From: a virus
IMG/VR virus record: IMGVR_UViG_3300009788_000212
Coordinates: 1 to 35,870 of that record
Reading direction: 5' to 3' (one strand)
Length of the DNA: 35,870 nucleotides
Positions 1-35,870 of this stretch are shown here, in pieces. The notes below the pieces were generated by a model. That model worked only from the letters and a program-made list of their open reading frames with translations, did no database searches and was not told the origin of the DNA. The position numbers and the translations under genes are program-made. The stretch's first letter is position 1. Every line of letters starts with the position of its first letter.

Positions 1-147
1 ACCCACTGCCAGCGAGGTCACGAGTTGACCGAGGCGAATATCTACAAATCACCAAACGACACTAGGCGTAGCTGCCGGGCATGTCGCAAGAAAATGGCTG
101 ATGCACGACGAGATGCCAAGAAGACCAAGAGGGAGGGGGGGGGATGA
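1..147 (+). CDS. C-terminal fragment of a small zinc-finger protein (5' end outside window)
   Basis: The first frame is open from base 1 to a TGA at 145-147, giving the last 48 residues of a gene that starts before the window. The visible part has a C-x2-GHE-x-T stretch followed by a C-x2-C pair (RSCRACRKK) and a Lys/Arg-rich tail. This spacing resembles the small zinc-binding modules found in phage HNH nucleases and HNH-associated proteins, but no HNH core is visible. The next gene starts inside its stop codon (ATGA), so the two are translationally coupled. DNA binding is inferred from the Cys/His spacing and the basic tail. Confidence 0.6.
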   Translation, partial: THCQRGHELTEANIYKSPNDTRRSCRACRKKMADARRDAKKTKREGGG

Positions 148-329
148 GGAAGCCGAGGGAGTTCTCTGGGTATGGGCCGTATTCGCGTTGCATAAAAGGA
201 GACTGGCGTGATGCGACTTCGCGTATCTGGGTTGCTAGGTGGGCGTTGTCGCCAGATGCAGCAAGAAAGCTCGCCACCTGGCTGCTCAAGGCTGCGGACT
301 GGCTCGAGGAAAAGGAGGGTGAGGGGTGA
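144..329 (+). CDS. Hypothetical protein, 61 aa
   Basis: This is a short coupled gene whose ATG overlaps the preceding TGA and whose stop overlaps the next ATG (TGATG). The protein has a basic, aromatic first half and an amphipathic C-terminal helix rich in Ala, Leu and Trp (residues about 37-58). Short phage proteins ending in a similar Ala/Leu helix are common, but I do not recognise a named family. The tight overlaps on both sides are the main evidence that it is real. A G-rich ribosome binding site (GAGGGGGGGGG) lies just upstream. Confidence 0.6.
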   Translation: MRKPREFSGYGPYSRCIKGDWRDATSRIWVARWALSPDAARKLATWLLKAADWLEEKEGEG

Positions 330-697
330 TGGGCAAAGACAAGAAGGTAACGCGCTTCGTCTGCCGCGAAGAGGATATCTGCAACCCATCGTACGGCGGG
401 CCGTTGCCGTCACTACCTGCGGACAAGCGGCCCAAGCGGAGCCCAAAGGAAGCCGCTGCGCTTGATGTCATGTGGCGCGGATACGATGACCTCTGGCGAC
501 TAGGCTGGAAAGACATCATCTACTGCCCCAAGGACGGCAGTCATTTCCTGGCCATCACAGCGGGGGCGACCGCCGTGTTCGAGTGTAACTACATTGGCGA
601 GTGGCCCGATGGCTCGTGGTGGATTTACGACGGAGACGTGTGGCCCGCGCGGCCCATTTTGTGGAAGCCATTGCCGGACGCTGAGGGGAAGCCATGA
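329..697 (+). CDS. DUF551-like hypothetical protein, 122 aa
   Basis: The C-terminal half has an aromatic pattern: GWKDIIYCPKDGSHFLAI, then an EWPDGSWWIYDG stretch, ending in PILWKPLPDAEGKP. This matches the general layout of DUF551-type phage proteins, which end in a W-x-PLP motif. The N-terminal 40 residues are polar and look unrelated to that domain. I chose the ATG at 329 over the in-frame GTG at 326 because it forms a TGATG junction with the previous stop. The function of DUF551 proteins is not established. The family match is from motif memory only. Confidence 0.65.
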   Translation: MGKDKKVTRFVCREEDICNPSYGGPLPSLPADKRPKRSPKEAAALDVMWRGYDDLWRLGWKDIIYCPKDGSHFLAITAGATAVFECNYIGEWPDGSWWIYDGDVWPARPILWKPLPDAEGKP

Positions 698-1050
698 GGA
701 CCGCAACCGAACTACTCGCTGAGATGCTCGCAATCCACTCGGACCCGCAGCAGGGAGCGGCTGAGCTGCACTCTTGGCTCCATCAGGCGGTGGAGGAGGT
801 CAAGGGGGTTGTGGAGGGGGAGCAGGATGAGGTGGGGAGGCTGCGCGGATTCTTCGAGCACTTGTCCCTCACTGTTTGGGAATTCTGCGATATCGACGGT
901 GGTGAGTTTCAAGATCGCGCAGTGGAGCAAGGGCTGCTCGTCTCCGTGCCTGCCGATGAGCAGTTCAAGGCCGAGTACGACTGCGACGAGATGTATACCT
1001 GGAGTTGGTCTCCGCTCGCCATCGACAGGGCTCGGGGGGAGGGGGAGTAG
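694..1050 (+). CDS. Hypothetical protein, 118 aa
   Basis: The start overlaps the previous stop (ATGA), and its own TAG is directly followed by the GTG of the HNH gene, so it belongs to the same operon. The protein is acidic and mostly helical: a leucine-rich N-terminal helix (residues 1-30), a charged central helix, then a Trp-containing tail ending in Gly/Glu. No catalytic motif or membrane segment is visible, and I do not recognise a family. Confidence 0.6.
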   Translation: MRTATELLAEMLAIHSDPQQGAAELHSWLHQAVEEVKGVVEGEQDEVGRLRGFFEHLSLTVWEFCDIDGGEFQDRAVEQGLLVSVPADEQFKAEYDCDEMYTWSWSPLAIDRARGEGE

Positions 1051-1635
1051 GTGGAATCTTGTAAGCATTGTGGTGAGGCGGTGAAGCGAAAGGGCAATGC
1101 CTGCTGTTCGATCAGCTGCGCGCGTCAGGCAAAACTTGTTGCTGGCAACGAACATCCCCAATGGAAAGCCAAGCCGGAATGTCTGCAATGTGGACAGCCT
1201 GTGAAACGGATGAACGCTAAGCATTGCGGCATGGAGTGTTCGCTTGCTTCCAAGCGAGATGGCAGATCGGGTGGGAAGAACAACCCCGCTTGGAAGGGGG
1301 GCCGGACGATCAAAGACAGCGGATATGTGATGATTCGCAACACAGAGCATCACCGATCCAGTGGTGGCTACGTGAGAGAGCACATATTGGTGATGGAGAA
1401 CATCCTCGGTCGTCCCATACTCAGGGGCGAGATCGTGCATCACCGAAACGGCGACCCAAGTGACAATGCCCCTGAGAATTTGCAGCTATTCGCATCAAGC
1501 GCTGAGCATAGTAGACACCATGGTGGGCGTCCGTCGCATTGCTTTTGCGGCTCACCTCATGCGGCCCGTGGGTTGTGCCGGTATCATTACGCGCATGCTT
1601 GGTACATTCAAAAGCTTAGAGGTCAAGCGGCATGA
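1051..1635 (+). CDS. HNH homing-type endonuclease with zinc ribbons, 194 aa
   Basis: This protein should cut double-stranded DNA. It has two N-terminal Cys clusters (C4-x2-C7 with C19/C23, and C44-x2-C47 with C59/C63) that look like paired zinc ribbons. An HNH core of the HNH_3 type follows at residues 109-155: REHILVME, then VHHRNGDPSDNAPENL. A C-terminal CFC...GLCRYHY element (164-180) may bind a third zinc. The start is a GTG directly after the preceding TAG, and the 3' end overlaps the RusA gene. Free-standing HNH genes in phages can be homing endonucleases or have packaging or recombination roles. The operon position next to a resolvase does not decide between these. Confidence 0.85.
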   Translation: MESCKHCGEAVKRKGNACCSISCARQAKLVAGNEHPQWKAKPECLQCGQPVKRMNAKHCGMECSLASKRDGRSGGKNNPAWKGGRTIKDSGYVMIRNTEHHRSSGGYVREHILVMENILGRPILRGEIVHHRNGDPSDNAPENLQLFASSAEHSRHHGGRPSHCFCGSPHAARGLCRYHYAHAWYIQKLRGQAA

Positions 1636-2054
1636 TTATACGCTTTACGGTGTTAGGCCCGCCTGTGCCTCAGGGGAGTATGTACTCGCCCAAAGGCACG
1701 ACCAAGATGCTCCACTCCAAGAAGGGCAAGGGGAGGACTGTCGCTCAGTGGCGGAAGGAGGCGAAAGAGGTCGCCTTTCTGGCAATGAGGGGGAAGAAGC
1801 TGATTGATGGGCCGGTGAGTGTGCAGGTGACGTTCTACCTGAAGCGGCCTGCCTCGAAGCCCGATGATCTCTTCCCAAGCCGCAAACCCGACCTCGACAA
1901 GCTCTGTAGGGCGCTTGGAGATGCACTCGAGGGCGTGGTGATCACGCAGGATAGCCGGATCGTTCACTGGTACGCGTCGAAATGGTACGCAGATGCTCAC
2001 TCGCAGGGGATCACTTGCAGCGTGATTGAGGTGACGGAGGTGGGGGAGGGATGA
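1632..2054 (+). CDS. rusA: RusA-like Holliday junction resolvase, 140 aa
   Basis: RusA-family nucleases resolve four-way DNA junctions, which in phages prepares branched replicative DNA for packaging. The N-terminus (FTVLGPPVPQGS) and the central KPDLDKLCRALGDAL block are typical of the family. The aspartates D87, D89 and D107 (in ITQDSRI) match the acidic catalytic triad expected from E. coli RusA, and a basic KPD context precedes them. Length is close to the usual 120-140 aa. The ATG overlaps the HNH stop (ATGA), and the end overlaps the next gene by four bases. Confidence 0.92.
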   Translation: MIIRFTVLGPPVPQGSMYSPKGTTKMLHSKKGKGRTVAQWRKEAKEVAFLAMRGKKLIDGPVSVQVTFYLKRPASKPDDLFPSRKPDLDKLCRALGDALEGVVITQDSRIVHWYASKWYADAHSQGITCSVIEVTEVGEG

Positions 2055-2467
2055 GAGGCAGGCCGAAGCTACAGGATCTCATCACGCCCGACATGAGCGA
2101 CGAGGAGAGCGCCGCCGTCGCGCGCGCCGTCATCGACATCCTCCTCGAGCACTGTCCGCCGCCCCCCACGCGAGAGGAAGTGGCGGCCGAGATTCGCAAG
2201 AAGCACCGCGCGACGGCCATACGAGGAGCGCGCATATACGACGACGGCCGCGATTGGTTCAGCGTCGAGGTCATCGGGCCGGTTTCGTTGTTCATCACCG
2301 AGGAGGAGGTCTTATCGCCAGAGCCGTTCCTCCGCTGCGATTTCCCTGTCGGGCATGCGATTCGCCGCGATCCGCGCAAAGCCAAGCGCATCTGGAATGA
2401 GAACCTCGACTCGATGACCGAGTTCGAGATGCAACACCACACGCGGTGGAGGCTCGCCCGTAACTGA
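2051..2467 (+). CDS. Hypothetical protein, 138 aa
   Basis: The gene is coupled to rusA through an ATGA overlap. The N-terminal 55 residues form acidic helices with a PPPPTREEVAAEIRKKH segment; the middle is more strand-like (DWFSVEVIGPVSLFITEEEV); the C-terminal part is basic and Trp-containing. No cysteine cluster, membrane segment or recognised catalytic motif is present. Position suggests an accessory role in the early or DNA-processing operon, but this is only context. Confidence 0.6.
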   Translation: MRGRPKLQDLITPDMSDEESAAVARAVIDILLEHCPPPPTREEVAAEIRKKHRATAIRGARIYDDGRDWFSVEVIGPVSLFITEEEVLSPEPFLRCDFPVGHAIRRDPRKAKRIWNENLDSMTEFEMQHHTRWRLARN

Positions 2468-2488
2468 CGGGCTGGTGGGGGAGGCTTG

Positions 2489-2590
2489 ATGGAGGGGGAT
2501 CATCAGGAGTGGGTGGTTATCGCCATATTCATTGGATTGATCGTCGTGGGGCTGGGAATCGCGTTCCATGAGAGCGAGGAGGGGGAGTAG
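2489..2590 (+). CDS. Single-TM microprotein, 33 aa
   Basis: A strong ribosome binding site (GGTGGGGGAGG) lies seven bases before an ATG that opens a 33-residue frame. The protein has an acidic N-terminus (MEGDHQEW), one hydrophobic segment of about 18 residues (VVIAIFIGLIVVGLGIAF) and an acidic tail (HESEEGE). This is the layout of a single-pass inner-membrane microprotein. It is immediately followed by a second one. Confidence 0.6.
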   Translation: MEGDHQEWVVIAIFIGLIVVGLGIAFHESEEGE

Positions 2591-2591
2591 C

Positions 2592-2690
2592 GTGGGCTGG
2601 GATGACATCGGTTTGGCTTTTGCATTGGGCTTCTTGGTGGGATGGCTGTGTAGATTTGCTCTGTACGTTAGGAGCGAGAGCAAGGTCTGA
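2592..2690 (+). CDS. Single-TM microprotein, 32 aa
   Basis: The GTG start lies one base after the stop of the previous microprotein; the ribosome binding site (GAGGAGGGGGAG) sits in that gene's end. The protein starts MGWDDIGLAFALGFLVGWLC and ends in a basic, charged tail. A single hydrophobic segment spans about residues 6-24. Together with the previous gene it forms a tandem pair of tiny membrane proteins at the end of the operon. Its role is unknown. Confidence 0.55.
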   Translation: MGWDDIGLAFALGFLVGWLCRFALYVRSESKV

Positions 2691-2808
2691 CACCATTAGG
2701 CCCGTCAGAAGGGGGCTGTAAGAGGACTTCTCCCCTCCCCGGTAGTCCGGGTAGGGCTCGGAGATAGGGGCGCAGAGGGGCGCTGAGAGCGTCCGAAAGG
2801 AGAGGGAA
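2691..2808 (+). other. Intergenic leader before the 91-aa gene
   Basis: This gap of 118 bases holds no ORF with a good start. It contains a short inverted repeat (CCCGG-TAGT-CCGGG near 2739-2752) and G-rich runs. The 11-mer GGACTTCTCCC within it recurs at 3129-3139 beyond the next gene. I see no convincing -35/-10 pair. It ends in a clear ribosome binding site (AAAGGAGAGGG) for the gene at 2809. Confidence 0.4.
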
Positions 2809-3084
2809 ATGAGTTTCGAAGAGTTCAAAGGCTGGTTGAAGGGGTACTTGGAGAGTGACTCTGGAGTCGATTCAGATCGCATCCTCGAGGAGTTGGAGAA
2901 GGTGGAGGCGGCTCCGGTGGGTATATTGCCGACTCCTTTCTGGCCCGTCTACCAGATCTATCCCCAGCCTCAAGGTCCGGTGTGGGTTGAGCCCTACATC
3001 ACTTGGACTTCTGGCGACTCGCTCACAGTTCCCGTTGGGAATGAGGAGACCGTGGCGCAGTTCAACAAGTACAAGGCGAATTGA
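2809..3084 (+). CDS. Hypothetical protein, 91 aa
   Basis: A good ribosome binding site (AAAGGAGAGGGAA) precedes the ATG. The first 35 residues form acidic amphipathic helices (SFEEFKGWLKGYLESDSG). The rest is rich in proline and aromatics (TPFWPVYQIYPQPQGPVW) with a final polar helix. The N-terminal helix-helix segment followed by a Pro/Tyr-rich linker is seen in small phage proteins, but I do not recognise a family. It is the last plus-strand gene before transcription converges with the minus-strand cluster at 3121. Confidence 0.65.
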   Translation: MSFEEFKGWLKGYLESDSGVDSDRILEELEKVEAAPVGILPTPFWPVYQIYPQPQGPVWVEPYITWTSGDSLTVPVGNEETVAQFNKYKAN

Positions 3085-3120
3085 GGGGCGCTGAGGGGGA
3101 GTTACCTAAAGATCCGGGGT

Positions 3121-3267
3121 TTACTCGGACTTCTCCCCCCGGAGCCAGCGCAGGACCCGCAGCCTAAGCTGGTTGAGTTCCTCGGTCCAGCTACTGTAGA
3201 CCGTGACCCGCTCAGTCACCTCCTCGCCGTGCTGGTTGAGGCCGGTGATCTCGTATTCTCGCTTCAC
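3121..3267 (-). CDS. Small hypothetical protein, 48 aa
   Basis: The frame starts at a GTG (3267) that overlaps the TGA of the upstream minus-strand gene (GTGA) and ends at TAA 3121-3123. The peptide is MKREYEITGLNQHGEEVTER followed by a strand, a helix with a WTEELNQLRLRVLRWLR core and an acidic end. It looks like a small beta-hairpin plus helix protein. The coupled start and clean codon structure support it, and it is the last gene of the minus cluster. Confidence 0.55.
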   Translation of the reverse strand: MKREYEITGLNQHGEEVTERVTVYSSWTEELNQLRLRVLRWLRGEKSE

Positions 3268-3599
3268 GTCTGCACCTCATAGCGACTCATCCGCTTCGCC
3301 TGCTTCGCCTGCTTCGCCTGCTTCTCCTGGTAGCGACGCTCGGCCTCTGCATCGGTGATCCAAGTGACGAACCACGAGAATCTGAGACCTCGCTTGTGTT
3401 CGGTGTGTCCACGGACAAGGGAAATCCGGTAGCCATCAGGCATATAGTCGCTCGCAAGATCCAAGACGTCAGCCAAGGCATGTGCCCCAGCAGCAGCGTC
3501 TTGATCCGAACCTTGCAAACGGATTGCCGGTCCCCGCTCGTCGTACTTGATGCGACCACTGAGGTTGAGTTCTTGCACCCACTCGGGGAGGTCAGCCAC
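3264..3599 (-). CDS. Hypothetical protein, 111 aa
   Basis: The GTG at 3599 was preferred because it overlaps the preceding gene's stop by eight bases and has a GGAAGAGGAG ribosome binding site; an upstream extension would run far into that gene. The protein begins MADLPEWVQELNLSG, contains a strand-rich middle (YRISLVRGHTEHKRGLRFSW) and ends in a helix with EKQAKQAKQAKR. That last part is encoded by a 9-bp tandem repeat. No known family was recognised. Confidence 0.6.
   Translation of the reverse strand: MADLPEWVQELNLSGRIKYDERGPAIRLQGSDQDAAAGAHALADVLDLASDYMPDGYRISLVRGHTEHKRGLRFSWFVTWITDAEAERRYQEKQAKQAKQAKRMSRYEVQT
3293..3328. repeat. 9-bp tandem repeat, four units
   Basis: Four head-to-tail units of GCTTCGCCT lie at 3293-3301, 3302-3310, 3311-3319 and 3320-3328 (the last has one change, GCTTCTCCT). 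They sit inside the 111-aa gene on the minus strand and encode the Gln-Ala-Lys triplets near its C-terminus. Because the unit is a multiple of three, copy changes would lengthen or shorten the helix without shifting the frame. Confidence 0.9.
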
Positions 3600-3942
3600 C
3601 GCTCGTCTCCTCTTCCTTCGTGTGCTCTGCGATGAGACGTGCGAAGAACTCGCGTGCATCCTGGTTGAAGTAGTCCTTGTCGAGCTTCCTCATCGCGAGC
3701 GCCTTCCACGTTGTCTCTTCGGGCTTCCACTGGCGCTCCAGCCCATAGCACGAGCAATGAGAGCCGTTCACTTCGTAGAGCTTGCCATCGAGCGTGAAGA
3801 CCACGAAAGCGTTCCCGTCATATGGCCAGCTCCCGTAGTTCGCGAACAGCACCTCGGCAGACTCAATCGCTACTCGCTCCTCTTCGCCCAACTCGAACGC
3901 GCTGGCGACACCGAACTTGTCTGAGAACTGTCCGAAGTACAT
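3592..3942 (-). CDS. Conserved phage hypothetical protein, 116 aa
   Basis: The ATG at 3942 follows a strong ribosome binding site (GAAGGAAGAGGAGAA) and removes an unlikely 92-residue extension. The protein starts MYFGQFSDKFGVASAF. Its core, LYEVNGSHCSCYGLERQW followed by PEETTW, is a motif I have seen in conserved hypothetical proteins of unrelated phages. The HCSC pair could bind metal. The C-terminus is a charged helix. Function is unknown; it is translationally coupled to the downstream gene by an eight-base overlap. Confidence 0.7.
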   Translation of the reverse strand: MYFGQFSDKFGVASAFELGEEERVAIESAEVLFANYGSWPYDGNAFVVFTLDGKLYEVNGSHCSCYGLERQWKPEETTWKALAMRKLDKDYFNQDAREFFARLIAEHTKEEETSGG

Positions 3943-3944
3943 AG

Positions 3945-4106
3945 CTATTTCTCCTCTTCCTTCTCCAGCTCTTCCAGCAAGCGGGTGACTGCTTCGGCTT
4001 GGAGGGAGCACATTGAGGCGTGTCCTGCATCGCCAGTTAGCTGATGCTGCCTCGCTGATTGGCGCAATGCTTCGTGGCAGCCTCTCAGGACGGACTGGAC
4101 GCTCAT
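3945..4106 (-). CDS. Small hypothetical protein, 53 aa
   Basis: The frame runs from an ATG (4106) overlapping the previous stop (ATGA) to TAG at 3945-3947, two bases before the next ATG. The peptide begins MSVQSVLRGCHEALRQSARQ and ends in a Glu/Leu-rich helix (VTRLLEELEKEEEK). It appears fully helical. The acidic tail codons also supply the next gene's ribosome binding site. Support comes from coupling on both sides. Confidence 0.6.
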   Translation of the reverse strand: MSVQSVLRGCHEALRQSARQHQLTGDAGHASMCSLQAEAVTRLLEELEKEEEK

Positions 4107-4282
4107 TGGGATGCCTCTCGAATCTCCTCGGGGTCCAGTTCCTCAAGCTGGTGGATGATCTCGAGGATTTGGGGCATCCAAGCCCCGATGAAGTAGCCAA
4201 GGGTTTTTGGGTCGGCATCGTAAGTGCGGACGTGTTCGTCGCGGATGCGCTTGAGCATGTCGATCGCTGCTGATTGCTTCAT
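4103..4282 (-). CDS. Small helical hypothetical protein, 59 aa
   Basis: The ATG at 4282 has a clear ribosome binding site (CGAGGAGAAGACG) and a hairpin just upstream at 4316-4329. The protein begins MKQSAAIDMLKRIRDEHVR and continues with a hydrophobic helix (LGYFIGAWMPQILEIIHQLEE) and an acidic end. It looks like a two-helix protein. A longer in-frame extension exists but lacks a ribosome binding site and reads through the hairpin. I do not recognise the family. Confidence 0.65.
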   Translation of the reverse strand: MKQSAAIDMLKRIRDEHVRTYDADPKTLGYFIGAWMPQILEIIHQLEELDPEEIREASQ

Positions 4283-4315
4283 CGTCTTCTCCTCGGTTGA
4301 TCGCTCGAGCAGAGG

Positions 4316-4329
4316 CGCACCGGAGTGCG
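4316..4329 (-). other. Intercistronic hairpin
   Basis: A perfect 5-bp stem CGCAC/GTGCG encloses a four-base loop (TCCG on the minus strand). It lies between the stop of the 202-aa gene and the ribosome binding site of the 59-aa gene. It has no T-run, so it is not a typical intrinsic terminator. It is one of five such hairpins in this cluster. Confidence 0.5.
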
Positions 4330-4346
4330 ACTCGGGGTGGGGCAGG

Positions 4347-4955
4347 CTACTTGGCTTCGGAGGCTTCATGCAGTTGCCGTGCGAGTTGACGACACTCGTG
4401 CTCAACGCTGTTCAAATCCTGGTAGAGCCCTTGTGACATCAGAGACGAAAGACCGGGGTTCGGGGAGAAATCGCCGTAATGGGAACAGTCGAAGCCAAAC
4501 CACCATAATTCATCGCTCTCAGCACCATCAATGAACAAACCTTGGTCTGGGTTGTCTGCGTCTTGGTAGCCAGAGTCGGAGTACGTGATTCCTCCATGCA
4601 CTTCGAGGTGGCTCCCTGGCGTATGACCACACCAGCGCTTATCGCAGCACTTTACCCGAAGCCGGTGACGGTTGTACCAACTGTCAGGGTCGGTACTGAA
4701 CATCGCATCGTCAGGGTTGGCCTCGCGTATCTTCGCCTCGGGTAGGGTGCAACTGGAGGCGTCAGTGTCGAACCAAGGATGATCGCTCGAGACGCCTACG
4801 TATCCGCACAGCGCACCCATTGGCCCGCGAAGGATCACGCACGGCAGACCAGTGTCAGCGTCCTCCCATTGCTTCCGGTCTGGCTCGCTATTCCACTCTC
4901 CAGAAGGCCATCCTGACTTGTCATCGAATTTCCACTCCTTTGTTTCGACGCTCAT
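4347..4955 (-). CDS. Conserved phage hypothetical protein, 202 aa
   Basis: This is the largest gene of the left minus cluster. The N-terminal half contains CVILRGPMGALCGYVGV followed by SSDHPWFD. The C-terminal half contains EVHGGITYSDSGY and ELWWFGFDCSHYGDFSP. That order of motifs (GYVGV..HPW, then VHGG.TY, then WWFGFDC.H..D) recurs in hypothetical proteins of many phages. Six or more cysteines and several histidines suggest metal binding or a compact fold, but no enzyme family is evident. The start ATG is preceded by an AG-rich leader and a hairpin at 4971-4983. Confidence 0.75.
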   Translation of the reverse strand: MSVETKEWKFDDKSGWPSGEWNSEPDRKQWEDADTGLPCVILRGPMGALCGYVGVSSDHPWFDTDASSCTLPEAKIREANPDDAMFSTDPDSWYNRHRLRVKCCDKRWCGHTPGSHLEVHGGITYSDSGYQDADNPDQGLFIDGAESDELWWFGFDCSHYGDFSPNPGLSSLMSQGLYQDLNSVEHECRQLARQLHEASEAK

Positions 4956-4970
4956 CTCGTCTCGCTTTCT

Positions 4971-4983
4971 GCCCCAGTGGGGC
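4971..4983 (-). other. Intercistronic hairpin
   Basis: GCCCC and GGGGC form a 5-bp G+C stem around a three-base loop. It begins two bases after the TAA of the 31-aa gene and precedes the 202-aa gene. No T-run follows. Confidence 0.5.
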
Positions 4984-4985
4984 GG

Positions 4986-5081
4986 TTAGAATAGGGGGAA
5001 TAGGTGGTACAGATACTCGCCAATCTTGCATCCGATGACTCCACAAAGGCACCCACCGTACCAGCTCTTTTTGTCTAGCAT
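4986..5081 (-). CDS. Cys-containing microprotein, 31 aa
   Basis: An AAGGAGAACGC leader precedes the ATG at 5081, and the frame ends at TAA 4986-4988. The peptide starts MLDKKSWYGGCLCGVIGCKI and ends in a hydrophobic, aromatic stretch (YLYHLFPLF). Three cysteines in a Gly-rich segment suggest membrane association or metal or disulfide binding. The excellent ribosome binding site, and its place in a run of similarly spaced microgenes, support expression. Confidence 0.55.
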   Translation of the reverse strand: MLDKKSWYGGCLCGVIGCKIGEYLYHLFPLF

Positions 5082-5091
5082 TGCGTTCTCC

Positions 5092-5178
5092 TTAGTAGGC
5101 CACCATCGTCAGCGCTACTCCAGCTATGAGGAGCAGGGTTAGGGCGGCGTCGATTAGGTATGATTCAAGAGGCTTCAT
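5092..5178 (-). CDS. Single-TM microprotein, 28 aa
   Basis: The ATG at 5178 has an AGAAGGAACGAC leader. The peptide is MKPLESYLIDAALTLLLIAG plus a short hydrophobic end (VALTMVAY). Nearly all of it is one transmembrane helix. It ends ten bases before the ATG of the next microprotein. Function is unknown. Confidence 0.55.
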   Translation of the reverse strand: MKPLESYLIDAALTLLLIAGVALTMVAY

Positions 5179-5190
5179 GTCGTTCCTTCT

Positions 5191-5201
5191 GCCCGTCGGG
5201 C
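5191..5201 (-). other. Intercistronic hairpin
   Basis: The palindromic GCCCGTCGGGC forms a 4-5 bp G+C stem. It starts immediately after the TAA of the 60-aa gene and lies just before the ribosome binding site of the 28-aa gene. Confidence 0.5.
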
Positions 5202-5384
5202 TTAGGTGCGGGGTACGTTGATTGTTACGTCAACCCGATTGTCGGTGCTGACACAGCGCAGCTCGTGGGGCTCACAGTCGCACTTGCTGAGGTCGGAGTG
5301 ATCGGCGCAGTAGCCTGCGGCTTGCTCAATCACTGCCTCTAGCGTGGCGTGGGGTTGGTAGTAGCCGTTCCAGTAGATGCGCAT
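5202..5384 (-). CDS. Small hypothetical protein, 60 aa
   Basis: The ATG at 5384 follows GGCAAAGGAGCCACCC. The protein starts MRIYWNGYYQPHATLEAVIE, has a C-x10-CDC-x5-C pattern in the middle (YCADHSDLSKCDCEPHELRC) and ends in a beta strand (VDVTINVPRT). The cysteines may bind a metal or form disulfides. The leader carries one of two identical 11-bp hairpins (5398-5408). No family was recognised. Confidence 0.65.
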   Translation of the reverse strand: MRIYWNGYYQPHATLEAVIEQAAGYCADHSDLSKCDCEPHELRCVSTDNRVDVTINVPRT

Positions 5385-5397
5385 GGGTGGCTCCTTT

Positions 5398-5408
5398 GCC
5401 TTTTAGGC
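5398..5408 (-). other. Intercistronic hairpin, copy 1 of GCCTTTTAGGC
   Basis: On the minus strand GCCT-AAA-AGGC forms a small stem just upstream of the AAAGGAG ribosome binding site of the 60-aa gene. The identical 11-mer occurs at 5583-5593, upstream of the next gene in the cluster. Confidence 0.55.
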
Positions 5409-5423
5409 GGTTAGGTGTCGGCG

Positions 5424-5570
5424 CTAGCCTCGAATCCCGCAGTTACGACACACAGGGGGGCAGCCGTAATAGTGTTCGTAGTTGTGGCCTTGCAGATTGC
5501 AGTCTCGAGCGATCTTGTCGAACTCGGCCTTCTCTTCGAGGAACTTCTGATACTCGCGCTCGTCGTCCAT
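5424..5570 (-). CDS. Small zinc-finger-like protein, 48 aa
   Basis: The ATG at 5570 has a GGCAAGGAGAACACG leader and the frame ends at TAG 5424-5426. The N-terminal 25 residues are an acidic helix (MDDEREYQKFLEEKAEFDKI). The end holds GHNYEHYYGCPPVCRNCGIRG-type spacing: two His and a C-x3-C-x2-C cluster. This looks like a short zinc-binding knuckle. Its leader contains the second copy of the 11-bp hairpin. Confidence 0.6.
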   Translation of the reverse strand: MDDEREYQKFLEEKAEFDKIARDCNLQGHNYEHYYGCPPVCRNCGIRG

Positions 5571-5582
5571 CGTGTTCTCCTT

Positions 5583-5593
5583 GCCTTTTAGGC
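5583..5593 (-). other. Intercistronic hairpin, copy 2 of GCCTTTTAGGC
   Basis: This is an exact copy of the element at 5398-5408, again directly before the ribosome binding site of a small minus-strand gene. The conserved bases extend to TTGCCTTTTAGGCGG on the plus strand. Confidence 0.55.
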
Positions 5594-5607
5594 GGGTGGT
5601 GTTGGGA

Positions 5608-5775
5608 CTAGCGGGTGGCCAGCATCAGACGAGCAACTCGGGCTCGCTTGCGATTGAGGAGGCGCCAGTAAATGCCAATGACACGAAGGTCGGGGCTGGC
5701 TGCTGAGATCGCCGAAGCGTGTGATTCCTCAATCCCGCGCAGTGCCTTGAGTGAGTAGGCGAGTCGTCGGGTCAT
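5608..5775 (-). CDS. Small basic helical protein, 55 aa
   Basis: The ATG at 5775 with a CCAAGGAGAACGAG ribosome binding site is preferred over a longer in-frame extension that would run through the promoter region. The protein is MTRRLAYSLKALRGIEESHA, a Ser/Ala-rich turn, then a basic C-terminal helix (LLNRKRARVARLMLATR). It is the first gene of the minus cluster, 25 bases from the predicted -10 box at 5801-5806. As the promoter-proximal gene of a putative early operon, a small nucleic-acid-binding role is possible but not shown. Confidence 0.6.
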   Translation of the reverse strand: MTRRLAYSLKALRGIEESHASAISAASPDLRVIGIYWRLLNRKRARVARLMLATR

Positions 5776-5800
5776 CTCGTTCTCCTTGGTTGATGGCCTT

Positions 5801-5828
5801 ACTGTATCCTGTATCGGATGTGATGCAA
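5801..5828 (-). promoter_or_regulatory. Predicted promoter for the left minus cluster
   Basis: On the minus strand, TTGCAT (5828-5823) and TACAGT (5806-5801) are separated by exactly 16 bases and preceded by CTTCCCC. The same -35 core and spacing occur at 5878-5905 and 12538-12565 on the plus strand. The site is placed correctly for the gene starting at 5775. Confidence 0.6.
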
Positions 5829-5877
5829 GGGGAAGAGAGAGGTATTTGGGGGGTGGCTCAAATGAAACACTTTTCCC

Positions 5878-5905
5878 TTGCACTCTGAGCCCGGACTGCT
5901 ATGTA
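5878..5905 (+). promoter_or_regulatory. Predicted promoter for the terminase operon
   Basis: TTGCAC (5878-5883) is followed after 16 bases by TATGTA (5900-5905). The upstream sequence CTTTTCCC is identical to that before the predicted promoter at 12538. It lies about 100 bases before terS. Two near-identical repeats begin inside the -10 box and extend downstream. Confidence 0.6.
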
Positions 5906-5936
5906 ACACTGTGAAAGTCGTATAACACCGTGAAAG
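5904..5936. repeat. Direct repeat pair, possible operator
   Basis: TAACACTGTGAAAG (5904-5917) and TAACACCGTGAAAG (5923-5936) match at 13 of 14 bases and start 19 bases apart, close to two helical turns. Each contains a CAC-N-GTG dyad. They begin in the -10 region of the plus-strand promoter, where a bound regulator would block transcription. Confidence 0.55.
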
Positions 5937-6006
5937 ACTCCTCCCAATAGGGGGCAGTCGATCCCCACCCGGTCGGCTGTCCCCGCCTCCACCCCGAAGG
6001 GATGTG

Positions 6007-6498
6007 ATGAGCGCAGCAAGCGCACCCGAATCGCTCCATGAGATCATGAGCGACCTAAATGTGCGCCAGCAAAGGTTTATTCTGCTCTATCACTCGGGGG
6101 AGACTAAGGGGAACGGGCGGAATTCCTATATAGAAGCGGGTTACACCTCTCGCGGGGATGTCGCTGACCAATCGGCTAGCCAGCTCCTCAGGAATCCCAA
6201 GGTAGTCAAGGTGCTTGACCATTTAGAGCGCACAGTTGCCGATGCAGTGGTGGATTGCGAGGTCGATTACCAGCGGCAGTGGTATCAGGACATGCAGACT
6301 GATCTCGATGCTGCTCGAGCGGATGGCGCGCACGGACCTGTGATGACCGGCAACAAGCTACTGGCTTCGAGCAAGCGATACGACCTCGAAGTGAACAAGG
6401 TGACCCACGACCTAGCCCCCGAGCTGCGCAATGCGATTGCAGAGCGGATAGCTGGGGCGAGGGCTCGAACGATCAACATCAACGAGGGGGAAGAGTAA
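6007..6498 (+). CDS. terS: Terminase small subunit, 163 aa
   Basis: Small terminases recognise phage DNA and hand it to the large subunit for packaging. Residues about 15-75 carry the typical small-terminase pattern: DLNVRQQRFILLYH, then an N-x-x-x-S-Y-I-x-A-G-Y segment and QSASQLLRNPKVVKVLDHL, like Terminase_2-type proteins. The C-terminal half is helical and includes an acidic end that would contact TerL. ATG 6007 was chosen over GTG 6004 for spacing from GAAGGG. The stop overlaps the next ATG, and terL follows two genes later. Confidence 0.85.
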   Translation: MSAASAPESLHEIMSDLNVRQQRFILLYHSGETKGNGRNSYIEAGYTSRGDVADQSASQLLRNPKVVKVLDHLERTVADAVVDCEVDYQRQWYQDMQTDLDAARADGAHGPVMTGNKLLASSKRYDLEVNKVTHDLAPELRNAIAERIAGARARTININEGEE

Positions 6499-6710
6499 TG
6501 CCCAAGATCAACATCGTGCATAAGCTGGGGACGAACCCCGCATTGGACCAGGGACAGCCCACACACGGCAGCCCTGCCCTCAACGTGAGCAAGTCGTACC
6601 CGAGTCGCAATGTGTCTGCCGCGTCGACACAGCCCGATCAGGGGATTGTGCCGGTGAGTGCTACGAAGGTGAACCTGTCTCGATCGGCTGCTAGCTCGCC
6701 TGCGCCTTGA
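6498..6710 (+). CDS. Small Ser/Pro-rich hypothetical protein, 70 aa
   Basis: The ATG shares a base with the terS stop (TAATG) and the end overlaps the next ATG (TGATG), so it is coupled on both sides. The protein begins MPKINIVHKLGTNPALDQGQ and is rich in Ser, Pro, Gln and Ala with no predicted helix, so it is probably disordered. Its place between the terminase subunits suggests a packaging or head-associated role. No family was recognised. Confidence 0.6.
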   Translation: MPKINIVHKLGTNPALDQGQPTHGSPALNVSKSYPSRNVSAASTQPDQGIVPVSATKVNLSRSAASSPAP

Positions 6711-7201
6711 TGTGCACGCCCCCGCCGAGGTACACCTACCCACCCGTTCCGCCACTGCCTCCTCGCAAGGAAGAGTGGCAGAAGCTTGAGATAGCTCGCC
6801 AGATTGCGCTGAACCGTAGGTCGCATGAGATCGACCAGCGGGCGCGCAAAGAGGCGAGTGTTCTCTTGCAGCGAGACGCAAAGGCTAAGCGGGCAGGCAT
6901 CGAGAGTAATGCGCCTCAAGAGGAGTTGATGGCAGCTGCTAGGCTGCTGGCGACTGCGCCACCTCGCGAGTGGGGCCAAGCTGCTGCCCGAGAGAGCTTG
7001 AAGCATCAGTGGGACACATTCCAGCCCTGCGAGTTATCCGAGGCAGACCAGCTGCATCTAGCTCGAATCAGGCAACGCGAGGAACTGGTGCGGCTGGACC
7101 AGCTGCTCAAGCACGAGCGCCGCCAAGCCCTCAAGCCCGCTGCCCTCTTCGCTCGCCTCAGGGCCCGTGCCGCTCGTGTGACGTGGGCTAGCTGGGGGTG
7201 A
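6710..7201 (+). CDS. Helical hypothetical protein, 163 aa
   Basis: After a proline-rich N-terminus (MCTPPPRYTYPPVPPLPPRK) the protein is almost all charged helix, rich in Ala, Arg, Glu and Leu (residues 25-155), and may form a coiled coil. ATG 6710 was chosen for the TGATG junction; an in-frame TTG lies one codon earlier. It precedes terL by three bases. The composition would suit a packaging accessory or scaffold-like factor, but no family was recognised. Confidence 0.65.
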   Translation: MCTPPPRYTYPPVPPLPPRKEEWQKLEIARQIALNRRSHEIDQRARKEASVLLQRDAKAKRAGIESNAPQEELMAAARLLATAPPREWGQAAARESLKHQWDTFQPCELSEADQLHLARIRQREELVRLDQLLKHERRQALKPAALFARLRARAARVTWASWG

Positions 7202-7204
7202 GGG

Positions 7205-8746
7205 TTGGCCACCAAGGATCCGCCCCTAGTCCCTGAGCACGGTGATATCGCTGCGGACCTGATCGGGTTCGCCAATGACCCGCTCATGTGGCTCAAGTAC
7301 AGCTTCGAGTGGGGGACGGGCTCACTGGCCGGCTTCCATGGCCCGGACGATTGGGCTGCTGAGTTCCTCGAGGTTCTAGGCGACACGATCACGGCCAACG
7401 CCTTCAATGGCGTCACTCCCTGCAATCCAGTCCGAATGGCAGTGGGGTCGGGCCATGGGATCGGCAAGAGCGCCCTAGTCGCGTGGCTCATCCTCTTCAT
7501 CATGAGCACACGTCCCGATTGCCGTGGGACGGTGACGGCATCGACCTCCACCCAGCTTGAGACACGCACCTTCCCCGAGCTGCAGAAGTGGTACACGCGG
7601 TTCATCGGGAAGGACCTATTCCGGCTGACGACTGGCCGGGGCTCGATGAAGATCAGCTCCATCTTCAAGGAGATTCACCCTGACTGGTTCTGCAGCTTCC
7701 AGACGTGTGCGAAGGAGAACAGCGAGGCGTTCCAGGGCCAGCATGCTGCGAACAGCACCAGCTTCTTCATCAATGACGAGTCGTCTGGCGTACCCGACGA
7801 GATCTGGGTGCCTCAGCGCGGTGGGCTCACTGATGGGGAGCCGATGCACTTCGCCTTCGGTAACCGCACCAAGAACACGGGCGAGTTCCATCAGATATGG
7901 GGCGACCAGGCAGAGCGATGGGTCAAGTGGACGATCGACTCTCGAGACGTCAAGATCACCAACAAGCAGTTCCTTCAGGAATTGATTGATGACTACGGGA
8001 TGGAGAGTGACATCGTTAGAGTCCGAGTGCTGGGCTTGCCTCCAACAGCCGCTACGAATCAGTTCATCAGCTCTCTGCGCATCTCCGAGGCCGTGGGTCG
8101 AAGCGTCGAAGTCGGCTTGGATGAGCCCCTCATCTTGGGAGTCGACGTCGCCCGCCACGGTGGCGATCACAGCGTTGTCTACGCTCGAAAGGGCAGAGAC
8201 GGGCGCACCCACGGCATCCTCTTCAAAGAAGCCTTCACCGACAACCTAACCCACTTCGCTGAGCAGATTGCGGGGTTCATTGGGGAGTTGGGTGCTGATC
8301 GCGTCTTTGTGGATGGTGGAGGCGTTGGGGGTGGTGTGGTGGATCATCTCCATGCCTCAGGCTTCAGGGATGTGGTGCGGGAAGTCAACTTCGGGAGCAA
8401 GAGCCCGGATCGCAAGTACCACAATCGACGCGCCTACATGTGGGGGATGCTGAGAGACTGGCTTGCAGGGGGCTCGATCCCTGATGACAGCCGGATCATC
8501 TCCGAGTTGACTGCTCAGGAGTACACGATCAATGTGAAGAGCAGGGCCACGCAGCTAGTGGCGAAGGAGCACATGAAGGCGATGGGGCTGGAGTCGCCTG
8601 ACTTCGCCGATGCTCTTGCACTTACCTTCGCTGAGGTTGTTGCGCCTGTGGTGGCTGAGGCTGGAGTGATTGGTTGGGGCCATCAGCGGGTGTATGAGCA
8701 GAACGAGCGGGGGAGGGAGAAGTTCATCCCTCTGATTGTGAGGTAG
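7205..8746 (+). CDS. terL: Terminase large subunit, 513 aa
   Basis: This is the DNA-packaging motor ATPase and nuclease. The ATPase part has Walker A GSGHGIGKS (residues 81-89) and a Walker B strand ending in FFINDE (D191, E192). The C-terminal RNase H-like nuclease shows LGVDVARHGGDHS (D314), VFVDGGGVGGG (D370) and SPDFADAL (D469), the expected three-acid set. Length fits the family. The start appears to be TTG at 7205 after GGGGGTGAGGG; there is no ATG nearby. Its last 23 bases overlap the convergent minus-strand gene at 8724, so the two transcription units collide here. Confidence 0.93.
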   Translation: MATKDPPLVPEHGDIAADLIGFANDPLMWLKYSFEWGTGSLAGFHGPDDWAAEFLEVLGDTITANAFNGVTPCNPVRMAVGSGHGIGKSALVAWLILFIMSTRPDCRGTVTASTSTQLETRTFPELQKWYTRFIGKDLFRLTTGRGSMKISSIFKEIHPDWFCSFQTCAKENSEAFQGQHAANSTSFFINDESSGVPDEIWVPQRGGLTDGEPMHFAFGNRTKNTGEFHQIWGDQAERWVKWTIDSRDVKITNKQFLQELIDDYGMESDIVRVRVLGLPPTAATNQFISSLRISEAVGRSVEVGLDEPLILGVDVARHGGDHSVVYARKGRDGRTHGILFKEAFTDNLTHFAEQIAGFIGELGADRVFVDGGGVGGGVVDHLHASGFRDVVREVNFGSKSPDRKYHNRRAYMWGMLRDWLAGGSIPDDSRIISELTAQEYTINVKSRATQLVAKEHMKAMGLESPDFADALALTFAEVVAPVVAEAGVIGWGHQRVYEQNERGREKFIPLIVR

Positions 8747-8900
8747 GCACATCGAACCATCGGCACCAGACTGCATTGGGATGGGCGCAGATAGCCAATT
8801 CAATGGCATTCATGTGCTCAGCGCTCACGCCCTGCGGTGCTGGCATGACGAGCATATCGAGCACATGGTCATAGAAGGCGGCAGGCTGTCTATCCCTCAC
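8724..8900 (-). CDS. Small hypothetical protein, 58 aa
   Basis: The GTG at 8900 overlaps the preceding TGA (GTGA). The protein starts MRDRQPAAFYDHVLDMLVMP and ends in a polar tail after a CAHPNAVWCRW segment. It is the last gene of the minus-strand island, and its final 23 bases lie opposite the 3' end of terL. Function is unknown. Confidence 0.55.
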   Translation of the reverse strand: MRDRQPAAFYDHVLDMLVMPAPQGVSAEHMNAIELAICAHPNAVWCRWFDVPTSQSEG

Positions 8901-9256
8901 TCCTGGGCCTCCCACGAGCCGCAGTAGGGCATATGCGGAGCAACGGAGCAGCCATTGTCGGCAGTGGTCTCACCGTGGTAGTGCTTGCACCACTCACACC
9001 CCACCCCCATCTCCCGGAGCTGAGCGGAGAGGGCTGGCACTGCGGTTGCTGGCAGCCGATCGAAGCTCAGCAGGTCCAGAAGCTCCTTCCTCCTCGCATA
9101 CCAAGGCGGCTTCGGCAGAGCGGCGCGGTTCTGGGCCATCTGCGAGGCTCTCTGTATGTATCTATCCCTAGCCTCTGAGTGTGCGCGCTGGGTGTCGGCG
9201 ACAGTCCATGTCTCCATCCACACGTCTGCGGCCGGCGTAGTCACGTACTCCCCCAT
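8897..9256 (-). CDS. Hypothetical protein with C-terminal Cys cluster, 119 aa
   Basis: The ATG at 9256 forms a TGATG junction with the gene upstream. The N-terminal and central parts are helical and polar. The C-terminus holds CEWCKHYHGETTADNGC and a further Cys six residues from the end, which looks like a zinc-binding CxxC...C...C module. Such tails occur in small phage proteins next to tail or lysis genes. No named family was recognised. Confidence 0.6.
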   Translation of the reverse strand: MGEYVTTPAADVWMETWTVADTQRAHSEARDRYIQRASQMAQNRAALPKPPWYARRKELLDLLSFDRLPATAVPALSAQLREMGVGCEWCKHYHGETTADNGCSVAPHMPYCGSWEAQE

Positions 9257-9492
9257 CACTCCCCCCTGTTCCTCAGATCAATCTTCAACGCCAGATCTCG
9301 CAGCGCATGGGCCACCCGATGCGCTTGCTTAGAGCCCCCATAGGTAACTGATTCGGACTCGTAGTGCTCGATCCTACCATCATCACCCGCGAACGTCACG
9401 CTGACGCGGCTGCGGGTTCCACTTTGCGTCAGATGCACATCAACTACCCTCGCCGCCGCTGCTTGCTCCAGAACCTTCGGATCATCAGTCAT
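9256..9492 (-). CDS. Hypothetical protein, 78 aa
   Basis: The ATG at 9492 has a GGGAGCTGAC leader and lies just after the upstream stop. A longer in-frame extension to 9567 lies inside the previous gene and has no ribosome binding site. The protein starts MTDDPKVLEQAAAARVVDVH, has a beta-rich centre (SRVSVTFAGDDGRIEHYE) and a C-terminal helix. No motif was recognised. Confidence 0.6.
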   Translation of the reverse strand: MTDDPKVLEQAAAARVVDVHLTQSGTRSRVSVTFAGDDGRIEHYESESVTYGGSKQAHRVAHALRDLALKIDLRNRGE

Positions 9493-9493
9493 G

Positions 9494-10015
9494 TCAGCTC
9501 CCATAGAGGTAGTTGGCGATTGCACCTTGAACTTGGAACCGATGGGCCGAGAGGTGTTCGAAGTCATCGTTGAGTGTCACCACGAGTCGATCCTGATGTC
9601 TCAGCACGACGGGCAGCCCGCTCTTCCCGAACGTCCAGCGAGCGAACACCCAGGTGTTGCCCTCGTTGGTCTCCTTGTGAGACACATCGAAGCACAGCGC
9701 ACCCCACTGGAACTCATCTTTGATCGCACACGCGCAGTCGAGATCGAGGAGCGTATCCCCTGCGCTATTCGTGGTCTTGATGTGGATGCCATTGACTAGC
9801 GCAGCCTCCTGCCCATAGCCCCCTCTGCCACAATCCCCTTGGATGGAGACGATCATCCTCTCGATCGCCCACACTGCATTGACTGGGGGCTGGATGAAGA
9901 AGTCCGCAGGGCTGCTGGAGTAGTCTCCAATCCCATTGAACACGCCAGAGCCATCCCCGTTGGTGTCGAGGTAGGCAAAGATGTGGGTGAAGTCGCTTCG
10001 ATCAAATACGCCCAT
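9494..10015 (-). CDS. Phage structural-type hypothetical protein, 173 aa
   Basis: The ATG has an AGAGGT ribosome binding site and follows the fibre-like gene by nine bases. The sequence is beta-rich with Gly/Asp loops (DTNGDGSGVFNGIGDYS; GDTLLDLDCACAIKDEFQW), has no signal peptide, and resembles the mid-size proteins that accompany the KFG-type structural protein upstream. Virion-associated, perhaps part of the tail tip or fibre, is a reasonable inference. It cannot be named more precisely. Confidence 0.6.
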   Translation of the reverse strand: MGVFDRSDFTHIFAYLDTNGDGSGVFNGIGDYSSSPADFFIQPPVNAVWAIERMIVSIQGDCGRGGYGQEAALVNGIHIKTTNSAGDTLLDLDCACAIKDEFQWGALCFDVSHKETNEGNTWVFARWTFGKSGLPVVLRHQDRLVVTLNDDFEHLSAHRFQVQGAIANYLYGS

Positions 10016-10024
10016 GGTGTACCT

Positions 10025-11134
10025 CTAGTCGTTATCGACGAGTAGGATCGTGAACCCTCCTGCTGCGCCGACGTTGTTTGTATCTGTATCCGCCTCGAGC
10101 CAGATGTCTGCGCCTCCAGGCACCGGGATGGGGACGGCGTAAGTGTAGGGGTAGTGGGAGCTGCCCAGGCTGTTGACGGCTGCTTCATCCACTATGTACC
10201 CAACTCCGTCGATGGTGCCTGCCTTCAAGTGGACATTGGATGTGGATGATTGCTTCTTGCTGAGCCCCAAACGCCACGCAAGGATGAACCCTGTCTTGTC
10301 GATCGGCACCGAGTACGGGGTCATCTCGGTTTGGTTGTTCGGTGTACGAATATTCATCGACACCGTGCCATCGACTTGAGCTGTGGAGCTGATGTTGCTT
10401 GCCGCGCCACTGGATGCGGTAGCGAACACCCTGCCTCTGTACTGCCTCACATAGCTCTTGCTGGTAGCGACTATGCTCACTCCGTTGAGTAGGACGAACT
10501 CTGTTATTTCGAGTCTGGCGGCGCTATGACCAAGGATGTGGAGGATCGAGACTCCTGTGGAGGCATCTCGGACGATGCGGTAGCTGTCACCTATGTCGTT
10601 ACGCTTGGCGAAGATGGAGAGGTTCCTTGCTCCGGCTGTGGGTTTAAGCAGCCCACTGCTGGGGTTGATCATACCCCCACCGATGACCAGTTGATTCAGG
10701 TTTGTGATGGCAGTGACGAAGCCGATCATGACGTTGGTGTCATTGAGGACTGCATCCCCTACGGCCACTGAGTCTGAGACGAAGTCTGCACTGGAGTCGC
10801 GCAGATTGGTGAAGCCTCCCCCCGTGATAGTGCTCGGCCCAGAGATTAGAGTTCCTGCATCGGCGGCAAGGCCAGCTACGATGTTGTGGAGCCTGGCCTC
10901 GGTGGGTGGGACGTATGTGAGTCCCTCATCCCAGATGACCTCGAAGCCTGAAGCTGTAAGGAGGTCATCATTGACTCCGAACTTCTCCATGATCGTATGG
11001 CCGGGGACGTTGCCCTTGGCGACCTCAAGGTAGAAGTCGGTGACCTTACGGAAGGAGTTCAGGGAGTTGGCATAGCTCGTCGGGACGACAAGCAGCGCAG
11101 TGAGTAGGGCAGTGAGGATGAGTCGTTGGATCAT
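10025..11134 (-). CDS. Fibre- or head-decoration-like structural protein with Sec leader, 369 aa
   Basis: Residues 33-75 contain DFYLEVAKGNVPGHTIMEKFG and a WDEGLTYVPP region, a signature I recognise from structural proteins of marine and environmental podoviruses. The remainder is beta-rich with many Gly, Thr and Ser residues, consistent with a fibre or decoration protein. Unusually, it begins with a typical Sec signal peptide (MIQRLILTALLTALLVVPTS, cleavage near SYA-NS). This is unexpected for a protein assembled in the cytoplasm. It is followed by the 173-aa companion. Alternatives are an exported adhesin or a receptor-masking protein derived from a virion component. Confidence 0.7.
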   Translation of the reverse strand: MIQRLILTALLTALLVVPTSYANSLNSFRKVTDFYLEVAKGNVPGHTIMEKFGVNDDLLTASGFEVIWDEGLTYVPPTEARLHNIVAGLAADAGTLISGPSTITGGGFTNLRDSSADFVSDSVAVGDAVLNDTNVMIGFVTAITNLNQLVIGGGMINPSSGLLKPTAGARNLSIFAKRNDIGDSYRIVRDASTGVSILHILGHSAARLEITEFVLLNGVSIVATSKSYVRQYRGRVFATASSGAASNISSTAQVDGTVSMNIRTPNNQTEMTPYSVPIDKTGFILAWRLGLSKKQSSTSNVHLKAGTIDGVGYIVDEAAVNSLGSSHYPYTYAVPIPVPGGADIWLEADTDTNNVGAAGGFTILLVDND

Positions 11135-11142
11135 GATAAGTC

Positions 11143-11520
11143 CTATGTGATCTTGCGAGTGGCTTGAATCATCTCTCCCGGGAAATACTTCTCGTACAGG
11201 TCTACGCGGTCCTCGGGCACAGTGAGCCAGAATGTCGGTGTAGGGGCGTCCTTCAGCTTCTCATGAGCTTCGAGCATCAGTGAGAGCATGTCGGTATCCT
11301 CGAGAGCCTTAACGCTCGGGCTCTCACCAATAGGGTCGAGTGTCGCTATATGCTTCATCTCAGGGCGTCGCTTGATTACCCCGTCTCGCCTCGGCATCAT
11401 ATTAACAGGATCGCGATAGTGGACGCGGTAGCCCTCGAACGGCTTCACCTTCCAAGGCCACACCAGCAGGCTGAGGAAGGCCGCGAGTCCACCCAGGAAG
11501 CCACGTCTCGAGAGGGTCAT
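11143..11520 (-). CDS. Tat-exported hypothetical protein, 125 aa
   Basis: The N-terminus MTLSRRGFLGGLAAFLSLLV is a textbook twin-arginine leader (S-R-R-G-F-L-G then a hydrophobic core), implying export of a folded protein to the periplasm. After the leader the protein is short, charged and helical, with a WLTVPEDRVDLYEKYFPGE stretch. No cofactor-binding motif is visible. The ATG overlaps the upstream stop (ATGA), and the gene ends eight bases before the Sec-leader structural gene. Tat leaders are rare in phages. The leader could also act as an uncleaved anchor. Confidence 0.75.
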   Translation of the reverse strand: MTLSRRGFLGGLAAFLSLLVWPWKVKPFEGYRVHYRDPVNMMPRRDGVIKRRPEMKHIATLDPIGESPSVKALEDTDMLSLMLEAHEKLKDAPTPTFWLTVPEDRVDLYEKYFPGEMIQATRKIT

Positions 11521-11654
11521 GAGTCAATCCAATCGATTAGGTCGATCAACCTATCGACCTGAGCGTCAAGTTCAGCTTCGGCTCGAGCGGCCTTCTCGGC
11601 CTCTTCCTTCGCCCACCCTTGCGCCGTGGCTGCTCCGATCTCGGCTGTCGTCAT
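11517..11654 (-). CDS. Small coiled-coil-like protein, 45 aa
   Basis: The ATG at 11654 follows TTGGAGGAGGGTGGG, a strong ribosome binding site. The peptide starts MTTAEIGAATAQGWAKEEAE and is one long Ala/Glu/Lys helix ending in VDRLIDLIDWIDS. It overlaps the Tat-protein gene by four bases and lies about 30 bases downstream of an extended -10 promoter. The larger frame in this stretch (11572-11796) is a shadow that would cross the tRNA-like element. Confidence 0.65.
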   Translation of the reverse strand: MTTAEIGAATAQGWAKEEAEKAARAEAELDAQVDRLIDLIDWIDS

Positions 11655-11685
11655 CCCACCCTCCTCCAAACGAAATTGTCCCCCC

Positions 11686-11694
11686 ATTATACCA
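11686..11694 (-). promoter_or_regulatory. Extended -10 promoter inside the minus island
   Basis: The minus strand reads TGGTATAAT, a perfect extended -10 element (TG-N-TATAAT). No good -35 is present, as expected for extended -10 promoters. It lies about 30 bases beyond the tRNA-like 3' end and upstream of the 45-aa gene, so it could drive the Tat and Sec-leader genes separately from the gene at 12074. Confidence 0.6.
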
Positions 11695-11720
11695 CAGATG
11701 AGGGGGTTCCTGGGGGAAAT

Positions 11721-11791
11721 TGGTGGGGCGACTGGGGATTGAACCCAGCCTAGAAGGATATAAGCCTCCTGTGAGCGACCAGCCCCCGCCC
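11721..11791 (-). tRNA. tRNA-like element, anticodon arm reads UAU (Ile), degenerate 5' half
   Basis: The 3' half is tRNA-like: a perfect T arm (CTGGG-TTCAATC-CCCAG), an acceptor strand TCGCCCC, discriminator A and an encoded CCA. A five-pair anticodon stem (GGAGG/CCTTC with one G-T) holds loop CTTATAT, giving anticodon UAU for isoleucine AUA. The 5' half does not fold normally. The D region is two to four bases short, and the best acceptor pairings keep only five Watson-Crick pairs. It may be an unusual phage tRNA, a decayed one, or a tRNA 3' end used as an attachment core. It abuts the stop of the 93-aa gene. Confidence 0.5.
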
Positions 11792-11792
11792 G

Positions 11793-12074
11793 TCATTCTG
11801 TGATTGGTGAATCCGACCCCCTCCCACCAGCATGTTTCGCCTCAGTGAGCGCCAGAATCACCTTCTCAGCGATCTCTTCCTTCGCCCTGAGATGGTTCGA
11901 GCTACACCCGCCTTCGCAGTAGTTGTGGGGTCTGTCGCCAGGGGTGGAGCAACCCGCGCACGTCCTCCGCTCTCCACCAGGACAGGCCGTGTAGTAAGCC
12001 TGCCCACAGTTACAGATCGGTCTGTCGCCAGCGTACAGGGCCACCAACCGTTCCCAATCAGTCCTCGGTTCCAA
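11793..12074 (-). CDS. Cys-rich hypothetical protein, 93 aa
   Basis: A TTG start at 12074 follows GAGAGGGGGCGAG; no ATG is available in frame. After an N-terminal helix (MEPRTDWERLVALYAGDRP) come eight cysteines in CNCGQAYYTAC, CAGC, and CEGGC groupings with a HNY/NHL pair, typical of a double zinc knuckle. The C-terminal helix is polar. It is the first gene of the minus island and lies downstream of the structured 12.1-12.4 kb region. Zinc binding is inferred from spacing; I know no family for it. Confidence 0.55.
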   Translation of the reverse strand: MEPRTDWERLVALYAGDRPICNCGQAYYTACPGGERRTCAGCSTPGDRPHNYCEGGCSSNHLRAKEEIAEKVILALTEAKHAGGRGSDSPITE

Positions 12075-12139
12075 CTCGCCCCCTCTCTAGGTAAGTAGTA
12101 GGTGTTCAGACCCTTACTTGGGTTGGTGAGTTCAGAGCT

Positions 12140-12190
12140 TGAGGCGCAGCGTTAGAACCCAAGCTGTGTGGCTTGGCTCGCTGCGCCTCA
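12140..12190. ncRNA. Large two-tier hairpin in the 12.1-12.4 kb structured region
   Basis: TGAGGCGCAGCG (12140-12151) pairs perfectly with CGCTGCGCCTCA (12179-12190), a 12-bp G+C-rich stem. Inside it CCAAGC and GCTTGG (12158-12163, 12171-12176) form a second 6-bp stem around TGTGTG. It could be a structured leader RNA of the minus-strand genes, a separate ncRNA, or a DNA cruciform. The transcribed strand cannot be told from sequence. Confidence 0.5.
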
Positions 12191-12390
12191 GGCGTTACTC
12201 GGGCCGGAGCCGTTCGTCGCCTTTTGGCCTCTGAGCGGGGACTGTTCCCCTCAGAGATGCGGTCAACTTACCACCCAACGTCGGGCTTGGTGTCTGGGAC
12301 TCTCCGCTTGCGCGCCCCTGCCGCTGTAGACACATCCCCTGGTAACGGCCTTGCTGCTCTACGCCCCAGCGGTTTCTCCGCCGACGTAGA
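12191..12390. ncRNA. Series of further hairpins, candidate structured RNA
   Basis: Directly after the large hairpin come four more: GGCG/CGCC with inner GGC-CGGA-GCC (12191-12221); CTCTGA..GGGGA paired with TCCCCTCAGAG (12229-12256); GTGTCT/AGACAC (12290-12333); and TCTACG/CGTAGA with inner GCGG-TTTCT-CCGC (12358-12390). Three show the same nested two-stem design. No protein frame with a ribosome binding site fits here. Together this looks like a multi-domain structured RNA, but no known class was recognised. Confidence 0.4.
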
Positions 12391-12537
12391 ACTGTTGTCC
12401 CACCAGACTGAACTACGAGACCAGACAAGTCAACATTTATCTTGCATCACGGGGTGGTTCATTTGGGCCTACCTGCAGTGCCACTGAAACCTTCTGGGAG
12501 AAGATTGGGATAATTCCTCCCAAACTGCGCTTTTCCC

Positions 12538-12571
12538 TTGCATTTCCAGAATTCCCTAGTACGGTACCGTA
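12538..12571 (+). promoter_or_regulatory. Predicted promoter for the head-tail operon with overlapping palindrome
   Basis: TTGCAT (12538-12543) and TACGGT (12560-12565) are separated by 16 bases and preceded by CTTTTCCC, the same 13-base start (CTTTTCCCTTGCA) as the terminase promoter. The -10 box is the left half of a perfect 12-bp palindrome, TACGGTACCGTA (12560-12571), a good position for a repressor or activator site. Confidence 0.6.
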
Positions 12572-12630
12572 GAATTTTTCGTCGGGTGGAGAATTCAGAG
12601 GTACGATATCTGCTGGTCCGCCCCATCCGT

Positions 12631-12657
12631 CCCGCCCCCGACTCCCACCCCCACCCC
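12631..12657 (-). other. G-quadruplex-prone tract
   Basis: The minus strand carries five G-runs of three to five bases separated by loops of one to four bases (12657 down to 12631), with another G4 at 12624-12621. This fits the usual G-quadruplex pattern. It lies downstream of the predicted head-tail promoter on the template strand, so folding could affect transcription. Confidence 0.55.
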
Positions 12658-12724
12658 TCGCCGCGTAGCCTCGCGCGCTGGTGAGCCTCAGGGCGATCCC
12701 GGGAGTCCTGAGCGCCGCCGCTTG

Positions 12725-12817
12725 ATGGCTGGCCTCATTGCCGGCGGGACAATCCGCACCTCGCCCATCGGCGCACCTCGCCCAGGCGTTGGCCTCAATA
12801 CGCTGACGGGGCAATGA
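12725..12817 (+). CDS. Possible 30-aa leader peptide before portal
   Basis: A frame from ATG 12725 to TGA 12815-12817 encodes MAGLIAGGTIRTSPIGAPRP plus a ten-residue Gly/Leu-rich end. It ends one base before the TTG of the portal gene, so it could be translationally coupled to it. The frame is open further upstream, and no strong ribosome binding site precedes the ATG. Support is weak: only the junction and the lack of another use for the sequence. Confidence 0.3.
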   Translation: MAGLIAGGTIRTSPIGAPRPGVGLNTLTGQ

Positions 12818-12818
12818 G

Positions 12819-14576
12819 TTGAGCGCTGCGCTCTCCATCTATCAGCTCCCCGAGAATCCTCCCACGTCGGCTGCGACTGACGAGGCGAAGGATGTGCGCG
12901 ACACGATTCGCCGCCGCCGGGAGTCGATGCGTCAGCCGTGGCGACAGATTCGGCCCATGCTGCAGCAGGTCAGCCAGTTCATCGACCCTTGGAGCGGGGA
13001 GTTTCTGTGGGACAGCAACGACCAGTTCCGCCACGGGACTGAGCAGCACGCCAACATCATCAACAACACGGCCACTCGGGTCTACAACAACGCCCGCGCT
13101 GGGCTCTCCAGCCTGCTCACACCGGCCTCCAGCCAGTGGTGGGGGTTCGAGGCCCTTGACCCGGGCCTGAAGACGCACAAGCCCGCTCAGGAGTGGCTGG
13201 AGCTTGTGGTGCAGCTGATGGTCGATGTCCAGCAGTCGACCAACTTCTACACCGTGCTTGAGAACGGCCACGGGGATGCGTTCCTGTACGGGACTGGTTC
13301 AGAGTCGATGGACCCCCATCCCGAGCTTGGCATTCAGATGACCTCCCACCCGATTGGCACGTACCTGTGCGACATGGGGCCGGATGGGCGCGTGGATACG
13401 TTCTACGAGGAGATTAGCCGGTCGGTGGACTGGATCGTGCGGACCTTCGGCATCGACAACGTCTCCGCGCATGTGCGCAAGGCATACGGTTCCAGCGATC
13501 TGAGCAAGACGTATCGAATCACCCACGCTGTTGAGCCCAATGATGATCGGATTCCCGGGCGTGAGGACTGGAGGGGCAAGCCGTATCGCGGGATCTGGAT
13601 GGAGACTGCGGACGCTGTGGGGGGCGTGCTGAGATACGAGGGGTTCGACGAGTTCCCCAACTTCACCACCCAGTGGGCTGCTCGTGGCAACTTCGCGTGG
13701 GGCTATGGCCCCATGATGGCGAGTCTGGGGGACATTCGGGAGCTTCAGGTCCAGGAGCAGATCAAGCGCGAGATCACGGACATCATGGGTGACCCCACCA
13801 CCGCCATGCCGTCTTCGATGTTCGACAACAACAAGGCGCGCAAGGATCTGAGGCTTTCCGGGGGCCGTGTGCCATTGCCTCCTGAGGGCACAGGGCAGCA
13901 AGCCTATCCGATCTACTCACCGGCAGGGAGTCAGCTCCAGTCGATCCTGCTTGGTATTGCGACTCTCGTGAGTCAGATCGAGACTGCCGGCTTCGATGAC
14001 AGCTTCTTCCCCATTCTCAGCATGTGGAAGCAGGGCACCAGCACGGCGACTGAGGTCAATGCACGAAGAGCAGAGGCCCTTCAGCGACTAGGCCCATTCG
14101 CCTTCAAGCAGACCTTTCAGCGTATTGGCCCCATGCTGGACCGGCAGTTCAACATCATGCTGCGTCAAGACCGTTTCCCTGAGCCCCCGGACGCTCTCCA
14201 AGGTCAGCCCATCAAGGCCGTATTCAAGTCGCCTATCGCCCAAGCGTTGAGGCAGAGCGGGATTGCGAACCTCGAGTTCTTCACCTCGGTTGCGGCCAAC
14301 ATGTCGGCAGTATGGCCCGAGTCTCGACACTCTGTGGATTTCAACTTCATCTTGCAGGAGAACCGCGACAAGCTGGACCTGCCGGCGGATGTGATGAGGT
14401 CAGAGGACGAAGCGAACCAGCGAGTGCAGGCAGAGCAGCAGCAGCTTGCCCAGGCTCAGATGGCGCAGAACGCAGCGCTCGCCGGCAAGGGCGTGAAGGA
14501 TGCAAGCCAAGCCAATGTCACAGAAGAGAATGCATTGACGCAAATCGTGGGAAAGACGGATGACACAGGAAGTTGA
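12819..14576 (+). CDS. Portal (head-tail connector) protein, 585 aa
   Basis: The portal is the dodecameric ring at the capsid vertex through which DNA is packaged and ejected. The sequence fits the T7-type head-tail connector family: an N-terminal helix with RRRRESMRQPWRQIRPMLQQ, then an NNTATRVYNNARAGLSSLLT segment, a SSQWWGFE motif and a long helical C-terminal part. The usual ASQ...SSTATEVNARR-like helix appears as GTSTATEVNARRAEALQRLG (about residues 407-426). The end is Gln/Ala-rich. The start is a TTG at 12819, weakly supported; no better in-frame start exists before the conserved region. The stop overlaps the next gene by 17 bases. Confidence 0.92.
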   Translation: MSAALSIYQLPENPPTSAATDEAKDVRDTIRRRRESMRQPWRQIRPMLQQVSQFIDPWSGEFLWDSNDQFRHGTEQHANIINNTATRVYNNARAGLSSLLTPASSQWWGFEALDPGLKTHKPAQEWLELVVQLMVDVQQSTNFYTVLENGHGDAFLYGTGSESMDPHPELGIQMTSHPIGTYLCDMGPDGRVDTFYEEISRSVDWIVRTFGIDNVSAHVRKAYGSSDLSKTYRITHAVEPNDDRIPGREDWRGKPYRGIWMETADAVGGVLRYEGFDEFPNFTTQWAARGNFAWGYGPMMASLGDIRELQVQEQIKREITDIMGDPTTAMPSSMFDNNKARKDLRLSGGRVPLPPEGTGQQAYPIYSPAGSQLQSILLGIATLVSQIETAGFDDSFFPILSMWKQGTSTATEVNARRAEALQRLGPFAFKQTFQRIGPMLDRQFNIMLRQDRFPEPPDALQGQPIKAVFKSPIAQALRQSGIANLEFFTSVAANMSAVWPESRHSVDFNFILQENRDKLDLPADVMRSEDEANQRVQAEQQQLAQAQMAQNAALAGKGVKDASQANVTEENALTQIVGKTDDTGS

Positions 14577-14931
14577 TCACACCAAAGAGGAGCAGCTTAG
14601 ATGGAAAGCGGGAACGAAGGATCTTCTGGCGACCTGGGACAGCCGGGAGAGGATGCACACGATGCTGGAGGAGCACGGCCTGTGGGACACAATCCCGGGG
14701 AGCAACGGAATGTCGCGGGAAGAGGCCATCGGGGCGCACAACGCGGGCATCGCAATGCTCAACACCCTTCGGACACGCGAACCAGGGCTAGTCGCTCTGA
14801 TGATAAACGAGGCGGCGGAACGGGAGGCCAGAGATCATGAGCGCAGCAGCGGAGCTACCGACAAGCGAGACGACTCTATCGGAGACGCCGGCACCCGAGG
14901 TAAGCGCCCCCGATTCGAGCCAGTCAAGTGA
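14560..14931 (+). CDS. Hypothetical head-operon protein, 123 aa
   Basis: The gene lies between portal and scaffold, starting 17 bases inside the portal gene and ending 95 bases inside the scaffold gene. The protein is helical and charged (WKAGTKDLLATWDSRERMHT; GLVALMINEAAEREARDHER) with a basic, disordered tail. A small gene at this place is common in T7-like genomes, but I cannot name the family. Out-of-frame overlap on both ends suggests strong compaction. Confidence 0.65.
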   Translation: MTQEVDHTKEEQLRWKAGTKDLLATWDSRERMHTMLEEHGLWDTIPGSNGMSREEAIGAHNAGIAMLNTLRTREPGLVALMINEAAEREARDHERSSGATDKRDDSIGDAGTRGKRPRFEPVK

Positions 14932-15637
14932 ACCCTCTGGCATAGCTGGAGGAGAAGCAGAGCCCCCCGAAACACCGGGCGAAGATGCGCCCGAAGGCAT
15001 TTCTTCCGCTGGAAGCGAGCCCGAGAAGGGTCCGAAGGAAAGCGGTGAGGACGAAGGCAAGACAGAGGACGACAAAGCAGGAGACGACAAGGAAGAGAAG
15101 GACCCTGTTCTAGACGCAGTACCGGAGAAGTCCGATGGTTATAAAGCCCCGGAGGTCCCGGAAGGATTCGAGGGTGATGACGACATGCTCTCGATCTACA
15201 ACGAGGGGGCGCACAAGAACGGCCTTTCGGAGCGTCAGCACAAGGGAATTCTTGCCGACATCGTACAGCCTGCACTCGAACATCTGAATGCCAAGACCGA
15301 GGAAGCACGGCTCGCGACGGTCGCGGGCTGGAAAACAGAGCTTGGGAGTGACAAGGCTCTCGCAACGTCAGATGCAAAGGCTCAGATTGCAGATGCACGC
15401 AATGGATTCGCGAAGGCGCATCCAGAGCACGCAGAAGCGCTGATGCAGTTTCTGAAGGACACCGAGATCCAGTTTCATGCTCCTCTCAATGCGATGTTTG
15501 CATATACGGGAAGTCTGCTTGGCGAGGGTCGAATGCGGCCCGGTAAAGATTCTCTCGGTGGAGGCTCTACAGAGCCGACCCTGAAGGATCGAGCCGAGAC
15601 GATGTTCCCAGTGTCGTCGAAGCAAGCTAGACGATAG
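14837..15637 (+). CDS. Capsid assembly scaffolding protein, 266 aa
   Basis: Scaffolding proteins guide coat assembly and leave before or during packaging. The first 110 residues are extremely acidic and low in hydrophobics (Glu, Asp, Pro, Ser), then comes a helical region with GLSERQHKGILADIVQPALE and a basic, Ser/Gly C-terminus that would bind the coat protein. This layout, and position directly before the major capsid gene, match T7 gp9-type scaffolds. The start lies within the preceding gene, giving a 95-base out-of-frame overlap. The acidic tract shares its DNA with the basic C-terminus of that gene. Confidence 0.82.
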   Translation: MSAAAELPTSETTLSETPAPEVSAPDSSQSSEPSGIAGGEAEPPETPGEDAPEGISSAGSEPEKGPKESGEDEGKTEDDKAGDDKEEKDPVLDAVPEKSDGYKAPEVPEGFEGDDDMLSIYNEGAHKNGLSERQHKGILADIVQPALEHLNAKTEEARLATVAGWKTELGSDKALATSDAKAQIADARNGFAKAHPEHAEALMQFLKDTEIQFHAPLNAMFAYTGSLLGEGRMRPGKDSLGGGSTEPTLKDRAETMFPVSSKQARR

Positions 15638-15649
15638 GAGAAATAGGTC

Positions 15650-16639
15650 ATGGCATCAGCATTTACCACCGAACCGGTCACCTATTTGGACGTGGCCAAG
15701 CGGGCCGATCCAAATATGGGGATAGATAGTGTCGTCGAGATTCTGTCTTTGTTCTCGCCGCTCGTGAAGGACGCGCACACGATCGAGTCCAATCAGGAGA
15801 TGAGTCACAAGATCACCCGGCGCTCAAAGCTGCCGAGTGGTACATGGCGCAGATTCAATCAGGGCGTGCTCGCTACGAAGAGCGAGACCACTCAGGTTGT
15901 GGAAGACATCGGCAACCTGGAAGAGTATGCGTTGGTCGACAAGGATCTCGCAGACCTCAACGGGAACACGGCTGAGTTCATGCTCAGTGAGTCGGTTGCT
16001 CATCTGCAGTCGATGGCGCAGGAGGTCGAGTCGAAGTCATGGTACGGGGATGGCACGACTGCCAACTCCTTCCAGGGATTCACGCCTCGGTTCAATGCGC
16101 TGAGCGGCGGAAACAGCGGGCAGGTTGTGGACGCTGGAAGTTCTGGCGACAACAACCACTCGATCTGGCTCGTCACCTGGGGTCCTCTCACCGCAGCGAT
16201 GCTCTATCCCAAGGGCAGCTTCGCGGGCATTCAGATGACCGATCAGGGCCAGCAGACCACGCACGTCACGCCCGATTTGACCACGAACAAGGCAGGACAG
16301 TTCGAGGCGTATCAGGTCCACTTCAAGTGGCGACCCGGTCTGATGGTGCGAGATCCGCGCTACATCGTGCGGATCGGCAACATCACCAACGGCGTGACTG
16401 AGAGTCTGGTCCCGCTGCTGATCGAGGCCCAGCACAAGCTGTTCAGCCAGGGCGTTGGAACTCCCATGCTCTACATGAACCGCACTGTTGCGACTGCTCT
16501 GGACAAGGAAGCTCAGGCGCAGGGCAACGTGAACCTCGTGCACCGCGAGTACGGAGGCGAGTATGTCCTCCACTTCCGCAACATGCCCATCCGAGAGACG
16601 GACGGACTCCTCGACGGCACTGAGGCGACGATAGTCTAA
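15650..16639 (+). CDS. Major capsid protein, 329 aa
   Basis: The sequence matches the gp7-type (HK97-fold) coat proteins of environmental podoviruses. The segment SKLPSGTWRRFNQGVLATKS is followed by an E-x-x-x-LVDKDLADLNG region, where the family has its conserved W-R-x-N-x-G and VDKDL motifs. The rest is typical P-domain sequence. A GGAGAAATAGGTC leader gives strong translation, as expected for the most abundant virion protein. It is preceded by the scaffold and followed by a cement-like protein. Confidence 0.9.
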   Translation: MASAFTTEPVTYLDVAKRADPNMGIDSVVEILSLFSPLVKDAHTIESNQEMSHKITRRSKLPSGTWRRFNQGVLATKSETTQVVEDIGNLEEYALVDKDLADLNGNTAEFMLSESVAHLQSMAQEVESKSWYGDGTTANSFQGFTPRFNALSGGNSGQVVDAGSSGDNNHSIWLVTWGPLTAAMLYPKGSFAGIQMTDQGQQTTHVTPDLTTNKAGQFEAYQVHFKWRPGLMVRDPRYIVRIGNITNGVTESLVPLLIEAQHKLFSQGVGTPMLYMNRTVATALDKEAQAQGNVNLVHREYGGEYVLHFRNMPIRETDGLLDGTEATIV

Positions 16640-16670
16640 ACACTCTCGGTAAGAGAGAAGGAGAAGTAAG

Positions 16671-17123
16671 ATGGGACAGCAAGACGAAAGCCTTCTGTTT
16701 GGCGTTGCAGACATCGGAGGGGACACTACTTCCACGACAGTGGACAAGGATGGGTCTCCCGGCGAGGTCCAGATGATCACAGGGACGTTGCTCATTGACC
16801 GAGCAGCGGGAACGCCGATTTGGATCTATGTAGACCAGACCGAACTCACGGACCTGACCACCGAGGATGTTTCACTTCAGATCCTCTCCGCAACGGCATC
16901 GGGTGGGTCCTTCTCTGAGATCCTGGAGCTGCAGTTGGGCACCGGGACTGAGTTGACTGCGGCCGGTCTTGGCTCGATTGGTGCGGTTGGCATCATGCCT
17001 CAGATCCTCGCCTCGGGTGAGTGGCTCCGCGCCATCATCCTGTACGGAGGCACACCCGCCACGGGTCAGTATCGAGTCGGCCTCGGTCTTCAGGAGACAA
17101 GCTTCATGAAGATCCTGGCCTAA
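16671..17123 (+). CDS. Bbp16-like capsid cement/decoration protein, 150 aa
   Basis: The gene follows the capsid gene after 31 bases containing a small CTCTC/GAGAG hairpin and an AGGAGAAG ribosome binding site. The protein is acidic and beta-rich, with an N-terminal LFGVADIGGDTTST segment, a TGTLLIDRAAGTPIWIYVDQ strand pair and C-terminal YRVGLGLQETSF. Order and fold type fit Bbp16-family cement proteins that bind on the capsid surface. Assignment is from motif memory plus synteny. Confidence 0.7.
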   Translation: MGQQDESLLFGVADIGGDTTSTTVDKDGSPGEVQMITGTLLIDRAAGTPIWIYVDQTELTDLTTEDVSLQILSATASGGSFSEILELQLGTGTELTAAGLGSIGAVGIMPQILASGEWLRAIILYGGTPATGQYRVGLGLQETSFMKILA

Positions 17124-17132
17124 GGGGAATCC

Positions 17133-17564
17133 ATGGGCGATCAAGTCGAGATCAAGTGCATCGTAACGGCAACGTGCTGGTACGATGGCAAGTTCAGGGA
17201 GCCGGGCTCTGAGTGTTGGTATGCAGGCGATGTAGACAGCCTGCCTCAGCATTTGATCCCGGCTGAAGAGGTGCCCGGTGCGCCTGTTCATCATCCCGAT
17301 CAGCCCATTCCCGTGGCGAAGGTAGATGAAGATCATCTGCCTCCGTCGAAGAGAACCGGGGCGGGCGAGAAGGTACAGCTGGATGAGCGGCAGGAAGAGA
17401 TCAGGGCGGCCTGTGAAGAGCTGGACCGAGCGGATAGCTCCGTTTGGACCAAGGTCTCGCACAGCCCGAAGCTTCCTGCTGTCAATGCCATCCTGCTGGG
17501 GGCGGGTAGCGATCCTGCCACTCAAGCTGAGCTTCAGAGCTTGGGGTATCGCCGGCCGAAGTGA
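17133..17564 (+). CDS. Hypothetical head/neck protein, 143 aa
   Basis: This gene lies between the cement protein and the tail tube genes. The N-terminal half is beta-like (VEIKCIVTATCWYDGKFREP). A proline/His-rich linker follows, then a C-terminal helical domain with REEI..ACEELDRADSSVWT followed by SHSPKLPAVNAIL. The C-terminal pattern resembles small phage head-completion proteins, but I cannot assign a family. A strong hairpin ends the region after its stop. Confidence 0.6.
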   Translation: MGDQVEIKCIVTATCWYDGKFREPGSECWYAGDVDSLPQHLIPAEEVPGAPVHHPDQPIPVAKVDEDHLPPSKRTGAGEKVQLDERQEEIRAACEELDRADSSVWTKVSHSPKLPAVNAILLGAGSDPATQAELQSLGYRRPK

Positions 17565-17579
17565 TCTCACAAAGACTCG

Positions 17580-17605
17580 GGGAGGGGGCCTAACGGCCCT
17601 CTCCC
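17580..17605 (+). terminator. Strong intergenic hairpin, possible attenuator
   Basis: GGGAGGGGGCC and GGCCCTCTCCC form an 11-pair stem (ten Watson-Crick, one G-T) around a TAAC loop. It separates head genes from tail genes and lies just before the ribosome binding site of the tail tube A gene. Only TTGGTT follows, so it is likely a partial terminator or an mRNA end-stabiliser after the abundant capsid messages. Confidence 0.6.
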
Positions 17606-17620
17606 TTGGTTGGGGGCAGC

Positions 17621-18283
17621 ATGGCAGCGACTCAGCTGGACATTTACAACCACGCGCTGGCCGATGCAGCAATGCAGCCCCTTGCGACGATTACGGAGAA
17701 CTCTGAGTCGAGGTCATTCCTCGACATCAAGTACGCGACTGTTGCCGGGGCAATGCTCGAGCGGTTCGATTGGCACTTCTGCCGGATTGATGTAGCGCTG
17801 ACCAAGACCTCGAACACTGGACCTTTTGACGATGGGTGGCAGTTCGAGTACGAGCTTCCTGCAAGCTCTGCAGCGGTGAGAGTCGTCCATCCTCAGCATG
17901 ACACGAGAGACGACATCGAGCAGGACTTCACGCAGCTCTGGAACAACACGGATTCTCAGCAGGTATTGCGTACGAATCTGGATGACGCCTACGCGCTCTA
18001 CACGGATGCCCTGGACTTCACGCTAGCGGCAGATGTAGCGCGTCTTGACAATGGGTTTGTGCTGGCTCTATCGCTGAATCTGGCAGCCCATCTCATCACG
18101 CGATTCAGCCAAGACCCCAAGAAGACGGTGCTTGCTATCGAGATGACCTCACGTGCTCTAGAGATGGCACGTGCTCATTCTCTGGGTCGTGGTATCGGCG
18201 CACCGCAAAGGCCGACTCGTTCTCTGCGTGCTCGCGGCCGTATTCCTCGCGACAACTTCGTACCCTTCGGATTCGTTCCCTGA
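17621..18283 (+). CDS. Tail tubular protein A-like adaptor, 220 aa
   Basis: This is the ring between portal and nozzle in T7-like tails (gp11 type). The N-terminus ATQLDIYNHALADAAMQPLA and the AGAMLERFDWHFCRIDVALT segment match the family's early helices. The FEYELPASSAAVRV strand and the LNLAAHLITRFSQDPKK helix follow as expected. ATG 17621 was chosen because it follows GGTTGGGGGCAGC and starts at the conserved region. It ends one base before the tail tube B start codon. Confidence 0.85.
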   Translation: MAATQLDIYNHALADAAMQPLATITENSESRSFLDIKYATVAGAMLERFDWHFCRIDVALTKTSNTGPFDDGWQFEYELPASSAAVRVVHPQHDTRDDIEQDFTQLWNNTDSQQVLRTNLDDAYALYTDALDFTLAADVARLDNGFVLALSLNLAAHLITRFSQDPKKTVLAIEMTSRALEMARAHSLGRGIGAPQRPTRSLRARGRIPRDNFVPFGFVP

Positions 18284-18284
18284 G

Positions 18285-21200
18285 ATGCCGGGCAATCCCA
18301 AAGCCGTCCAAGACTCCTTTGCTACTGGAGTCGTCGCACCCGAGATGTCTGCTCGTGTGGGATTGGCTCGCTATGCGAACGGTCTGATCGAGGGCACGAA
18401 CTGCTACCCCACGAAGACCGGAGCGCTGACCCGTAGGCGCGGGACGAAGTTCGTAGCGCTTACGAAGGACAGTGGCCTACTCACGGATGACGACACGGTA
18501 TCCACGAAGAAGGTGAGACTGCTCAACTTCGACTTCAATGAGGAGCAGACTCACTTCATCGAGGCTGGCGATCTCTATGCACGCTTCGGTACCAACGGTG
18601 GGCTCATCATCGAGGATGTCGAGAATGGCACTGCGATTGTCGAGGCAGCCACCTACAAGTGGACGCTCTCTTCGGGCTCGGTCTACTACCTGGATCTTCT
18701 GGCCGGCGGTGATCCTGAGATTGAAGAGCCGGTGGAGGTCTGGGAGCAAGTCCTCACCACCGAGGTTGAGTTGACGTTGGTTGTGGGTTTGCCTGCATCG
18801 GCTGGGGAGTGGACCTGGGGAGACTTTGATACGCTGGGCTTCGATACGGTCTATCTGGAGTTGAGCGATAGCGTAGACCCCGACACGAAGACCGATGGTG
18901 ATGTGGTCGCCACGAACTATGCCGGTGTGACTTGGCCTTACCTCGAAGCCCAGCTCTTCGATATCGACACCACACAGAGCGCCGATGTGATGTGGGCTGT
19001 CCATCCTTCCCACCCCCCGGCGAATGTGGTGCGTACGGGATCGGATGTTTGGGATTACGAGGTCATCGCATTCACAACGAAGCTGGTGGAGCCTAGCCTA
19101 GTAGAAGTGTCGTCTGGTGCAGGCACAACCAACTCTTGGAGATGGTTTGCGGGGGCAGAGGGTTACGACAGGATTGAAGGGCTCCCTTCTAGCTTGATCG
19201 TTGAGCAAACGGCTCAGCTTGATGCAACAAGCGTCGTCCTTGAGATTGGCGAAGATACTGTTGACGCCTATGAATACTTCCCTGATGGGAGTGACACGGT
19301 CTTCCAGATGGATCAAGTGGCACGTTTCGTGTTGTATCGGGAGCTGATCTTCGACGGGGCTACCAGCGGAGACCAGCTAGGCACTGCTGGCTTCATCGCT
19401 GTAGTGAATCCAAGAGTCACTGATGACGAAGGCTGGAGCGATTCGCTCAAAAGAGTATTCAGCAGGCCCAGTGCAGGCCCAGCCGGGGAGATCACCATCT
19501 TCTCGCATAACCTGTCGGTCGACGACCGAATCCGCTTCCTTACTGTGGGCGAGGATGCCTCGGGGACCAACGCGCTCGGCGAAAGCCCGGAGGATGTGCT
19601 GCTCCGCTTCATGTTCAGCGTATCCTCTGTTGTGAGTGCAAACATAATTACAATCGACTATGTGGAAGTTCCAGATGAGCCATGGAGTCGCAGCGGGCTA
19701 GTCGATACTGGCAATTGGGAGATTGTCTCGAATCTCGTCATTCCAACCTTCGTGAATCCTGTCTGCCAGCCAATACTACCCGTTGAGTTCACAGACAATG
19801 GAGGCGTACTGCCGGACTACTCAGACACCCCGCTTGAGGTGAATACTCTTTTCACGCTGATGGGTGATTTCCCCAGCGCGGTCACGTTCTTCGATCAGAG
19901 GCTATGCTTCGCCGCTACGGACGATGCCCCTCAAGTGCTTCACATGTCACGACCCGGAGACTTCAACAGCTTCAATCAACGAGGAGTCATCAAGGACGAC
20001 GACCCAATCCAGAAGTTCCTCCCCGCAAGACAAGCGAACCGAGTGCGCAACCTCGTCCCGCTCTACGATCTGGTAGCCACCACCGGAGGGGCCATCTTCC
20101 GAATCTGGAGTGAGTCGGGTGTCGTCTCCGCTCGCGAGCTTCAGCTACGTCCCCAGACAGAGCGAGGCGCTTCCAACCTGGAGCCCGTCGCCATCTTCGG
20201 AACGGCTGTGTATGTCAGCGACAAGCGCAACCAAGTCTTCCTCCTCTCCCAGCGCGACAACACCTTTGGGTATCAGGACAGCGAGCTTTCGATCTACGTC
20301 GAGCACTACTTCAAGGGTCGCACAGTGGTGGACTGGGCCTATGCGGCGGCTCCTGATTCTGTCCTCTGGGTCGTGATGTCGGATGGCAAGTTTCTGAGCT
20401 TCACCTACATCCCCGATCAAGAGGTATGGGCATGGGCCGAGCATGAGACGGACGGTTGCGTGGAGTCGGTTACCACCACTAGAGAGGGTGGGGTGGATGC
20501 GGTTTACTTCTCTGTCTTGCGCACGCTGTCTGGGATAGCCCCTCCTAACCAACTTGTATGGGCGAGACGAACGATTGAACGCATGGAGACGGAGGTACCA
20601 ACGAACCTCTTGACTTCAATAGACATTGATTGCGCATTCGTCTTTGAGGCCGATCTAGTCCCGTTGTCTGGCTTGCTAGCCGGGGTTGCAGTCACATTGA
20701 CTACCACATCGCCACATGGGTTCAGCACGAACGATATCATCTTTTTGGATGGCGTTGAGACATTGCCAGCATCTGGGGTGAACGATGCCGGGTTGACTGC
20801 AGAAGAAGCCCTGAATGGCAAGCGCTTCAATATCGAAGTCACGACAACCACTCAGTTCAAGCTGAGAAGTGTGGACACAGTAATTGATATCGAAGGAGTA
20901 AATTGGTCAATTGTCTTTGCGGACCTATCCGGTGTAGAGGTTAGAAAAGGCGTTACTACTATCAGCGGGCTTCACTATTTCATTCAACGGAACAGCCCAT
21001 TCTTCGGCATGAATGTGGTCATGAAGCACAATGGCGTAGACCCTGCAACGGACACGGAGCAATACCAATACCTAGTCGAAGAGAACCCCACAGTATCAGC
21101 TTCTGGTGTTGTGACTATATCTCAGCCCGCGACTCACTTCATGATCGGATTCGGGTATGAATCAAGGGCGACCACCACAGACTTCTCGACAAGGCAGGAG

Positions 21201-21536
21201 AATGCGCGACAAGCTCAGGGGATACAGACCAATCCTACCGAAGTTCTGCTGAGGGTTCATGACACCTTGGGGCTGGAAGCGGCAACGCAGGTGGGGACCT
21301 TCCGGCCTATGAAGGCCAAGGCTAGTGCAGGGCTCGGGTACGACTCGATTGCACTGAAGGGCGCAACATACGACAGCACGCAAGGCATCATGAGAACAGC
21401 GCTGAGCGGAGACGGGAGGGTGGTTCTGGCGGGAGAGTGGGACGGAGTAGGCAGGATCAGTGTCAAGCAAGCGCCAACAGAAGCCGTTCCGTTTACGCTG
21501 CTGGCGATTCTGCAGGAGGTCATTGATGGGCGTTAG
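18285..21536 (+). CDS. Tail tubular protein B-like nozzle protein, 1083 aa
   Basis: The nozzle protein forms the distal tail tube (gp12 type). The N-terminus is diagnostic: SFATGVVAPEMSARVGLARY, then NGLIEGTNCYPTKTGALTRR before GTKFV. Later comes a repeat-rich beta body, with SAVTFFDQRLCFAATDDAPQ and SRPGDFNSF near residues 527-560, the family's typical R-L-x-F/A-G...S..G...F region. The length exceeds T7 gp12 (about 790 aa); the excess is largely in the middle and C-terminal thirds, perhaps extra exposed domains. The start ATG lies one base after the previous stop (TGAGATG). Confidence 0.87.
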   Translation: MPGNPKAVQDSFATGVVAPEMSARVGLARYANGLIEGTNCYPTKTGALTRRRGTKFVALTKDSGLLTDDDTVSTKKVRLLNFDFNEEQTHFIEAGDLYARFGTNGGLIIEDVENGTAIVEAATYKWTLSSGSVYYLDLLAGGDPEIEEPVEVWEQVLTTEVELTLVVGLPASAGEWTWGDFDTLGFDTVYLELSDSVDPDTKTDGDVVATNYAGVTWPYLEAQLFDIDTTQSADVMWAVHPSHPPANVVRTGSDVWDYEVIAFTTKLVEPSLVEVSSGAGTTNSWRWFAGAEGYDRIEGLPSSLIVEQTAQLDATSVVLEIGEDTVDAYEYFPDGSDTVFQMDQVARFVLYRELIFDGATSGDQLGTAGFIAVVNPRVTDDEGWSDSLKRVFSRPSAGPAGEITIFSHNLSVDDRIRFLTVGEDASGTNALGESPEDVLLRFMFSVSSVVSANIITIDYVEVPDEPWSRSGLVDTGNWEIVSNLVIPTFVNPVCQPILPVEFTDNGGVLPDYSDTPLEVNTLFTLMGDFPSAVTFFDQRLCFAATDDAPQVLHMSRPGDFNSFNQRGVIKDDDPIQKFLPARQANRVRNLVPLYDLVATTGGAIFRIWSESGVVSARELQLRPQTERGASNLEPVAIFGTAVYVSDKRNQVFLLSQRDNTFGYQDSELSIYVEHYFKGRTVVDWAYAAAPDSVLWVVMSDGKFLSFTYIPDQEVWAWAEHETDGCVESVTTTREGGVDAVYFSVLRTLSGIAPPNQLVWARRTIERMETEVPTNLLTSIDIDCAFVFEADLVPLSGLLAGVAVTLTTTSPHGFSTNDIIFLDGVETLPASGVNDAGLTAEEALNGKRFNIEVTTTTQFKLRSVDTVIDIEGVNWSIVFADLSGVEVRKGVTTISGLHYFIQRNSPFFGMNVVMKHNGVDPATDTEQYQYLVEENPTVSASGVVTISQPATHFMIGFGYESRATTTDFSTRQENARQAQGIQTNPTEVLLRVHDTLGLEAATQVGTFRPMKAKASAGLGYDSIALKGATYDSTQGIMRTALSGDGRVVLAGEWDGVGRISVKQAPTEAVPFTLLAILQEVIDGR

Positions 21537-21999
21537 CTTCCGAGTTGCAGAGGCTGAAGACATTGGTTCGATCGTGGGTCGAGGGATTCGCAGGGTGGAT
21601 CAGATCGAAGCGGATGCTCTGGGGCGAGGGGACGATATCGAGGCTGCGATTAGCGAGGGCTTGGGAGAAGCCGATTGCTTTGTGATGTGCGACGAACAGG
21701 GACCTTTCGTCATCGGGGGCATCACGAACCATAAAGACAATCCGTCGGTAGGTATCCCATGGTTCATCTGCACCGATGACCTCAGACGACATCGCTTCTC
21801 GTTCTCTCGGATTGTTCGGAAGCTCATGACGGAGGCCGATCGGAAGTACGAGAAGATGGAGCAGCGAATGTGGGTTGAGAACTACGACGCGAGAGCATTT
21901 GCCGAGTCGCTGGGCTTCGAGTTCCATGATGACAACCTGTGCGACATGAGTGGACTCGACTTCGTGTACTTCTCTCGCAAGCGTCCTGGGAGAGCATAG
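21526..21999 (+). CDS. GNAT-like protein in the T7 gene 13 position, 157 aa
   Basis: ATG 21526 overlaps the nozzle gene stop; the longer frame begins inside that gene. The sequence VSFRVAEAEDIGSIVGRGIR, then VIGGITNHKDNPSVGIPWFI and VENYDARAFAESLGFEF, follows the layout of GNAT acyltransferases (N-terminal strand, A-x-x-x-x-x-PW, and a final N-x-x-A...LGF helix-strand). Comparable proteins lie between tail and internal virion genes of T7-like phages, where they are structural or assembly factors. Whether it has acetyl-CoA activity is unknown; the Q/R-x-x-G-x-G/A loop is not clear. Confidence 0.72.
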   Translation: MGVSFRVAEAEDIGSIVGRGIRRVDQIEADALGRGDDIEAAISEGLGEADCFVMCDEQGPFVIGGITNHKDNPSVGIPWFICTDDLRRHRFSFSRIVRKLMTEADRKYEKMEQRMWVENYDARAFAESLGFEFHDDNLCDMSGLDFVYFSRKRPGRA

Positions 22000-22001
22000 C
22001 C

Positions 22002-22553
22002 ATGTGCTTCGGGCAAATCGTGAGTGCGATCGGCGCACAGGCTCAGGGGGACTTCGATCAGAAGGTTGCTCAGCGAAACGCCAAGGTCTTCAAGATTCAG
22101 GCGGCTCAGGCACTACAACGCGGAGAGATGGATGCGGCAACAGTAGGCAGGGAGTTCGCTCAGCTTGTGGGCAGGCAGAAGGCTGTGCTCGCTTCGCAGG
22201 GCTTCGATGTGAGTGTAGGAGACCCCGAGAGGATCACTGAGGCGACTCTTGCGGTAGGCAGACAAGAGCAGGCCCTAGTGCAGTACAACGCTCAGCTCGA
22301 CGCATGGGCATCTACTGAGGCTGCTGTGGGGGCTATCACGGCCGGCGAGGCAGCTCAGTTCAGAGCGAACATTGCTACGACGGCAGGTGTTGTGTCCGGT
22401 GTTACCGGGATACTGCAAGCAGGCATTGGGTTCAGGCAAGCAGGAGGCTTCAAGACCTTGTTTGGCGGCAGGGGCGGCGGCAGTGTCGGCAAGCTGACCC
22501 CGCTTCCCACAACAGGCGGTCCCTTCTCAGGCGGATTAACAGGAATCGTATAA
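22002..22553 (+). CDS. Internal virion protein B-like, 183 aa
   Basis: The gene follows the GNAT-like gene by two bases. The protein is an Ala/Gln-rich amphipathic helix with an AQRNAKVFKIQAAQALQRGE segment, then GREFAQLVGRQKAVLASQGF and DVSVGDPERITEATL. A Gly-rich hydrophobic C-terminus follows. This is the layout of T7 gp14-type proteins, which insert into the outer membrane at ejection. Gene order (tube A, tube B, gp13 position, this gene) supports the call. Confidence 0.78.
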   Translation: MCFGQIVSAIGAQAQGDFDQKVAQRNAKVFKIQAAQALQRGEMDAATVGREFAQLVGRQKAVLASQGFDVSVGDPERITEATLAVGRQEQALVQYNAQLDAWASTEAAVGAITAGEAAQFRANIATTAGVVSGVTGILQAGIGFRQAGGFKTLFGGRGGGSVGKLTPLPTTGGPFSGGLTGIV

Positions 22554-24262
22554 TGCCCACCGTACCGGCCACTCCCGTCTCGAGAACGCGCCAGCAGATC
22601 CTGGGTGCGCCGGCTCGCATTGGAACCATTGATGACTTGAGTGGCTTGGGGTCGGCGATCAGCGGTCTTGAGCAGACGGTGACTGGCGAGATCACTGCTC
22701 ACATGCAGAGGCTCAAGACGGAGGCTGATGAGAACGAGGCGATACTCGCCCAGTCTCAGTACCTCGATACGATGAATGCTGCCCATTACGACGGGGAGAG
22801 CGCGTTTCTCAATCGCAAGGGCAATGCCGCTCGGAACTCCTTCTCGGATGGCCGAGATTTTGCCAACGCACAGCTAGAGAGCATTGCCAAGTCTCTCTCT
22901 CCTGATGCTTCCAAGCTGTTTAAGCGTGCTGCGAATCAGACCCGGGCCAACTTTGGGACTCAGCTCATCAAGCATGTGGGAGCGCAGACAGAGCAAGCTC
23001 GTGTTGAGGCTCTTGCGGCCAGCCAAGCTTCGCTGCAAGAAGCCTTTACGAAATCTCGTGACCCTGAGGAGCGTGAAGAGATCGCGACGGCGCTAGATGC
23101 TGTGTTGGATCGGCAATCCGTGGGTTCGACTCCTGAAGCCAAACAGGTGATGAATGACTTCAGCGATGGGAAGATCACTGGAGAGGCTGCGGTCAACGCC
23201 CTCAACCGAGGGGACATCGAGGATGCCAAGACGATCCTTGCTTCCGACCGAGGCAAGCACATCGAGGAGTCTACACGCATCAAGGTTCAGAATGGCATCG
23301 ACGAGAGTGAGCATCTGACTGCTGTGCAGGGGACGGTTCAGGAGGCTCTAGTCCGGTTCTCCGATCCCACCAAAGCAGAGGATGCAGAGGCATGGATCAA
23401 GCGCAACAGTAGCGGGGCGGTGCAGGGAGACTCCATTACGAACATTCGCAAGTTCCGCTCTGCAGAGGCCACCGCAGAGACCGCCCAGCGAAAGGCAGAG
23501 AACGAAGCGGCCCACTCATTCACCGATGACATCTTGGAGCAACAGAAGCGGGGCGGCGCGCAGATGGACACGAAGTCTGCGATAGCCATGGGTCAGCAGC
23601 TCGCCTCTCGCATCGAAGACCACACGAAGAGGAATTCGTTCCAGCGTCGATGGGATGATGAGGTGACGAATCATTTTGCCACTGTGACCAACCAATCTCA
23701 ATACAGCCAGCTAGACAACATGACGTGGCAAGAGATGCAGGACGTGGATTTGAGAGAGGCAGTTCTGGAGCGAGAAGACTATCAGAAGCTTCTGAAGAAG
23801 CAGAACACCACTCCAAGCAATCACACGAATCTCACATCCATGATGAGCAACGCGATCTTCGACCTTGGCCTAGATCCATCGAGCACGCAGGCGTTCAATC
23901 TTCGCCAGAACTTCAAGCATGACATCGAGGTATTGGAGAAGAAGGTTGGCCCTCTGAGCCAGTCAGAGCTTGACGATGTGATGCAGAAGCTGAAGGAGAA
24001 CTCGAAGGATACGAACTTCTGGTTCTGGCAGGATGACACAGACATCAGCTTGCAGAGCATCAGCAAACAGTTCCAAGAGATCCCGGATCAAGACATCGAG
24101 GTCGTACGAGACCAGCTGGCACGCACGTTGGGCAAGAGACGTGAGGATATTCAGGAACGTGAGATTGTCTCTGCGTATCGACTCTTCCTGAACCAGCAAG
24201 CGATTGGCCTGGGGCGTATCGCAGAGCCTCAAACAACTCAGCAGCAAGAGCAAGAGCAATGA
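22553..24262 (+). CDS. Internal virion protein C-like, 569 aa
   Basis: The ATG shares its first base with the preceding TAA. After a short N-terminus the protein is almost entirely helical, rich in Ala, Glu, Gln and Asn (for example LDTMNAAHYDGESAFLNRKG and NFGTQLIKHVGAQTEQARVE). It ends in a Gln/Glu tail. Gene position and composition match the T7 gp15-type core and ejection protein, part of the trans-periplasmic DNA channel. No catalytic motif was seen. It overlaps the next gene by four bases. Confidence 0.78.
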   Translation: MPTVPATPVSRTRQQILGAPARIGTIDDLSGLGSAISGLEQTVTGEITAHMQRLKTEADENEAILAQSQYLDTMNAAHYDGESAFLNRKGNAARNSFSDGRDFANAQLESIAKSLSPDASKLFKRAANQTRANFGTQLIKHVGAQTEQARVEALAASQASLQEAFTKSRDPEEREEIATALDAVLDRQSVGSTPEAKQVMNDFSDGKITGEAAVNALNRGDIEDAKTILASDRGKHIEESTRIKVQNGIDESEHLTAVQGTVQEALVRFSDPTKAEDAEAWIKRNSSGAVQGDSITNIRKFRSAEATAETAQRKAENEAAHSFTDDILEQQKRGGAQMDTKSAIAMGQQLASRIEDHTKRNSFQRRWDDEVTNHFATVTNQSQYSQLDNMTWQEMQDVDLREAVLEREDYQKLLKKQNTTPSNHTNLTSMMSNAIFDLGLDPSSTQAFNLRQNFKHDIEVLEKKVGPLSQSELDDVMQKLKENSKDTNFWFWQDDTDISLQSISKQFQEIPDQDIEVVRDQLARTLGKRREDIQEREIVSAYRLFLNQQAIGLGRIAEPQTTQQQEQEQ

Positions 24263-27200
24263 CCGCACCGTTCAAAGATCCCAATGAGCCGGTAAGCTCG
24301 CGTGAGCAAGCGTTGCGGGATTCCGTCTCGGGATGGACCGACAGGCGCAATCGTCGTCAGCTCGACGCTTATACCGAGTCCAGCAAGATCAACCCCAAGG
24401 ACTTCTCGAACCTCAATCGAGCGGTAGGACCGGGTCAGGCTCGTTCTCTCATCGGGACCCCTGAAGGTTCAGAGCTGATTCGCAAGTCGGCAACATTCGA
24501 TGATCTCACGAAGCATCTCAGCAAAGCCCCCAAGCTGGACAAGGCCCTTGAGTTCGATCCTGACCTCCTCGCCGTAGCCCATCCCGACATCAGCACCTTG
24601 GCCAGTATTGAGGAGACGCTGAGGGGTGGGGCGAGGAACACAGCCCTGATCGCCGGGCAGGTAGGTGCGGGTGTTGATGATGCCATCGTTGCCGTTCGTG
24701 GCTTCGATGAGCTTCACTCAAAGATCCTCGGCCTCGACCCTCCATCAGCGGCGCAAGCAAGTGAGCTTCTGCTGGCTCAGTTCAGGCAGAAGAGCGCGGC
24801 AAGAGACCTAGAGGCGGCGGATCTGGGAGAGGTCGGCACCGCCTTCGCTACGATCGCGCGAGCCTCCCCTCAGCTTGCCGCCGGCTTCACTGCCTTTCTT
24901 GGCGGCACTGCCATTGGCGGTCCACTCCTCGGTAAAGCACTCACTGCCGCCCAGTCCTACGTGTTCGAGTCAGGCAGCGTCTACGTCGAATGGACCTATG
25001 GGGCTGATCCAATTGACCCGGATCTGGTGGAGGTGTTTGCTCCCGCCTATGGAGTCTTTGCTTCAGTCATCGAGACCATTGCGGTAGGCGCTGAGTCTGC
25101 ACCGATCAAGCACGCGCTGAAGCAGGCCATGAAGGCTGGCAGCAAGAGCAAGGCAACTAGACTGATTTTGGGCAACTTCACGATGGAGCTGTTCCGAAAC
25201 GCGCTCATCGAGGGGGGCGAGGAGACGGTCCAGCAGGCTGCTCAAGTCTTCCTTGGAGCGCTTGGAAGACACCCTGGAGACCCCGATGGATTCGTGAATG
25301 ATCTGCTGAGTGAGGAGACACTCGCCTCTCTGCTGCAAGCCTTCAAGGCAGGGGCCACAGTGGGTGGAGGGATCGGAACAGTTCGGGCGGGGGTCGGAAC
25401 AGCGGTTGATCTCAATTCGGCAAGGCGCGATGCAGAACAGGAGAAGCAGTTCGGGCAGGAGCTTGCAGAGGGCGTGAGCAAGGCTGAGATGCTGGATCAC
25501 TCGCCGGCCAAGTTCAAGAACCTGCTGTTCCAGATGACTGAGGGGACGCCTCAGGAGGATGTCTGGATTGACGCGGATACCTTCCTCGACCACTTCACAA
25601 AGCCTGAGAATGCTCAAGCGCTCGATGATCTACGCACGGCCATCCCTGATCTCGATCAGCAGATCTTGGAAGCCCAGAACGCGGGCTCCGATATCGTCAT
25701 GAAGACGGCTGACTTCGCCACTCACATCGCAGCCACGCAGCATCTCGATGGCATCAGCGATGGGCTGAGATTCTCCCCGGACGCCCCCACTCTCGCCGCC
25801 CTGAATCAGGAGGCCACGGATCGCGAGGCTGAGGCTCTGGAGGCAGAGATTGAGAGGGAGGCGGGGACTCTCGAGGTAGACGAGCAGATCGAGGTGCGAG
25901 ATGCGGCCATTGCCACCATGACCGATCGGGCAGTGGATGACCTTGGCCTGACGAGACGAGAGGCTGAGGCATTCGCCACGGTGAAGGTCGCCAATCTGAT
26001 GACCCTCGCCCAGACGGAGAACCTTGACCCGGCAGCGTTCGTCAATGCTGCGATGGGCAGGCTCCCTCTGCAGAGACGAGAGGATGTCCCGGAGCCGGCA
26101 GAATTCGCTGAGTTGCAAGAGGGTGTCGAGCCTCTGGTGGAAGGTGCAGCGCCAAGGCGAGCAGCTCCGCAGAAGCGGGAAGATCTGGCAGACGATAAGG
26201 ATCCTGAACTAATAAGCAAACGTACAGTGTTTGCGCTTGATCGTATACGTGACGGTAGGCCCATTCGCGGAAAGACTGTTGAGTCAACAGAAGCGATGGA
26301 GGATTTCATAGAAGATGTGAGAGCCGTCATGGATGCGCTGGGCATTGATGTCAATCAGCTCAGTAACGACGAGATCCTACAGAGACTCGATGAAGCAGGC
26401 AGCGACCGGATAACGGAGATTGTAGATAGCAGAGACGACACCGACAAGAGAGTCCTAAAGCAGCCCACCGAAGAGAAGCAGCTTCCTCGTGGGTTCTTCG
26501 CAAGGTTCGAGGGCGGCGGCGGACTGCTGGCACTGACCTCCAAGGCCAACAAGAGCACCGTGTTCCATGAGCTGAGCCACGACATGTTCAGCGTCATGCA
26601 GGCCCTTGCTCAGAGAAGCGAGGCGAGCCCGGACCTGCAGGCCGATTGGGCGATTCTTCGCGACTGGCTGGGAGCCAACGACCAAGACACGCTGACCGAT
26701 GCGCAGGAAGAAGTCCTCGCTGAGACGATGGAGGTCTACTTCGAGGAGGGGAATGCCCCCACCCAGGAGCTGCAATCTGTCTTCGACCGGATCTCCCGCT
26801 GGATGACCGAGACGTATCGCAGGGTGCGGGGCCGGCCCAATGCCGACATCAACGATGATGTTCGAGAAGTCTTCGAGCGCATGTTCGCCACTCAGGAGGC
26901 GATCGAAGCGGCAAAGGCAGACCTCGGCTTCCAAGATGTCTTCCAGGGTCGCAAGCCAGAGGGGATGACGGATGCGGCTTGGGAGAGGGCACAGGCTCGT
27001 GTCCGAAACGTGGAGAGCGAGATCAATGAACGGGCCGGCAGGAGGGTCTTCAAGGCGAAGCTGAAGGAGGTCAATGCTGCTGCTGTCGAAGCCCGAAATG
27101 CTGTCAGAAAGACAGTGACGCAGCAGCTGTGGGATGACCCCGCGTACCGGGCCCGCAGCTGGCTGCGCACTGGCAAGCTGCCTGATGGAAGTGAGCTGCC

Positions 27201-30200
27201 CGCAGAGCACTCGCGTCTGTCATGGGCTGGGATTCTGGAGGTTCTCAGCGATCTGCCCGAGGCGCAGCAGCAGGAACGCCTTGCCACTCTGAAGCTCATG
27301 AGGCTCACCAAGAAGGACGGGATGGACCCTGAGGTGGCTGCCCAGGCGCTTGGACTAGACGATGCCGCCGAGATGCTGGACCTCATGGAGGGCATCAAGG
27401 ACCAGACACTCACTCAGGCCATCAAGGCTGAGACTGAGAAGCAGATGCAGGAGCAGCACCCGGAGCTTCTGGTCTCTCAGGAAGAGCTGAAGGCTCAGGC
27501 CGAGGCTGCAATCCTCGACGTCGACTCCCGCCTGAAGAACATGGAGCAGACCATCAAGGCTCTGCGGAAGCTGGATGCGGAGAGCCCCGGGAGAGCGGCG
27601 GCAGAGAGGGCGGCAGTCACCACCCCTCTGGGCGTTCAGGAGGCCGAGCGCAGGCTGGAGGTCGCTAGGGGAATCCTTGACTCGGCCACCCGCAGAGAGG
27701 ATACGAAGCGCTCCACGCTGACTCGGTTCGCTCTGGAGGTGAGACAGGCCGAGGAGAGGCTCAGGATCGAGCGCAGACGCGCTAGGCGCGAGCGTATGGC
27801 CGCCACCGAGGCCACCCGGGCAGAGAGAGCCAGGGGCAGGGAGGCCCTCAGAGAGCAGCGTGAGGGGCTTCGTGGGGCCGCGGCAGAGGCGCTTTCAGAA
27901 GAGCGGCGGCAGAGTGCTGCGAGACTGGTTGAGATCCGTCAGGGCGCGGCTCTGGCTACCCAGTTGCCCAACATCGGAGCCCTCAGAGCCGCCGCTGCAG
28001 AGCGTGTGGAAGCCACCTCAGGGCGCAAGCTCAAGTCTCTCGTCGCCAACTTCCGCATCGTGTCTCAGGTGAAGACGAAGGAGGCCATCAGGACAGCAGG
28101 CCGCGGCGATTACGGGGACTCTGCAGACGCTCTCGAGACGGTCATCGTAGCCAACGAGATTGTTCGTCGTGGTAATCAGGCGCTGATTCGTCGAGACAAG
28201 GGGCAGAGGAAGCTCGTCCCGATGACTCGGGCGAAGTTCCAAGGCCCGAAGCTCTCAGAGACCAAGAATCCCTCTGAGGCGTCCCGGCACATCTGGGCTC
28301 ATACGTTCAACATTCTCGACCGCTACGAGCTGCGAAAGACGACGAAGGACGTTCAGGCAGTACCCGAGCCTCGGGATACGGACGGGAAGAACTTCCAGAC
28401 CTTCCGCCAGGACTACGTGGAGAAGACCGGCGAGCTTTGGAAGGGTCCCGAGTTCCTCGACGATGCCGGCCACAAGGTCAGCTATCTCGATCTGACAGTC
28501 AGTGACTTTGACGGGCTCATGGAGGGGATCACGAACCTACAGACTTGGGCCAATTCGCTGACCCGCGTCTCGAAGGAAGAGGGGAAAGAGTCCTTCCTCC
28601 AGGCCAACGAAGAGATGATTGCCGACGCAACTGCCTTCGGTACGGGCCGCAGTATCCATATCCCCAAGGGCGCGGGGAGCATTGCGGAGAGATCCGCCAA
28701 GGCAATCGACGCCGTCTACGGGACGATCAATCGCCCGATTTTCGGCTTCCGTCTACTGGATAGCCAGAACATCCAGGGGGCGTTCAAGCGCAACATTGTC
28801 GACCCCTTGAAGGGAGGTGCGTTCTTCCGCCTTGGCTTCATGAAGGACCGCCAGGAGCAGCAGAACGATCTGTTCGAGAGAGTGTACCGCCCCAAGATTC
28901 CAGAGGGAGCCTCGACAGCAGAGCGGCTGCAGTCGTTTCGCGAGTTCCAAGCGATCAGCCGCCGATTCATGAGCAAGACCTTGGCTGGCTCGAGAGAGAT
29001 CGCAGGCATCCCCCTCACGCGCAACAACCTGATCCAGATCATGCTCTACTGGGGGAGCCCCGAGTCACGTGCTGCTCTTGAGAATGCAGACGAGAGCCCC
29101 ATGTCCGAAGAGGTCGTGATGAGCCTCATCGGGAAATACGCAACTCAGCAAGATCGAGATTACGTGGAAGGCATCTGGGCCTTGCCAGAGCAAGACTGGT
29201 CGGCGCTCAGCGAGCTTCATATGAAACTGACCGGGACCGCTCTCAGGAAGGTCGATCCCCTTCCGTTCACCACGCCTCAAGGCTGGAACATGACCGGCGG
29301 ATACTCTCGGATGTTCTACGAGAGCGAGTTCTCCCAATCCAACATCAAGAAGGCAGAGAACAAGGACACGCTATCTGCGCTCACCTACAAAGGCTCGATG
29401 ACGATCCAGACGCCCAGCGGACAGCGAAAGCATCGAAAGGGCAACGCGGGCAATCAGCTGATGCTCACGCACACGATGGTCTGGAATCGTCAACTCAATG
29501 AGACCGCGAGTGACTTGGCCTATGCCGAGGTTGTTCCCAAGGTCATGAGGTTCATCAATGACAAGGATTGGAAGAGGGCTGTCAGTAAGGCGCTCGGCTC
29601 CCCGTTTGTTCAAAAGCTTCACAATTGGGTCGAGACCGCAGTAGCGCCTCAGTACCAGCCTGATGTAGCCGCAGACGTCTGGGTCGATCGCGCCCGTCAA
29701 GCTGGTGTCATGCAGATCATTGGAGGCAGGGCTTCCACTGTGCTGGTCCAGCTCACTGGGCTTGCTTCAGCATTCCCGAGGCTGGGCCAATACACGTTCG
29801 TGGGGCTCAACAGCCTTTTGAACGATGGCTGGGCGAGGGGGGCATCTAGACCGGAGTCTGGGGCAGGGCCACACAGGTTCTTCCAAGCCATGAACCGGAT
29901 GATCGAGCTTTCGCCTCCGCTCCAATTCCGCCGGCAGACCTACGACCAGAACGCCAATGACTTCATCAGCCGGGGCAAGTTCCCTTCCGGGATGAGTCTG
30001 CGCTTCGTGCAGTGGTATGCGGGCGTGATTGGCTATGTGGATTCTCTGGTTGCTGGGTCTGTGTGGGCAGGAGCCTATCAGCAGGCGATGGACGGAGATG
30101 CGAGAGCGGTGAGTGAAGGTGCCGTAGAGGGGGATCATGACCTTGCGGTGAAGTATGCGAATGACCTGATGGAGGTCACCCAAGCGGCTGCACAAAGCCT

Positions 30201-30774
30201 AGACCTCGCCTCATTCATGCGTAGCAAGAACCCTCTGTGGAGGAGCCTGTTTTCGTTCAGCACTTGGATCAATAACCGCATGAACCTCACGATCGAGGAG
30301 TTCAGCATAGCCAGACAGGCGGGCGGGTTCGCAGATTGGTGGAGGTTCAGCACCTACATTGCCAGCACCTACATTCTGGACGCGGCTGCGACTGTCGGGA
30401 TCGGTTACTTCTTGGCCGGCTTGCGCCCAGAGGACGAGCCGAGAGACCCCGAGGAAGCTGCAGGGCGTATGGCATGGTCCCTGTTCAGCAACTTCAACTC
30501 TGGGTATCCAGGTGCCAGCCAGATGAACTCTCTGCTGAGGCCGGTGGTGTTCGGCGGACAGATCCGAAAGCTCGACTTGGGGCCGGCAGGAGACGCAGCG
30601 CAGCAACCCTTCATCGCACTCCAAGCTGCAGTCAAAGCATCCCGTGGCGAGGAAGAGTGGGAGAAGGCGTTCATCGAGGGCGTTCACACTGTCGGGTATT
30701 GGTACAACGCGCCGACACAGAACATGATCGACTTTGCGGAGATGGTTCTGCAGACAGAGATCGACAAGAAATAG
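24259..30774 (+). CDS. Giant internal virion/ejection protein with zincin motif, 2171 aa
   Basis: This occupies the gp16 position. It begins with polar helices, then hydrophobic segments (residues about 195-235 and 255-345). Residues 764-776 contain STVFHELSHDMFS, with HELSH at 770-774, the HExxH motif of zinc metallopeptidases. A downstream EEVLAETMEVYFEE stretch (about 814-830) offers a third ligand. A long charged coiled coil spans about 1054-1230. The C-terminal third (from about 1490) matches large polyvalent phage proteins: DSQNIQGAFKRNIVDPLKGG, NNLIQIMLYWG, then GIWALPEQDW and TTPQGWNMTGGY. No transglycosylase motif was found, unlike T7 gp16. Likely ejected into the host with a protease domain; proteolysis is untested. 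Confidence 0.85.
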   Translation: MTAPFKDPNEPVSSREQALRDSVSGWTDRRNRRQLDAYTESSKINPKDFSNLNRAVGPGQARSLIGTPEGSELIRKSATFDDLTKHLSKAPKLDKALEFDPDLLAVAHPDISTLASIEETLRGGARNTALIAGQVGAGVDDAIVAVRGFDELHSKILGLDPPSAAQASELLLAQFRQKSAARDLEAADLGEVGTAFATIARASPQLAAGFTAFLGGTAIGGPLLGKALTAAQSYVFESGSVYVEWTYGADPIDPDLVEVFAPAYGVFASVIETIAVGAESAPIKHALKQAMKAGSKSKATRLILGNFTMELFRNALIEGGEETVQQAAQVFLGALGRHPGDPDGFVNDLLSEETLASLLQAFKAGATVGGGIGTVRAGVGTAVDLNSARRDAEQEKQFGQELAEGVSKAEMLDHSPAKFKNLLFQMTEGTPQEDVWIDADTFLDHFTKPENAQALDDLRTAIPDLDQQILEAQNAGSDIVMKTADFATHIAATQHLDGISDGLRFSPDAPTLAALNQEATDREAEALEAEIEREAGTLEVDEQIEVRDAAIATMTDRAVDDLGLTRREAEAFATVKVANLMTLAQTENLDPAAFVNAAMGRLPLQRREDVPEPAEFAELQEGVEPLVEGAAPRRAAPQKREDLADDKDPELISKRTVFALDRIRDGRPIRGKTVESTEAMEDFIEDVRAVMDALGIDVNQLSNDEILQRLDEAGSDRITEIVDSRDDTDKRVLKQPTEEKQLPRGFFARFEGGGGLLALTSKANKSTVFHELSHDMFSVMQALAQRSEASPDLQADWAILRDWLGANDQDTLTDAQEEVLAETMEVYFEEGNAPTQELQSVFDRISRWMTETYRRVRGRPNADINDDVREVFERMFATQEAIEAAKADLGFQDVFQGRKPEGMTDAAWERAQARVRNVESEINERAGRRVFKAKLKEVNAAAVEARNAVRKTVTQQLWDDPAYRARSWLRTGKLPDGSELPAEHSRLSWAGILEVLSDLPEAQQQERLATLKLMRLTKKDGMDPEVAAQALGLDDAAEMLDLMEGIKDQTLTQAIKAETEKQMQEQHPELLVSQEELKAQAEAAILDVDSRLKNMEQTIKALRKLDAESPGRAAAERAAVTTPLGVQEAERRLEVARGILDSATRREDTKRSTLTRFALEVRQAEERLRIERRRARRERMAATEATRAERARGREALREQREGLRGAAAEALSEERRQSAARLVEIRQGAALATQLPNIGALRAAAAERVEATSGRKLKSLVANFRIVSQVKTKEAIRTAGRGDYGDSADALETVIVANEIVRRGNQALIRRDKGQRKLVPMTRAKFQGPKLSETKNPSEASRHIWAHTFNILDRYELRKTTKDVQAVPEPRDTDGKNFQTFRQDYVEKTGELWKGPEFLDDAGHKVSYLDLTVSDFDGLMEGITNLQTWANSLTRVSKEEGKESFLQANEEMIADATAFGTGRSIHIPKGAGSIAERSAKAIDAVYGTINRPIFGFRLLDSQNIQGAFKRNIVDPLKGGAFFRLGFMKDRQEQQNDLFERVYRPKIPEGASTAERLQSFREFQAISRRFMSKTLAGSREIAGIPLTRNNLIQIMLYWGSPESRAALENADESPMSEEVVMSLIGKYATQQDRDYVEGIWALPEQDWSALSELHMKLTGTALRKVDPLPFTTPQGWNMTGGYSRMFYESEFSQSNIKKAENKDTLSALTYKGSMTIQTPSGQRKHRKGNAGNQLMLTHTMVWNRQLNETASDLAYAEVVPKVMRFINDKDWKRAVSKALGSPFVQKLHNWVETAVAPQYQPDVAADVWVDRARQAGVMQIIGGRASTVLVQLTGLASAFPRLGQYTFVGLNSLLNDGWARGASRPESGAGPHRFFQAMNRMIELSPPLQFRRQTYDQNANDFISRGKFPSGMSLRFVQWYAGVIGYVDSLVAGSVWAGAYQQAMDGDARAVSEGAVEGDHDLAVKYANDLMEVTQAAAQSLDLASFMRSKNPLWRSLFSFSTWINNRMNLTIEEFSIARQAGGFADWWRFSTYIASTYILDAAATVGIGYFLAGLRPEDEPRDPEEAAGRMAWSLFSNFNSGYPGASQMNSLLRPVVFGGQIRKLDLGPAGDAAQQPFIALQAAVKASRGEEEWEKAFIEGVHTVGYWYNAPTQNMIDFAEMVLQTEIDKK

Positions 30775-30784
30775 GAGAAGCACA

Positions 30785-31276
30785 ATGATGGACGAAGGCG
30801 CACACAGGAGATACGCAAGCGAGATGGGAGAGGGCTTCATCGGAAGCTTTGTTCTGCATCTGTTGACGTTCATCGCCATGCTCGCAGTCGTGATGGTCAC
30901 CAGCTCTGCTGATGCAGCCGAGTGGCTGAGGGGCAGCAGGACAGTGGAAGAAGTCGCTCCATGGAGTGGGGCCAACTACACCCCAGACGCAGACACCACA
31001 TCCCCAGCCCTGCACACGGGGAAATGCGGGGGAATCTATGTGGACTGTTGGGGGACGAACCTTTCCTCCCTCGTCCAGACCTGCAACGATCGGTATGAGT
31101 ACGATGTGGGGCTCGACGCAACTGAGTGCAAAGACTTCAACCTGACTGCCATCACATGCGGAGGCTCTGCAACCGGGATTCAGATCTTCCCAGCCCCGGA
31201 ATGGATTCGCATGGAGGCGGGTACGAACTTCGGCAGCGGGCAATTCTTCCGTGTGTTTTGTAGCGGGAGTCGCTAG
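30785..31276 (+). CDS. Secreted or membrane-anchored Cys-rich protein, 163 aa
   Basis: The ATG follows AGGAGAAGCACA directly after the ejection protein gene. The first 25 residues are polar, then GFIGSFVLHLLTFIAMLAVV and a SADAAEW site form a Sec signal or anchor. The mature part has about seven cysteines (KCGGIYVDCWG, TCNDRYEYDVGLDATECKDF, TCGG, FCSGSR) and suits a disulfide-bonded periplasmic or extracellular domain. It is the first of three consecutive exported proteins ending with the sulfatase. No family was recognised. Confidence 0.7.
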   Translation: MMDEGAHRRYASEMGEGFIGSFVLHLLTFIAMLAVVMVTSSADAAEWLRGSRTVEEVAPWSGANYTPDADTTSPALHTGKCGGIYVDCWGTNLSSLVQTCNDRYEYDVGLDATECKDFNLTAITCGGSATGIQIFPAPEWIRMEAGTNFGSGQFFRVFCSGSR

Positions 31277-31284
31277 GAGAAACC

Positions 31285-31857
31285 ATGAGACACTTCATCG
31301 CACCTCTCATCGCCATGCTCTTGGTGGCTACGCCGGCTTCGGGCGTTCTCTACCCCTCGGACAACCTGTCTGGGGGTGGGCCGAACAACATCCCCTTCAC
31401 GATGCACTTCGGGGGGGCCTCGTCTACATGGCCCACGACTGTCATTTGCCTCCGCAGTACGGGGTCAGGGTCCTATATTTCATGTGCTGATGGGGAATTT
31501 GACGACGAGAGAATCCTCACACCCTATTCAGGCCAAGTGTTCGTGCGGCAGCTAGCCTGCGCGCCGGCCGATGACTTCACGATATGGGATGGAACGGGGA
31601 CGCCCTCGATTTCGCTTTCCGTCTACGAGACGCAGGGCGGGTCGGGTACGCTCGCCTATTCCCGAAATCAAATCGGAGGAGCGCTCACCTTTTTGAAGAC
31701 CGACGAGCCCGGAGTCACAAAGACACTCACCATCAATGCTTTCACGACCATCGAAAACGGGATGATCCAGGTCAAGCCCTCTGCGGTCGTAGAGGCGGGG
31801 GGGGCTCCCGTTGCTCAAGTCAACGGGTTCACCTGCATCATCAGTGGCTACGAATGA
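31285..31857 (+). CDS. Secreted hypothetical protein, 190 aa
   Basis: A TAGGAGAAACC leader precedes the ATG. MRHFIAPLIAMLLVATPASG is a classic Sec signal peptide with cleavage near PASG-V. The mature protein is beta-rich and Gly/Ser/Thr-rich with four cysteines (VICLRSTG, SCADGEFDD, LACAPADD, FTCIISGYE), like a small beta-sandwich adhesin or carbohydrate-binding domain. Its stop overlaps the sulfatase start (ATGA), tying it to the enzyme. Function is unknown; substrate binding for the sulfatase is a hypothesis. Confidence 0.75.
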   Translation: MRHFIAPLIAMLLVATPASGVLYPSDNLSGGGPNNIPFTMHFGGASSTWPTTVICLRSTGSGSYISCADGEFDDERILTPYSGQVFVRQLACAPADDFTIWDGTGTPSISLSVYETQGGSGTLAYSRNQIGGALTFLKTDEPGVTKTLTINAFTTIENGMIQVKPSAVVEAGGAPVAQVNGFTCIISGYE

Positions 31858-33299
31858 GGGGCCTTCTCTGCACGCTGCTCCTGCTGCTGTGGGCTCTGCC
31901 GGCTGCCGCTGCGGACCCGCCCAACATCATCGTGTTGGTGGCGGATGACGTAACGGCGTGCTGGTTCGGCGTATACACAGCCGATCGCGTAGAGTGCAGC
32001 GAGGCGTACCTGACCCCGAGGATCGACACCTTGGCGGCGGGGGGGGTGGTGGTCAAGACCGCATGGGCGATGCCGACGTGTACTCCTTATCGAGCCGCGA
32101 TGATGACCGGGACATTCCCCACGGAGAACCGTGTGGGGCGCACGATCCTGTCTGCCTCAGGGGGCACCGGCCTCTCTGCGGCTCGGCCCAACCTTGCGAG
32201 GGCGCTAGAAGCGGGAGGCTACGACACCTATCACTTCGGCAAGTGGCACTTGGCAGGCACCGCACTCGGGGCAGGCCAAACCATCCACCCGTCCTCGATG
32301 GGGTTCACAGCAGGGCGAGGCTCCATCGGGAATGTTGGGAACACCACAGATGGAGCCGAGGGCGGTGAGAGCTACACCGACTGGCAGCTTGTCGACTTCA
32401 TGGCTGGCACGACCACGGAAGAGAACACCTACGCAACCACGTTCACCATCGACGATGCGATACTGGTGCTCAACAACGCAGAGCCGTGGTTCATGTCGAT
32501 TCAGCTCAATGCTCCGCACAACCCACAGCACCAACCAACCCCCGGTTTGTTCGATGCCACGGTGGACTGCGAGGAGGGGGGCGCGGGAGGTGATCTGCCC
32601 GAGATCTGTTACAACCGGGCCATCCAAGCCCTCGACACTGAGCTAGGCAGGCTGCTCGACCATGGCGACTACGATCCCACCGACACGGTCATCATCATCA
32701 CCTCGGACAACGGGACGCCACTGTCGATTGCGCAGGCCACTCAGCCGGCCTGGGAAGACGACCGATGCAAGCAGACGGTCGGCGAGTGCGGGCTGTGGGT
32801 GCCTCTGATCGTCAGCGGGGCAGGAGTCGGGACCGGGACAGCAGACATCCTGGTCCAAGCTACTGACCTCCACGCGACGATCCTCGAGATTGCTGGGGTG
32901 GAGAACATCGCAGCGGGCCACACCACGGGGTCATTGGTTCCCTCTCTTGGCGGCCATCAGATCAGGTATCGAGGCATAAGCTTCTGGAACAACATGGTCG
33001 ATCCGACTCTTCCCTCCAAGCGGAGCTGCATCTACGCCGAAGAGTTCAACGATTCCTCGGGTGTTCGTGTTGACTGGAACGAGGCGATGAGGACCGACAC
33101 CTACAAGCTCATGAGGCACAAGACTCTGGGTACTGAAGAGCTGTTCTTGACAGCTACCGCGATCCGAGAAGACCCTGCGTTTACACCTACCGGGGACGTG
33201 ATCCCAACTCCCTACGCCGGGGCAGACGAGATCGCCTACGACTTTCTGACTGAGAAGATGGACGCAATGACTGCAGCCGGGGGAGACCCTTGCAGGTGA
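31854..33299 (+). CDS. Secreted type I sulfatase (formylglycine-dependent), 481 aa
   Basis: Sulfatases remove sulfate esters from sugars or small molecules. A Sec signal peptide (MRGLLCTLLLLLWALPAAAA) precedes PPNIIVLVADDV, the family's metal-binding start (D31, D32). The formylglycine motif is intact: C76-T-P-Y-R80 followed by AAMMTG. GKWHL (K130, H132), APHNPQH (H222) and SDNG (D285, N286) complete the active site, so it looks functional. ATG 31854 overlaps the upstream stop; a longer frame would lose the signal peptide. Conversion of C76 needs a host FGE or anaerobic maturase, as none is encoded here. It lies in the T7 tail-fibre slot. Target may be sulfated envelope polysaccharide; this is inference. 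Confidence 0.93.
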   Translation: MRGLLCTLLLLLWALPAAAADPPNIIVLVADDVTACWFGVYTADRVECSEAYLTPRIDTLAAGGVVVKTAWAMPTCTPYRAAMMTGTFPTENRVGRTILSASGGTGLSAARPNLARALEAGGYDTYHFGKWHLAGTALGAGQTIHPSSMGFTAGRGSIGNVGNTTDGAEGGESYTDWQLVDFMAGTTTEENTYATTFTIDDAILVLNNAEPWFMSIQLNAPHNPQHQPTPGLFDATVDCEEGGAGGDLPEICYNRAIQALDTELGRLLDHGDYDPTDTVIIITSDNGTPLSIAQATQPAWEDDRCKQTVGECGLWVPLIVSGAGVGTGTADILVQATDLHATILEIAGVENIAAGHTTGSLVPSLGGHQIRYRGISFWNNMVDPTLPSKRSCIYAEEFNDSSGVRVDWNEAMRTDTYKLMRHKTLGTEELFLTATAIREDPAFTPTGDVIPTPYAGADEIAYDFLTEKMDAMTAAGGDPCR

Positions 33300-33622
33300 C
33301 ACTCGAAGACGACTTGTCTGTATGGGGGAAGATCATTGGTGCCATACTCGGCGCAGTAGCCTTGATTGGCACACTGCTCAGTGTAGGCAGGGAATGGACT
33401 GGCATGAAGTGGCGAGTCAAGAACTTAGAGGGACAAATGGAAGACACAAAAACTGCCCTGCTGAGAATGCACGAACAAGCGAATGAGAACACCAGACAGG
33501 CAATGGAGGCCACTCAGCAGGTTGCACTCTACGCCGAGCGTCTTGAGGGGAACTCGAAGCTGATGGTAGAAGCCATGAACTCGATCAAGGCCAAGGTAGA
33601 CCGACTGGAGCAGCACCAATAA
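33296..33622 (+). CDS. Membrane-anchored coiled-coil protein (holin or spanin-like), 108 aa
   Basis: The GTG at 33296 overlaps the sulfatase TGA (GTGA) and has GGGGGAGA at good spacing; an in-frame TTG two codons earlier is less likely. One transmembrane segment (WGKIIGAILGAVALIGTLLS, about residues 10-30) is followed by a long charged coiled coil to the C-terminus. The topology matches an N-in anchor with a periplasmic coiled coil, as in inner-membrane spanins, but could also be a holin-associated protein. It opens a block of small membrane proteins. Confidence 0.65.
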   Translation: MTLEDDLSVWGKIIGAILGAVALIGTLLSVGREWTGMKWRVKNLEGQMEDTKTALLRMHEQANENTRQAMEATQQVALYAERLEGNSKLMVEAMNSIKAKVDRLEQHQ

Positions 33623-33879
33623 TGGAGCTAATCACAGATCGCCTCATCACAGTGGCCGTGAGTGCGGCCGTGATGGGCGTCGGTAGCTGGTTCGGTCTGG
33701 ACGAGATCGGAAAGGCGAAAAAGTCTGCAGACGCGATGGCAATTCACTACGTCCCCGCCCTAGCACAATGTGAGGCTAAGCGCGATACTAGGCTCGCAGA
33801 GCAACGAAGCGTCTGTCGTGAACTACTTGAGGCAGAGAGAGAGAACACAGCGCAATGGCGCGCTCAGTGCGGAGGATAG
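33622..33879 (+). CDS. Small membrane protein with coiled coil, 85 aa (Rz-like)
   Basis: The ATG shares its A with the previous stop (TAATG). The N-terminal hydrophobic segment (RLITVAVSAAVMGVGSWFGL) is followed by a charged helix with two Cys (LAQCEAKRDTRLAEQRSVCR) and an end of Cys-Gly-Gly. This is the size and layout of an inner-membrane spanin (Rz). The call rests on topology and a lipoprotein gene nearby. Confidence 0.55.
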   Translation: MELITDRLITVAVSAAVMGVGSWFGLDEIGKAKKSADAMAIHYVPALAQCEAKRDTRLAEQRSVCRELLEAERENTAQWRAQCGG

Positions 33880-33881
33880 AA

Positions 33882-33950
33882 ATGCCTTACAAGAAGCCAT
33901 CAACGAGGCCCAAGCCTAGGCCGAAGCCCAAGCCGAAGAAGGGGAAGTGA
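33882..33950 (+). CDS. Lys/Pro-rich micropeptide, 22 aa
   Basis: A GGAGGATAGAA ribosome binding site precedes an ATG that encodes a 22-residue peptide starting MPYKKPSTRP and continuing as repeated Lys-Pro and Arg-Pro pairs to KKGK. The stop overlaps the next ATG (TGATGG). About 11 of 22 residues are basic. Similar tiny basic proteins (MPYK...) occur in other phages. It could bind DNA, RNA or the envelope. Confidence 0.6.
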   Translation: MPYKKPSTRPKPRPKPKPKKGK

Positions 33951-34147
33951 TGGAAGATCAGATCGCGAACGTGCTCAACTCGGTGATTGACCAGACTCAG
34001 ATAGTGCTGGTACCTCTTGCAGCCGCCGGACTCTGTGCATGGATTTCGCCGTTTGTCAAGGACTCCCGATTCAGACAGGTGATGAAGTTCGTCAATGCGG
34101 TGGGGGGAAATGTACGCAACGCACGCAACGACAAGGGAGTGAACTGA
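33950..34147 (+). CDS. Small membrane protein, holin candidate, 65 aa
   Basis: ATG 33950 overlaps the micropeptide stop; a GTG one codon earlier is also possible. The protein begins MEDQIANVLNSVIDQTQIVL and has a single hydrophobic segment (IVLVPLAAAGLCAWISPFV). A basic, Asn-rich C-terminus follows. A small single-TM protein with a charged tail in this position suggests a class III-like or pinholin-like role, but no holin family was recognised. Confidence 0.55.
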   Translation: MEDQIANVLNSVIDQTQIVLVPLAAAGLCAWISPFVKDSRFRQVMKFVNAVGGNVRNARNDKGVN

Positions 34148-34341
34148 TGCGGATCAAGGGACTGATAGTCCTACTCAGCACTATCGCACTGGTGGGGTGT
34201 CAGACCCCCAACATCGAGGCAGGCGTCACGGGCTCTGGAGTCCGCGCAGACGTGCAGTTCTGCTTCGACGACAGTGACCTCGGGAAGGGCATCGACAAGT
34301 ACACTGGGGGGCTTCTGAGCAGCCTGATGGGGTGTCCGTGA
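34147..34341 (+). CDS. Outer-membrane lipoprotein (Rz1-like), 64 aa
   Basis: The ATG overlaps the previous TGA. MRIKGLIVLLSTIALVGC is a lipoprotein signal peptide with lipobox L-V-G-C18. The mature part is only 47 residues, with two further cysteines. Small lipoproteins at the end of a lysis block usually act as outer-membrane spanins; those are often Pro-rich, and this one is not. A longer frame from 34039 is out of phase with the overlapping gene and unsupported. It is the last gene of the head-tail-lysis operon. Confidence 0.65.
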   Translation: MRIKGLIVLLSTIALVGCQTPNIEAGVTGSGVRADVQFCFDDSDLGKGIDKYTGGLLSSLMGCP

Positions 34342-34345
34342 AAGG

Positions 34346-34379
34346 CTGAGGCCGCCCTCGTCAAAGAGAACGGCCTCAG
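34346..34379 (+). terminator. Terminator-like hairpin at operon end
   Basis: CTGAGGCCG (34346-34354) pairs perfectly with CGGCCTCAG (34371-34379) around a 16-base loop, four bases after the lipoprotein stop. No T-run follows, so it may need a factor, or it may act together with the next inverted repeat at the junction of two converging operons. Confidence 0.55.
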
Positions 34380-34411
34380 ATGCTCTATCCACGCATGGTG
34401 GATGAATTGGC

Positions 34412-34466
34412 GCCGGCCCCTAACCTCCCGGCGTCTGCAGCTACCGCTCGGATCACTGGGGCCGGC
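34412..34466. other. Inverted repeat at convergent junction
   Basis: GCCGGCCCC (34412-34420) and GGGGCCGGC (34458-34466) form a perfect 9-bp stem with a 37-base loop. It lies between the plus-strand lysis block and the minus-strand genes starting at 34586, in a stretch of about 240 bases without a convincing gene, so it could serve as a terminator for either strand. Confidence 0.45.
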
Positions 34467-34585
34467 ATAAGCAAGAGGGACGCAACGACTACACTATCCC
34501 TACTGTCCAGTCTGGCTGGGGGTCAGGTCGGTCATGGCCCATCTGGCACTGCGCACCATACCCCAAGCGGCGGGGGAGGGCAAGG

Positions 34586-34819
34586 CTATTCCACCCTGGA
34601 GACGCGAGAGTTCATCTTGCCGGTCTCGTCGTCTCTCCAGCCACACCATGCCTGCTTGGAGACCCATGACCTATCAGTAGGCCCTCGGGAGAACACCATG
34701 TTCAACGTCTTGGCTGTGCGGTGGCAGTCGTCCATGCTCGACTGTGGCGAGTAGCTGTACGTCGGCTCGCTGGCTCCTACTAGCATGGTCGTGATGACGA
34801 GAACGAGTGTTTCGATCAT
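34586..34819 (-). CDS. Small secreted protein, 77 aa
   Basis: The ATG at 34819 follows GGAGGGGGAGGA, a near-perfect ribosome binding site. MIETLVLVITTMLVGASEPT is a Sec signal peptide with cleavage near VGA-SEP. The mature part has a Tyr/Ser-rich start (TYSYSPQSSMDDC) and two cysteines about 27 residues apart. The layout (signal, aromatic start, E/D-x-C, helix, C-x-W) resembles the next gene's product. It ends the minus cluster at this side. Confidence 0.65.
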   Translation of the reverse strand: MIETLVLVITTMLVGASEPTYSYSPQSSMDDCHRTAKTLNMVFSRGPTDRSWVSKQAWCGWRDDETGKMNSRVSRVE

Positions 34820-34986
34820 TCCTCCCCCTCCACGCACTCCACCAAGATCGTCCAAGGCAGAGACTCGTCTGAGTGTGCCTCGATAATCCGACAGATTGCC
34901 TCGGTCGTGGTGTACTCATCAGTCGCAGGCTCACACCCCGGCTCTCCCGAGCACAGGATGGTGACGATTAGGACCCAAGTGGTCAT
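34816..34986 (-). CDS. Small secreted protein, 56 aa
   Basis: The ATG at 34986 overlaps the stop of the gene upstream (ATGA), and its own stop overlaps the next start. MTTWVLIVTILCSGEPGCEP is a short signal peptide or anchor. The remainder (DEYTTTEAICRIIEAHSDES then PWTILVECVEGEE) carries two cysteines 19 residues apart in a helix-strand arrangement. It looks like a distant paralogue of the 77-aa neighbour. Confidence 0.6.
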   Translation of the reverse strand: MTTWVLIVTILCSGEPGCEPATDEYTTTEAICRIIEAHSDESLPWTILVECVEGEE

Positions 34987-35441
34987 TGGTCTCCCTGCTC
35001 CCGATACCAGCACCACATCCCCGCCGCGTAGTTCGCGATGTCGAGGCACTCCCGCATCGCTGCCTCCGGCTCTAAGCCGCGCGCCTCGAGCCCCTTCTTG
35101 ATGATCTGGCCCATCAGGAAATCAGGCGACCCCAGCAGCCGAGGAATGCCCAGGATGGGCTGCTCGAGGAACGGGCGGACGAGCATCGACTCACGGCTGA
35201 ACTCACGGCCTCCGTTGGCGTGGCGCTGGTGGCCCTTGCCGGCGGTGGCCCGCTCGAGAGCGCCGTCGAGGAACTCCCGGAGAGGGGCGTAGGGGTCGGG
35301 CGCGGCGGTGTCGTCGGGGGTGGGTTCGAATGCGCGCTCGGGTGAAAGGTCATGCAGGTGGTAGTGCAGGCTCGCTGGACCCAGAATCCTACACCCTGGC
35401 CACGTGCATCGGTCTTCGCAGCCCTTCTCGTCTCCGGTCAC
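34983..35441 (-). CDS. Zinc-motif hypothetical protein, 152 aa
   Basis: The GTG at 35441 overlaps the PEP-CTERM gene stop (GTGA) and has AAGGGGAGGGGGAAG as ribosome binding site; an earlier GTG lies inside that gene without one. The N-terminus has CEDRCTWPGC followed by H-Y-H-L-H, a likely zinc site. A disordered Pro/Asp-rich linker follows. The C-terminal domain (SPDFLMGQIIKKGLEARGLE, then RECLDIANYAAGMWCWYREQ) resembles nucleotide-modification-associated or DUF1599-like helices. Cytoplasmic, unlike its neighbours. Function is unknown. Confidence 0.65.
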   Translation of the reverse strand: MTGDEKGCEDRCTWPGCRILGPASLHYHLHDLSPERAFEPTPDDTAAPDPYAPLREFLDGALERATAGKGHQRHANGGREFSRESMLVRPFLEQPILGIPRLLGSPDFLMGQIIKKGLEARGLEPEAAMRECLDIANYAAGMWCWYREQGDQ

Positions 35442-35870
35442 GTCTTCCCCCTCCCCTTCATCCACCACAACACCCCCAGCCCCGCCAGCAGCGCCAAGCC
35501 GCCCGGCTCAGACACATACTCCGTAGGCACGCACCCAGTGGGCGTAGCGATCACATTGCTCCACTCCGAGTAGCCCCCAGCCCCGAGGAAGCGCATACGA
35601 GACAGGTGGCACCCGTCAGGGACCTCGAGGTCGATTTCCCCGTACCACCAAGGTTCCATTGTCGCCGCCGGGTGCCAGAAGCCCAGCAACTCCTCACCGA
35701 ACACCTCGAACTGGATCGTGGCGTGGTCCGCGTTAGGGGACCCAAGGAACAGTCCATCACCACACGGGGGGACGACTTGGCACATGCCTGAGGTGAGGCA
35801 GGGGTCTATGTTGGGATCGTACCAGCGGTGCGTGACGGTTGTAGCGTGGGCATTGGTGGCGAGGATGAGG
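35438..35870 (-). CDS. Secreted protein with PEP-CTERM-like sorting tail (5' end outside window)
   Basis: The frame stays open to the window edge, so the gene starts beyond it. The first visible residues (LILATNAHA-TTVTHRWYD) look like the end of a Sec signal peptide. About 110 residues of beta-rich sequence with eight cysteines follow. The C-terminus is SEPGGLALLAGLGVLWWMKG plus RGKT: an E-P-G motif, a hydrophobic helix and a basic end, the tripartite PEP-CTERM design (consensus VPEP, here VSEP). Such tails are processed by exosortase in Gram-negative bacteria with exopolysaccharide loci. A phage product using that pathway is unusual. No exosortase gene is visible here. Confidence 0.75.
   Translation of the reverse strand, partial: LILATNAHATTVTHRWYDPNIDPCLTSGMCQVVPPCGDGLFLGSPNADHATIQFEVFGEELLGFWHPAATMEPWWYGEIDLEVPDGCHLSRMRFLGAGGYSEWSNVIATPTGCVPTEYVSEPGGLALLAGLGVLWWMKGRGKT

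Follow-up and report, generated by a model that had tools for sequence, protein, structure and literature searches.

A predicted exported S1 sulfatase gene in the tail-fibre slot of a BPP-1-type podovirus genome

What does a tailed phage gain from a secreted sulfatase that is encoded where its relatives place a tail fibre or tail spike? The question is raised by the IMG/VR virus record IMGVR_UViG_3300009788_000212, a DNA of 35,870 bases that is termed the window here. The original prediction, made from the letters of the sequence, described a complete secreted type I sulfatase within a T7-like virion operon and pointed to a contradiction between the signal peptide, which argues for export, and the location in a slot for virion genes. 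The record is classed as linear and has no terminal repeat, thus the window is probably a fragment; the genomes of its relatives are mostly about 38–47 kb.

The sulfatase open reading frame starts at the ATG at position 31854, ends with the TGA at position 33299 (+ strand) and has a translated sequence of 481 aa. The search with a sulfatase profile that the original prediction had proposed shows a match to the Pfam Sulfatase family PF00884 (E-value = 1.9e-25, 90.2 bits against a cut-off of 25), and residues 23–349 of the protein encompass the whole profile. In an alignment of 56 sulfatases that includes the window protein, D31, D32, R80, K130, H222, D285 and N286 are invariant, and C76, H132 and K306, all three of which the window protein has, are conserved in at least 90% of the sequences. 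The set of calcium and catalytic residues in the aligned columns (D31, D32, D285, N286, R80, K130, H132, H222 and K306) is therefore complete. The formylglycine motif C-x-P-x-R is represented by C76-T-P-Y-R80, and the Cys76 codon at positions 32079–32081 (+ strand) is, from the alignment, the predicted formylglycine site.

The AlphaFold model of the protein (pTM 0.87, pLDDT 79) displays the alkaline-phosphatase-like sulfatase fold, and S1 carbohydrate sulfatases make up all of its top PDB matches (E-values of about 1e-25, TM 0.64–0.78). Solved enzymes such as the S1_16 sulfatase 9FO1, the Hungatella sulfatase 6UST and the iota-carrageenan sulfatase 6BIA are comparable to it in fold, active-site residues, the C-x-P-x-R motif and a Sec signal. 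They differ in that the identity is only about 20–23%, the window gene is located in a phage late operon, and the motif is CTPYR as opposed to the common C-[ST]-P-[ST]-R. The nearest solved structures are of the S1_16 and S1_19 types and are too distant for a SulfAtlas subfamily number to be given; NCBIfam yields no subfamily assignment above cut-off. As judged by its residues and its modelled fold, the gene is predicted to encode a catalytically complete S1 carbohydrate sulfatase, and the claim that all type I motifs are intact is borne out.

The N-terminal 20 residues (positions 31854–31913, + strand) have the appearance of a Sec signal peptide with an AxA cleavage site before D21, as had been proposed. 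By sequence reading the signal is MRGLLCTLLLLLWALPAAAA, DPPN follows the cleavage site, and no lipobox is present. Similar signals are found on planctomycete homologues, and most of the cellular homologues checked carry Sec signals; the phage therefore probably inherited its signal and retained it. The catalytic domain begins 2–3 residues past the cleavage site, and the signal and the S1 domain together use up all 481 aa. There is no attachment domain, trimerisation region, beta-helix or N-terminal tail-binding domain, and the features that mark a tail spike, i.e. an N-terminal virion-binding domain together with a beta-rich trimeric shaft, are not found in this protein.

A formylglycine-generating enzyme (FGE, PF03781) was not found in the window phage sequence. 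FGE is encoded in all 10 of the 10 planctomycete genomes tested that hold relatives of the sulfatase. In phage annotations the word "sulfatase" is also used for the FGE-sulfatase (PF03781) domains found in tail proteins and in DGR target proteins (for example PMC12724379). These domains are not sulfatases but ligand binders of the C-type-lectin fold or relatives of FGE, and they are absent from the window.

The sulfatase gene overlaps each of its neighbours by 4 bp. An ATGA (positions 31854–31857, + strand) combines the upstream stop codon with the sulfatase start, and a GTGA (positions 33296–33299, + strand) combines the sulfatase stop with the GTG start of the next gene. No Shine-Dalgarno sequence is present ahead of position 31854, therefore translation of the sulfatase is probably coupled to that of the upstream gene, in agreement with the coupling to phage genes that had been predicted. 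The GC3 value is 0.75 for the sulfatase gene versus 0.70 for its two upstream neighbours, and there is no compositional break.

Upstream of the sulfatase (all + strand), positions 24259–30774 encode a gp16-like internal virion protein of 2171 aa (phrog_9880) with an STxxHExxH domain, which serves as a marker of the lineage. It is followed by two genes without a known family in the tail-fibre slot: a 163-aa protein (positions 30785–31276) that begins with a membrane or signal segment, and a 190-aa protein (positions 31285–31857) with a clear Sec signal, MRHFIAPLIAMLLVATPASG, cleaved before V. The latter is predicted to be mainly beta in a fold of low confidence (pLDDT 34). The small genes downstream of the sulfatase, also on the + strand, have the look of a lysis module by anatomy, and PHROGs gives only weak matches to unknowns for them. 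They encode a protein of about 108 aa with one membrane helix and a coiled coil (positions 33296–33622; holin- or inner-spanin-like), an 85-aa protein with an N-terminal membrane helix and a charged tail (33622–33879; spanin-like), a 66-aa membrane protein (33947–34147; possible holin) and a 64-aa lipoprotein with the lipobox LVGC (34147–34341; outer-spanin-like). These four designations are by anatomy only.

The portal (phrog_332, positions 12819–14576, + strand) is 26–29% identical to those of BPP-1/Carin-1-type phages, and the tail nozzle protein (phrog_376, positions 18171–21536, + strand) anchors the structural module. A protease/scaffold-like protein (phrog_458), a capsid protein (phrog_212), a tubular protein (phrog_394), an internal virion protein (phrog_418) and TerL are also present. 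The portal, capsid, nozzle and gp16-like proteins are homologous to those of the BPP-1/AF/CP2/Carin-1 podoviruses and occur in the same order, which places the window phage, by these comparisons, in that lineage; the structural matches listed lie with it and not with T7. A T7-type single-subunit RNA polymerase was not found in the part of the open reading frames of this fragment record that was scanned. Thus of the "T7-like" operon of the original prediction the general podovirus plan stands, and a close kinship to T7 is not supported. The nozzle protein extends about 400 aa beyond its PHROG family, and an insertion at approximately residues 300–560 could house a receptor-binding part.

The location in a tail-fibre slot after the gp16-like gene is confirmed by the relatives, which place tail fibre or spike genes and lysis genes there. 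In MW202722 the gp16-like gene is followed by a tail fiber, a structural, a holin and an endolysin gene; in phage AF the order is two holins, the tail spike, the endolysin, Rz and later gp25. The gp31 protein of Carin-1, in the same slot, is an EPS depolymerase tail spike termed Dpo31 (PMC13317679). Carin-1 gp31 and AF gp19 share with the window protein the podovirus lineage and the slot, and they act on host exopolysaccharide. However both are tail spikes that depolymerise EPS, and Dpo31 has large virion-binding and beta-rich domains, whereas the window protein is predicted to be exported and to desulfate.

Sec signals recur in this slot. The relatives were the usable part of two sets of the best 80 IMG/VR records by the gp16-like domain, 155 in number, and slot genes were taken as those that encode at least 150 aa and occupy one of the three positions following the gp16-like gene. 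A home-made signal test of simple design scores 21 of the 342 slot genes as having Sec-like starts, versus 5 of 561 genes upstream of the gp16-like gene. Some of the 21 are of holin, endolysin or spanin type and some are chance, and several are plain fibre-like proteins. AF gp25 (L045:18234-19253) is fibre-like and has the Sec-like start MKRFLLAMALLPALAFA, followed by GPSD. The 671-aa protein at L063:13780-15792 shows a Sec signal and a common tail-fibre domain by sequence reading. Further fibre-like proteins with Sec signals are found at L283:16317-17216, L285:16191-17396, L294:16022-16819, L311:16281-17231 and L321:16234-17328. L027:14653-18937 holds two fibre-slot proteins with Sec signals, and one of them (L027:17063-18937) is a GDSL lipase/esterase (PF13472, E-value = 6.7e-11); GDSL esterases are another type of enzyme known for removing sugar decorations. 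The sulfatase therefore appears to be one case of a recurrent export of slot proteins, and the contradiction between the signal peptide and the virion slot is softened. A sulfatase was not found in the flanks of the 155 relatives. Another tail-fibre-like protein with an N-terminal Sec signal is located at L056:14593-15651 in a BPP-1/AF-type podovirus.

Among cellular proteins the best matches are in Planctomycetota, where 35 of 392 sampled genomes have a match at E ≤ 1e-28; the best match has an E-value of 1e-54, 38% identity and near full length. The best E-values in other phyla are 9e-42 (Verrucomicrobiota), 4e-36 (Acidobacteriota) and 2e-33 (Pseudomonadota), and these are the four phyla that were sampled at depth. 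The nearest relatives, at 36–38% identity, are Sec-signal sulfatases of one group of Planctomycetota; in an rpoB tree the best-match genomes group apart from the TBK1r, SV_7m_r, Gemmataceae and Kuenenia genomes (91–97% SH-aLRT at the separating and dividing forks). These sulfatases of Planctomycetota and Verrucomicrobiota (L181-L232) are of the same length class (about 460 aa) and share with the window protein clade-specific stretches, TYATT..D.A, PWF....NAPH.P.H.P and DTELGRLL among them. They differ in being cellular, with many paralogues per genome of these exported enzymes and an FGE in the genome, whereas a long branch leads to the window copy.

The window protein falls with the Planctomycetota/Verrucomicrobiota sulfatases in one clade with 100/100 support against other sulfatases, and this clade also takes in a few members from Acidobacteriota and Pseudomonadota. 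The gene was most likely acquired from a bacterium of the Planctomycetota/Verrucomicrobiota group. The donor within it is not resolved because the window protein sits on its long branch (1.6); a quick tree had nested the protein inside planctomycetes (98% SH-aLRT), a placement that careful trees do not resolve.

At the end of the window, positions 35438–35869 (− strand) encode a 143-aa fragment, open at the window end, which terminates in VSEPGGLALLAGLGVLWWMKGRGKT. This has the look of a PEP-CTERM sorting signal, with no NCBIfam match, and suggests a host with exosortase sorting. Because of the kinship of the sulfatase, the presence of FGE in planctomycete genomes and this PEP-CTERM-like protein, the host is likely to be found among Planctomycetota or Verrucomicrobiota. 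Podovirus portals of the same class were detected in 7 of 392 Planctomycetota genomes (L342-L351), as prophages or co-binned phages. In portal searches none of these contigs is closer to the window phage than are phage isolates, thus they do not fix the host.

Few sulfatases were recovered from 2.9 million viral contigs in one single-protein and three alignment-based scans, and the counts are a lower bound because of the short patterns on which such scans rely. When P0001, the gp16-like protein or the portal served as a single-protein query, nothing was recovered from IMG/VR or the genomes, and alignment queries were needed. Besides the window gene, the convincing phage sulfatases are those of L096/L100, L097 and L262. 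L262 (IMGVR_UViG_3300022413_000016, 48.7 kb) differs from the window phage in being a myovirus with a Mu/P2-type baseplate and tail-fibre genes. Its sulfatase of 409 aa belongs to the same subfamily, has a Sec signal and is 33% identical to the window protein; its formylglycine motif is CSASR. The gene is directly after tail-fibre-type genes (phrog_4492 and phrog_644) and ahead of a gene for a 1191-aa protein. Thus two unrelated virion types keep a sulfatase, exported as judged by its signal, beside or in place of tail-fibre genes. Grouping of the two genes as one clade is neither supported nor rejected by the AU test (p = 0.53), and one origin cannot be told from two.

L097:7731-9896 (47 kb) encodes a 722-aa sulfatase close upstream of TerL, which has N-terminal repeats of TVTV type and no signal; it is a candidate for a virion-attached sulfatase. 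At L096:7764-9311, in the 48-kb phage contig L096/L100, a sulfatase with a lipoprotein-like N-terminus lies beside the portal gene and further head genes. Three of these sulfatases, those of the window, L097 and L262, match phrog_19870, a family of unknown function, therefore sulfatase-like proteins are already present, unnamed, in sets of prokaryotic viruses. In BFVD the fold of the window sulfatase has no match to a tailed-phage protein, and confident sulfatase-type folds are found solely in giant viruses (Yasminevirus, Satyrvirus and Tetraselmis virus 1), which are viruses of eukaryotes and have 12–16% identity to it. The sulfatase matches in a "phages" collection were rejected as phage genes, as those inspected are in bacterial-looking polysaccharide-use loci or in a Salmonella chromosome. 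The "Bacteriophage sp." records MT835490, MT836299, MT835586 and MT835799 (L007, L088-L090) resemble polysaccharide-use loci of gut bacteria, and AFYI01000001 (L091) is a Salmonella chromosome contig. L092-L095 and L099 were set aside as short or bacterial-looking, and L099 has no PF00884 match.

As to function, an exported late enzyme, matured by the host, that desulfates the polysaccharide of the host surface or matrix around lysis is a reading for which we see roughly an even chance. The sulfatase would be a late product, translated in coupling with the slot gene before it and encoded immediately ahead of the lysis genes. The host Sec system would export it and a host FGE would convert Cys76 to formylglycine. 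As infection comes to its end, and after lysis, the enzyme would then take sulfate esters off the host's own sulfated surface or matrix polysaccharide. Desulfation may loosen the matrix and abolish sites of binding; progeny would thereby be released, would not stick to debris and would not re-infect lysing cells. The benefit would be progeny release and superinfection exclusion, a receptor-destroying logic like that of neuraminidase. The Sec signal, the lack of an attachment domain and the 4-bp overlaps within a late operon that ends in lysis-like genes are in favour, as are the Sec-signal sulfatase beside the fibres of L262 and the Sec-signal GDSL esterase in the slot of L027. However, the window genome has no FGE and would depend on the putative host for it, and the tail-slot position and the Sec signals on fibre-like proteins of relatives also fit an enzyme carried by the virion. 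Such an enzyme would end up on the tail despite its signal and desulfate the capsule or matrix at entry, in the manner of Dpo31 on EPS. It would share its slot with proven tail spikes (Carin-1 gp31 and AF gp19), and fibre-like proteins of relatives repeatedly bear Sec-like signals (AF gp25, L027, L063, L283, L285, L294, L311 and L321); the L097 sulfatase, whose gene adjoins that of the terminase, carries repeats at its N-terminus and lacks a signal. Yet the window protein lacks the N-terminal tail-binding domain, beta-helix and trimerisation region, its catalytic domain following almost directly on the cleavage site. Export would take it away from the cytoplasmic site of assembly, and AF gp25 is only a putative virion protein. 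We regard a tail location, the main alternative, as possible and somewhat doubtful. Of the roles first suggested, the opening or remodelling of a sulfated surface is favoured. A role as a tail adhesin is not, since the signal and the S1 fold are all that the protein contains.

The batteries of exported sulfatases of the same subfamily that Planctomycetota and Verrucomicrobiota use would be in keeping with an auxiliary metabolic gene, by which the infected host gains sulfate or sulfated sugars as nutrition. This is improbable: the gene has a coupled start between tail-slot and lysis-like genes and not in an early or metabolic cassette, and one enzyme that appears only shortly ahead of lysis would contribute little to nutrition. 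Lysogenic conversion, i.e. by a moron from which the host of a temperate phage profits, is more improbable still, although there are temperate phages among the relatives (BPP-1 and Ab31), related podoviral contigs inside Planctomycetota genomes and a weak integrase-like match in the window (positions 3592–4218). Morons normally carry their own promoter, whereas the 4-bp overlaps place the sulfatase in the late operon, and a repressor was not identified in the window. The gene is known from a single contig of assembled sequence, and several public "phage" sulfatase matches are bacterial (the gut scaffolds L007 and L088-L090 and the Salmonella chromosome L091), which would fit a chimeric assembly or a contig that contains bacterial DNA. 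We give this hardly any weight: the ATGA and GTGA overlaps are at both edges of the gene and its composition matches that of the neighbours. L262, an independent phage of another morphotype, carries a Sec-signal sulfatase of the same subfamily in a similar place beside tail fibres, so the window gene is not taken as an accident of assembly.

A wider proposal, tentative and rather unlikely at present, is that phages of sulfate-decorated bacteria, of at least two morphotypes, place in the tail slot Sec-exported enzymes that remove decorations (sulfatase, GDSL esterase) together with fibre-like proteins. These would act late and outside the cell, where they would strip or occupy host receptors or join virions only after lysis. 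If true, tail-slot proteins would be following a route that has not been described so far. In any case Sec signals turn up repeatedly on fibre-like proteins of the podovirus lineage, which raises the general question of where such proteins act.

Phages are known to cut capsules or to remove acetyl groups. A secreted enzyme that strips sulfate appears to be of a kind scarcely known from tailed phages: the literature searched contained no report of an intact, exported S1 sulfatase from such a phage, and the phage-sulfatase mentions in the literature examined concern FGE, FGE-fold proteins or host activity. With the phrases tried, no described phages of the putative host phylum (Planctomycetota or Verrucomicrobiota) were found in the literature. 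The sulfatase thus offers a directly testable enzyme for phages of that phylum. If active, it would imply that some bacteria, probably Planctomycetota or Verrucomicrobiota, bear a sulfated polymer on the surface that is of importance to infection by phages. The window together with the second phage suggests that some phages chemically edit the sulfated surface of the host.

Two further genes of the window are located between the terminase and portal genes on the opposite strand. One encodes a 369-aa secreted protein (phrog_8198, positions 10025–11134, − strand), and the other (positions 11143–11520, − strand) starts with the Tat-like sequence MTLSRRGFLGGLAAF.
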